41,160 nt of DNA from Hyphomicrobium sp. (GTDB taxonomy: Bacteria > Pseudomonadota > Alphaproteobacteria > Rhizobiales > Hyphomicrobiaceae): positions 1-41,160 of the forward strand of contig JABFRT010000019.1 of NCBI GenBank assembly GCA_013141015.1, read 5' to 3'. This document shows positions 1 to 41,160 of this stretch, piece by piece. Position 1 is the stretch's first letter, and every line of letters starts with the position of its first letter. The translations under genes were made by a program, and so were the position numbers. The notes under the pieces are model-generated. The model was not told the origin of the DNA. It did not search any database and saw nothing but the letters and a program-made list of their open reading frames with translations.

Positions 1-140
1 CAATTGTTCCTCGTTCTCGACCGGAAGCGCGACCGGAAATATGGTACGCTAGAACCCACTAAAAAATCGGGTATGGTGCGGTCAAGTATAATTAACTAAT
101 CGTTAAAAGCGAGGGAGTTAGTGGCTTTTCGAGGTACAAC
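1..140. other. left flank, no gene
   Basis: No convincing coding region is visible. The stretch just before the tRNA-like segment (about 107-140) can be drawn as a very degenerate tRNA 5' half: GCGAGGG at about 109-115 could partly pair with the CCCCCGC of the 3' half. The D-arm is not recognisable, so I do not call a functional tRNA. Confidence 0.4.
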
Positions 141-193
141 CCTTCCGGCTCATAACCTGAAGGTCGTTGGTTCAAATCCAGCCCCCGCAACCA
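141..193 (+). repeat. tRNA-Met-like (CAT) 3' half, probable attachment site
   Basis: This segment contains an anticodon loop CTCATAA with CAT at 151-153, a stem around it, a T-arm with the TTCAAAT loop (171-177) and a 3' end CCCCGCAACCA including an encoded CCA. This is the usual 3' half of an alphaproteobacterial elongator methionine tRNA. The upstream half does not look like a normal tRNA. A tRNA 3' half next to a recombinase gene is the usual signature of an integrative element's att site. The recombinase stop codon (172-174) lies inside the T-loop, so the last codons of that gene are tRNA sequence. Confidence 0.65.
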
Positions 194-1737
194 ATATTAC
201 AGTACTGATCAGCAGGCGTTGTAGTCCCGAGACTTCCTGCTTCGATTTCAAGGGCTTGAGGTTCATCAGCCTCGGCTGGCGTGATTGTCACGCGTCGCAC
301 CAAACCGCGCACGATCGCCGTCGCTTCCTCTGGATTGCCGTCGTCGACGCGTAGGCGCAAGTTCTCAACGTGCTTGCGATACTTCGTGGCGCTGTCGCCC
401 GGCGCAATGATCGGTGCGACATCCTGCCTCACGGAAAGCTGTGAAGTCAGGTCGCGCTTCTTTGCCGACAGCTCGTTCAGGCGTGGGCCGGCGACAGCAG
501 GATCTGCATGACCGTCCTCCACCATGCGCAGCAGTCGATCGAGCTTCCTTTGCGTGTCTGCCCGCTCCGCTTCCAGCTTTGACGCCGTGGCACCCCTATC
601 ACCCTGAGCGCGGATGAATTCAGCTTCGTAGGCATCGACTGCCTCGTCGAACGCCTTCTCGGTGAGCACCCGGGTTTCCAATGCCGACAGCACGCGGCGT
701 TCCAATTCATCCACCCGCATCAGGCGGCTGTCCATGCAGGTGCCGCTGTTGGTTCGCGCCGAGCAGCGCATAAAATTCTGCGTCGCAACGTTGTACTTGG
801 CCCCGCAGCAGCCGCAGTAGACGAGGCCCGACAGCAATCGCTTTGGGCCGCGCTGCTTGTTGATGCCTTTCACCGGGCCGCTGCGCTTGGCCCGCACTAG
901 TTGCGCCTTCTGCCAAATATCTTCGTCGACGATGCGCAGATCCGGCGCGTCCTGCCGCTGCCACTCGCTTTCAGGGTTGGCGCGCGACACGCGCTTGCCC
1001 GTAGCCGGGTCTTTACGGAAGTGCTGTCGGTTGTAGACGATGGTGCCTTTGTAGAGTTCGTTGTTAAGAAGACCGTTGCGCCGCTGCTGCGAGCCGACCA
1101 GTGCCGACAGGTTCCATGGACCGCCACTCGGGCCTGGCTCACCTTCCTGGTTCAACGCCTTCACGATGCCCATCGTGCCCTTCCCGGCGACGTATTCGGC
1201 GTAGATGCGGCGGACGATAGCCGCCTCTTTCTGATTGATGACGCGACGGCCCCGGTCATCGATCGACGGGATCACGTCGTAGCCATAGCTGCGACCGCCC
1301 GGAATTCGCCCAGCCTTCACCCGCCCCATCTGCCCGCGCCGCGTTTTCTGCGCGAGGTCTTTAAGGAACAACGCCGACATCGTGCCTTTGAGACCGACAT
1401 GCATTTCGTTGACGAGACCATCGGCCAGCGTTTCGATGTGCACGCCGAGGAAATCCAGGCGTTGGTAGAGCGCTGCGATGTCGGCTTGGTTGCGCGACAA
1501 CCGGTCGAGACTTTCTGTGATCAGCACCTGGATTCGTCCGGCGGCTGCATCACTCATCAACCTTTGCAGCCCAGGGCGGTTGATGACCGAGGCGCCGGAG
1601 ATGGCAGCATCTTCATACACCGCAATCTGCTTCAAGCCTCGGGTGTCGGCGTATTTTCGCGCCATTGCCACCTGGTCAGTGATCGAGCGGTTGTCCTGCA
1701 AATCGCTTGAAAACCGCGCATAGATTGCTGCGAGCAT
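172..1737 (-). CDS. large serine recombinase / integrase
   Basis: This 521-aa protein probably integrates and excises the element. It starts with the resolvase-type catalytic domain (YARFSSDLQ, with the nucleophilic serine near residue 10; DRLSRN helix near residue 80). A recombinase domain follows (about 160-280), then a zinc ribbon (CGCCG and the CSARTNSGTC region, about 309-340), a long charged coiled coil (about 370-440) and a C-terminal tail. This is the normal order and length for large serine integrases. The gene ends inside a tRNA 3' half, which suggests that the protein acts on that site. A short co-oriented gene lies upstream at 1841-2002 and could be an accessory factor. The family assignment is secure; the target site is inferred. 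Confidence 0.93.
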   Translation of the reverse strand: MLAAIYARFSSDLQDNRSITDQVAMARKYADTRGLKQIAVYEDAAISGASVINRPGLQRLMSDAAAGRIQVLITESLDRLSRNQADIAALYQRLDFLGVHIETLADGLVNEMHVGLKGTMSALFLKDLAQKTRRGQMGRVKAGRIPGGRSYGYDVIPSIDDRGRRVINQKEAAIVRRIYAEYVAGKGTMGIVKALNQEGEPGPSGGPWNLSALVGSQQRRNGLLNNELYKGTIVYNRQHFRKDPATGKRVSRANPESEWQRQDAPDLRIVDEDIWQKAQLVRAKRSGPVKGINKQRGPKRLLSGLVYCGCCGAKYNVATQNFMRCSARTNSGTCMDSRLMRVDELERRVLSALETRVLTEKAFDEAVDAYEAEFIRAQGDRGATASKLEAERADTQRKLDRLLRMVEDGHADPAVAGPRLNELSAKKRDLTSQLSVRQDVAPIIAPGDSATKYRKHVENLRLRVDDGNPEEATAIVRGLVRRVTITPAEADEPQALEIEAGSLGTTTPADQYCNIGCGGWI

Positions 1738-1840
1738 CGGCCTACTCCGTCACGCTGAGCGCTTTTTTCTTGCACTTCGGACGCTCGGCATCGTGTGGCA
1801 GAGCATCGATCTCGGAACGTGGCGGCGACTTTGCCCGATC

Positions 1841-2002
1841 TCACTGCAGCCGCGCAAGATCGCGGCGCGCCGCCAGCCGTCCAAGTGCACGCGCCAATGC
1901 AAGCAGATCTTCCTCGGGCAGGTTTTCGATGCGGCCACCGTCCGCATTCCATTCGATGGTGACTACCACGTTGCTCTGCGACCGTTTCCTCATGGCACCC
2001 AT
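1841..2002 (-). CDS. small protein upstream of the serine recombinase
   Basis: This is a short acidic/helical protein of about 50-54 aa ending in ALARALGRLAARRDLARLQ. It is co-oriented with the recombinase and about 100 bases upstream of it. Several in-frame ATGs exist (2011, 2002, 1993); I use 2002, but the choice is uncertain. Short genes in this position often belong to serine integrase modules and may act as accessory or directionality factors, but that role is only an inference from position. An 18-bp sequence shared with another promoter region lies at 2064-2081, just upstream. Confidence 0.45.
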   Translation of the reverse strand: MGAMRKRSQSNVVVTIEWNADGGRIENLPEEDLLALARALGRLAARRDLARLQ

Positions 2003-2063
2003 CCGTGACATCCCGGACAGGGTTTGCGGTCGAACGATCTCGACCAAAAGAAAGCAGCTTCAA

Positions 2064-2081
2064 ATCAACTTGATATCGAGT
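2064..2081 (-). promoter_or_regulatory. 18-bp motif shared with 12003-12020
   Basis: The plus-strand sequence ATCAACTTGATATCGAGT matches position 12003-12020 at 17 of 18 bases. It contains the inverted repeat ATCAA-C-TTGAT and the palindrome GATATC. Both copies lie about 60-75 bases upstream of a minus-strand start codon, which fits an operator or promoter element. No experimental or family evidence is available. Confidence 0.4.
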
Positions 2082-2089
2082 TTCAAGGC

Positions 2090-2287
2090 GTGCTGGCACA
2101 CGCCGGCATTTCCGGCCGTGGCGCCTGTCTACGTGGTCTCCGTCACTCATTCGGTGTTGGAACCTTGCAAGCTGGCGTTCCGATTACGTTGCTGCAACGC
2201 TGGCTCCGCCATGCGCGGTTGTCGACCACGGAAATCTACACGAAAGTGATCGGACCGGAGGAGATCGCGTTTGCCCGCCTGTTCTGA
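2090..2287 (+). pseudogene. tyrosine recombinase C-terminal remnant
   Basis: The translated segment carries GLRHSFGVGTLQAG, a WLRHARLSTT stretch and the terminal IYTKV. These match the last catalytic boxes of XerC/D-type integrases (R, H and the Tyr nucleophile). The first arginine box and the whole N-terminal half are missing, and the HxxR motif has lost its first histidine (RGLR). There is no clear start codon with a ribosome site. I read it as a decayed fragment of an earlier integrase. Confidence 0.7.
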
Positions 2288-2343
2288 AAGGGCGACGGAC
2301 TATCGCGCTAGTCTTAGGACATGATCCCCGGCGCGGACATCGG

Positions 2344-2637
2344 TCACGCATCCCGGAAGGCGCGCCAGGCATTGTCCATCCTGCAAACGGAGAAGCGCCG
2401 GCCCGTCTCCTGTTTCAGTCGATAGCAGATGTCCTTGACGCGCTTGACGATCCCGTGGTCGGCGAAAGCGAAGGACTGGCCGACCTTCATCTTTTCAAGC
2501 GCCATGCGCTCAGGCGTCTTTGCGCCGGATACGAACTTCGGCTTCGCAACGCCCTTCTCGATCTTGTATCCCGACGGCTTCTTTGCTGCGGCGCTCTTGC
2601 GTGTTGTGGGCTTCGACTTCAATTTCCGTTTGGCCAT
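2344..2637 (-). CDS. small basic conserved protein
   Basis: This 97-aa protein has a very lysine-rich N-terminus (MAKRKLKSKPTTRKSAAAKK) that could bind nucleic acid. The C-terminal half (ERMALEKMKVGQSFAFADHG, then KRVKDICYRLKQETGRRFSV) resembles a small DNA-binding or regulatory fold. I start it at 2637, because GGGAGG stands six bases before that ATG; a longer reading from 2664 lacks this. It lies downstream of and parallel to repA. The function is unknown; a copy-number or host-interaction role is only a guess from position. Confidence 0.65.
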   Translation of the reverse strand: MAKRKLKSKPTTRKSAAAKKPSGYKIEKGVAKPKFVSGAKTPERMALEKMKVGQSFAFADHGIVKRVKDICYRLKQETGRRFSVCRMDNAWRAFRDA

Positions 2638-2662
2638 GCACCCTCCCCTGTTATTCTTGAAC

Positions 2663-2692
2663 ATAGTTTAGGGGGTGAATTGTCGGCGTCAA
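2663..2692 (-). promoter_or_regulatory. putative sigma70-type promoter for the 97-aa gene
   Basis: On the minus strand, TTGACG (2692-2687) and AACTAT (2668-2663) are 18 bases apart and about 25 bases upstream of the start codon at 2637. The match to a housekeeping promoter is reasonable, but it is based on sequence only. Confidence 0.45.
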
Positions 2693-2773
2693 TGTTCAGA
2701 TGACGCGCACATCGAGTCGCGACACGGGTCCTGCTCGGTTGTCGAGGTGGTCGACTGCGCGTCGTTCCGTCGA

Positions 2774-3826
2774 TCAGGGTGCCGCCTTGCCCTTGGTGTA
2801 GCTTGTCACCCAGCGAAGGAAGCGCGCATCCTCGTGGCGTGCAGCGTCTTTGGTCTTCGCCCACTCGATGTACATGCTCTCGAGCATGTACTTGTCCCAG
2901 CCCGGCGCCCGCTCACGCATGGTGTCGAACGCCGCTTGGGAAATACGGATCGCACGATCGGCAGTCGGTTTGACAATTTTCTCCCCCGCCTCTGTCGACT
3001 TTGCCAGACCTTCGCCACGGCGCCAGAACACCGCCTGTTCACCTTCCAGTGTCATGCGGTAATCCGGCAGATGATCAGACCGCGCGAGCTCGCGCAGGTG
3101 TGCTGCGAAATGCTTACCTTCCTGTTTCGAGCCGCACTTCTTCTGCAGCAGTTCAGAACCGATGCGCCAGCTTGGTTGCCGGCCACAATGTTTGCGCGCG
3201 ATCTCGTAAAGCCGTCGGTCGATCGGCCGGCGCAAGCGAAAATAGTCCCGGCTGATGGGCAGCACCTCAGCTGAAGTGACCGTGCGATACAGCCAATCGG
3301 AAAGCTTGATGTCGAGAAACTTGAGGCGCTCGGCGAAGCCGCTGCCCTTCCGGTTGTATTCGTACCATTCGATGATCCCGAAATTTTGGCGCGTCACCTC
3401 GCTGCCCGTCGTGATGTTGGTCTTGATGCGCGTCCCAGCCAGACGATCGAGCGCATTTTCCAGCCGCTCGTAGGTGATGCCGCCGGTTTGCCGGTTGGTG
3501 GCGACGAGCAGATCATGCGCCGTGATCCGCACCACCTGGCCGATCGCCGCTCCCCTGTTCTGCCTGTCCATCAGCTTGCTGATGGCATAGATCAGGATAT
3601 CCTTGTCGAAGATGGTGGCGAGGCCTTTGCTCGACGGGTGGATCTCGATGATGGTCTGGTCGTTCTCGTAGCGCAGCGTGCGCATGTCCGGATGCGTCGC
3701 CAGCGAGAAAATCGGATGGCCCATGGAGGCCATGTCTGAACGCGGCGTGACGTCGACGGCATCCAACTCGATACGATCGATGAAGAAGTCGCGCACGGGG
3801 TGGCGTTCAGGGAGCAATGCACTCAT
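2774..3826 (-). CDS. repA: replication initiator protein RepA (RPA family)
   Basis: This 350-aa protein is the plasmid replication initiator that binds iterons and opens the origin. The family is recognised from the conserved run MGHPIFSLAT (near residue 35), the DILIYAISKLMDRQN region, the winged-helix-like segment RITAHDLLVATNR, and LRRPIDRRLYEIARKHCG near residue 200. All are typical of 'replication initiator protein A' of alphaproteobacterial plasmids. I use the ATG at 3826; a TTG six bases earlier is possible, and neither has a good ribosome site. The iterons begin about 40 bases upstream, so RepA probably also represses its own transcription by binding them. Confidence 0.9.
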   Translation of the reverse strand: MSALLPERHPVRDFFIDRIELDAVDVTPRSDMASMGHPIFSLATHPDMRTLRYENDQTIIEIHPSSKGLATIFDKDILIYAISKLMDRQNRGAAIGQVVRITAHDLLVATNRQTGGITYERLENALDRLAGTRIKTNITTGSEVTRQNFGIIEWYEYNRKGSGFAERLKFLDIKLSDWLYRTVTSAEVLPISRDYFRLRRPIDRRLYEIARKHCGRQPSWRIGSELLQKKCGSKQEGKHFAAHLRELARSDHLPDYRMTLEGEQAVFWRRGEGLAKSTEAGEKIVKPTADRAIRISQAAFDTMRERAPGWDKYMLESMYIEWAKTKDAARHEDARFLRWVTSYTKGKAAP

Positions 3827-3866
3827 GCGCAAAGCGTAGATTGGCTTGCCGCATCGTCACAAATGA

Positions 3867-4055
3867 TTCGTTCTATCGGCGACCGATTCGGTCTTTCGCC
3901 GACATCGGCCCATATGCCCCAACTTCGTTCTTTCGCCGACCACTTCGTTCCTTTGGCGACCAGCCAGCAGCTTCGGTCATTTGCCGACCGATTTTCGGTC
4001 ATTCGCCTCCCCGCCTTCGGTCATTTGGCGACCAAACTTCGGTCTTTCGCCGACT
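3867..4055 (+). repeat. eight iterons of the replication origin
   Basis: Eight 18-bp direct repeats with consensus TTCGGTCWTTYGCCGACC start at 3867, 3887, 3924, 3944, 3972, 3994, 4016 and 4038. Six are close to consensus; the copies at 3867 and 3994 are more diverged. Spacing is mostly 20-22 bases, about two helical turns, so bound initiator would sit on one DNA face. Their place between repA and parA fits an iteron-controlled oriV. They are not CRISPR repeats: the spacers are only 2-19 bases. Confidence 0.88.
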
Positions 4056-4097
4056 TGAGCAATTTCAAATGGCAACGGGTTCAATGGCTTGCGCCAC

Positions 4098-4175
4098 GTA
4101 TCCACAGCCTTAACTTTCTAACTAATATTAACATTTTTAACATCATCGGATTTTGAAAATAGTTGGGATATGACG
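4098..4175. other. DnaA-box-like site and AT-rich unwinding region of oriV
   Basis: GTATCCACA at 4098-4106 differs from the DnaA box TTATCCACA by one base. It is followed by an AT-rich stretch at about 4110-4165 (TAACTTTCTAACTAATATTA and TTTTTAACATC). With the adjacent iterons this gives the usual iteron - DnaA box - AT-rich plan of a plasmid origin. Confidence 0.65.
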
Positions 4176-4338
4176 AAGCCTGTTTGATCTTCCATCAAGG
4201 ACCCTACCCTCTCCGACAATCAACCCGAATCGTTGTGGACTTCATCAGTCGTGACGGTACGCTGTCATGACGGCTCTACGAATTGCCGTAGTGCCATATC
4301 GCCGTATTGACGGGCTTTTCGCCCGGAACAGGATATTC

Positions 4339-5028
4339 ATGATCATTACTCTCGCCTCCTCCAAGGGCGGCGTCGGCAAATCGACCATCACCGGTTGCCT
4401 TGCCGGAGTCTGGGCCGCCGATGGCAACACCGTTCACATCGTCGACCTCGACAACAATCGCACCGTATCCCGCTGGTTCGCCGATGCGGCTCGACGGCCT
4501 GACGGCATTACGGTTTCGACCCCCGATCCGACCGGACTGACCGAGCACCTCGCCGACTTGGCGGCAACGACTGCACCCGACTTGGTGCTGATCGATGTTG
4601 CCGGCACCTACGAACGCGCGCTGACCGTGGCCGTCGCCCGCGCACACCTAACGCTCATTCCGGCAGCGCCGACCGAAGCCGATATCTACGAGGCCGCGCG
4701 CGTCGCCCGGCACATCACGTCGGTGTTCCAGGCCTTCGGTCGCGAGCCGCTGTTTCGCCTGCTGCTCAATCGTGTTCAACCGTTGGCATCCGGCGCGCAG
4801 CTGTATGCCACCTTGGAAATCGTGCGGCTCAAACTCCCGCGCCTGAAGACCCGCATCCATCAGCGTGCTGCCTATGAGGAATTAGGCTTATCCGGCCTGC
4901 CGCCACACTTCGCCGACCTCAAACGGCCGACCGTTGCGAAAGCGGTCGAAGAACTCGACGCTGTCCGCGCCGATATCGAGGAACTTCTCAAATCACACCA
5001 AACCGAAGCCCTCGAAGGAGTCGCATGA
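4339..5028 (+). CDS. parA: ParA-family partition ATPase
   Basis: This 229-aa Walker-type ATPase drives plasmid segregation on the nucleoid. The deviant Walker A box KGGVGKST is at residues 9-16, the Walker A' VDLDNN near residue 42 and the Walker B LVLIDVAG near residue 80. There is no N-terminal DNA-binding domain, so it is the short, VirC1/ParF-like type. I start it at 4339 because the protein then begins in the family's usual way (MIITLASSKGG) and a GGA-rich ribosome site precedes it; an upstream ATG at 4267 would add an atypical 24-residue tail. It overlaps the next gene by four bases (ATGA), so the two are co-translated. Confidence 0.92.
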   Translation: MIITLASSKGGVGKSTITGCLAGVWAADGNTVHIVDLDNNRTVSRWFADAARRPDGITVSTPDPTGLTEHLADLAATTAPDLVLIDVAGTYERALTVAVARAHLTLIPAAPTEADIYEAARVARHITSVFQAFGREPLFRLLLNRVQPLASGAQLYATLEIVRLKLPRLKTRIHQRAAYEELGLSGLPPHFADLKRPTVAKAVEELDAVRADIEELLKSHQTEALEGVA

Positions 5029-5351
5029 TGACCAAACCCAATTTCCGCCCGATCGCTCCACTCGATGCCGATGACGCCGCATTGGAGCGCGTCAATGAAT
5101 CACTCGGCGTGCCGACCATGGTGCGCCCGCCAGCCAAGGCTGTCTTGCCGCCGAGCCGTCCTGTCGCCACGCCGTCACGACGCCAAAAGAAGCTGACCTT
5201 CCGTGGGCCGGAGCCGGTGATTGATGTCTTGAAGCTCGATGCTCTCACCCAGAAGACCACTATACGTAACTTGATCCTGATAGCGCTGAGAGACAAAGGT
5301 TACCCTGTCCTCGACGAGGATCTGCTGCCCGGGGCAGGGGGCAGCGACTGA
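5025..5351 (+). CDS. small ribbon-helix-helix partner of ParA
   Basis: This 108-aa protein has a disordered Pro-rich N-terminus and a C-terminal segment KKLTFRGPEPVIDVLKLDA followed by TTIRNLILIALRDKGY. That is the pattern of a ribbon-helix-helix DNA-binding domain (strand then two helices). It starts within the parA stop codon (ATGATG at 5025-5030). A small RHH protein coupled to an orphan ParA is normally the centromere-binding protein (ParG/ParB analogue) and repressor of the operon. The domain is inferred from the residue pattern. Confidence 0.75.
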   Translation: MMTKPNFRPIAPLDADDAALERVNESLGVPTMVRPPAKAVLPPSRPVATPSRRQKKLTFRGPEPVIDVLKLDALTQKTTIRNLILIALRDKGYPVLDEDLLPGAGGSD

Positions 5352-5775
5352 CCGAGACGACATGACGGCAGGCCGACAAGCAGGCATGACGTCCGTTCGT
5401 CGCGACGGCTTGAACGCATCTTTCCCGTCGCATCGCAACGGGCCGCATATGCTGCGAGCAAACGACGTCGTGCCGCCGAGACGTCGCGGCAGCCAGACGA
5501 CATCAATTGGTGCCAGCTGCTGGCATGATCGTACCAAGCAAGGTCGCCCCGTATCAAACGAAATGCAGCGGGGGAGGGGGCTCGCCTGCACGACGGCCTG
5601 ACGGCCAGCCGTCGGGTCGCCATCCGGTTGCTATGGGAGAAGGCCGCTCTACGTCTGCAAACGTTGGTGTGACGTAGCCAAAACGGCCAAACACCAACTC
5701 ATCTGCGCGCGCAGCCCGAAAGTAAAGCCGCACTGGCCGGTGCCCTCGCACTTGGCTACAATAAAACCCTCTTGC
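5352..5775. other. non-coding region with palindromes, candidate partition site
   Basis: No convincing gene is visible in this stretch after the partition genes. It holds several symmetric sequences: ACGACGTCGT at 5462-5471, TGCCAGC-T-GCTGGCA at 5511-5525, and an 8-bp inverted repeat GTTGGTGT (5663-5670) / ACACCAAC (5691-5698). A centromere for a ParA/RHH pair is often placed next to the genes, so this region is a reasonable place for it. The last repeat could equally be a terminator stem, although no T-run follows it. Confidence 0.4.
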
Positions 5776-5781
5776 GATAAT
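5752..5781 (+). promoter_or_regulatory. putative promoter of the 149-aa gene
   Basis: TTGGCT at 5752-5757 and GATAAT at 5776-5781 are separated by 18 bases and lie just upstream of the start at 5805. Confidence 0.4.
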
Positions 5782-5804
5782 TCCGTAGGACGAAAAGGAG
5801 TAAC

Positions 5805-6254
5805 ATGCGTGGAGTCATAAAACAATTTTGGGCGTCGGCGGCGTTTGAACATCATTACAATCAGCGGCAAGCCATTATAATTTCCAGCCAGCAAAACACA
5901 AACCGTGCGCTCGGCCGAGCGGTACTCGCGGCGCGCATAATTGGTAAACCATTAAATGTGATAGCTTACCACTATCGTGGCGTCGCAGGTTATCGACATT
6001 ACGATACAGGCAAAAGAATAAATCGTAGGATGGCGGCAGCATTCACATACAATGAAATAATCAGCGAAGCCAGACACTTTTCAAAATCTGCGCTCGTCCG
6101 CAGATTATCGCGCTACGTCCCGACCTTCGACGCGATGCTTGCAAAGTTTATGGACCCCCATATTAAAGCATTCCAGGTCAAAGAGCCTGCACCGGACAGG
6201 CCACCTACAGTGGACGTTGACAAAGCACGAGCCGCGCCGCGAGCACCCAGCTGA
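5805..6254 (+). CDS. unknown 149-aa protein
   Basis: I do not recognise this protein. The ATG at 5805 has a strong ribosome site (AAGGAG), and the first three quarters are more A+T-rich than the neighbours, which supports a separate acquisition. It is basic and aromatic (KQFWASAAFEHHYNQRQ, then YHYRGVAGYRHYDTGKR), with no visible membrane segment or signal peptide. The C-terminal 30 residues look disordered. It stands between the partition genes and the convergent membrane-protein gene ending at 6264. Confidence 0.65.
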   Translation: MRGVIKQFWASAAFEHHYNQRQAIIISSQQNTNRALGRAVLAARIIGKPLNVIAYHYRGVAGYRHYDTGKRINRRMAAAFTYNEIISEARHFSKSALVRRLSRYVPTFDAMLAKFMDPHIKAFQVKEPAPDRPPTVDVDKARAAPRAPS

Positions 6255-6263
6255 ACGCAACAC

Positions 6264-8144
6264 CTACGGTTTCCAATTCTGTTGTGTGCATACCGTATTC
6301 CATGCCCACGCAACTTCCTGTGCTAAGTAGGTTGTCCCACCAGTGTCGGGGTGGTTTTTGATTTTCAAATCCCGTACTTTCTTGCGGCACTCCACCTCCT
6401 TTTCTTTCATAACGCCAGCCTGCACCCATGCCGTAAAATCCAAAACGCTACACGCGCGCGCATAGTCCTTTGCAACCGAATCATGCCCATGCTCTCGCCG
6501 TTTCCGCTGCTCTTGCCGTTCCTGCTCTTGCCGTTGTCGCTCCTGTTGTTCCTGCTGCGCGCGAATACGCGCCTCTTCATCGCGTTGTTTCCGTGCCTTC
6601 GCTTCGGAACTGTACTCGTTGATGAAGTCGTCAAATTGTCGCCGCATAGGCACGAATTTGTTGAGCCAGACACCAAACGGATTATTGTTCAAGCTCGCAG
6701 ACAAGATCACGACGAGCACAGCGGTTAGGGCAATCACGTAGTTGCCGAGATTTGCGGCGAACCATGTCAAACTAAGTGCCGCGTAGTAAAGAGCCTGACC
6801 GAGCAGCCAAAGTCCCCACACGCCGAGCTGCCACAACAGCCATGCCCCCCAAATCACGAGTTGCACAGCAAGCCAAATGAACCATGCAATGATCGTGTAA
6901 ACCAGCCAGAAGAATTGCACGAACGGCTTGGCCAGCCACCACAGCACGTCAGAAATCGAACCGAACACCCAAACGAACGGCGCGGACACCCACGCCCATA
7001 TTGCACCGAACAACCAGCCGATCCACGGCAGCACACCGCCGCTGTTAGTCGACAGCCACTGCCATCCGCCACTCAGCCACTGTCCCGTTGCACTCCAATC
7101 GTTCCAATCTCCTCCAGCCGCAACCATCGCCGTCAGCGACGCTTGGCATCGAGGCCAAGCCGAAGGCAGCAGCAGCGTTGAGCCACAATGCGGTGCGGAC
7201 TTATTCAGAGCCGCCGCGAGTGGGCTCGTTATACTTCCATGCACCCAATACAACAAACTTCCCTCGACTTGCCTCCATTCAGGATGCTGTCCGAGCACAT
7301 GTAACGGCGCTAGAACGGCCGCCACCAAGGCCACGGCCAACGCCAGCCAACGCACCAAGCGGACGAGCAGGCGCACCACTAACCTTGCAGCTGTGCCGCT
7401 GCTAAACCAAAGCCAAAAGGCCACCACCAACAGACCACCAAACAACGTCTGGCTTGCTGTCCAACTCCGGTTGTCGGTTGCCGTCACTGCCACTGGCACA
7501 GCCCGAGCCAGCGGGGTTGCAGCAGGAACTGTTGATGCGGTTATATCGGGTTTTGGTGCGTCAACGCCGACCCGTGGTGCTGGCGGCGGAGCACTTACTA
7601 ATTCGGGTGGCCGTTGCGGTTGCCACGGCTGACCCGATGGCCAATCAATGCGTCGGCCTGTGCCGGATGTCCGAACAGGATTACTTATCCGAACGCACTC
7701 AGTGCCTTGAACCCGAATCTCAAAACGACGGAATTCGTAGTCGAACCTCTGACTGTCTGCGTAAAGGCTCAGTGACACATCAAAAGACGGTGGGCATGGC
7801 TCACGGGAACGACCGTTGCCCAAGATAAACCGGCCCGTGATTGACTGACCACTGCGGTAACCATTGCGTAAAAAGTCATCGCCAATGCGCACATCAGCCG
7901 TAGGCATAGGCTCTATCCCAAGAACCCGCGCCCGAACACCACCACCCCAACTGTCTTCCGTCAGCGAAAAAAAGATTGTCCGTTCTGAACCAGAAGGGGT
8001 TGGCCATTCCAATCGCCAATAAGTGACTTCGGAAAAAAAGGGTGTTTGGGCATGGCTACGGTGCATCGTCGTTAGCATCAGCAACAACATGGCCAGCAAG
8101 CCAAGCAGCGACCGAGCCACAAAGGTCGCACCTGTACTCAGCAC
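6264..8144 (-). CDS. Trp-rich multi-spanning membrane protein with C-terminal J-like domain
   Basis: This 626-aa protein has an unusual architecture. A signal peptide or first membrane segment (RSLLGLLAMLLLMLTTM, ending SHAQ) is followed by an exported domain of about 150 residues with a Cys pair. A Pro-rich linker, a membrane block around 230-285 and a very Trp-rich hydrophobic region (about 360-500) come next. A Glu/Gln/Arg-rich coiled coil (about 525-570) leads to a C-terminal segment with the HPD motif of J domains (KNHPDTGG, H598-P599-D600). J domains recruit Hsp70/DnaK. The GTG at 8144 has a GGGGG ribosome site and overlaps the stop of the upstream 45-aa gene; longer readings lack the signal peptide at the N-terminus. 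The function is unknown; a membrane tether for DnaK is inferred. Confidence 0.8.
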   Translation of the reverse strand: MLSTGATFVARSLLGLLAMLLLMLTTMHRSHAQTPFFSEVTYWRLEWPTPSGSERTIFFSLTEDSWGGGVRARVLGIEPMPTADVRIGDDFLRNGYRSGQSITGRFILGNGRSREPCPPSFDVSLSLYADSQRFDYEFRRFEIRVQGTECVRISNPVRTSGTGRRIDWPSGQPWQPQRPPELVSAPPPAPRVGVDAPKPDITASTVPAATPLARAVPVAVTATDNRSWTASQTLFGGLLVVAFWLWFSSGTAARLVVRLLVRLVRWLALAVALVAAVLAPLHVLGQHPEWRQVEGSLLYWVHGSITSPLAAALNKSAPHCGSTLLLPSAWPRCQASLTAMVAAGGDWNDWSATGQWLSGGWQWLSTNSGGVLPWIGWLFGAIWAWVSAPFVWVFGSISDVLWWLAKPFVQFFWLVYTIIAWFIWLAVQLVIWGAWLLWQLGVWGLWLLGQALYYAALSLTWFAANLGNYVIALTAVLVVILSASLNNNPFGVWLNKFVPMRRQFDDFINEYSSEAKARKQRDEEARIRAQQEQQERQRQEQERQEQRKRREHGHDSVAKDYARACSVLDFTAWVQAGVMKEKEVECRKKVRDLKIKNHPDTGGTTYLAQEVAWAWNTVCTQQNWKP

Positions 8145-8275
8145 AGCATCCCCCTTGCCTCTGTGGACGCCGCACCACGCTGCGCGCCGTTGAAATAGCC
8201 AATCGCTCCCGCCAATTCTGCCGCGCTCGCCACATCCTTGGCCAGCTTCGCGGCGTCCTTCAAAGTCTTGGACAT
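8138..8275 (-). CDS. 45-aa small protein, N-terminal paralogue of the zinc-ribbon protein
   Basis: This small gene starts at ATG 8275 after an AGGG ribosome site, six bases beyond the stop of the 185-aa gene. Its stop TGA (8140-8138) overlaps the GTG start of the membrane protein gene (GTGCTGA). The N-terminus MSKTLKDAAKLAKD is nearly the same as that of the 185-aa neighbour (MFKTLKDAAQLAKD); 14 of the first 19 residues are identical. The rest is a short hydrophobic or amphipathic tail (LAGAIGYFNGAQ) ending in Cys. The matched position, coupling and similarity make it likely to be real. It may be a partner that competes with or assembles alongside the longer protein. Confidence 0.65.
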   Translation of the reverse strand: MSKTLKDAAKLAKDVASAAELAGAIGYFNGAQRGAASTEARGMLC

Positions 8276-8281
8276 CAAGCC

Positions 8282-8839
8282 CTATCGTTTTGGCAGCAAT
8301 ACTTGGCGAGGAGGCGCAGGCAACGCCGTTGGATTTTGCTTCAACACCAGCAGTGAATCGGACGGCGGGCGCGTGTAACCCGTCCAGTTGCAATAATCGC
8401 AGGTGATCTTTGTGCCGTTGCCATCACGAAACGCGGTCGAGCCACACTGTGATGATCCGCAGGCGCAGCTAACGAATGTCATCATGCCGGCAGCGCCGTG
8501 CCAATGACAACACGGACACGCCCAATCCTTCCAATCGAACTCATCGCTGGGTTTGGTTTCCGAGTCCGGCGAAGCCGTTCCCGATTGCGCCGGAGCAGAC
8601 GCCAGGCGCACATCAATTTCATAACCCGTCACCACGAACTTCTCACCTCGCTTGCGGCGCAACACCGCCACATAGGGTTTGCCCAACGACCCGCACATGA
8701 ACTGCATCCGTACCCGCTCGATGCCGAGTGCATCTTCCGCTCTTTGCGCAGCGTGCCCGGCTTTGCCGCCCACATAGTTGCGGCCGGCGTCCGCCAAATC
8801 CTTCGCCAACTGCGCGGCGTCTTTCAGTGTCTTGAACAC
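8282..8839 (-). CDS. 185-aa zinc-ribbon protein with amphipathic N-terminus
   Basis: The N-terminal 35 residues form an amphipathic helix (KTLKDAAQLAKDLADAG). A predicted beta-rich part follows (about 40-80), then a Ser/Pro linker and a metal-binding region with Cys at 108, 111, 125, 127, 132, 147 and 150 (CPCC, SCAC, QC, CDYC). The spacing recalls the TerY-C type of zinc ribbon, but I cannot confirm the family. It starts at GTG 8839 with GGAG eight bases upstream, 17 bases after the preceding gene. It lies in one operon with the J-domain membrane protein. A role as adaptor for that protein is inference. Confidence 0.75.
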   Translation of the reverse strand: MFKTLKDAAQLAKDLADAGRNYVGGKAGHAAQRAEDALGIERVRMQFMCGSLGKPYVAVLRRKRGEKFVVTGYEIDVRLASAPAQSGTASPDSETKPSDEFDWKDWACPCCHWHGAAGMMTFVSCACGSSQCGSTAFRDGNGTKITCDYCNWTGYTRPPSDSLLVLKQNPTALPAPPRQVLLPKR

Positions 8840-8856
8840 AGCTCGGTCTCCACGCG

Positions 8857-9903
8857 CTAGATCGTATAGTCGTCACGCCGGCTCGTCCGCGCAGGTTGCT
8901 GCTGCGAACGATGGGCATCATCGTGACCCGGGGAACGGGACAGCGTAGGAGGCGGCAGCAACGTGTCATTCAAACGTCGCTCGATGGTACGCAACTCTTC
9001 GGGTCGCGCACCGCACGGCCAGTAGGCCAGCATACCGCCGTTCTTCAGATGCACGGCCAATGCCGAACCGTGGTACACTGGATCGCTTGGTTTGATGCCC
9101 CAATAGTTGGTCAAGCGCAGATGTTTGCGCACCTCCGCCGCAGGCTCGAATGTGAAGTGCTTTATGTGCATCGTACCCGCCGGTGAATCCGCAATCATTT
9201 TGTCACCGAACCACTGGAAGAAAAATTTTATCATCATTCCATCAGGCGACAGGCGCGCGCGATACAGCACACGATCACTGCAATGAACGTACTCGTTCGA
9301 CCCGCTGCGGTCCGGGCGGTCATCGTAAAATTCCACGTTCGGTGTTTTGTACCCATAGCCAGCCAAGCGGCCATTCCTCACGTGATCATCCCAACCGCTT
9401 CTTGGCTTTCCCTCGATGAACGCGCGATGCAACTCGGCAAAGATACGGCGCAAAGACGTATGGTCGCCGGCATGTTCGCAAATCCTAAAGGTGCGACCGT
9501 CTTTCAGATGTGCCAGAATAACGTCATGCTCGATAAACAGGAGATTGCCGCTGGAAACGGCACGGCGTTCTGCGTGGCCTAGATCCAGCTCGGATTTTGA
9601 GCACCGCTCGAAGCTGTCCAGCAAGTCCGCAGGGAAGGCCAACAGCAGCTCCGGCTGGCGTTGCCGTTGCGTGCTGGTCAGGTGGAAAAAGGCGAACACA
9701 TCGTCGATGTAAGCCGCATGCGAAATCGCGCGCGACGATTCCACCACGCGGTCATGACGCGGCGCATTCGGGTTGTGACCGATGGTGACGGGTTGCGTGT
9801 TGACGTGCGGGCCAGTGATTTGGAACGTCCATTGCGGCAGCCGGAAGGCGTTGCGCTCTTTGCCGTGTACCACGGACCAGCTAACGGAGGGCAGGTCAGT
9901 CAT
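8857..9903 (-). CDS. unknown 348-aa protein, first gene of the zinc-ribbon/J-domain set
   Basis: I do not recognise this protein. I start it at ATG 9903, where GGAG precedes by nine bases; upstream residues in the frame look non-coding. It is soluble, rich in aromatic residues and histidine, with no signal peptide or membrane segment. The middle contains FFFQWFGDKM and NYWGIKPSDPVYHGSALAVH. The last 40 residues are Arg/Ser-rich and probably disordered. Because it is separated from the zinc-ribbon gene by only 17 bases, it very likely belongs to the same functional unit. Confidence 0.7.
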   Translation of the reverse strand: MTDLPSVSWSVVHGKERNAFRLPQWTFQITGPHVNTQPVTIGHNPNAPRHDRVVESSRAISHAAYIDDVFAFFHLTSTQRQRQPELLLAFPADLLDSFERCSKSELDLGHAERRAVSSGNLLFIEHDVILAHLKDGRTFRICEHAGDHTSLRRIFAELHRAFIEGKPRSGWDDHVRNGRLAGYGYKTPNVEFYDDRPDRSGSNEYVHCSDRVLYRARLSPDGMMIKFFFQWFGDKMIADSPAGTMHIKHFTFEPAAEVRKHLRLTNYWGIKPSDPVYHGSALAVHLKNGGMLAYWPCGARPEELRTIERRLNDTLLPPPTLSRSPGHDDAHRSQQQPARTSRRDDYTI

Positions 9904-9916
9904 TTCGAGCACTCCG

Positions 9917-10150
9917 CTAGGAGCAAGGCCGCACGGCAGGTAGCCCAAGGTAATCCCGGGCGTCGGACACGCCCAGCTTATCGACCTTGCGCGCCTTCTG
10001 CTGCACACTATAGCGAGGCCGCGCCAGCATCAGCCGGCTATCGGCAGCTTTTCGCCAGTCATAAAGCCGGTGATCGCTCGCATCGACACCGCCATTCCTG
10101 GTTTCCGGCTCGATGTCCCGGTCCCTGACTTTCTTGCTCGGTTTGGTCAC
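9917..10150 (-). CDS. small basic protein, unknown
   Basis: This 77-aa protein from a GTG start at 10150 is rich in Lys, Arg and Asp (TKPSKKVRDRDIEPETRNGG). It fits exactly between the 177-aa gene and the 348-aa gene, with gaps of 32 and 13 bases, as expected in an operon. No strong ribosome site is visible, so the start and even the gene are uncertain. Confidence 0.45.
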   Translation of the reverse strand: MTKPSKKVRDRDIEPETRNGGVDASDHRLYDWRKAADSRLMLARPRYSVQQKARKVDKLGVSDARDYLGLPAVRPCS

Positions 10151-10182
10151 CGTCGTGTATCCATTCAGTGCGGCCGGTCGCG

Positions 10183-10716
10183 TCAGCCTTCACGGCCACC
10201 GCGTTCATTAGCTTTGGTTCGATCGCCGGCGTGGCGCGCCAACTCCTCGCGCGCCGATGTCGCAAGCCCCGCCGTGAACCCTGGTTCGAACATGCCCTGC
10301 GTCTGTCCCACGATTTCGGCACGTGCCGCGTCGAACGTGGATTGCCAATGGCCTTCGATGCCTTCGGCACCACGCGGATGCTTTTCAATGTAGGCAGCCA
10401 GAGCCTTCTCGATGAATTCTTCCGGGCTCGACAGCATGTCACGCTTCATCAGGAGCTCGATCTTTGCCCTTGTTGTCGGGGACACAGGCACGTCATCCTC
10501 GGTGTCGGATGTGTAGAGCTTCGCCAGCCGCGCCTTGTGCCGCGTCACGTACTCAGGTGTGTCGAGGACATCCTGCTTTCCGGTCTTGCGCGCCTTCTGC
10601 AGCACACCAAGGAACTCCTCGCTGTCGCGCATGCGCTCCAGCATCCAGAGTGCCAGATCTTGATCGGAGGCATCCTTGTGGGGCATGGCGGACGAACTAT
10701 TCGGCATCTTTGTCAT
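10183..10716 (-). CDS. unknown 177-aa protein with possible RHH-like segment
   Basis: The ATG at 10716 overlaps the stop of the preceding gene by 20 bases; a second ATG at 10707 is also possible. A long upstream extension of the frame would run deep into the neighbour and is rejected. The middle (SPTTRAKIELLMKRDMLSS, then EEFIEKALAAYIEKHP) resembles a ribbon-helix-helix or small helical DNA-binding unit. The N-terminal third is helical and charged. Its place after a coupling-protein gene suggests an accessory transfer role, but this is inference. Confidence 0.65.
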   Translation of the reverse strand: MTKMPNSSSAMPHKDASDQDLALWMLERMRDSEEFLGVLQKARKTGKQDVLDTPEYVTRHKARLAKLYTSDTEDDVPVSPTTRAKIELLMKRDMLSSPEEFIEKALAAYIEKHPRGAEGIEGHWQSTFDAARAEIVGQTQGMFEPGFTAGLATSAREELARHAGDRTKANERGGREG

Positions 10717-11041
10717 CCTGCTTGCGGAGGTACCGATCGACCAGCACGTCGTCGCTTTCGAGAAGAGACGCGTCGATCCCGCCATACTTTTCGAGATAGA
10801 GTTCGACCATGATCTCAAAAAGTTCCGGCAATCCGTCGTGCTCGTCGCGATCGATGATATGGTCGACGACCGCCCGGACTTTCAGTTGCATGCGTAGAGC
10901 CATCTGTGCCAAGCGCCCGCGGCGGCGCTTGCCACGCCGATCCTTCGGCGGCTTTCCGTAGGCGCGATCCATGGGGCTCATGTTCGCGCGCGCTTTCGCC
11001 TGACGCCGGCGTTCTTCCTCCTCTCCATCGTCACCGTGCAT
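10697..11041 (-). CDS. unknown 114-aa charged helical protein
   Basis: The protein is highly charged at the N-terminus (EEEERRRQAKARA), followed by a basic stretch (KDRRGKRRRGRLAQ) and a helical acidic C-terminus (LPELFEIMVELYLEKYGG). I use ATG 11041, which has GGAG nine bases upstream and overlaps the previous stop by 11 bases; ATG 11056 is the alternative. The tail overlaps the next gene, indicating translational coupling. Its function is unknown. Confidence 0.65.
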   Translation of the reverse strand: MHGDDGEEEERRRQAKARANMSPMDRAYGKPPKDRRGKRRRGRLAQMALRMQLKVRAVVDHIIDRDEHDGLPELFEIMVELYLEKYGGIDASLLESDDVLVDRYLRKQDDKDAE

Positions 11042-11930
11042 CGGTCGCGCTCCCATTGAGCGTGAACCTAGCCGGGCTCCGGCGCCGATGCCACTGGCTC
11101 ACATCTTTCGAGTGAGGAAGACTTACCGCGCTCGGCTCCGACGGGCGTTCTGGATCTCGCCACCGCAGCAAGGCCGAACCGTTCAACAGCAGGACCAGAA
11201 TGACCGAGCCGAGCTCGATGGTGACAGCCAAGGCAACCGAGAGCCCGCGCCGTAAGCGCAACGTGTCGATACCCAGCACGTCGGCCACCGCCGCTGCTTG
11301 TGGGTCACTCTCGCCCGCACTCGACGACATGCCAACGAGCCGTGCCGAAAGCGCGGACCGTTCCATCATCAACGCTGAACGGTCGTTTGCTGCCGCCCTT
11401 TCGGATTTGAGGCGCAGAACCTCGCTACAGAACTGACGCACGGTTGCCCCAGCGACGGCGACGCAGGAATTGGACGATGTCCAATGGCGGTCCAGCATCA
11501 TGCGTGCAAGTTCGACGTCGAGCACGCCGACCGTTCGGCCATGTGGCAATTGCTCGAGCCGTGCATCGAGATCGCGCAACTGGAGCTGAGCGCTGGAACG
11601 CACATCAGCATCTGCTTGACGCGCCGCAGTTGCGGCACCACGCGTCAGGGCGGCGAATCCTATGCCGGACGCCAGCGAGAGGGCGATGACGATGCCGAGC
11701 ATCAACGATGCCCCAGCCAACTGGCCCCATGCGCGCAGCACGATGGCACGAACGACGACGACTGGGAGGACGGCTTTGGTCACGTCGGCGGCCATGCTGA
11801 GCACGGCAAGGATGCTGGCCTCCGTCGCCGTCCGACCAAGGGAGGAGAGGAACAGCGCGTTCATCGTGGCGGAGAGGGCGATGAAAAGCGCAGCCGCTAT
11901 GGCGATGCAGAGAGTAGGCAAAGAAGACAT
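11031..11930 (-). CDS. integral membrane protein next to the coupling protein
   Basis: This 299-aa protein has three predicted N-terminal membrane segments (about 5-28, 50-67, 73-97), a central soluble helical part (about 100-225, two Cys) and a fourth segment (about 228-251) before a basic tail. The ATG at 11930 has a clear GGAGA site six bases upstream. The previous gene is a VirD4-like ATPase that lacks its own membrane anchor, so this protein may supply the anchor or dock. That partnership is inference from adjacency. I do not recognise the family. Confidence 0.75.
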   Translation of the reverse strand: MSSLPTLCIAIAAALFIALSATMNALFLSSLGRTATEASILAVLSMAADVTKAVLPVVVVRAIVLRAWGQLAGASLMLGIVIALSLASGIGFAALTRGAATAARQADADVRSSAQLQLRDLDARLEQLPHGRTVGVLDVELARMMLDRHWTSSNSCVAVAGATVRQFCSEVLRLKSERAAANDRSALMMERSALSARLVGMSSSAGESDPQAAAVADVLGIDTLRLRRGLSVALAVTIELGSVILVLLLNGSALLRWRDPERPSEPSAVSLPHSKDVSQWHRRRSPARFTLNGSATDAR

Positions 11931-12002
11931 GACGATCTCCCATATGGCACCTGCCCAAGGGGATATCTTCTGTCGAATGGCTGTCCCAGCAATCAGGTCG
12001 AG

Positions 12003-12020
12003 ATCAACCTGATATCGAGT
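12003..12020 (-). promoter_or_regulatory. second copy of the 18-bp shared motif
   Basis: ATCAACCTGATATCGAGT differs at one base from 2064-2081. It lies 73 bases upstream of the membrane protein start at 11930, in the 188-base gap after the coupling-protein gene. It may mark a separate promoter or operator for the downstream genes. Confidence 0.4.
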
Positions 12021-12118
12021 ACCTGGTCGCGTGGAACCGACCGGCCACACGGAACACAGACGAACCGCATGCAGCGCAGCTGATCGATGATGCGGTAACT
12101 GGTGGTGTCCTATTGCGA

Positions 12119-13579
12119 TCATGGGTCAAACAGACCCGCGAATGGCTTATCCTCGTAGTAGACGATGCGTTGCAGAATGACCGGCGACTGGCCGGCCGCT
12201 CTCACAAGAATGCGTCGCGTTTCGCGTTCCAATATTTCTTCGAGTTCGTGCGCCGCCGCCAGCTTTTGCACGCGCAGCTCATCGCGCGACCCTGTGGCTC
12301 CGCTGAGGCGCTGCGACATCGTCGTGTCCGACTTCCGTTCCAGCAGAACACTCGTCTGGCCCAGCTTATCAGATACGTAGTCCAAGGTCGTCTTGTCAGA
12401 ATTCGACCAGAACGTCGTCACGCCGGCATTGCCGACAAATGTCTCCCAGCTTTCCTTGTACAGCCGCTTGATCTGGGTCATGTCCTGCAACACGACCCAC
12501 AACTTTACGCCGAAGCCAGCCATAAGGCCGGCCGCGACCTCGACCGATTTCATGTGGCCGAGTACCGCGAACTCGTCGAGCACCATCAGCGCCGGCATGT
12601 CCGTTTTGGCCTTCGTGCGCTCGAAAGCAATCAGCGCCAGATTGATGATGACGCGCAGCCAGCGTGCGTGCGTACCCATGCGCGTAGCGGGTAGACAGAG
12701 ATAGAGCGTCGATTTCTTTGTCTTCAAATCCGACAGGCGAAGATCACTCCCCGAAAGCACGTTCGCCATGGCGTCGCTGTCGAGAAATTCGAGTTGCGTC
12801 AATGTGGTCGAGAACACACTCTGCAGTTCCTTGTCCGCCATCTGCCCGAAGTTGATGCCGGCGGATGCGACCGTGCCGCCGAACGCCTCGCATGAGCGCA
12901 GCAGCAGAAATAGGGCGGGCCGAGAACCGCACTCCTTGCGCCGCGCAATGTCGGTCACGAGAGGATGCGTTCCGTTCAGCAGCTGCCATACGGTCAGGAG
13001 ATGTCGGTCTTCTTTCGACAAGGTCAGTGTATAGAGAATAAGGGCCTTGGTAAGGATGCGGGCACTATCCGTCCAATGCGGGTCGCGGTCGTTGGGGACA
13101 ATCAGCGCATCGGCAACCTGCCCTGCGTCGTCCTTGACGTGCTGGCTTCCCGGATCGATTTCGTCGAGTGGGTTGAAACGACCCGACGGCACGCCGCTTT
13201 CATTGAACGGGTCTAGAACGACAACCTTCTGGCCCTTTTGCCGACGCGCACGGACTGTGATGCGGGCAAGTTCGCCTTTGGGGTCGATGGCGAGAACAGA
13301 CCCGTCATAAAGCAGCAGATTCGGCACGATGAGGGACACACCCTTGCCGCCACGAGAACCGGCCACTGTCAGAATGTGCCGGTTGTCCTTGCTGCCGATG
13401 GCGCGCCCGTTGCGAAAGCCGAGGATGATGCCGCCCACCTGGCCCGATGGCATCCGGTAACCCCACATCTGCTGATTCAACTTCTCGGGATCGAGCCAAG
13501 CGGCATCGACGAGGTTGCCCTGCATGCCCGACACACCACGGCGCAGTGCCGCTTTTAGGTCTGCCTCGAAGTCGCTCAT
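12119..13579 (-). CDS. VirD4/TraG-type coupling protein (lacks N-terminal membrane domain)
   Basis: This 486-aa ATPase couples the relaxase-DNA complex to a secretion channel. Walker A GSRGGKGV is at 74-81, Walker B ALMVLDEFAVLG at about 330-341, and the family's FNPLDEI segment and conserved glutamine-rich helix (VVLQDMTQIK) are present. Typical members are 550-700 aa with two N-terminal membrane segments. Here none is visible before the Walker A box, and the length is correspondingly short. The ATG at 13579 has an AGAGG site. It heads the minus-strand block and is followed by a membrane protein gene. No other type IV secretion gene lies in the window. Confidence 0.9.
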   Translation of the reverse strand: MSDFEADLKAALRRGVSGMQGNLVDAAWLDPEKLNQQMWGYRMPSGQVGGIILGFRNGRAIGSKDNRHILTVAGSRGGKGVSLIVPNLLLYDGSVLAIDPKGELARITVRARRQKGQKVVVLDPFNESGVPSGRFNPLDEIDPGSQHVKDDAGQVADALIVPNDRDPHWTDSARILTKALILYTLTLSKEDRHLLTVWQLLNGTHPLVTDIARRKECGSRPALFLLLRSCEAFGGTVASAGINFGQMADKELQSVFSTTLTQLEFLDSDAMANVLSGSDLRLSDLKTKKSTLYLCLPATRMGTHARWLRVIINLALIAFERTKAKTDMPALMVLDEFAVLGHMKSVEVAAGLMAGFGVKLWVVLQDMTQIKRLYKESWETFVGNAGVTTFWSNSDKTTLDYVSDKLGQTSVLLERKSDTTMSQRLSGATGSRDELRVQKLAAAHELEEILERETRRILVRAAGQSPVILQRIVYYEDKPFAGLFDP

Positions 13580-14207
13580 GTCGTTGCCTCTCGTCCGCCT
13601 CTCTTGGACGCACTTTATGGAGAGCAGCGTTGCCCCAGACAGGTTCGTTGAGTCCGCAGTCCAGATGATATCAAAAACTCATTGCAAGCAAAGAGCCCAC
13701 TCTCGCGCATGCAAGAATTTCATAGTTTCATCCTAGGACTTAACGACCGCGATCCTACTTGCGTGCGAAGGCCTTGTTGCCTGGCGGTCTGCACCGTTTC
13801 ATCCAGCAGACTTCGGAGTACGTAGCGTTCGGGTAGATGGCGTCCTTCACTCAATCAACCCTCCTTGATCGTTTCTCTCAATCCGTCTTTTGCGACCCCG
13901 TAGTTTGCCGCGCTTGTCTCACAGTCGCCGCATCCATGGGGACGGGTGCGCCGCCCGCTGACGCGGCCAAGGGCGGCGAGCCCTTCAACGACAAAATGGC
14001 TGGACCCACCACGACATTGCGCTTGCGCACCCCGTGAGCAAGCCACGGGGCCCCGCGCCGGGCGGCGAAGCAAGACGCCGCCCTCAAGCACAATCTCGCG
14101 GTCCCCCAGCAATTTTCTCGTGTGACCCCGATGCGACGCTGTGAGTCTTAGGCGGCAACGAGGTCGCCAATTCCGGCCCTCGCTCAACAACCAAGAAGGG
14201 TCAGATC
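13580..14207. other. divergent intergenic region with GC-rich hairpin
   Basis: This 628-base gap separates the minus-strand coupling-protein block from the plus-strand small-gene block and must hold both promoters. I find no supported gene. A perfect 8-bp stem GGGCGGCG (14060-14067) / CGCCGCCC (14076-14083) with an 8-base loop stands about 125 bases before the first small gene, next to the palindrome GGGGCCCC (14047-14054). It could be a leader structure or attenuator; there is no T-run to call a terminator. Confidence 0.45.
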
Positions 14208-14444
14208 ATGACAACGCCATCCAACAAACCAACCCATCGCGCTTACGCTGTCACCAAACGCGGCGAAAAGAGCCGCTGGCAAGAAATCGGAGCTGCCTGG
14301 GCGCACAAAGACAACAAGGGCTTCAACCTGAAGCTCGACTATCTGCCGCTCAACGGCGCCGAACTGGTGCTGCGTGTCCCGGATGCCGCCGAAGCGGCCA
14401 CCGCCGATGAAGCAACCGCTCCTGCAAACGAAGGAGGCTTCTAA
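14208..14444 (+). CDS. 78-aa conserved small protein (W..HKD.KGFN type), copy 1
   Basis: The core WQEIGAAWAHKDNKGFNLKL is shared with the gene at 17539 (WTEVAACWPHKDGSGFNVKF), so the two are paralogues. Such proteins are common next to plasmid genes, but I know no assigned function. The start is at ATG 14208. The stop TAA overlaps the ATG of the next gene (TAATG). It is the first member of the small-gene operon. Confidence 0.8.
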   Translation: MTTPSNKPTHRAYAVTKRGEKSRWQEIGAAWAHKDNKGFNLKLDYLPLNGAELVLRVPDAAEAATADEATAPANEGGF

Positions 14445-14608
14445 TGGGAACCGCACTCAACCACAGCTGCTTCGCGGATGATCGCTACCTCCTCGTCGAC
14501 GACACCGACGAGGACGCATCCCAACTCTTGACAGTCATCTGTGATGGCGATCCGCGCAGTAATCGCGGCTTCGATTTTGACGCTTACCGCAATGGAGGCA
14601 ACCTATGA
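14444..14608 (+). CDS. 54-aa acidic small protein
   Basis: This is a very short gene (MGTALNHSCFADDRYLLVDD...) that starts in the TAATG overlap with the previous gene and ends in an ATGA overlap with the next. A GGAGG site precedes its start inside the upstream gene. It is acidic and without a recognisable domain. The tight overlaps on both sides make it credible despite its size. Confidence 0.7.
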   Translation: MGTALNHSCFADDRYLLVDDTDEDASQLLTVICDGDPRSNRGFDFDAYRNGGNL

Positions 14609-14805
14609 TCGGCACTGCTCCCCTCATCACCCTCGAAAGGCGCCGCTATGCGGCGCTGATCGAGGCTCTGAAACTCGCCCGGTATGCCATCCTGCGTACC
14701 GGCCGCCGCTTCGACTGTCCACCGCACGATCAATATTCGGTCGCGCACACCATCGATGCCGCCATCGCTGATGCCACGCGCGCAGATTGCGAGGTGCGCT
14801 CATGA
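14605..14805 (+). CDS. 66-aa small protein
   Basis: Helical (LERRRYAALIEALKLARYAI) with no recognised domain. The ATG overlaps the previous stop and the TGA overlaps the next start, both ATGA. GGAGG at 14594-14598 is a good ribosome site. Unknown function. Confidence 0.75.
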   Translation: MIGTAPLITLERRRYAALIEALKLARYAILRTGRRFDCPPHDQYSVAHTIDAAIADATRADCEVRS

Positions 14806-14996
14806 GCAAGCAACGCGAATATCTGGTCGCCATCCGTGCCCATTCGAACATGCGCATCTGGGTCGCTGCCGCCAACAAGAAATCGGCCCGCGTTAAAGCC
14901 GAAGGCATTTGGCATCACAACGACGACACCTTCGTCTGCAACGGCGGCGATATCGACAGCATTGATGTTCTCGACTCGCGCGAGGTGCGCTCATGA
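14802..14996 (+). CDS. 64-aa small protein
   Basis: The protein MSKQREYLVAIRAHSNMRIW... contains a strand-rich core and looks like a compact soluble domain. It shares the terminal sequence pattern EVRS and the GAGGTGCGCTCATGAGC junction with the previous gene's end, which suggests that the junction was duplicated. Start 14802 (ATGA overlap); an earlier in-frame ATG at 14787 is less likely. Unknown function. Confidence 0.75.
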   Translation: MSKQREYLVAIRAHSNMRIWVAAANKKSARVKAEGIWHHNDDTFVCNGGDIDSIDVLDSREVRS

Positions 14997-15319
14997 GCAT
15001 CACCACTTGTCCGACCTGCACTAACGACACGCACTGGTCGTGGATCGAAGCCTTCGACAAATTCGGCTTCTGCGATGGCGATGGACTCGTCATGACGGAA
15101 CACGTGGCCGATGCCTTGCGGGGGCATGGTTACACGGTCACGGCCGAACCCTGGGGATGTCACAACGTCACAATCACTTCGATCAAAACCAAGAAGGGCA
15201 AGGAACTCATCCCGGCCCGCACCAATCTTGGCTACGACGACCCGCTCAACTATCTGCCCAAACGCATCATCAAAATGCTCGACGAAGCATTTCCCGAGTG
15301 CGGGGAGGTGGAGCCATGA
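14993..15319 (+). CDS. 108-aa small protein
   Basis: It starts in an ATGA overlap. A Cys pair (CPTC) at residues 6-9 and further Cys could bind metal; the C-terminal half (YDDPLNYLPKRIIKMLDEAF) is helical. Unknown function. Confidence 0.75.
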   Translation: MSITTCPTCTNDTHWSWIEAFDKFGFCDGDGLVMTEHVADALRGHGYTVTAEPWGCHNVTITSIKTKKGKELIPARTNLGYDDPLNYLPKRIIKMLDEAFPECGEVEP

Positions 15320-15990
15320 TGCACTCCTGTATTATCATCGGTGCAACTCCGCGCAGCCCGCGAAGCGGGTTGCCTCCGACACCCCGCAGTATTCCGCGGC
15401 GCATCCCCAATGAGTTCTATCCGACACCGCCCGAGGCAACGCGTGCGTTGCTGTCGGTCGAACGGTTCGATGGATCAATCTGGGAACCCGCGTGCGGGGA
15501 GGGCGCCATCGCTAATGTGCTCGTGGACGCTGGCCACAAAGTGGTCGCGACCGATCTTGTCGAGTACGGCTTCGGTATCTCTGGCATCGACTTCCTGAAG
15601 GAGCTGCGTCCACGCGCCAAACACATCGTGACCAATCCGCCCTACGGGTCGGGACTGGCCGATGCGTTCGCCGAGAAGGCACTCGGCTTCGCCGCCGAGA
15701 CCGGCGGCTCGGTGGCCATGCTGCTCAACATGGCATCGCTTTCGCATCGTCGACGGACCGCATGGTGGAAAGCGAAGCCGCCGGCGCGCCTCTATGCCAT
15801 CGACGACATCGTGTGCTGGCCGTCGCACCGATACGGACCCGCGCCCGAGTATTTCACCAAGCACCGCTACATCTGGGCGGTCTGGACCCCGAACCATCGA
15901 GGCCCCTCGGCCTTCTGGTGGCTGTCCGGCGCGGAGTTCCGCGCAGCGCAGTCTTCTCACAACAACAACAAGAAACGGAGAATCACATGA
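15316..15990 (+). CDS. minimal SAM-dependent N6-adenine-type methyltransferase
   Basis: This 224-aa protein has the SAM-binding motif WEPACGEG near residues 56-63 and the catalytic NPPY motif at 107-110, the order seen in amino-methyltransferases that act on adenine in DNA. It starts at the ATG of 15316 in an ATGA overlap; the frame stays open upstream but only by shadowing the previous gene. No restriction enzyme gene lies nearby, so it is probably an orphan methylase. Plasmid methylases of this kind can protect incoming DNA from host restriction, but the site and substrate are unknown. Confidence 0.85.
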   Translation: MMHSCIIIGATPRSPRSGLPPTPRSIPRRIPNEFYPTPPEATRALLSVERFDGSIWEPACGEGAIANVLVDAGHKVVATDLVEYGFGISGIDFLKELRPRAKHIVTNPPYGSGLADAFAEKALGFAAETGGSVAMLLNMASLSHRRRTAWWKAKPPARLYAIDDIVCWPSHRYGPAPEYFTKHRYIWAVWTPNHRGPSAFWWLSGAEFRAAQSSHNNNKKRRIT

Positions 15991-16253
15991 AACATGATCC
16001 ATCCACTGCGGCGTTTGCCATGAATATGGCGATGCACGCCAATCTGGCGGCACTCGCCTATCAGCTCGACGACGCCAGCAAGCTCGTTGGTTCGGCACGC
16101 GATGCCATGGAATCGCACAATCGCAATCTGGCGGTTGGCACAGTGCTGCCGCTAGAACGCATGCTGCCCGATTGCGTCACGCTGCTACGCAGCGTCCTTG
16201 CCCTGCAAAGCTGGCACAATCAGTTGCCGACGCAGGAAGGCGGTGCCGCATGA
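15987..16253 (+). CDS. 88-aa small helical protein
   Basis: It starts in an ATGA overlap with the methyltransferase and ends in one with the next gene. The sequence is Ala/Leu/Met-rich and helical (MNMAMHANLAALAYQLDD), with no recognised domain. Confidence 0.7.
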   Translation: MKHDPSTAAFAMNMAMHANLAALAYQLDDASKLVGSARDAMESHNRNLAVGTVLPLERMLPDCVTLLRSVLALQSWHNQLPTQEGGAA

Positions 16254-16495
16254 GCATTGCCACCAAGCCGCGCTGCGATTTGCGCAGCGAATACGACATG
16301 GCCTGCCCGCAGTGCGGTCAAGCCGAGGCGCTGTCGGTAGAAATCACCTGCACCGCTACCCTGTCGATCGATGGAGCCGAAGCCTATTGCGACCACTACT
16401 GGGAGGAAGCCTCGTCCCGCAGCTGCGATGTCTGCGACCATCACGGAACAGTAGGAGAGTTTCGCATCACCTCCGGCAAGGCGGTGCAAGCATGA
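16250..16495 (+). CDS. 81-aa zinc-ribbon-like protein
   Basis: Two CxxC pairs (CPQC near residue 19 and CDVC near 60) separated by about 40 residues, with additional Cys and His (CDHYW, CDHHG), indicate a small metal-binding fold. ATGA overlaps stand at both ends. The function is unknown; nucleic-acid binding would be typical. Confidence 0.75.
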   Translation: MSIATKPRCDLRSEYDMACPQCGQAEALSVEITCTATLSIDGAEAYCDHYWEEASSRSCDVCDHHGTVGEFRITSGKAVQA

Positions 16496-16818
16496 GGCGC
16501 CGTCATACACCCACTCCATGGCACCGGTTCGAAAATTGTGAAGGTCAATCCATCGTCGATGATGACAATGGTCACGTTGCCTACTGTGCCTGGAACATGG
16601 AGAACGAAGGCGAACGAGACCCTGCGGTAGCCAATGCTGCGTTCATCGTCACGGCCTGCAATGCCCACGGCAATCTGGTTTCACGATTGCGGCTCGCCTT
16701 GAGGGCACTGAACGCTACGCCACGTTTTCGCGTCGATCACACCGACAGTGCTGCTATCGCGTCGGAGATTAGGCGCGTCCTGGCTAAACTTGCCGTTGGC
16801 GATGAGGTGCAATCATGA
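16492..16818 (+). CDS. 108-aa small protein
   Basis: The N-terminal half contains TPWHRFENCEGQSIVDDDNG and AVANAAFIVTACNAHGNL, a pattern often seen in short phage or plasmid proteins of unknown function. The C-terminus is helical. It starts at 16492 in an ATGA overlap; GGAGAG (16453-16458) is further upstream. Confidence 0.75.
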   Translation: MRRRHTPTPWHRFENCEGQSIVDDDNGHVAYCAWNMENEGERDPAVANAAFIVTACNAHGNLVSRLRLALRALNATPRFRVDHTDSAAIASEIRRVLAKLAVGDEVQS

Positions 16819-17030
16819 GCACCGCACTCGACATACTTTTCGAGACCATTGCCCGCGAGGTGCTGAACGTGCCGACCTTGGCAACGCGCGGTCGCGACGC
16901 GCTCGATTTTCATGATGTCGGCGTCGTCTCGCTGAAGCGCGCTTTGAAACGAGCCTACACAGCGGGTTGCGATGCCACTGCCAGGCAGTTCTTCGCCTCA
17001 CTCACCAGCAACAAAGGAGACCGACCATGA
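16815..17030 (+). CDS. 71-aa protein, DUF6900-like
   Basis: The pattern IAREVLNVPTLATRGRDALD followed by FHDVGVVSLKRALKRAY is like small plasmid and phage proteins I associate with DUF6900. The match is from memory and needs a profile search. ATGA overlap at both ends. Function unknown. Confidence 0.75.
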   Translation: MSTALDILFETIAREVLNVPTLATRGRDALDFHDVGVVSLKRALKRAYTAGCDATARQFFASLTSNKGDRP

Positions 17031-17329
17031 GGACACGGCGAGCTATCCCACCTCCCAATCACCCGTCCAAGCGGCGCATACTATACGGCAGCTGGGAGAC
17101 CTTCGTAGAACGGTTCGGGCCACTGTCGGCGCCTGACCACGATTACTTGTGGGAGATAGGGCAGGTTCCAGAGTCCCCCAGTCATCGATATTGGTGGACG
17201 GTGCTGGATTGCGAAGGGCGTCTCTACCTCTCGCCGGGACTCCGCTTCGTAAACCGATTTGCGTTCGTGCGCTGCGCGCGGCCTTGGACCGAGGATGACC
17301 AACGCCAACCTGACTATCTCTATGATTGA
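17027..17329 (+). CDS. 100-aa small protein, last of the overlapping series
   Basis: The protein contains SWETFVERFGPLS and YWWTVLDCEGRLYLSPGLRF, a compact beta-rich domain that I cannot assign. GGAGA precedes its ATG at 17027, which overlaps the previous stop. Its end breaks the chain of ATGA overlaps; about 200 bases follow without a gene. Confidence 0.7.
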   Translation: MRTRRAIPPPNHPSKRRILYGSWETFVERFGPLSAPDHDYLWEIGQVPESPSHRYWWTVLDCEGRLYLSPGLRFVNRFAFVRCARPWTEDDQRQPDYLYD

Positions 17330-17476
17330 GTCCCGATGCACGGTCATTTCTTATCGGGATACGCCCCGCGCATCGGCCGTCAAGCCCTTCGCAAGCGCGC
17401 ACAAGGGTGCTGCGCTAGCGAAGCCGGAGGCCAGGGGGCATTGACCGCCGCCGCTAGCGAGGCGTGAAAGTTCCAC

Positions 17477-17524
17477 CATGTCATTTATGCGAGGCGCGCT
17501 TCGCTAACTCGCACAAATAACATG
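17477..17524 (+). promoter_or_regulatory. inverted repeat just before the start of the 73-aa gene
   Basis: Arms of 17 bases at 17477-17493 and 17508-17524 are complementary at 15 positions, with a 14-base loop. The right arm ends two bases before the GGAG ribosome site of the gene at 17539. In RNA this would form a long hairpin next to the site; as DNA it is a possible operator. Confidence 0.5.
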
Positions 17525-17538
17525 ATGGAGAACCGCTT

Positions 17539-17760
17539 ATGACCACCACGACAACCGAAAAGAAGAAATCATTTCCAACATACAAGCTGTACCGCGTCGT
17601 CAAGGGACGGACAAAGGAAGACAAGTCCATCTGGACTGAGGTCGCGGCCTGCTGGCCGCACAAGGACGGCAGCGGCTTCAATGTGAAATTCAAATTCAAC
17701 GAAGCCCCCGCAGTAGGCGCGGAATACGTCATGCGCCGCGATACGCGCACGTCGGCGTGA
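17539..17760 (+). CDS. 73-aa conserved small protein (W..HKD..GFN type), copy 2
   Basis: It is a paralogue of the gene at 14208; WTEVAACWPHKDGSGFNVKF is the shared core. The N-terminus is Thr/Lys-rich. A GGAG site precedes ATG 17539, and an inverted repeat lies immediately upstream. Two paralogues framing the overlapping series suggest that they regulate or serve the same process. Function unknown. Confidence 0.8.
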   Translation: MTTTTTEKKKSFPTYKLYRVVKGRTKEDKSIWTEVAACWPHKDGSGFNVKFKFNEAPAVGAEYVMRRDTRTSA

Positions 17761-17769
17761 GGTGGCGAC

Positions 17770-18030
17770 ATGGCAAACATGACTCCGACACGACGCCAAG
17801 ACCTTGCATGGCAACGACGTCGCAGATGCTGGCAACTCACCTATGACAACCTCGTCGTAGCGTTCATCGAACACGATGGCTCACGCTGGCTTTGCTACAC
17901 AGCGGAAGATACCGGAGATGATGGCTTCCTCGGCCTGATGCCTTCGCTCGCCGACGCCAAGGGCTACCTCGAACGTCGTGCAGCAGTCGCCGCAGCGGCT
18001 GAATTCGAAGCCGCTGCTCGTCCGCTCTGA
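17770..18030 (+). CDS. 86-aa small protein
   Basis: The basic N-terminus (TPTRRQDLAWQRRRRCWQ) is followed by an acidic centre and an Ala-rich helical tail. GAGGTGG lies before the ATG, nine bases after the previous stop. No recognised domain. It is the last gene before the structured mobilization region. Confidence 0.65.
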   Translation: MANMTPTRRQDLAWQRRRRCWQLTYDNLVVAFIEHDGSRWLCYTAEDTGDDGFLGLMPSLADAKGYLERRAAVAAAAEFEAAARPL

Positions 18031-18668
18031 CTGCCTTCAAGCCGTGCCCACGCTGCTCACGCACCGTCGCACGGCTTGCTGCGAATTCCGTGCTATCACG
18101 TTGATACAATGGTGATGGCAGGCGGGAACTTGGCATTCGCGCGGCACTTCAATGCCGAAGGCGGATGCTAATTTGTTGCTATCAACCTGCTACGCAGATG
18201 GCTGCTCGTTGATAGCCTGGAGAGACGTCGATGTATCTGTCGTCGATTGCCTGAAGAGGTCTCGCATCTCGCATTCTGATTTCATCTTGGGCGATACCTG
18301 AAACAAGACTGATAGCAAGCAATCCTTAGCCGATGCCGCGCCGTCGTGCCGTCACGACGGCTTATGAAAAACGTCCGATGCCGCCGTGGCGTGGGGGATG
18401 CCGTGTATCGGCATAGTGCTGCTCGCCCGCCATGTTTGCGTTCTGACGGACGCCCGCCGCACGAATGGTGTCCTCGTTTTGCTATGCGTCGCCCATTCGT
18501 CGTGCCGATGGTTCCGCCAGTACATCCCACCACTGACATTGACCTCGACGAATGGGCCAGCTTTGCCGGACTTCAGGGCGGCGAGATTTTGAATTACCCG
18601 CTATCAGCTTGATTGTTTCTGCTTTGGTTTGGTCATCGGCATTTATACTCTGGCCAGCGCGGAAGGGG
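18031..18668. other. non-coding region with two inverted repeats upstream of the mobilization genes
   Basis: I see no supported gene. The 9-bp inverted repeat GCTATCAAC (18178-18186) / GTTGATAGC (18208-18216) encloses 21 bases. A near-copy, TATCACGTTGATA, lies at about 18093-18105. A perfect 9-bp hairpin, GCCGTCGTG (18340-18348) / CACGACGGC (18353-18361), has a four-base loop. These could be binding sites for MobC or the relaxase within a broader oriT region. Confidence 0.5.
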
Positions 18669-18754
18669 TAGCAAGATGGGTTTTCGTTTCACGAAAACTC
18701 GCCGGTAAACCGGCTCATCTTGTTGGGGCTACGGACCTGAAGGTCCCGCGCCCC
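18669..18754 (+). other. highly structured segment, candidate oriT (or structured RNA)
   Basis: The segment folds compactly. An outer stem of 10 pairs (18669-18678 with 18716-18725, including two G-T pairs) encloses two hairpins: GTTTTCGT/ACGAAAAC (18680-18687, 18691-18698) and GCCGG/CCGGC around TAAA (18701-18714). This gives a three-way junction. A further hairpin follows: GGGGC/GCCCC at 18725-18729/18750-18754 with inner GGACC/GGTCC at 18733-18737/18742-18746. It ends 36 bases before mobC. Such clustered repeats beside a relaxase operon suit an origin of transfer; I cannot identify the nic site. Confidence 0.55.
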
Positions 18755-18790
18755 AAGCCCCCGGACGCTGCGCTCTGCTGGAGGAGTGCA

Positions 18791-19180
18791 ATGCAAAAAT
18801 CCAAAATTCCGGCGAAGGTGCGTCCCGCAAAGGGGCGACCGAAAGCAGCACGCGTCAAAGATCACTGGATCAGCTTCCGGGTGACGGCGGAAGAGCATTT
18901 CCAACTCATCGACAAGGCGAACCGTAGCGGCATGGGCCCCGGCGACTATGCGCGGTCGCGTGCGTTGCGTGGCATCGCCCGCGCGAAGAAGGCCGGTCCG
19001 TCGACAACGCCGGTCTTCGGTGATGCCACGCGCGACGTCTTCCACGAACTGCGCCGTCAGGGTGTGAACCTCAATCAGATCGCCCATCTCTGCAATCGCC
19101 ACCAGTTGCCGCCACTGCCGCAACTTGGCGACCTCGCCACGGTCATCACCGCGCTCTGGGAGAGGCTGCTCAAGTCATGA
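18791..19180 (+). CDS. mobC: MobC-like relaxosome accessory protein
   Basis: This 129-aa protein has the MobC pattern: a basic N-terminus, a ribbon-helix-helix-like segment (WISFRVTAEEHFQLIDKANR) and the C-terminal signature ELRRQGVNLNQIAHLCNRH. Such proteins bind oriT and help the relaxase to open the DNA. I start it at ATG 18791, where GGAGG lies six bases upstream; the longer frame from 18629 would run through the structured segment. It overlaps the relaxase gene by four bases. Confidence 0.88.
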   Translation: MQKSKIPAKVRPAKGRPKAARVKDHWISFRVTAEEHFQLIDKANRSGMGPGDYARSRALRGIARAKKAGPSTTPVFGDATRDVFHELRRQGVNLNQIAHLCNRHQLPPLPQLGDLATVITALWERLLKS

Positions 19181-21057
19181 TCATCCGCATTCAGGCCAAT
19201 GGCGGCTCGTTTCGCGGTGCCGGTCTCTACTACCTGCACGACAAGTCCGCTGACGCGACGCTGGACAAGCATCTCAAGCCCAAGACCGACGAGCGCGTGT
19301 GGTTCACCGACACGCGCAACTGTCTCAGCATCGATCCGGGGCGGGCGCTCGAAGAGATGTGGCGAACGGCGGAGGATCAGGCGTATCTGAAGATGCAAGC
19401 TGGGGTGAAGCGGGGCGGGCGCGTCTGCGAAGATCCGACCAAGACGCTGTCGCTGTCGTGGCACAAGGACGACCAGCCGACACCGGAACACATGGTCGAG
19501 GCGGCCGATGCGTTGATGAAGCATATGGGTTGGGAGCAGCACCAGGCGGTCTATGTCGGCCACAACGACACCGAGCATCGCCACATCCACATCATTCTGA
19601 ACCGCGTTAACCCGGACACTGGTCGCACGCTCGATGATTTCCGCGAGCAGAAGCGCGCGCAATCCTGGGCACTCGAATACGAGCGGTCGCAGGATCAGAT
19701 CCGCTGCGAGCAGCGCGAGAGCAACGCGGCGCGCGAGGCGGGGAGGAGAGAGCAGGGGCAGCATGAAGCTGGGCGGTCGAATGAGCCCGCTGACGTCAAC
19801 GCCCGCGACGTCACGGCGGATCATGCGCCAATGGAAGCACCAGCGCCTTCGCATGGTCGCGCTGCCAACGATCACTTGCCACACAATGTCATCATGTTGG
19901 CCCGTCCGCATGAGCAGGCCTTTGCCGCCGACGAGCAGCACCGGAAAGCTCACGATGGCAGCGCACATAGCGTTGATACAGTCGACCAGAAAGAAGAACT
20001 GAAGGAACGTCAGCGGGCCGAGCGTGAAGCATTCTTCAAGGACGGCGCCAAGCTGTTCAAGGCGACGCGCCACGCCGTCTATGACGAGATACGTCGGGAT
20101 TACAGAATAGAGTGGCGCGATCTGTACAAAGACACCGCCGCTGCGCGAAAATCCGCAGAGAAGGCTTCGGAGTATGCCATCACCCGCGCGCACTATTTCG
20201 CCAGAGTCGGCCAGTGGGACAAGGCGCGTGAGGCATTCAAGGACCGCAGCAGTGTGCGCGACGCCATCGAGGAACAACTCAACGCATGTAAGGCGGACCT
20301 GAAGCAACGTCAGAAAGAAGATCTGCGAGAACGCCAGGGCGACGCCTGCGATGCCCTGCGCCAGGTTCGCGACGTGCAGTATCAGGAACTGTTGCAACGC
20401 CAGCGTGATGAACGCGCTGCCCTCCGTGCCGGTGAAGCCCTCGAAGCTGCCGGCATCGGCCGCGATCGGCCGGGCTACGGCATATCCAAGCCGCCGCCGG
20501 AGAACGCGGCCAACGAGAACCGATCCGTTGAGGCCAGCGCCAGCCGCCAAACAGATCAGGCGACTGCGACCGAAGTCGGGGTGCCGGCCGTGTCAGACGC
20601 GCGCTTGCTGCAAGAAGCGCCGAAGGCCCGTCAGATTGCCGAGCAAGTCGAGCAATCCGCCGCGATCGCCCAGTCCATTGGTCGGGCCGCCAGCAGCGAA
20701 ATGACACCGATCGAACTGCCACACGTGGATAGCCCGGATCCAACATCGATCGCGCCTGCTCGCGGCGTCAGCGACCTCATGGCCGGCGGGATCGGCGGCG
20801 CGGCCAGCTATCTGGCCGATCAGCTCGGTGAATTGTTCGCGCCGACACCGCCAGAAGTTCGGGAAGCGCAGGCCAAGGCGGATGCAAAGCAGGCGAGTGA
20901 GCGCGAGGCAAAGAAGCCGGAACACGACGACAAGGCCGCCGCCTACGCGCGCATCATCGACAGCGCCGTCCGCTTGGCCGAAGCCGAACGCGCACAACAA
21001 GGCGACGCCTATTGGAAGGAGCGCGACCGCGACAAGGGGTGGGAGCGGGACCAGTAA
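19177..21057 (+). CDS. relaxase / mobilization nuclease (MOBP-like)
   Basis: This 626-aa protein nicks oriT and leads the strand into the recipient. The N-terminal domain begins MIIRIQANGGSFRGAGLYYL, with the candidate catalytic tyrosine at residue 18 or 19. The metal-binding motif HNDTEHRHIHI is at 129-139 (H134, H136, H138). After about residue 170 the protein is a long, Glu/Arg/Gln-rich helical and partly coiled-coil region without a recognised helicase or primase domain. The ATG overlaps the mobC stop (ATGA). Assignment to MOBP rather than MOBQ is by motif memory. Confidence 0.9.
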   Translation: MIIRIQANGGSFRGAGLYYLHDKSADATLDKHLKPKTDERVWFTDTRNCLSIDPGRALEEMWRTAEDQAYLKMQAGVKRGGRVCEDPTKTLSLSWHKDDQPTPEHMVEAADALMKHMGWEQHQAVYVGHNDTEHRHIHIILNRVNPDTGRTLDDFREQKRAQSWALEYERSQDQIRCEQRESNAAREAGRREQGQHEAGRSNEPADVNARDVTADHAPMEAPAPSHGRAANDHLPHNVIMLARPHEQAFAADEQHRKAHDGSAHSVDTVDQKEELKERQRAEREAFFKDGAKLFKATRHAVYDEIRRDYRIEWRDLYKDTAAARKSAEKASEYAITRAHYFARVGQWDKAREAFKDRSSVRDAIEEQLNACKADLKQRQKEDLRERQGDACDALRQVRDVQYQELLQRQRDERAALRAGEALEAAGIGRDRPGYGISKPPPENAANENRSVEASASRQTDQATATEVGVPAVSDARLLQEAPKARQIAEQVEQSAAIAQSIGRAASSEMTPIELPHVDSPDPTSIAPARGVSDLMAGGIGGAASYLADQLGELFAPTPPEVREAQAKADAKQASEREAKKPEHDDKAAAYARIIDSAVRLAEAERAQQGDAYWKERDRDKGWERDQ

Positions 21058-21641
21058 CGGACACCCTGGGCAGGCCAAGCCAGGGCGTCCTCGAAAACCA
21101 GACGGCCGCCGCGCGCACTGCTGTTGATGTCCGCCGCGATCATCAGGATATCCGTTTGCGCACCCGCCGTGCCCTCATGGCCATCGGGACATCCGAACAA
21201 CAGCTACTCGCAGCCAGCCAACGGGCCGCACGGCAATCCGCGCTTCAAGCGATCGATGCTGGGTTGTCGGCGCGTCATGCCAGTGCGATTGCTGCCGTGG
21301 TGGCGCGGTACGCTGATCGCAAAGCCGCACTCTCAGATGTGGAGCCGTCTGCCCGCGCCGATGCGATCCGCGCGCTCGTTGCCGAGGAAGTTCACGAGTT
21401 GGCACGCCTCGCGCTGGAGCATGCCGCAGAGAAGCGCGCGCTGCGCAAATCGGTAGTGCTGTCCTTGGCAACCGTGCATCGCATCGAGCGCCGGAGTATG
21501 CGCACCCGAAACCGGCGCCAGCGGATCATGGCGGCAGTGGTGATGCAGCCGAGGGAGCGGCCAAGAGCCGACGGCGCGACGAGGACAACCGCACACCGCG
21601 CGACCAGGTTGGCCAAGTTACATGAGCAACGTCGGCAATAA
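21039..21641 (+). CDS. mobilization-associated helical protein
   Basis: This protein of about 200 aa overlaps the end of the relaxase gene. The start is unclear: TTG 21012 and GTG 21039 are both possible, and I use GTG after an AAGGG stretch. It is Ala/Arg-rich and mostly helical (ARHASAIAAVVARYADRKAA), with a very basic C-terminus that would favour DNA binding. It probably belongs to the mobilization operon. No known family recognised. Confidence 0.6.
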   Translation: MGAGPVTDTLGRPSQGVLENQTAAARTAVDVRRDHQDIRLRTRRALMAIGTSEQQLLAASQRAARQSALQAIDAGLSARHASAIAAVVARYADRKAALSDVEPSARADAIRALVAEEVHELARLALEHAAEKRALRKSVVLSLATVHRIERRSMRTRNRRQRIMAAVVMQPRERPRADGATRTTAHRATRLAKLHEQRRQ

Positions 21642-21903
21642 CCGGAGCAAGTTCTCTTTTCGCTCGCCACCGGCCAAGGGCACACTCGATCCATCCAATC
21701 CCCCGGGCAGGGTCCGCTTGTCCCTCGATCGCGTCGTTGACCGCCAACCTTACTTGCTCGATGATCCACTCACCCTATGGGCCAAGTGCAGACGAACTAA
21801 GACACGGATCATCAGACGGCATGTGCTTTTCGTGCCCGCCATCCGGCAGATCGGAACCCAAAATTTGCTGCACCGCAATCCGATCGGCGCGAATTCAGGA
21901 TGA
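21622..21903 (+). CDS. small protein at the end of the mobilization operon, uncertain
   Basis: The ATG at 21622 overlaps the previous stop by 20 bases. The first 55 residues (NNRSKFSFRSPPAKGTLDPS...) look plausible as a coding sequence, but the rest is less so. It might be the truncated start of a longer gene interrupted where the cargo was added. Function unknown. Confidence 0.35.
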   Translation: MSNVGNNRSKFSFRSPPAKGTLDPSNPPGRVRLSLDRVVDRQPYLLDDPLTLWAKCRRTKTRIIRRHVLFVPAIRQIGTQNLLHRNPIGANSG

Positions 21904-22100
21904 GAACGGTCGGTCTTGGATGATCATCGAGCACCGCTTCCTACGGTGGCCTCAGACTGATTCCGGTCGAGGTTGACCCGTTGCTGACTCTGTCTGAGCG
22001 GCGCTGGCCGGCAAACGCGATGTCCGGAATCGTGCGACAAGCCGCCAGTCGCTGGCCAATCTCGGCGCACCGCGCAGCGCTGCTGATCTCTTGCTTCTGA

Positions 22101-22493
22101 TTAAACTCGCTCCAACACGGGCCGCCAGCCGATGTCCTCGTGGCGATGCGACTGCGTGTTGAGATAGAAATAGCCGGCCGCGTGATAGCCGCGACACACG
22201 CGGGCGGTCGCTTTGTGGCGGTAGGGCTCGCGGGTCCAGCTTACCGCGCCGAACCAATTCCAGACCATGTTGTGCGGATCGGTGAGTGCGACAGCATCGA
22301 GCTTGTCATGCGATGTTCGCGCATTGGGCGAAGGGAGTCCGGCGACGGACTCGCCGCCGGCGACAATGCGATCCCACTCGTTTGCCGGCGAGCCGCCCGA
22401 GTACCCGTCATTCTTGATCCGAAACTCCTGCCCTCCCGACAGCAGCCTGCAACGGTAATCGCGGCCATCAATCTTAACCTTGCGCCCGTTCAC
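22101..22493 (-). CDS. 130-aa protein, possible C-type-lectin-like fold
   Basis: It opens with VKIDGRDYRCRLLSGGQEFR, contains ANEWDRIV and ends in CRGYHAAGYFYLNTQSHRHE followed by DIGWRPVLE. The last part resembles the end of formylglycine-generating-enzyme and C-type-lectin-like folds, where GFRPVL is typical; similar stand-alone proteins occur in phages. The GTG at 22493 has GGAGG just upstream. It is the third gene of a minus-strand trio. No diversity-generating reverse transcriptase or template repeat is seen nearby. Confidence 0.7.
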   Translation of the reverse strand: MNGRKVKIDGRDYRCRLLSGGQEFRIKNDGYSGGSPANEWDRIVAGGESVAGLPSPNARTSHDKLDAVALTDPHNMVWNWFGAVSWTREPYRHKATARVCRGYHAAGYFYLNTQSHRHEDIGWRPVLERV

Positions 22494-22511
22494 GTGTCCT
22501 CCGATGTCGAT

Positions 22512-23258
22512 TTAGCCGGTCATTTCATCAATGCGGAGCAAATAGAATCCGCAACAGATGGGGTCGATCAGATATTGTCCGACAGTGTTGGCGAGCGCTT
22601 GATCGTGTTTGCGTTGTTCTTCGCTTGTGAGCGCGTCATAGGCTTCGCCTCGAACGAAAACGCGCTTATCTGCAATCGTTAAATTGTTGAGGTCTTCCGG
22701 TAGCGTGCCGCTGCGACGCGCAACAATGAGTGACGAGACCACTGTTGAATGCCTAAATCGAAAGCACAGCGTCAGTTGTTTATGCGGCTCACTGCGGTGG
22801 GCCGCGCATGGGCCAAATGTCGACAATGTTGCGACGACTGGTAGGTAACTCACACGCCAGATTTGGTGGCGGTAGCGACCGTCAACTGCGCGTGCGAATT
22901 CGCGAACGTAGGGAGCGCTTGCAGTTATGAAAAAAGCACCAGCGCAAAGCAGACGTATCAATTTGGGTTTATTGCTGAGAAGCGGTGAAATGGTTACTGC
23001 GCAGAGCAGAGCCAGGGCCAAAAACACCTGAATTCCGGCGGATTGCAAAGGGCTTGAAATAGCTTGCGGGAAAAGTAGATCCCAAAGGAGGGCAAAGACA
23101 AGGCCAAGCAGCCAAAACTTAGCGACAGAGATTGCAGCTGTATATTTTTGTTGTGAGGTCGCGGCCAGTGTTTGCGACCGCCCAGAACTACTCGGCCCGT
23201 CTCTATTTGCGTGATTGTTTGATGGGCGATCAGGCATCTGAAACTCCGAACTACTCAT
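22512..23258 (-). CDS. 248-aa membrane protein of a cargo trio
   Basis: A Ser/Asn-rich, probably disordered N-terminus (1-40) leads to three membrane segments at about 43-63, 75-94 and 99-117. A soluble C-terminal domain of about 130 residues follows, with Cys at several positions. Base composition is visibly more A+T-rich than the mobilization genes. It lies 24 bases after the 201-aa gene and 18 before the lectin-like gene. An immunity or anchoring role is possible but unproven. Confidence 0.75.
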   Translation of the reverse strand: MSSSEFQMPDRPSNNHANRDGPSSSGRSQTLAATSQQKYTAAISVAKFWLLGLVFALLWDLLFPQAISSPLQSAGIQVFLALALLCAVTISPLLSNKPKLIRLLCAGAFFITASAPYVREFARAVDGRYRHQIWRVSYLPVVATLSTFGPCAAHRSEPHKQLTLCFRFRHSTVVSSLIVARRSGTLPEDLNNLTIADKRVFVRGEAYDALTSEEQRKHDQALANTVGQYLIDPICCGFYLLRIDEMTG

Positions 23259-23282
23259 ATATTGCCCATCCCCTTGAGGTTG

Positions 23283-23888
23283 TCAATTCCCGTTAACACA
23301 CGCAATTTTGCGGCAGGGTTGAGGCGTCGAATCGCCCGCGGGCGCACGGTTCATACGTCTACGAACATCCCGCCTCTCGCCGACACGTTGTGCGGCGGCC
23401 TTTTGACCAAAACGTCTGCAGATTTCATAGCCTGCGGGCGTCCATCCACTTGGCTGAGGTTCAACGCTGGCGAAGTCAATACCCACCAATTGGAGTAAAT
23501 TGGCAGCTGTGCTGTTCGAGTTTTGCGCTGAATATGTCAACGTCGAATATGGATAGTACGTGATCTGCTGATTTCCGATTTGTGCAAGCAGTTGGTCCAT
23601 TACATAAAAGACATCATCTGCGCTGCGTTCATCACCGATGGGCAATGCAATTTGTCCACGGTCTGCCGGTGATAAACTGCCTCTTGCATCTTTGGATTCG
23701 TCAAGCATCATACTTTGGACAGCAATTGAGCCAAAGGAGCTTAGTCCCCCTATACCTCCCGGACCGCCTCGCAACACCCACTCGTTTCCATCAGCGTCGG
23801 CGTAAACGATATATGCATGTAGTGCGACGCCGAGGCTTTCATCGCTCGATCCGGCAACTGGTTTCCCTTCAATGAAGATGTTACTCAC
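23283..23888 (-). CDS. 201-aa unknown protein, effector-like pattern
   Basis: I use GTG 23888, preceded by GGAGG; an upstream frame extension from 23942 has no ribosome site. The sequence HAYIVYADADGNEWVLRGGP near the start and AQNSNSTAANLLQLVGIDFA further on recall phage- and effector-associated proteins of papain- or NlpC-like folds; here the expected Cys is not evident (NSNS). After about residue 160 a basic Arg-rich tail follows. It heads a co-oriented trio with a membrane protein. The function is unknown, and the effector idea is tentative. Confidence 0.7.
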   Translation of the reverse strand: MSNIFIEGKPVAGSSDESLGVALHAYIVYADADGNEWVLRGGPGGIGGLSSFGSIAVQSMMLDESKDARGSLSPADRGQIALPIGDERSADDVFYVMDQLLAQIGNQQITYYPYSTLTYSAQNSNSTAANLLQLVGIDFASVEPQPSGWTPAGYEICRRFGQKAAAQRVGERRDVRRRMNRAPAGDSTPQPCRKIACVNGN

Positions 23889-24377
23889 TGCAACCTCCTG
23901 ACAAAAACAACATTGCACTGCTTTGGACCATCTCGAAGCCAACGAATCGCCTCATATCATCGGGGCGAGAATGGTCGTGTTTGTATTTCCCCACGGATCT
24001 ATCAACTCGCTGGTTGAGAACATGCTGGCGGCGCATCTGGGTAGTCCGGATTTGAGCGGAAAGCGGGACAAGCATTTATCATCGGTCATGAACCGGCCGA
24101 TGACCGTTATTGGCCCGTCTCGATTTTTCACCGCAACGCAGCATGACGGACGGTATCGGGCCTGTCGCGTCGTCGACCGCGCGCTGCACCGGAACCGGTC
24201 GGTATTGGGGGGGCTGCGGAAGGTGAATGATCATTGTTCAGGGCTCTTGCTGACCCATTTCTGTCATCGACTGCCATGGCCGAACAGTCAGCTTACGCGC
24301 CGAGAAGAGACACGGCATATCCACACGATTCGGCTGTCGCTGTGGTGCGACTGCACTCAAGCTGTTAGGATGTAAAC
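23889..24377. other. intergenic region, no supported gene
   Basis: Open frames exist here on both strands, but none has a ribosome site together with a protein-like composition. The region should contain the promoter for the minus-strand trio and, close to 24370, that of the VOC gene. I see no transposon ends. Confidence 0.4.
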
Positions 24378-24770
24378 ATGAAGCTTGGATACACCATCAT
24401 CTACGTCGCTGACGTGCCCGCAACGGTCGCCTTCTACGAAAAGGCGTTCGCACTGCCCGTAAAGTTTGTTCACGAAAGCAAGCTCTACGCGGAGATGGCG
24501 ACGGGGGAGACTGTGCTTGCGTTCGCAGGCGAACCAATGGCTGAGGCGAACGGCTTTGTGATCAACCCAAATCGAGCGAGCAGCGCCGCTGCCGCCGCGT
24601 TCGAAGTGGCGTTTGTTTCTGATGACCCTAAAGCCGCTTTCGACCGTGCTGTTGCTGCTGGTGCTCGTGCGGTCAAAGCTCCAGAGCAGAAGCCTTGGGG
24701 CCAAATTGTCGGGTATGTTCGTGATCTCAATGGCTGCCTAGTCGAGCTATGTTCACCGGTCACCAAATGA
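24378..24770 (+). CDS. VOC-family (glyoxalase/bleomycin-resistance-like) protein
   Basis: This 130-aa protein has the VOC plan: YTIIYVADVPATVAFYEKAF at the start and VRDLNGCLVELCSP at the end, framing two beta-alpha-beta-beta-beta units. The family includes glyoxalases, dioxygenases and drug-binding proteins; the substrate cannot be told. It overlaps the next gene (ATGA at 24767-24770). A second VOC/DUF1801 pair is found at 34036-34838. Confidence 0.88.
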   Translation: MKLGYTIIYVADVPATVAFYEKAFALPVKFVHESKLYAEMATGETVLAFAGEPMAEANGFVINPNRASSAAAAAFEVAFVSDDPKAAFDRAVAAGARAVKAPEQKPWGQIVGYVRDLNGCLVELCSPVTK

Positions 24771-25135
24771 AAAAGACGATGCCCGTGGACGCGGTAGAAA
24801 AGTGGTTGGCCAACGTTCGTGAGCAGGACGCGCTTCGCTATCAATTGGTGATGGCAGTGCGTGACGTCGTATTGACGACGGCCAAGGGCATCACCGAAGA
24901 AATCAAGTATGGCGGCATACTGTTCTCAGAAGGTGAAGCCTTTTGCGGCTTGTTCTCGTACACCGCGCATGTTTCGCTGGAGTTCAGCAAGGGGGCTGAG
25001 CTGCCCGATGTGCACAAAGTTCTCGAAGGCAAAGGCAAAGGCCGACGCCACATCAAGGTTGCGTCGAGCGACGACGTAAAGGCCAAACATCTGAAGCACT
25101 ACGTCAGCCTTGCGCACAAGCATGTCCGCAGCTGA
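24767..25135 (+). CDS. DUF1801 (YdhG-like) protein
   Basis: This 122-aa protein has the family pattern ITEEIKYGGILFSEGEAFCG, then a beta segment (HVSLEFSKGAELPD) and the terminal HIKVASSDDVKAKHLKHYV. It belongs to the DUF1801 group, whose biochemistry is not established. The start at 24767 overlaps the VOC stop. Confidence 0.85.
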   Translation: MKKTMPVDAVEKWLANVREQDALRYQLVMAVRDVVLTTAKGITEEIKYGGILFSEGEAFCGLFSYTAHVSLEFSKGAELPDVHKVLEGKGKGRRHIKVASSDDVKAKHLKHYVSLAHKHVRS

Positions 25136-25544
25136 AAAATCCGGACATAAGCCAGCCCCTCACGCTACGGTCGGTATTGTGACGGGTTTCGGATGCCGGC
25201 CCACACGGACGTCGACGCGCGCACCGAGGGCCGGCGTTCGAAAGCCGCCAGGGAACGAAGTCGCGGGAATTGGGGCACCCGGCTCAGCAAGCGCTATGGG
25301 GATTTGGGGAACGCCGTTGGTGCCGCGGGTGTCTGTTGCGGCGCGCGCAGTGGTTCGAGCCAATTGCCAACGAGCAACCGCGGCCAGGATAGGCTCGAAT
25401 TGGGCGCGGTTTTGGCGCCGGACATGGTGTCGGGGTGAGTTTGGATGACCGCCAACCGGTGAGTCGCCCATGCGCCATCCGTGCCGGCGGTCGACCAGCG
25501 AAGACGGCAAGCAGCACTGACGGGTGAGACGCGCGTGATCGGCC
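25136..25544. other. intergenic region containing the downstream end of the IS91-type element
   Basis: No gene is supported. The transposase stop is at 25545, so the origin-side end of the rolling-circle element should lie in this stretch. I could not fix the exact boundary: such elements lack terminal inverted repeats and target duplications. Confidence 0.4.
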
Positions 25545-26786
25545 TCATGACGTGTCGATCCTGATCACGATCGCTGACGCGTGCGGTCGATGCCGCGGTG
25601 TGGCACCCGCCTCGAACGTCTCGATGATCACCATCGCTGCGCCACAGCACGGACAGGGATGCGCAATCGGCTCGACCGGCTGGCCCGAGGCGTCGACGGG
25701 TGGTGGCTCCGGTCGCTTCGTCTCCAGTGTCGACGGCCCGGCGGCGTCAATCAGATCGCGTGCGCGTTCGACTGTCGCCGCCTTGGTGCGGCTGCTGGCG
25801 AGCAGACCGTAATGGCGGATGCGATGGAAGCCCTTCGGCAGCACGTGCAGCAGGAAGCGGCGCATGAACTCGCCGGGCGCAAGCGTCATGGTCGTGTAGC
25901 GATCCGAGCCTTCGCGCCGATAGTCTTTGTAACTGAACGTGACGCCCGTCGCGTCAGACTTGATCAATCGCTTGTTCGAGATCGCGACGCGATGCGTGTA
26001 GCGCGCGAGATAGGCCAGCACCTGTTCGGGTCCGGCAAACGGGCGCTTGGCGTAGACGTGCCAGTGGGTGTTGTAGAGCGGCTCAAGGAAGGCCTTGAAC
26101 GCGGCCTTGCAGGTCAGCCCGGCGTGCGGGCCGAAGAACTGCAGGCGGCCGTCGGCGTGCGCCGCCTTCAGCATCGCGAGCATCTTGCCACGGAACATCT
26201 TCACCAGCACCGGAACCGGCAGCAGGAAGTCTTCGGTCGTGCTGATCCAGCGCGATCCGTCGAGCGCAATGCCGCCGCCCGGTACGATCATGTGCACATG
26301 CGGATGATGCGTCATCGCCGAACCCCACGTGTGCAGCACGGACGTGAAGCCGATCTTCACGCCGAGGCGCTTGGGATCGGCCGCAATCGTCGTCAGCGTC
26401 TCCGCGCTCGCCTTGAACAGCAGGTCATAGATGACAGCCTTGTTGTGGAACGCGATGGCGGCGATCTTCGGCGGCAGCGTGAACACGACGTGGAAGTAGG
26501 GCGCGTCGAGCAGTTCGGCCTTGCGTGCCTCCAACCACTCGCGTGCTTGCGAGCCCTGACACTTCGGACAATGCCGGTTGCGACAGCTGCAATAGGCGAT
26601 CGACGTGAAGCCGCACGCGCTGTTCTCACAACGCGCAACGTGCCCGCCGAGGGCTGCCGTGCGGCAGGCCTCGATCGCATCCATCACCTTCAACTGCGCG
26701 TGCGAGAGACGGCCCCGCATGGCATCACGCCATGCAGGACCGTGATCGCGGAAGATGTCCGCGACCTCAAGTGCTGATCTGGACAT
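25545..26786 (-). CDS. tnpA: IS91-family Y2 transposase
   Basis: This 413-aa rolling-circle transposase begins with a zinc-finger region (CENSACGF, CRNRHCPKCQG) followed by HVVFTLP, the HHPHVHMIVPGGG histidine motif and the AYLARYTHRVAISN helix with tyrosine. These are the family's landmarks. The C-terminus has a second CPCC motif. The gene is complete. It lies 12 bases after the integrase gene, the usual pairing in rhizobial and pseudomonad IS91-type elements. Confidence 0.93.
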   Translation of the reverse strand: MSRSALEVADIFRDHGPAWRDAMRGRLSHAQLKVMDAIEACRTAALGGHVARCENSACGFTSIAYCSCRNRHCPKCQGSQAREWLEARKAELLDAPYFHVVFTLPPKIAAIAFHNKAVIYDLLFKASAETLTTIAADPKRLGVKIGFTSVLHTWGSAMTHHPHVHMIVPGGGIALDGSRWISTTEDFLLPVPVLVKMFRGKMLAMLKAAHADGRLQFFGPHAGLTCKAAFKAFLEPLYNTHWHVYAKRPFAGPEQVLAYLARYTHRVAISNKRLIKSDATGVTFSYKDYRREGSDRYTTMTLAPGEFMRRFLLHVLPKGFHRIRHYGLLASSRTKAATVERARDLIDAAGPSTLETKRPEPPPVDASGQPVEPIAHPCPCCGAAMVIIETFEAGATPRHRPHASAIVIRIDTS

Positions 26787-26798
26787 GAGGGCCGCCGA

Positions 26799-27719
26799 CT
26801 ACGGCGCGCTCGTCTTCGGCTTCACCCGGGGCAACGGCTTCAACGGCGACAGCCGATCGAGCGGGCTCTCGACCTCGCGCAGCACCTTGCTCGCAACGTG
26901 CGCATAACGCGCCGTCGTATCCAGCTTCGTGTGTCCCAGAGCCACCTGAATCACGCGGATGTCGACGCCCTGCTCCAGCATGTGCGTGGCGAACGAGTGC
27001 CGCAACGTGTGCGGAGAGACACGCTTCTCGATGCCGACGGCGGCGGCCGTCTCAACGACGGCGCGGTAGATCTGCTTCGACGTGATCGGCAGCAATGGAT
27101 CGCGCCCCGGGAACAGCCACGTCGTCGGCTGCCCGATCAACCACCACTCCTCGAGCACCTCCAGCAACCGCGGCGACAGCATGCCGTTGCGATCCTTCTG
27201 CCCCTTACCCTGCTCGACGCGCAGCACCATGCGCGCCCGGTCGATATCGGCGACGCGCAGGTTGGCGACCTCTGACACCCGCAGGCCGGCGCCATACGCC
27301 ACCGCGAGCGCGGTCTTGTCCCTCGCACCGCGTGCGCCTTCGAGCAGCAGCAGTACCTCCTCCGGCGTCAGCACGTTCGGCAACTTCTGCGGTTGCTTCA
27401 CGATCCGCAGGAAGCGCGCCATCTCAGGCCGATCGCAGGTCCACGTGAAGAAGAAGCGCAACGCCGCCGTCGCACCGTTCATGGTCGGCGGCTGCACGCC
27501 GGTCGCGCGCTGATGCACCTGATAGGCGCGCAGATCCTCGCCGGTGGCCGTATCCGGCGCCCGACCGAGGAAGATTGTGAAGTTCTTAACGTGACGGATG
27601 TAGTCGCTTTGCGTCTTCTCGACGAAGCCGCGGATCGTCATATCCTCGATCATGCGGCGGCGGAGGGGACTGATGGGCTTCTGGCTCATAGGGGCTTGGT
27701 CCTGAGGAAAGGAGTGCAT
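26799..27719 (-). CDS. tyrosine recombinase of the IS91-type element
   Basis: This 306-aa recombinase has a complete N-terminal SAM-like domain (RRMIEDMTIRGFVEKTQSDY) and all catalytic boxes: GAGLRVSEVANL (Arg), HTLRHSFATH (His-x-x-Arg), LGHTKLDTT (His) and ARYAHV (Tyr nucleophile). It is the accessory gene of this IS91 subgroup. The start could be 27719 (GAGGGG upstream) or the inner ATG at 27689. Confidence 0.92.
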   Translation of the reverse strand: MHSFPQDQAPMSQKPISPLRRRMIEDMTIRGFVEKTQSDYIRHVKNFTIFLGRAPDTATGEDLRAYQVHQRATGVQPPTMNGATAALRFFFTWTCDRPEMARFLRIVKQPQKLPNVLTPEEVLLLLEGARGARDKTALAVAYGAGLRVSEVANLRVADIDRARMVLRVEQGKGQKDRNGMLSPRLLEVLEEWWLIGQPTTWLFPGRDPLLPITSKQIYRAVVETAAAVGIEKRVSPHTLRHSFATHMLEQGVDIRVIQVALGHTKLDTTARYAHVASKVLREVESPLDRLSPLKPLPRVKPKTSAP

Positions 27720-28119
27720 TGACCCCTCGATCCTCAGGACCCGGCTCTTCCCATCCCGTTACCGCGAGCGCCGTCCCTTCATTGATGCCCCGGACCGTGC
27801 CTCAACGGGCTGGAGCGCAGCGACTTTGTTCGATGGCCCACCTCGAAAAACGAACGAAAGCGGTCTCGAACGGTAAGCTGCCATTGCCGCCGAGACCTGT
27901 CAAAAGTGGTGATGCTGCGGCGCACACGTAGGTTGTCGCCATGCTCTGCAAATTTGCAACACGAGTGTTGGGCAGCGGCACTACAGCCGCTGTGGGTCTT
28001 GGTCGTGTGAGAACGCGAGTTGGCAGCGTGGAATACTGCGAAGCACCCAGAACATAGCCGAATCCGGGGATTTTGAGAAATTCGTTCCTGTGAGGCGCTT
28101 GCTATACGCCAGCGGGCTT
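27720..28119. other. intergenic region between two insertion sequences
   Basis: I see no supported gene. The upstream end of the IS91-type element must lie here. The stretch is a mosaic boundary and carries no recognisable remnant. Confidence 0.4.
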
Positions 28120-28122
28120 GTG

Positions 28123-29676
28123 GTGGCGATTTGAGACGCGATGTCGACCACGCGGGGGGCGCGCACCTCCCCGCTATGCCCGCACTGCCTCAATCATTTT
28201 CTCGACGCCGACGATGTTGATCACGCGCGTAAGATTGTAGCCGAGGACGCAGAGCGCCATCTCGGTCGCGACCTTCGGCAGGGTCTTGCACAAGAAGTGT
28301 GTCGCGCCCATGCGCATCTTCAATGTGCCGAATGGATGCTCGACGACCTCGCGCCTCGTGCGCATCGCATCCGGGTTGAGGTCGAGACGCTCCTGCACGG
28401 CTTCGAGAACGTGCTCGTGCTCCCATCGCGAGATTCGACGCTCCGGACCCGTCGTGCACTTCGACTTGAGGGCGCACTCCTTGCACGCCGTAGTCCAATA
28501 ACGCCGCAGTGATTTCCCGTCCTCTTTGCCGGTAAAGCGATAAGTCAGCATTTCTCCGGCTGGGCAGCGATAAGCATCCTGATCCACCTTGTAGACAAAA
28601 TCCTGCTTGCCGAAGCGGCCCTCCGATTTCGAGCCTGATCGTTCTGGCTTTGGCAGCGTCAGTTCTATTCCCACGCGGGCGCAGTCGAGAATTTGCTGAC
28701 TGTCGAAGTAGCCGCGGTCGGCTACAGCTTCCACCTTGTCAACTTGGAGAACGGCCTTCGCTTGCTCGGCCATGTTGGCAAGATGTGCTGTGTCGTTGCC
28801 GACATTCGTCACTTCATGCGCGATGATCAGATGATTCTCGGTATCGACTGCCGTCTGCACATTGTAGCCGACGACGCCCGAGCCACGCCCACTCGTCGCC
28901 ATCGATCGGCTGTCAGGATCCGTGAGCGATATCTGCTCGCCGGGCGAGGCCAACATCTGCTTCTCGACCGCGTCGAGCTTTTCCATCTCCGAATGCAGCT
29001 TCTCAAGCTTGTCCTTGAGTCGGATGCGCTTCAGCGTAATGGCGGTGCTGCTGTCCTGCAAATCGGCCGTGTCGAGCTGTGAGAGGTAGCGCGTAACGCT
29101 CTCCTCGAGTTGCTTCCGACGCCGCTCAATCTTTCCTTTCGTAAAGTTCTTGTCGCGATTGTTCACGGCCTTGAACTTGCTGCCATCGATGGCAACGCTG
29201 GCTTTCTGCAGCAGGCCGAGCTTGCGACAGACTTCGATGAAGCGGGCGCACACCTTCTTGATTGCTGGCCCGTTGTCCTTCCGGAAATCGGCAATGGTCT
29301 TGAAGTCGGGTGCCAGGCGCCCAAGCAGCCATATCACTTCGAGATTGCGCCCGGCTTCGCGCTCAAGGCGTCGGCTCGAATGCACGCGGTTGAGGTAGCC
29401 GTAGACGTAGAGCTTCAGGTGCACCGACGGGTGATAGGCAGGCCTTCCGGTCTCGGCCGGATCGACGCCACTGAAGCCAAATTCCTTGAGATTGAGGCCA
29501 TCGACGAAGGCATCGATGAACCGAACAGGATTGCTCTCGTCGATCCAGTCATCGAGGCATTCGGGCAACAGCGTCGCCTGAGTCCGATCCGCACCTTCGA
29601 TGAAGCCTGCCATCTCAGCCCCCGCCGATTCAGCAGAAGAATCATATCACTTCGAGATCCGTCTGGGACTTTCCAC
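28123..29676 (-). mobile_element. IS1182-type insertion sequence
   Basis: The element contains a complete transposase. Imperfect terminal inverted repeats are visible: GTGGCGATTTGAGACGCGAT beginning at 28123, and the complement of 29653-29676 (GTGGAAAGTCCCAGACGGAT). They agree at about 15 of 24 positions with one gap. The boundaries are therefore estimates, giving a length near 1.55 kb, normal for the family. Confidence 0.65.
28174..29613 (-). CDS. IS1182-family transposase
   Basis: This 479-aa DDE transposase starts with the N-terminal domain typical of IS1182 (LPECLDDWIDESNPVRFIDA), then GRPAYHPSVHLKLYVYGYLN, DFKTIADFRKDN and the catalytic-core segment VAIDGSKFKAVN. A coiled-coil insertion (about 165-210) and the C-terminal AVADRGYFDS and VVEHPFGTLKMRMG boxes follow. 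The length and motif order are complete, so the enzyme may be active. Confidence 0.93.
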   Translation of the reverse strand: MAGFIEGADRTQATLLPECLDDWIDESNPVRFIDAFVDGLNLKEFGFSGVDPAETGRPAYHPSVHLKLYVYGYLNRVHSSRRLEREAGRNLEVIWLLGRLAPDFKTIADFRKDNGPAIKKVCARFIEVCRKLGLLQKASVAIDGSKFKAVNNRDKNFTKGKIERRRKQLEESVTRYLSQLDTADLQDSSTAITLKRIRLKDKLEKLHSEMEKLDAVEKQMLASPGEQISLTDPDSRSMATSGRGSGVVGYNVQTAVDTENHLIIAHEVTNVGNDTAHLANMAEQAKAVLQVDKVEAVADRGYFDSQQILDCARVGIELTLPKPERSGSKSEGRFGKQDFVYKVDQDAYRCPAGEMLTYRFTGKEDGKSLRRYWTTACKECALKSKCTTGPERRISRWEHEHVLEAVQERLDLNPDAMRTRREVVEHPFGTLKMRMGATHFLCKTLPKVATEMALCVLGYNLTRVINIVGVEKMIEAVRA

Positions 29677-30112
29677 ACAACCAGGGTCACTTGCGTCGGT
29701 TGTGCACCGGATTTCTGGGCGCTCAAGGCACGGTCGGTGTAGGCTCGGGAGCGACCGGGACTTTGCTCCTTGCAGTTATGCAGTGTCGGCGGGACTTCCG
29801 TGACTACGCGCGACGCCACCGGCACCATGGCAGCGCCGGCGGATGGCCGACATTTAACATAACGCTGCCGAGTGTCGGGAGCGGCCGAGACCACGTGTGG
29901 TCGGTGCTAACAGCAATAACGCTTATCATAATGGATGTTATACGACTGACGGTTGCGCCGTCGGTTGTGCGGACTCGTTGCGTCCACATGTGCGCGCGCA
30001 GCATTGGGCGATTGACGCCCGAGCGGCTATCATCACGTTCGGCAACATCAGCGATTCGGTCCTTCCATTGCTTGGGGCTGATGACTTTGCCACGATGCGC
30101 CAGAGGCACTGA
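29677..30112. other. intergenic region before the AlbA_2 gene
   Basis: No gene is supported. The only notable sequence is the symmetric GACCAC-GT-GTGGTC at about 29889-29902 and a short A+T-rich stretch at 29915-29945 that may contain a promoter for the gene at 30113. Confidence 0.4.
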
Positions 30113-31795
30113 ATGACGAAGGACCAACTGATCACGCTCTTGAATGATCTCCGCGCGGCGGAGAGTGAGTTCGAGTGGCTGGAGTTCAAGCAGGCCAAGA
30201 CCAGCTTCGATCTTGAGACGCTCGGCCAGTACGTCTCGGCGCTGTCCAACGAGGCGAATCTTGCCGGTCGTCCCGTCGCCTGGCTCCTGTTCGGCGTTCA
30301 CGACAACAAGACCGAGCCCGGAAGCGATCGCCGCATCATCGTCGGCACGACCTTCAAGGTCGGCGCTGCGGCATTGAACGAGGTCAAGCGTGGCGTCGCC
30401 GATCACACCACCCAGCGGCTCAGCTTCCGCGACATTCATGAGGTCAAGCTGGACGGCAAACGCGTCCTCATGTTCGAGATCCCCGCAGCCCCGCCCGGCG
30501 TGCCGACAGCTTGGAAGGGCCATTTTTTTGGCCGCGAAGGCAGCAGCATTGCAGCCCTCAGCCTCGCCGAACTGGATCTCATCCGCAGGCAGTCAGATGA
30601 TTGGTCCGCGGAGCCGTGCGACGGCGCTTCGATCGATGATCTCGATCCAGCGGCCATCAAGGAGGCGCGGCAGAATTTCAAGATCAAGAATCCCAAACTC
30701 GCCAAGGAGGTCGATGGTTGGAGCACCGAGACCTTCCTCGCCAAGGCCAAGGTTCTGCGCGCCAAGAAAATTACTCGTGCGGCCATCCTGCTGCTCGGTA
30801 AACCGGAATCGAGCCACTATCTGTCGCCGGCGGATCCGCGCATCACCTGGGTGCTGAAGAATGCCGACGGCACGAACCGCGATTACCAGCACTACGGACC
30901 GCCGCTTCTCCTCGCCACAAACGAGATCGCGTCGCGCGTTCGCAACACCAACTATCAGTTCATGCGCGACGCCACGTTGTTCCCGGCGCAGGTGCTGCAG
31001 TTCGATCCCTGGGTCCTGCGCGAGCTGCTGCACAACTGCATCGCGCACCAGGATTATCGACTGAACGGCCGCATCAATCTCGTGGAGCAGGAAGACGCAC
31101 TGACCTTCACCAACCTCGGCTCGTTCATGCCGGGTTCCGTCGAGACCCTGATCGCCGCCAATGTCCCGCCCGACCGCTATCGCAATCGGTGCCTCGCCGA
31201 GGCCATGGTCGCCTTCAACATGATCGACACCCTCGGAAGTGGAATCCCTAAGACGTTCACCATTCAGCGCAAGCGCGGGTTTCCGATGCCGGACTTCGAT
31301 CTCTCCGAGAGCCAGAAGGTCACGGTCAAGCTCTATGGCCGCGTGCTCGACGAAAACTATACCCGCGCGCTGTTCGCCAATTCCGACCTCCCGCTCTCTG
31401 ACGTGATCGCGCTCGACAAGGTGCAGAAGAAGCACGCCTTGACCACCCAGGAAGTCGCCGACTTGCGCCGCAAGAAGTTGATCGAAGGCCGCAAGCCAAA
31501 CCTCTATGTTGCGGCCGCCGTTGCCGCGGCGGCCGGGCAGGAAGCCACCTATGTTCTGACCGCCGGCTTCGACGACGAGTATTACAAGGATCTCGTCGTG
31601 AAGATGCTGCGCCAGTTCGAGCAAGCGCCTTCGAAAAAGATCTACGAGTTGATCAGACCGAAGCTTCCCGGCGCATTGACCGACGCCCAGAAAGACAACA
31701 AGGTCCGCAACCTGCTGCAGCAGCTCGACCGAGACGGTGTCATCCACAATGTCGGCAAGCATGGGCCGGGCGCCGTCTGGGCGCTGAAATCGTAG
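30113..31795 (+). CDS. AlbA_2 (Schlafen-like) / HATPase_c_4 protein
   Basis: This 560-aa protein begins with an AlbA_2-type domain (ESEFEWLEFKQAKTSFDLET, then LANRPVAWLLFGV-like strand), about residues 10-140. The middle carries a GHKL-type ATPase fold: RELLHNCIAHQDY (N box with Glu and Asn) near residue 302 and FTNLGSFMPG (G1 box) near 330. The C-terminus contains winged-helix-like segments. Such proteins are often annotated as transcriptional regulators or RecG-like; several occur in defence islands. GAGG precedes ATG 30113. It stands alone, with no obvious partner. Confidence 0.85.
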   Translation: MTKDQLITLLNDLRAAESEFEWLEFKQAKTSFDLETLGQYVSALSNEANLAGRPVAWLLFGVHDNKTEPGSDRRIIVGTTFKVGAAALNEVKRGVADHTTQRLSFRDIHEVKLDGKRVLMFEIPAAPPGVPTAWKGHFFGREGSSIAALSLAELDLIRRQSDDWSAEPCDGASIDDLDPAAIKEARQNFKIKNPKLAKEVDGWSTETFLAKAKVLRAKKITRAAILLLGKPESSHYLSPADPRITWVLKNADGTNRDYQHYGPPLLLATNEIASRVRNTNYQFMRDATLFPAQVLQFDPWVLRELLHNCIAHQDYRLNGRINLVEQEDALTFTNLGSFMPGSVETLIAANVPPDRYRNRCLAEAMVAFNMIDTLGSGIPKTFTIQRKRGFPMPDFDLSESQKVTVKLYGRVLDENYTRALFANSDLPLSDVIALDKVQKKHALTTQEVADLRRKKLIEGRKPNLYVAAAVAAAAGQEATYVLTAGFDDEYYKDLVVKMLRQFEQAPSKKIYELIRPKLPGALTDAQKDNKVRNLLQQLDRDGVIHNVGKHGPGAVWALKS

Positions 31796-31811
31796 ATTAC
31801 TTCGAGCGTAC

Positions 31812-31932
31812 TTTTAGCGTACTTGGTTGTGTGCTCGGCTCGGACGCAGGCTTAAGTCTCTGTTTTTGAACGGTTAGGCATCTTGCCCGCATTGCGCTGG
31901 CTCGCCGCAGATCCACTGGGGTTAGCGTACTT
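31812..31932. repeat. two direct copies of TTAGCGTACTTG
   Basis: TTAGCGTACTTG occurs at about 31812 and again at about 31921, with a third, shorter AGCGTACTT at about 31804. They lie in the gap where the antitoxin's toxin gene would be expected. A deletion between similar repeats is a possible cause; this is speculative. Confidence 0.4.
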
Positions 31933-31947
31933 GCAGCGTCACGCCCG

Positions 31948-32403
31948 TCACCGCAGACCCAGCTCCTGATCGAGTTTGGCGAGCTCTTCCAGCGCCTCAC
32001 GGCGCTTGGCTTGATTGTCGCGCTTGTAGGCCAGCACGTCCTTCAGCGGCAGACGCCGCTGGTTGCCGACCATGCGGGCCGGCAGAGTCCCTTTGTCGAT
32101 CAGGCCGACCAGGAACGGCCGCGAGACGTGCAGCAGGTCAGCCGCCTGTTGCGTCGTCACCTCCGCATCGATCACGTGCACGGCCACCGACCGCCCCTCG
32201 CCCATGGCTTTCAGGATCTCCATGAGAGGCGCCGCCGCTGCCGCCGGCAAATCCAGTGTCGTTACTTCCTTGCCGGCTGCCACCACCTGGATGCGCAGGC
32301 TTTCTCCATCTGCTGGATGGCCGGTCAGAACGCGCGTGGCCTCCCGCGCCAAAAGGGCTTCCTGGTCGCTGGGGATGGTCGGGTCGGTCACCTCACGCGG
32401 CAT
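31948..32403 (-). CDS. orphan antitoxin-like protein with excisionase-type HTH
   Basis: This 151-aa protein has an N-terminal dimer-like part and a C-terminal MerR/excisionase-type helix-turn-helix (TTQQAADLLHVSRPFLVGLI, then MVGNQRRLPLKDVLAYKRD). This form is the antitoxin of PIN-domain toxin pairs. The usual toxin gene directly downstream is absent; only about 150 bases without a gene follow. I start at ATG 32403 (GGAG upstream). It may act as a stand-alone regulator. Confidence 0.8.
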   Translation of the reverse strand: MPREVTDPTIPSDQEALLAREATRVLTGHPADGESLRIQVVAAGKEVTTLDLPAAAAAPLMEILKAMGEGRSVAVHVIDAEVTTQQAADLLHVSRPFLVGLIDKGTLPARMVGNQRRLPLKDVLAYKRDNQAKRREALEELAKLDQELGLR

Positions 32404-32455
32404 GCTCGGCTCCTTCGTTATCAGCACCGTAGCGCAAATGAGCGCCGAATGAAAT

Positions 32456-32481
32456 ACTCGAATTATTCGAAACACTCGAAT
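32456..32481 (-). promoter_or_regulatory. operator-like repeats before the antitoxin gene
   Basis: ACTCGAAT occurs at 32456-32463 and 32474-32481, 18 bases apart. The palindrome TCGAAT-T-ATTCGA lies at 32458-32470. This is suitably placed for autoregulation of the antitoxin gene starting at 32403. Confidence 0.45.
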
Positions 32482-32595
32482 CGATACCTCTAGCAGTGGC
32501 CCTGCACCCGACCCGCACCAGTCAGCAGGGTTTGCGTGCTCGGGTCCGTAGGCCTTCGCCGTCTAGATGATTCCGGCTTGACGAAACAAAATTCG

Positions 32596-32619
32596 TTATA
32601 TAATTTATATGTTATATAA
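32596..32619 (+). promoter_or_regulatory. AT-rich operator/promoter of the first ArsR gene
   Basis: Two palindromic TTATATAA boxes (32596-32603 and 32612-32619) lie 16 bases apart immediately before the GAGAGG ribosome site. They probably combine the -10 region with the ArsR binding site. Confidence 0.5.
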
Positions 32620-32629
32620 AGAGAGGTGC

Positions 32630-32971
32630 ATGATGCCGAACCTCGATGCGACCTTCTCAGCGCTGGCCGATCCGACCCGAAGGGCCATCCTCGCCCGACT
32701 GGCTCTGGGCGAAACGACGGTGATGGAGCTTGCCGAGCCTTTCGAGATGACGCAGCCGGCAGTGTCGCGGCACCTGAAGGTGCTCGAAGATGCCGGGCTG
32801 ATCTTGCGCCGTATCGACGGCACCAAGCGGCCGTGCCGGCTCGCGCCTGCGGCGATCACCGAGATCGACCAGTGGCTCGACATGCTGCGCCAGGCGCTGA
32901 CCAAGAACTACGACCGGCTCGACGATGTGTTGGCCGAGATGCAACCCAAGAAGCGAAAGGCCAAACGATGA
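32630..32971 (+). CDS. ArsR-family regulator 1
   Basis: This 113-aa winged-helix repressor has LDATFSALADPTRRAILARL, then the recognition region MTQPAVSRHLKVLEDAGLIL. No cysteine-rich metal motif is seen, so it is of the non-metal type usually paired with AHSA1/SRPBCC genes. ATG 32630 (or 32633) follows GAGAGG. It overlaps the SRPBCC gene by four bases, so the two are co-translated. Confidence 0.9.
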   Translation: MMPNLDATFSALADPTRRAILARLALGETTVMELAEPFEMTQPAVSRHLKVLEDAGLILRRIDGTKRPCRLAPAAITEIDQWLDMLRQALTKNYDRLDDVLAEMQPKKRKAKR

Positions 32972-33432
32972 GCAAGCTGACACTGAAAACCGAGGGCGAC
33001 CGGCATGTCGTTGTTATCAGACGTTTCGCAGCTTCTCCCGAGGCCGTCTTCCGCGCTCACACCGAACCCAAGCTCATCCAGCGCTGGATGCTCGGTCCCG
33101 ACGGTTGGTCCATGCCGGTCTGCATCAATGATGCACGGCCAGGTGGCACGTTTCGCTACGAATGGAGCGACGGCAAAGGCGGCGGGTTCCACATCACCGG
33201 CGAGTTCATCGAGTTGGTCCCATTCAGCCGCATCGTGCATGTGGAGCGCATGCACCTGCCGGACCCGACACCCGACAATCATATCGTGACGCGCTTCGAT
33301 CCCGACGGCACCGGCACGCTGATGACCATGCGCATGACACTGCCGGATGCCGCGACGCGCACTGCCATGCTGGCGACCGGCATGGAGCACGGAATGGAAG
33401 CGAGCTACGAGCGCTTCGAGGCCATGAATTAG
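32968..33432 (+). CDS. SRPBCC (AHSA1-like) protein 1
   Basis: This 154-aa protein has the AHSA1 pattern: VVIRRFAASPEAVFRAHTEP, LIQRWMLGPDGWSM and YERFEAMN at the end. The fold binds hydrophobic ligands; the ligand is unknown. It is translationally coupled to the ArsR gene (ATGA at 32968-32971). Confidence 0.9.
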   Translation: MSKLTLKTEGDRHVVVIRRFAASPEAVFRAHTEPKLIQRWMLGPDGWSMPVCINDARPGGTFRYEWSDGKGGGFHITGEFIELVPFSRIVHVERMHLPDPTPDNHIVTRFDPDGTGTLMTMRMTLPDAATRTAMLATGMEHGMEASYERFEAMN

Positions 33433-33468
33433 ACCGCATACACACCCACACACCCGAGGAGATGAACC

Positions 33469-33933
33469 ATGATATCGACACCACAAATCCTTCAGACCGA
33501 GGCCCAGGCCGCCGCCGTCATCCACATCACCACGCCGCGCAATGAGATGATGAAGGTCTTCGGGCCAGCCGTCGGCGAATTGATGTCGGCGCTGGCCGCG
33601 CAAGGCGTGGAGCCGATTGGCGCTGTCTTCGCTCATCATCTGAAGTTCGCGCCGGGCACTTTCGATTTCGAGCTCGGCGTGAAGGTCTCGGCGCCGGTCA
33701 AGGCGGCCGGACGCGTCAAGCCCAGTCAACTGCCAGCCGTCAAGGTAGCGCGGACAATCTACTCCGGTCCCTACGAAGGACTGCCCAACGCCTGGGGAGA
33801 ATTCGACGCCTGGATGAAGGCGAACGGCCACGAGCAAGCCGAAAGCCTGTGGGAAGTGTACTCCGTCGGTCCTCAATCGACGCCTGACCCCGCCGGTTGG
33901 CGGACGGAGATGAACCGACCCCTGAAAAACTGA
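33469..33933 (+). CDS. GyrI-like / AraC-effector-binding-domain protein
   Basis: This 154-aa protein contains AVIHITTPRNEMMKVFGPAV, the VARTIYSGPYEGLPNAWGEF strand-loop and the WEVYSVGPQSTPDPAGW end of the GyrI-like domain. The stand-alone form binds small molecules. A GGAG ribosome site precedes the ATG. It follows the SRPBCC gene by 36 bases and is probably in the same operon. Confidence 0.88.
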   Translation: MISTPQILQTEAQAAAVIHITTPRNEMMKVFGPAVGELMSALAAQGVEPIGAVFAHHLKFAPGTFDFELGVKVSAPVKAAGRVKPSQLPAVKVARTIYSGPYEGLPNAWGEFDAWMKANGHEQAESLWEVYSVGPQSTPDPAGWRTEMNRPLKN

Positions 33934-34035
33934 TCTTCCCGGTACTCATTGGCCAGCGGAAAAGCTTGTGGCGCACCCGCCCAGTAACACCTGCCATCGG
34001 AACCTAAATTCACATTGGGATGCAAGGAGCAAAAC

Positions 34036-34425
34036 ATGATCTCAGTCTCAATCAGCATCGATGTGCCGAACATGGCGGACGGCATGAAGTTCTATTCCAG
34101 CGCGTTCGGCTTCTCTAAGGTGGCCGAGCCTATCCCCGGCATCGTGGTACTCCGATCTGGAGAGGCCAGAATCTGCTTGCTTGAAAGGGTGCCGGGTTCC
34201 TATCCCTCCCCCTACACTCAGGAAACGCGCCGCTACGAACGTCACTGGACCCCTATACACGTGGACATCCATGTAGATGACTTTGAGGCGACGCTGGCAC
34301 GCGTCATAGCTGCAGGCGGAAGGCAAGAAAAATTCTTCGAGGCGAATTCAGAACACGGGTCAGTTGCGTTTTGTAGCGACCCTTTTGGTCACGGATTCTG
34401 CCTTATTGAAAGAAGGAATAAGTAG
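34036..34425 (+). CDS. VOC-family protein 2
   Basis: This 129-aa protein has the VOC pattern (VSISIDVPNMADGMKFYSSA at the start, FCSDPFGHGFCLIERR at the end). The ATG at 34036 has AAGGAG just upstream; the frame is open to 34015, but without a ribosome site. It is followed after two bases by a DUF1801 gene, as in the pair at 24378-25135. Confidence 0.88.
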   Translation: MISVSISIDVPNMADGMKFYSSAFGFSKVAEPIPGIVVLRSGEARICLLERVPGSYPSPYTQETRRYERHWTPIHVDIHVDDFEATLARVIAAGGRQEKFFEANSEHGSVAFCSDPFGHGFCLIERRNK

Positions 34426-34427
34426 TT

Positions 34428-34838
34428 ATGAGCGTGTCGCCCAACAAGGCGCTCCAGCCGGCACCCGCAACGGTCGACGATCTCCTGGCGGCGTTGGAGC
34501 AACCGCAGAAGTCCGATATCATGGCTCTGCGCAAGGTCATCCTCAGTGCCGATCCCAGCATTTCCGATGGCGTACAGTGGAACGCGCCGAGCTTCTGCAC
34601 GACGGAATATTTCGCGACCATCAACCTGCGCGCCAAGGCTGGTGTTGAGGTTATCCTGCATTTCGGTGCCAAGAAAAACCGCATCTCGGACACCGGCGTC
34701 GACATCTCCGATCCCGACAAGCTGCTGGTATGGCTCGCCAGGGATCGCGCGCGCGTGACGTTCAACGATTCAGCCGATCTCAGGAAGAAGCAGTCGGACT
34801 TCGCGACACTGCTGCGCGAATGGATCAAGCACGTGTAG
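34428..34838 (+). CDS. DUF1801 protein 2
   Basis: This 136-aa protein contains VQWNAPSFCTTEYFATINLR and VEVILHFGAKKNRISDTG, typical of DUF1801 (YdhG). It is distantly related to the gene at 24767, so the two VOC/DUF1801 pairs are unlikely to be a recent duplication. Function unknown. Confidence 0.88.
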   Translation: MSVSPNKALQPAPATVDDLLAALEQPQKSDIMALRKVILSADPSISDGVQWNAPSFCTTEYFATINLRAKAGVEVILHFGAKKNRISDTGVDISDPDKLLVWLARDRARVTFNDSADLRKKQSDFATLLREWIKHV

Positions 34839-34850
34839 ACCAGCGCACTC

Positions 34851-35321
34851 TCAAGCCGCTCCCGCCATCGCTTTGTCCCAAAGCGCCTGCATCTCGGCAG
34901 GGGATACGTCCTGGATGCGACTGGAGAGCTGCCACGAATAGCCGAACGGGTCGGCCACGGTCGCCGTCCGATCGCCGTAGAACTCGTCCCGCAACGGCCG
35001 CACCAGCGTGCCTCCGGCGCGAACAGCACGGTCGATGGCTGCATCCACATCGGCGACGTAGAGCTGAAACTTGACGGGATTGCCGCCAACACTAGCCGGG
35101 CTGAGGCAGCCGAAATCCGGATACTCGTCCGACACCGAAATCAGCGCGCCGCCGATGCGCAGCTCGGCATGGCCGACCTTGCCCGATGCCTCGACCAGCC
35201 GGAAGTCCTCCGTCGCACCGAACGCCTCCTTGTAGAACGCGATGGCCTTGGCGCAGCTCTTGATGGCCAGCATCGGTACCAGTGGGCTGTGACCAGGCGG
35301 GACCGGACTGATCTTGGACAT
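34851..35321 (-). CDS. VOC-family protein 3 (PhnB/glyoxalase-like)
   Basis: This 156-aa protein contains VPMLAIKSCAKAIAFYKEAF, HAELRIGGALISVSDEYPDF and TATVADPFGYSWQLSSR, the pattern of the PhnB-like VOC group. It is divergently transcribed from the TetR gene across a perfect operator, so it is likely that regulator's target. The ATG at 35321 is preceded by GGAGA. Confidence 0.9.
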   Translation of the reverse strand: MSKISPVPPGHSPLVPMLAIKSCAKAIAFYKEAFGATEDFRLVEASGKVGHAELRIGGALISVSDEYPDFGCLSPASVGGNPVKFQLYVADVDAAIDRAVRAGGTLVRPLRDEFYGDRTATVADPFGYSWQLSSRIQDVSPAEMQALWDKAMAGAA

Positions 35322-35340
35322 TGGTGATCTCCTGTGCTAA

Positions 35341-35360
35341 TTTACATTACATAATGTAAA
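35341..35360. promoter_or_regulatory. TetR operator between VOC and TetR genes
   Basis: The perfect inverted repeat TTTACATTA-CA-TAATGTAAA lies between the divergent genes, 20 bases from the VOC start and 34 from the TetR start. Its position suits repression of both. Confidence 0.65.
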
Positions 35361-35394
35361 ATAAATAAACAGGAACGGTCAAGAGCCCACGCGC

Positions 35395-35988
35395 ATGCCA
35401 TTACCGTCAAGAACAAGTGCTCGGCGCGGGAGACCCCGCGACGAAGCTGCCGCCGGCAAGGTTCTGAAAGCTGCCCGCGAGTTGTTGGCGGAAGGTGGCA
35501 TCGCCGCTGTCACCATCGAGGAGGTGGCGGCGCGTTCGGGTATCAGCCGCCCGACCATCTATCGCTCCTGGCCCAACGCCAAGGCCGTCGCGATGGCCGC
35601 TCTCATGGAGCCGTCGCCATCGACCAAGCCGGGGGGCAAGCCCCGCTCACTTCGGGGCGAGCTGAAGCAGGCCATCGCAGAGATGGTATCCGCGTTCTCC
35701 ACGCCTGCTGGTCGCAGTGCGGCAGCGTTGATCGCATCGGCCGACCACAGCACCGAGCTCGCCAAGGTCTTTCGGCATCATCTGCTGCTCAATGGCCGCG
35801 AGCGCGTGCTGGCGATATTGCGCGCCGGTATCGAACGGGGCGATCTGCGCTCCCGCCTCGATGTCGAGGTGGCCGCCGATCTCGTGATGGCGCCGGTTTT
35901 CTTTCGCCTGCTTGTCGGGCATCAGGCGCTGAGTGCCAGTCTCGCGGACACGATCGTCGATCAGGCGCTGGGTGGCATCGCCAAGTAG
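35395..35988 (+). CDS. TetR-family regulator 1
   Basis: This 197-aa protein has an N-terminal TetR helix-turn-helix (ARELLAEGGIAAVTIEEVAA, then SGISRPTIYRSWPNAKAVAM) and a helical ligand domain with the TetR_C-like end. The neighbouring divergent VOC gene is the probable target. The ATG at 35395 has no strong ribosome site. Confidence 0.92.
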   Translation: MPLPSRTSARRGRPRDEAAAGKVLKAARELLAEGGIAAVTIEEVAARSGISRPTIYRSWPNAKAVAMAALMEPSPSTKPGGKPRSLRGELKQAIAEMVSAFSTPAGRSAAALIASADHSTELAKVFRHHLLLNGRERVLAILRAGIERGDLRSRLDVEVAADLVMAPVFFRLLVGHQALSASLADTIVDQALGGIAK

Positions 35989-36173
35989 CAACGCCGTGCC
36001 GGCAGCGGACGGCCCATCCTGGACCGCCCAATGCTGCGGCGTGCGCTCTGTGATCGTGCCCAGGCGCCGATTCCCTCGCCGCTTGCCGCGGCTGCACTTG
36101 TCGTCGAGCAACTGTTCGTCGCTCCGGACCTTGACGGTCCGCCCCAACTCGGTGTCACCGTCCAACGCTTGAC

Positions 36174-36193
36174 AGGTGACTAAAAAGTCACCT
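36174..36193. promoter_or_regulatory. ArsR operator
   Basis: The perfect inverted repeat AGGTGACT-AAAA-AGTCACCT lies 14 bases before the start of the second ArsR gene. It probably serves autorepression. Confidence 0.65.
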
Positions 36194-36207
36194 ATCGTGC
36201 AGTCACG

Positions 36208-36525
36208 ATGGATGACGACAACATCTTCAAGGCGCTGGCTGACCCCACACGTCGGTTGCTCCTGGATCTTCTGTTTCAGCGTGACGGTCGGACGCTGAAG
36301 GACCTGCAGGCCGGACTTGCCATGACACGCTTTGGCGTCATGAAGCATCTGAAGGTCCTGGAAGATGCCGACCTCGTCGTCACCCGCCGGTCGGGCCGGG
36401 AGAAGCTGCATTTCCTGAATGCGGTTCCGATCCGGACCATCCACGACCGGTGGATCAACAAATATCGGGAACGGGAGGTCACGGCGCTATTGGCGCTCAA
36501 GACCAAGCTCGAGAATAAGGACTGA
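36208..36525 (+). CDS. ArsR-family regulator 2
   Basis: This 105-aa winged-helix protein (NIFKALADPTRRLLLDLLFQ, then MTRFGVMKHLKVLEDADLVV) resembles regulators paired with AHSA1 genes. It follows a perfect operator. The downstream SRPBCC gene starts five bases after its stop. Confidence 0.9.
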   Translation: MDDDNIFKALADPTRRLLLDLLFQRDGRTLKDLQAGLAMTRFGVMKHLKVLEDADLVVTRRSGREKLHFLNAVPIRTIHDRWINKYREREVTALLALKTKLENKD

Positions 36526-36530
36526 CGACG

Positions 36531-37019
36531 ATGACGGACAACGGCGCGACCATTCAGATCTACAGGATTGTCATCAAGGCAACCGCGCAGGCGATCTGGG
36601 ATGCCATCACCAAGCCCGAATGGACCGAGCGATATGCCTATGGCGGCCGCGCCGAGTATGACCTGAAAGTTGGTGGCCGGTTCAGCTTCAAGGCCAGCGC
36701 CGAAACGAGAGCGGCCGGATTGCCCGATGAAATGATCGTCGGCACCGTCATCGAAAGCGATCCGCCGCGCAAGCTGGTGCAGACGTGGCACCCGCTGTTT
36801 GACGCGGCCACATCAGCCGAAGCGCACACGCGCCTCACCTACGAGATCAAGGAGCATGCGGGCGGGGTCTGCACTGTGACCATCATCCATGACGTCGCAG
36901 GCGCGCCGACGGTCGCCGGCATGGTGAACGGCGGCGGCGATGTGGGCCGGGGCGGCGGCGGCTGGCCGTGGGTGCTCAGCGATCTCAAGTCGCTGCTGGA
37001 AACCGGCAGTCGCATGTAG
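36531..37019 (+). CDS. SRPBCC (AHSA1-like) protein 2
   Basis: This 162-aa protein has IYRIVIKATAQAIWDAITKP, the WTERYAYGG region and the terminal WPWVLSDLKSLLETG, typical of AHSA1-like proteins. It shares the ArsR-SRPBCC arrangement with 32630-33432 but is clearly diverged. Confidence 0.9.
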   Translation: MTDNGATIQIYRIVIKATAQAIWDAITKPEWTERYAYGGRAEYDLKVGGRFSFKASAETRAAGLPDEMIVGTVIESDPPRKLVQTWHPLFDAATSAEAHTRLTYEIKEHAGGVCTVTIIHDVAGAPTVAGMVNGGGDVGRGGGGWPWVLSDLKSLLETGSRM

Positions 37020-37043
37020 GCAATCGAATCATGCGAGGGCGCA

Positions 37044-37586
37044 ATGACCATGAAGCAGCACCACCATCGTACCGCAACGTGTCGCTGCGGCAAGGTGACG
37101 ATCGAAGCGACCGGCACCCCGATTTTGACGGTCGCTTGCTATTGCACCAGCTGCCAGGAAGCCGGACGTCGGTTCGAGCAGTTGCCCGCGGCCCCGCCTG
37201 TGCTCGACGCCGACAGCGGGACTGGTTTCCTTCTGTATCGCAAGGATCGCGTGCGCTGCGCCAGCGGCCTGGAGCATCTCGAGGAGCATCGGCTGAAGCC
37301 GGAATCGCCGACCCGGCGCGTTGTTGCGACCTGCTGCAATTCGGCGATGTTCCTCGAGTTCAGGGGCGGTCACTGGCTGTCGATGTATCGAAACCGCTTC
37401 ACGACAGCCGTGCCGCCTCTTGAGATGCGCACCATGACCAAAGACCGGCGCGCGGGCGTCACGTTTGCCGACGACGTGGCCAGTTACAACACGCACTCAG
37501 GCAAGTTCATGGCCAAGCTGCTGGGCGCCTGGATCGCGATGGGCTTCCGCTCGCCCAAGATCAACTGGGGAAAGGCAGCACCATGA
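37044..37586 (+). CDS. GFA-like Cys-rich protein
   Basis: This 180-aa protein contains TATCRCGKVTIEATG, a CYCTSCQ motif near residue 33 and CCNS near 98. These Cys pairs are typical of the glutathione-dependent formaldehyde-activating (GFA) fold, which binds zinc. The start may be 37044 or the inner ATG at 37050. It overlaps the next gene by four bases. Whether it reacts with formaldehyde is unknown. Confidence 0.85.
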   Translation: MTMKQHHHRTATCRCGKVTIEATGTPILTVACYCTSCQEAGRRFEQLPAAPPVLDADSGTGFLLYRKDRVRCASGLEHLEEHRLKPESPTRRVVATCCNSAMFLEFRGGHWLSMYRNRFTTAVPPLEMRTMTKDRRAGVTFADDVASYNTHSGKFMAKLLGAWIAMGFRSPKINWGKAAP

Positions 37587-37882
37587 GCAAGGCACCGGAC
37601 AAGATCGCGATGGAGAACGTCAACAGCCCCGGCCATGTCGTGCGCGTCGATGCCGACAAGTACAACGCCATGAAGCGCGCGATCCTGACCACGTTGCCGA
37701 AAGCGGCGCCGGGACTGACGGTCGCGGAGCTCAAGGAACGCCTGCTACCGCTCTTGCCGGACGATCTGTTTCCAGGCGGTGCCAAGGCCGGCTGGTGGCT
37801 CAAGGGCGTGCAGCTCGATCTCGAAGCCAAAGGTCTGATTGCGCGCGTCGTGACCAAGCCGCTACGCTTGCATCGATTGTGA
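37583..37882 (+). CDS. 99-aa small protein
   Basis: It is translationally coupled to the GFA gene (ATGA). The sequence has a winged-helix-like rhythm (AELKERLLPLLPDDLFPGG, then LDLEAKGLIARVVTKPLRLH) and may be DNA- or protein-binding. I recall similar small proteins (DUF6958) but cannot confirm. Confidence 0.75.
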   Translation: MSKAPDKIAMENVNSPGHVVRVDADKYNAMKRAILTTLPKAAPGLTVAELKERLLPLLPDDLFPGGAKAGWWLKGVQLDLEAKGLIARVVTKPLRLHRL

Positions 37883-37954
37883 ACACCACGATTGCCGGCT
37901 GATAGGCCGCGTCGGCTGGTTACCGCCATTGCCTCGCAGGTTCGGAGATTGAAA

Positions 37955-38635
37955 TTATCCCGCTGCGCCAGATCTCATCACCGCCAGGGACGTCAAAGCC
38001 GTCCAGGTGTAGGCCGCGGCGAACAACAGCCGGTTGGCCCACCCGACATATCCCGAGACGCCCGCTGGGAGTTCCTTGAGAGGGCTCGTCTGCGACGACA
38101 CATCGATACCCGCGCCCTTCAGTGCCGACATGAACAGCGCAAACGCGCCCAGCATCAGGACAAAGCTTATCCATGGGAGATGTGCCGACCAGGCGGGTGG
38201 CGCTGTGAAGCCAGCCTGCTGTGCCATGGCCAGCGTCAGCAGCACCGCTGCGATGCAAAGACTGGGAATGCCGATCATGGCGGCCGGTCCGTGCAATTTG
38301 TGATTGATGTCGAACAGGCCGCCCATGACCTGGCCGATGCCGGCCAGGAACAGGAATACCAAGCCAATCTTGCCGAGGGTCGAGGCGGACAATGGCCAAA
38401 GCGCCAGCAGGAGTGCAAATGATCCCGCCGCCCAGCCATGGAAAACGATCGTCAGCAGCCATGGATAGCTGCCGTTGGCGTACTCGCTGACCATGCGCCA
38501 GGAGGGAGCGAATTGCGGGCTGACGACATGCAAAGCACTGAGTGCAGCCAGCGAAATCACCGTCGCGACGATTGCGATCATGGCGAACAGTTGTGAAGGC
38601 GTGCCGACGCCCAGCTGGTTGTCGATGGCTCCCAT
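37955..38635 (-). CDS. DUF998 membrane protein
   Basis: This 226-aa protein has six predicted membrane segments with the DUF998 signature FAPSWRMVSEYANGSYPWL near residues 43-61. The ATG at 38635 has GGAGA upstream. It is divergent from the TetR gene at 38720, so it is the likely target of that regulator. Transport function is unproven. Confidence 0.88.
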   Translation of the reverse strand: MGAIDNQLGVGTPSQLFAMIAIVATVISLAALSALHVVSPQFAPSWRMVSEYANGSYPWLLTIVFHGWAAGSFALLLALWPLSASTLGKIGLVFLFLAGIGQVMGGLFDINHKLHGPAAMIGIPSLCIAAVLLTLAMAQQAGFTAPPAWSAHLPWISFVLMLGAFALFMSALKGAGIDVSSQTSPLKELPAGVSGYVGWANRLLFAAAYTWTALTSLAVMRSGAAG

Positions 38636-38719
38636 GGGTGATCTCCCTCTATCGCTTGCGTCATTTTCTTCTGTTGCAGTACAATACATTAAATATAGTT
38701 TGCTACAACCAATGAGTCA

Positions 38720-39364
38720 ATGGCCAAGACCAGAACCTACACCTCCAAGCGCCGCGAGCAGACGGCCCTCGCCACACGTTCACGCGTGCTCGATGCCGCG
38801 AAGGCGTTGTTCGCGCGCCGGGGCATCGATCAGGTCACCATCGCCGAGATCGGCGCCACGGCGGCTGTCGCTGTCTCCACTGTCTACGGTCTGTTCAAGT
38901 CCAAGGACGGCATCCTCCAGGCCATCATGCGAGCGGCACTGTTCGGCGACCGCTTCCGTGCGGCACAGGCCGTCATGGACGGCGTCACCGACGCTGAGCG
39001 GCAGATTGCCCTCACCGCAAACATCGCCAGAGCCATCTACGACAGCGAAAGCCAGGAATTGGGCCTGATCCGCGGAACCTCGGCTTTTTCGCCGGCGCTG
39101 CGCAAGATCGAGGCTGAGTTTGAAGGCATCCGTTACCAGATGCAGGAAGAGCGCGTTCGCGCGCTCTTCGCGCAGGCGCGAGCGAGGCGCGGGCTTGATG
39201 TCGAGCAGGCGCGCCGCATCCTGTGGATGTACACCAGCCGAGACGTCTACAGAATGCTCGTTCAGGACGGCGGCTGGAGCCCGCAGAGATACCAGGAATG
39301 GCTCTCCCGAACGCTCGTGGAGGCTCTGGTCGAGCCAGTTTCTGGCACCAAACAACAGCCTTAG
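38720..39364 (+). CDS. TetR-family regulator 2
   Basis: This 214-aa protein has the TetR N-terminal domain (RSRVLDAAKALFARRGIDQV, then AAVAVSTVYGLFKSKDGILQ) and a helical C-terminal ligand domain. The 84-base divergent gap to the DUF998 gene is A+T-rich and contains an imperfect repeat (GTTGCAGTA/TGCTACAAC), possibly its operator. Confidence 0.92.
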   Translation: MAKTRTYTSKRREQTALATRSRVLDAAKALFARRGIDQVTIAEIGATAAVAVSTVYGLFKSKDGILQAIMRAALFGDRFRAAQAVMDGVTDAERQIALTANIARAIYDSESQELGLIRGTSAFSPALRKIEAEFEGIRYQMQEERVRALFAQARARRGLDVEQARRILWMYTSRDVYRMLVQDGGWSPQRYQEWLSRTLVEALVEPVSGTKQQP

Positions 39365-39588
39365 CACGTGCCCCTGTTGGTGATGGCGCCGAGGTGACGA
39401 GCCACTGGCCTCGTTGGGCCGTGACAGTGTCGTGAACCTGAACGCTGTCGCGTATCCCGCGAGTGGCTAGACAGCTTGGCCGGACACATCGGCTCTATTG
39501 GCCAATCCATCCTGTGCGATTCGGGCTTTCCGGTTGAACTTCACCGCCAGCACGCAACAATCGATGCTCCTCTCATTTCAAGGCGGCG

Positions 39589-39942
39589 ATGACCATCCAG
39601 ACTCCCAAGCCCGGCCCCGCTCCCGCCTCAGTTTATTCTGCAATGAATGACACTTCTGCTGCACGTGACGCCGGGACTGTCAGAGCCGCGCCAGATGCTT
39701 CGCCCGTAAGCGCCGAAGCTGCCCATCTGGCTGCTGAAACCGAACGCTTGGGCGCTTTGAAGGGTGCGCTGTGGGCGTCGTTCCAGGCCGCGCCCATGAG
39801 CCCCGTGCGGGCGCCGATCGTCGATCTGATCATGGCCTACACCGATGCGCTGAGGCTCGAGCTGAAACTCCGGGCCGCCGGCAAGGAGCAGCGGTCGGCG
39901 GCAGCCAAAGCGCTGGCCAAGTCCGGCATCCGCTCGCTGTGA
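39589..39942 (+). CDS. unknown 117-aa protein
   Basis: The first 45 residues are disordered and Ala/Pro-rich. The second half is helical (LGALKGALWASFQAAPMSPV, then MAYTDALRLELKLR). The ribosome site is weak (AAGGCGG). It stands alone between the TetR and XRE genes. No family recognised. Confidence 0.55.
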   Translation: MTIQTPKPGPAPASVYSAMNDTSAARDAGTVRAAPDASPVSAEAAHLAAETERLGALKGALWASFQAAPMSPVRAPIVDLIMAYTDALRLELKLRAAGKEQRSAAAKALAKSGIRSL

Positions 39943-40003
39943 CCGCCCAAAAGACCGCTCCGTCCGGCTATCTCAGGTCATGAAAGTATTTCAACCATCA
40001 TTT

Positions 40004-40043
40004 GCGGTTGCATCGTTCCGTCTCAGGAACTTATTGTAACCGC
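40004..40043 (+). promoter_or_regulatory. nested inverted repeat abutting the XRE gene start
   Basis: GCGGTTGCA (40004-40012) pairs with TGTAACCGC (40035-40043) at 8 of 9 positions. Inside lies GTTCC (40015-40019) / GGAAC (40026-40030). The right arm touches the ATG, leaving no room for a ribosome site. TTGCAT (40008-40013) and TATTGT (40033-40038) could be -35 and -10 boxes, in which case the mRNA would be leaderless. Autoregulation by the XRE protein is likely. Confidence 0.5.
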
Positions 40044-40739
40044 ATGATAGACAACAGACAAATCCGTGCCGCCCGTGCCCTGCTCGAATGGAGCCAGGCC
40101 GACCTTGCCCGTGCCGCCGGCATGGCCACCTCCTCCATCAAGGCCATCGAAAACAGCCATTCGACCCCCCGGCGCGAAACGCTGGAAGCCATTGCTGCTA
40201 CCTTCGAAGCCGCCGGCATCGATTTCTGTCCGCCGTCCGGCGTGCGCATGAAGTCCGACGTCGTCACCGTGCATCAGGGCCGTGATGCCGCAACCGAACT
40301 GCTCAACAGCATCATGCGCCATGCCCCCAACGATCCCGCTCGCGAGGTCTGCATCATCGGGCTCGACGAACAACTCGCCTGCGAAGTGGATGGTCCGGAA
40401 ATGCAGCAGGCATTGAGTGCGCGCCTGCGCCAGGGCGGTGTGCGCGAGCGCATCCTGATCGCTGACGGCGTGAAAGACTTCCTGCGCGAGGAAGCCTGCT
40501 ACCGCTGGATGCCGCGCGACGGCTTCTGCCGGCAGGCTCCCATCTACATCTACGGCGACAAGGTCGCCGTGCAATCCGGGACGCTCCGCCGGCAGACTAT
40601 CATCATCGACGCCAAGCCGCTGGCCCAGCATCTGCGCGCCCTGTTCGGCGTGCTCTGGACCGGCGCCGATACGCCCTGGGAGAAGCCGGCGTTTGCGGTG
40701 CGACGGGAGCGGGACGCAGACGAGCGGGCAGTTGCGTAA
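40044..40739 (+). CDS. XRE-family regulator with C-terminal unknown domain
   Basis: This 231-aa protein has an N-terminal HTH (IRAARALLEWSQADLARAAG, then SSIKAIENSHSTPRRETLEA, residues 6-60). A C-terminal domain of about 150 residues follows, with CYRWMPRDGFCRQAPIYIYG and a repetitive beta pattern that may bind a ligand. The ATG at 40044 has no ribosome site. Upstream in-frame codons to 40002 are not used, since the operator lies there. Confidence 0.88.
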   Translation: MIDNRQIRAARALLEWSQADLARAAGMATSSIKAIENSHSTPRRETLEAIAATFEAAGIDFCPPSGVRMKSDVVTVHQGRDAATELLNSIMRHAPNDPAREVCIIGLDEQLACEVDGPEMQQALSARLRQGGVRERILIADGVKDFLREEACYRWMPRDGFCRQAPIYIYGDKVAVQSGTLRRQTIIIDAKPLAQHLRALFGVLWTGADTPWEKPAFAVRRERDADERAVA

Positions 40740-40770
40740 GAAAGCGAACAATGGCCGCTGAACACGGCCG

Positions 40771-41160
40771 TCAGATCTTCCCCGACAGGATCTGCCTTAC
40801 CTCGCCTTCCACCCGGAAGTCGTTCGCCGCTTCAAAGATGGGGTACTCTTCCCTGTTGAAGGATTCGAGCAGCACCTTCTCGCCAAGCCGGCGTACCGTC
40901 TTGATCAAACATTCTTCCTCGTTCACACAGACATAGACGTGTCCATCCCGGACTTCCGACGTCCGGCGCGCGATCACAAGATCACCCTCACTTATGCGTG
41001 GCGCCATCGAGTTGCCCTTGGCCCTCATCATGAAAGCCTCGGCTGCCGGAAAGCTCAGCAGCCGGGATGCAATCGGGATTCGATCGACCGGTGCGCCATC
41101 CAGGATCGATCCGCCTGGCCCGCACCGGGCGACTCCGTAAAGGCTCAACACCACAACGTC
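40771..41160 (-). CDS. S24/LexA-like repressor, C-terminal part (runs off the window)
   Basis: The visible part of about 130 aa contains the S24 protease domain: MRAKGNSMAPRISEGDLVIA with the catalytic Ser, and CLIKTVRR with the catalytic Lys. The frame continues to the window edge. The N-terminal HTH expected of phage or SOS-type repressors should lie outside. It is convergent with the XRE gene. Confidence 0.88.
   Translation of the reverse strand, partial: DVVVLSLYGVARCGPGGSILDGAPVDRIPIASRLLSFPAAEAFMMRAKGNSMAPRISEGDLVIARRTSEVRDGHVYVCVNEEECLIKTVRRLGEKVLLESFNREEYPIFEAANDFRVEGEVRQILSGKI

Follow-up and report, generated by a model that had tools for sequence, protein, structure and literature searches.

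A predicted membrane-tethered J protein encoded at the end of the coupling-protein gene series of a putatively mobilizable Hyphomicrobium element

The window, i.e. the whole 41,160 nt stretch of Hyphomicrobium DNA that was analysed, contains a minus-strand gene series which opens with a coupling protein (T4CP) gene and closes with P0001, a protein whose C-terminal HPD segment is a J domain as judged by sequence profiles, and whose two ends are swapped relative to a related element around a Trp-rich membrane core, with the HPD motif retained. The element is best read as an RPA-type mobilizable element, in which the module P0004-P0001 is an accessory and exchangeable tail of the mobilization (T4CP) series (Table 1). 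Our leading explanation, to which we assign a probability of about 0.38, is that P0001 is an accessory, swappable, membrane-tethered recruiter of DnaK serving the T4CP or the relaxosome, and its job in DnaK recruitment and transfer is what we infer from the evidence below.

Table 1. Location of the T4CP series, the parts of P0001 and the replication and mobilization genes in the window.
Feature	Position	Strand	Basis
P0001, 626-aa membrane protein with C-terminal J domain	6264-8144	-	ORF, profiles, hydropathy
J-domain tail of P0001, residues 551-626; HPD at 6345-6353	6267-6494	-	profiles
Charged coiled coil of P0001, residues 501-550	6495-6644	-	
Trp-rich membrane core of P0001, conserved, residues 261-500	6645-7364	-	G055 comparison
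Exported domain of P0001, residues 34-227	7464-8045	-	G055 comparison
Replaced segment: signal segment, exported domain, residues to ~260	7365-8168	-	blastn gap, identity profile
Second replaced segment: coil end, J tail, 3' flank	5812-6522		blastn gap, identity profile
P0002, 45-aa ORF	8138-8275	-	partial duplicate of P0003 start
P0003, 185 aa, putative zinc ribbon with eight Cys	8282-8839	-	
P0004, 348 aa, fold of no recognised kind	8857-9903	-	
77-aa ORF, apparent N-terminal remnant of the slot membrane protein (263 aa) of G072	9917-10150	-	
Protein of up to 211 aa, start uncertain, T4CP series	10183-10818	-	
119-aa protein, T4CP series	10697-11056	-	
363-aa protein, four hydrophobic segments, 4-nt overlap with T4CP end; candidate T4CP membrane partner	11031-12122	-	
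VirD4/TraG-type T4CP without N-terminal transmembrane segment	12119-13579	-	Pfam PF02534, 2.2e-70
MobC/NikA-like relaxosome protein	18629-19180	+	
MobA/VirD2-type relaxase	19177-21057	+	
RPA-type replication initiator	2774-3832	-	
ParA/VirC1-type ATPase	4267-5028	+	

The four near-gapless minus-strand genes described in the sequence-only reading were all recovered at 6264-9903 (P0004, P0003, P0002 and P0001, with gaps of +17, +6 and -7 nt). The same-strand series starts at the T4CP (position 13579) rather than at 9903, and the four ORFs are its end; the order is T4CP, 363-aa protein, 119-aa protein, protein of up to 211 aa and 77-aa ORF, followed by P0004 to P0001, with consecutive gaps of ≤32 nt throughout. 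The series is probably a single transcript. A scan for promoters and terminators gave counts near those of shuffled sequences, and neither supports nor excludes a boundary inside it.

The sole hydrophobic segment of the T4CP above the hydropathy threshold is internal (residues 346-364). The absence of an N-terminal hydrophobic segment and the adjacent membrane proteins are shared with the TMD-less T4CP subfamily treated in the accessible part of a T4CP review (PMC7434980), where some T4CPs without a TMD are described as interacting with small membrane proteins, whereas a J-domain partner, as in the window series, is not mentioned in that part. The 363-aa candidate partner and its neighbours gave no Pfam match above cut-off. 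Relaxase and T4CP are both present on the contig while a VirB4-type ATPase is absent from it, as is expected of a mobilizable element. The own genome has its single VirB4-type (PF03135) match elsewhere, on contig C11, and hence a helper T4SS may exist in this genome; a VirB4-type match was not found in G055, the genome with the related element.

From its N-terminus, P0001 has a hydrophobic segment, a stretch of exported type, a Trp-rich core (21 Trp within residues 341-470) and a charged coil, and it ends with the HPD segment; the signal peptide, TM segments and topology were assigned by hydropathy and by eye only. A J domain is the handle by which the DnaK chaperone is summoned. With a profile built from the chromosomal J tails L004-L009 (six of the short tblastn rows from the family genomes), P0001 was the top match of 7,689 ORFs (E=1.5e-6), and the tails of the G055 protein and of a J protein on a distant element, in genome G258, scored E 0.12 and E 1.5, respectively. 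Leave-one-out profiles matched the window tail at 3.2e-6, the G055 tail at 5.9e-6 and the G258 tail at 1e-3, a profile of the three element tails (A6) had mitochondrial Tim14 as its top PDB hit (6.1e-6), and HPD and GG were invariant in 5/5 aligned J tails. Pfam PF00226 did not match the window tail at E≤1, and gave 20.5 bits (E 5e-4) for the G055 tail and 14.9 bits for the G258 tail, so that all three are below the gathering cut-off of 27.8 bits, which is a matter of sensitivity and not a biological feature. The AF2 model of P0001 was poor as a whole, with pLDDT 68-74 for residues 581-626 and helices at 568-575, 583-596 and 605-622, and Foldseek placed Tim14 at probability 0.97 and TMt 0.52, but with E 0.3 at rank 17 and no match at E≤0.001. 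The earlier proposal of a membrane-tethered J protein was upheld. As for its expectation that the C-terminus would model as a J domain, the tail is J-like by sequence profile, and the structure search returned Tim14 at the values given above.

Membrane anchor and C-terminal J domain with HPD are shared by P0001 and the class C J proteins Tim14/Pam18, from which P0001 differs in its exported domain, Trp-rich multi-span core and coil, in scoring below the Pfam DnaJ cut-off and in being element-borne beside a T4CP. The chromosomal TM and J proteins of ~240 aa (L004-L009) have the tail pattern HPDxGGxTYLA in common with the window, but are short and, unlike P0001, have neither exported domain nor Trp-rich core. 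Searches with P0001 against the PDB by sequence and against phages gave nothing useful, as did plasmid searches with P0001, P0004, P0005, the G258 J protein and the 363-aa and ~179-aa neighbours, and IMG/VR scans with P0001, P0004, the alignments of both, the P0003 alignment and the G258 J protein; Pfam, PHROGs and NCBIfam returned only rows judged to be noise for P0001-P0004.

P0004, P0003 and full-length P0001 were common to the same 2/103 family genomes (own included), on related elements, and outside these two Hyphomicrobium elements no relative of any of the three proteins was detected; the predicted co-occurrence of the four genes was seen for three of them, and only in one close relative. 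Nucleotide identity between the two elements is 88-92% over P0004, P0003 and the P0001 core, and the core is 84% identical at the amino acid level (202/240, dS 0.29), whereas the exported domain (26%) and the J tail (31%, HPD and GG kept) have diverged to saturation. A third related element, in G072, has a T4CP that is 87% identical, with other genes in the slot flanked by the ParA region and the T4CP genes, and a J match was not found on its 12.7-kb contig.

P0003 has eight Cys inside a 43-residue stretch (108-150) plus C49, and is 90% identical to its G055 counterpart with all nine Cys kept (13/8/41 differences at codon positions 1/2/3 over 185 codons), and P0004 is 94% identical with dN well below dS (19/8/52 over 348 codons). 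The 45-aa P0002 does resemble the start of P0003 (alignment score of 65, reached by 0/2,000 shuffles), but 15/35 residues are identical to G055 over the first 35 codons, and the codon-position pattern of 9/13/4, unlike that of P0003 and P0004, gives no indication of conservation at the protein level. P0002 is thus a partial duplicate, and looks like a non-conserved fragment rather than a paralogue. The AF2 model of P0004 was poor (mean pLDDT 30.5), its internal repeats were rejected (score reached by 417/1,000 shuffles), and sequence searches of the PDB with the P0003 and P0004 alignments gave nothing useful, with one zinc-finger row at E=0.3. Three weak matches were dropped: a plasmid match of P0003 (H1) running antisense within an apparent oxidoreductase ORF, and two P0004 rows, L022, which falls in a region that by eye contains a peptidase-like ORF, and L023, which matches the same profile positions.

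Among the 397 genomes of the order sample, G258 was the only one besides the own genome matched at E≤1e-6. Its distant element (L026/L027) has a TM/coil/J protein four genes behind the T4CP, and shares with the window the succession of T4CP, membrane proteins and TM-coil-J protein, with a relaxase upstream. Unlike P0001, the G258 J protein (292 aa) lacks an exported domain and a Trp-rich core by eye. No resemblance to P0003 or P0004 was seen by eye among the listed G258 genes, nor did the P0004 search of the order sample match G258. A gap of 290 nt precedes the last two genes of the G258 series, which makes a single operon uncertain there. A small ORF beside the G258 J gene resembles window 14208-14444 by eye. 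Within the family of G258 the J protein was present in 1/6 genomes, G258 itself. The T4CP partner of G258 was found in one plasmid record (Indioceanicola), next to a T4CP and without a J profile, and in none of 385 genomes of the class, a sample without positive control, so that this negative carries no weight. The J profile was absent from 30/30 other T4CP loci (G072 included), which indicates that T4CP function does not generally need a J protein. The proposed link to DNA transfer gains support from the series that P0001 shares with the T4CP and from the distant T4CP-J series of G258, with the role itself presumed.

In the preferred reading, P0001 would be a class-C J protein with the variable exported domain outside, the Trp-rich multi-span core in the membrane and a cytoplasmic part made up of coiled coil and J domain, a topology which, like the recruitment of DnaK, its target and any role in transfer, we infer. 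P0001 would bring the DnaK of the host to the place on the inner membrane at which the relaxosome is handed to the T4CP, DnaK would remodel or unfold the relaxase or the T4CP complex for export via a helper T4SS, and P0003 and P0004 may act as cytosolic partners. A more specific version, unlikely as it stands, is that a Tim14-like recruiter places host DnaK at the TMD-less T4CP and so supplies the force, or the unfolding, for exporting the relaxase, its exchangeable exported and J ends retuning it to different hosts or helper T4SSs.

The different gene set in the G072 slot counts against the DnaK-recruiter reading, as unrelated genes in this position are what cargo would show. It is conceivable, if on the doubtful side, that the module, as cargo occupying a variable slot, has a surface-sensing or exclusion function, in which the exported domain recognises a partner or an invader (another plasmid, a phage or envelope damage), the J domain passes the signal on to DnaK, and the position behind the T4CP is transcript hitch-hiking. 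Replacement of the exported domain between modules that are 88-92% identical elsewhere is what a recognition domain would be expected to show, but recognition diversity would not by itself predict an exchanged J tail, the G258 protein has by eye no comparable exported domain, and PADLOC at E≤0.1 returned no anti-phage defence model for P0001, P0002, P0004 or P0005 and for P0003 only a row at 0.033, taken as noise. That P0001 is a general envelope proteostasis aid like chromosomal membrane J proteins, on the plasmid by chance, appears improbable: chromosomal tails of the family matching P0001 do come from proteins of ~240 aa that have, as judged by eye, a hydrophobic segment at the N-terminus, and the three-tail profile does put Tim14 first, but a J protein of this kind recurs in two separate T4CP series, and matches of P0003 and P0004 among the 103 family genomes were confined to the two related elements.

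The chaperones DnaJ and DnaK activate RepA of P1, and an RPA initiator is encoded on the element, so assistance of P0001 to plasmid replication via this initiator was also considered; P0001 is, however, membrane-tethered, and in G072 the RPA gene is retained (blastn 91% over window 2085-5351) by an element whose contig gave no J match; we regard this reading as very unlikely. We give next to no credence to a Ter-like stress operon, which had been suggested from the zinc ribbon of P0003. Its paired Cys with a CxCG...C element are a layout known from TerY-C, but Pfam TerY_C (PF15616) matched neither P0003 nor P0006 at E≤1, the own genome (G000) gave 0 matches at E≤10, none of 14 control genomes had one above cut-off either, which limits what this negative can say, and G055 had one weak row (0.034) elsewhere in its genome; nor was any Ter family seen among the window proteins scanned with Pfam, a subset of the window genes.

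In the open-access literature searched, no J protein tied to a coupling protein was found, and in the accessible part of PMC11253643 the term J-domain occurs in the reference list only. The T4CP review (PMC7434980) counts the manner in which relaxases are unfolded for T4SS export as an unanswered question. P0001 is a J protein with both ends exchanged around a fixed membrane core. With such a protein encoded in a T4CP series, a role of DnaK could be tested directly by changing one gene or one HPD.

The window is a complete contig (41,160 bp) of a 3.94 Mb genome in 69 contigs, and its genes for a serine recombinase, an RPA initiator, ParA/VirC1, a coupling protein (T4CP), a MobC/NikA-like protein and a MobA/VirD2-type relaxase align at 79–91% (blastn) with the nearest relative found, contig JAIEPV010000071.1 of a MAG labelled Hyphomicrobium sp. 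(same genus, taken as contig C262 of genome G055). The single VirB4-type match of the window genome lies elsewhere, with none on the window contig, and no exact overlap of the contig ends was detected (15–399 bases tested); overall, the window resembles a mobilizable plasmid or an integrated element. Between the rep and ParA genes lie two direct repeats of 37 bp (3971–4007 and 4015–4051; 86% identity), candidate iterons or partition sites, one of which also matches in G072:C213, a related element. The region 24378–39364 holds chromosome-like cargo (glyoxalases, ArsR, AHSA1, GyrI-like, TetR, GFA-type) adjoining an IS91-type transposase with integrase and a DDE transposase, and the G055 contig aligns there over 31945–32480 only (blastn). 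Within this range, a 560-aa protein (30113–31795, plus strand) has AlbA_2/Schlafen and RecG-C-like Pfam domains and a PADLOC row Aga_SIR2-PNTD1-PNTD2 (2e-5).

The sequence-only reading had proposed a four-gene operon at 6264–9903; all four ORFs are present, but the series extends further upstream, up to the T4CP gene. The 363-aa protein behind the T4CP is followed by ORFs of 119, up to 211 and 77 aa and then P0004, P0003, P0002 and the 626-aa membrane protein P0001, with intergenic gaps of −122 (start uncertain) to +32 nt; the series is presumably a single transcript. Small look-alike proteins (by eye, W..VGAAW.HKD.KGF type) are encoded at 14208–14444, with a sub-threshold DUF736 row (E 0.07), and at 17539–17760, and near 2300–2626 of the G258 stretch, adjoining the T4CP-J series of that distant element.

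Coordinates of T4CP and associated genes in the window and in G258:C26
Feature	Position	Strand	Remark
Window T4CP	12119-13579	-	head of series
Window 363-aa protein, four hydrophobic segments			overlaps T4CP by 4 nt
G258:C26 T4CP	17552-19093		
G258:C26 TM/coil/J protein, 292 aa	21116-21994		

The assignment of the HPD tail of P0001 to the J domains was borne out by sequence profiles, though not by Pfam alone: Pfam DnaJ gave no match for the window tail, and the G055 and G258 tails scored 20.5 and 14.9 bits, under the cut-off of 27.8. A profile built from six chromosomal J tails, loci that P0001 had matched weakly by tblastn and thus not a random set, ranked P0001 first among 7,689 ORFs (E 1.5e-6; G055 0.12, G258 1.5); the one of the six loci checked matches Pfam DnaJ at 4.4e-11. 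Leave-one-out profiles gave 3.2e-6 for the window, 5.9e-6 for G055 and 1e-3 for G258, no other ORF in these searches scoring better than E 0.12. Against the PDB, a profile of the three element tails matched 49 sequences at E≤1, the majority named DnaJ/J proteins, with Tim14 at the top (6.1e-6); at the same threshold it hit further places in the window genome, G055 and G258 (three in each) as well as in G072 (four), all scoring far below the element tails (best 2e-8). The AF2 model of P0001 is weak (mean pLDDT 46.8, about 70 in the helices around HPD), and Foldseek with this model gave nothing at E≤0.001, Tim14 coming in at rank 17 (probability 0.97, E 0.3) after proteins of other folds that matched with low probability.

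P0001 is unevenly conserved. Relative to G055, dS/dN is 0.27/0.03 for P0004, 0.38/0.06 for P0003, 0.46/0.03 for T4CP and 0.29/0.09 for the P0001 core (residues 261–500), whereas residues 34–227 reach dS 2.1 (26% identity) and the tail (551–626) is saturated (31% identity), with edges of the diverged segments near 8168/7365 and 6522/5812. Both ends thus seem to have been exchanged in frame, with a signal segment, an exported domain and the HPD and GG motifs retained in the layout. At the sequence level, this is the strongest indication that the complete architecture functions as one unit. A 149-aa ORF (5805–6254, plus strand), convergent with P0001 and without a Pfam match, lies nearly entirely within the second replaced segment.

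The element G072:C213 (other genus, same family) resembles the window in rep/par (91% nt over window 2085–5351) as well as in the T4CP series (82% nt over 10098–13594), and encodes between them 263-aa membrane, 129-aa TM/coil and 300-aa exported-type proteins (stretch L037, 6345–8435). Since the window 77-aa ORF is similar to the N-terminal 49 residues of the 263-aa protein, the P0004–P0001 module appears to have taken the place of that gene, and this position behind the T4CP genes may be a hot spot more generally.

A J gene at T4CP loci is rare and accessory, as the J profile was present at only three of 33 distinct loci (window, G055 and G258). The other 30, chosen by similarity of T4CP or relaxase and including G072:C213, gave no match at E<0.1, several of these stretches ending at contig or flank limits, where distant J genes would escape. 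The G258:C26 series, located via its J protein and not via its T4CP, runs from T4CP through 234-aa and 225-aa membrane proteins and an 85-aa protein (preceded by the widest gap, 290 nt) to the J protein, with a relaxase also present. P0004, P0003 and full-length P0001 occur in the same two of 103 family genomes; 23 more P0001 rows were all short (E 6e-4 to 0.01). Among 397 genomes of the order, P0001 (E≤1e-6) was found in its own genome and G258, and P0004 in its own genome, two weak rows being discarded; a P0004 pattern scan of one genome per species (84,980 species) gave a single relative, the G055 contig. No relative was found in plasmid searches with P0001, P0004 and P0005 (another window protein), a phage search with P0001, or IMG/VR scans with P0001, P0004, their alignments and the P0003 alignment; one row of the P0003 plasmid search was discarded.

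Membrane proteins with a cytoplasmic J domain are expected to recruit Hsp70 locally, as established for Tim14. P0001 would likewise recruit Hsp70 at the membrane, with the T4CP/relaxosome as the likely client because P0001 adjoins a T4CP lacking its own anchor (no N-terminal hydrophobic segment by hydropathy); we hold this reading tentatively, at a probability of 0.38. Small membrane proteins are described as interaction partners of some TMD-less T4CPs, and how the relaxase is unfolded is listed as an open question (PMC7434980). That the module is instead surface-recognition or exclusion cargo is rather unlikely, and a general role in envelope proteostasis is more doubtful still.

Searches of open-access papers yielded no description of a protein like P0001. 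The J domain itself is a known kind of domain; what seems new here is a membrane J protein that is mosaic and Trp-rich and is encoded behind a T4CP, and it would serve the T4CP/relaxosome if the Hsp70-recruiter reading holds.
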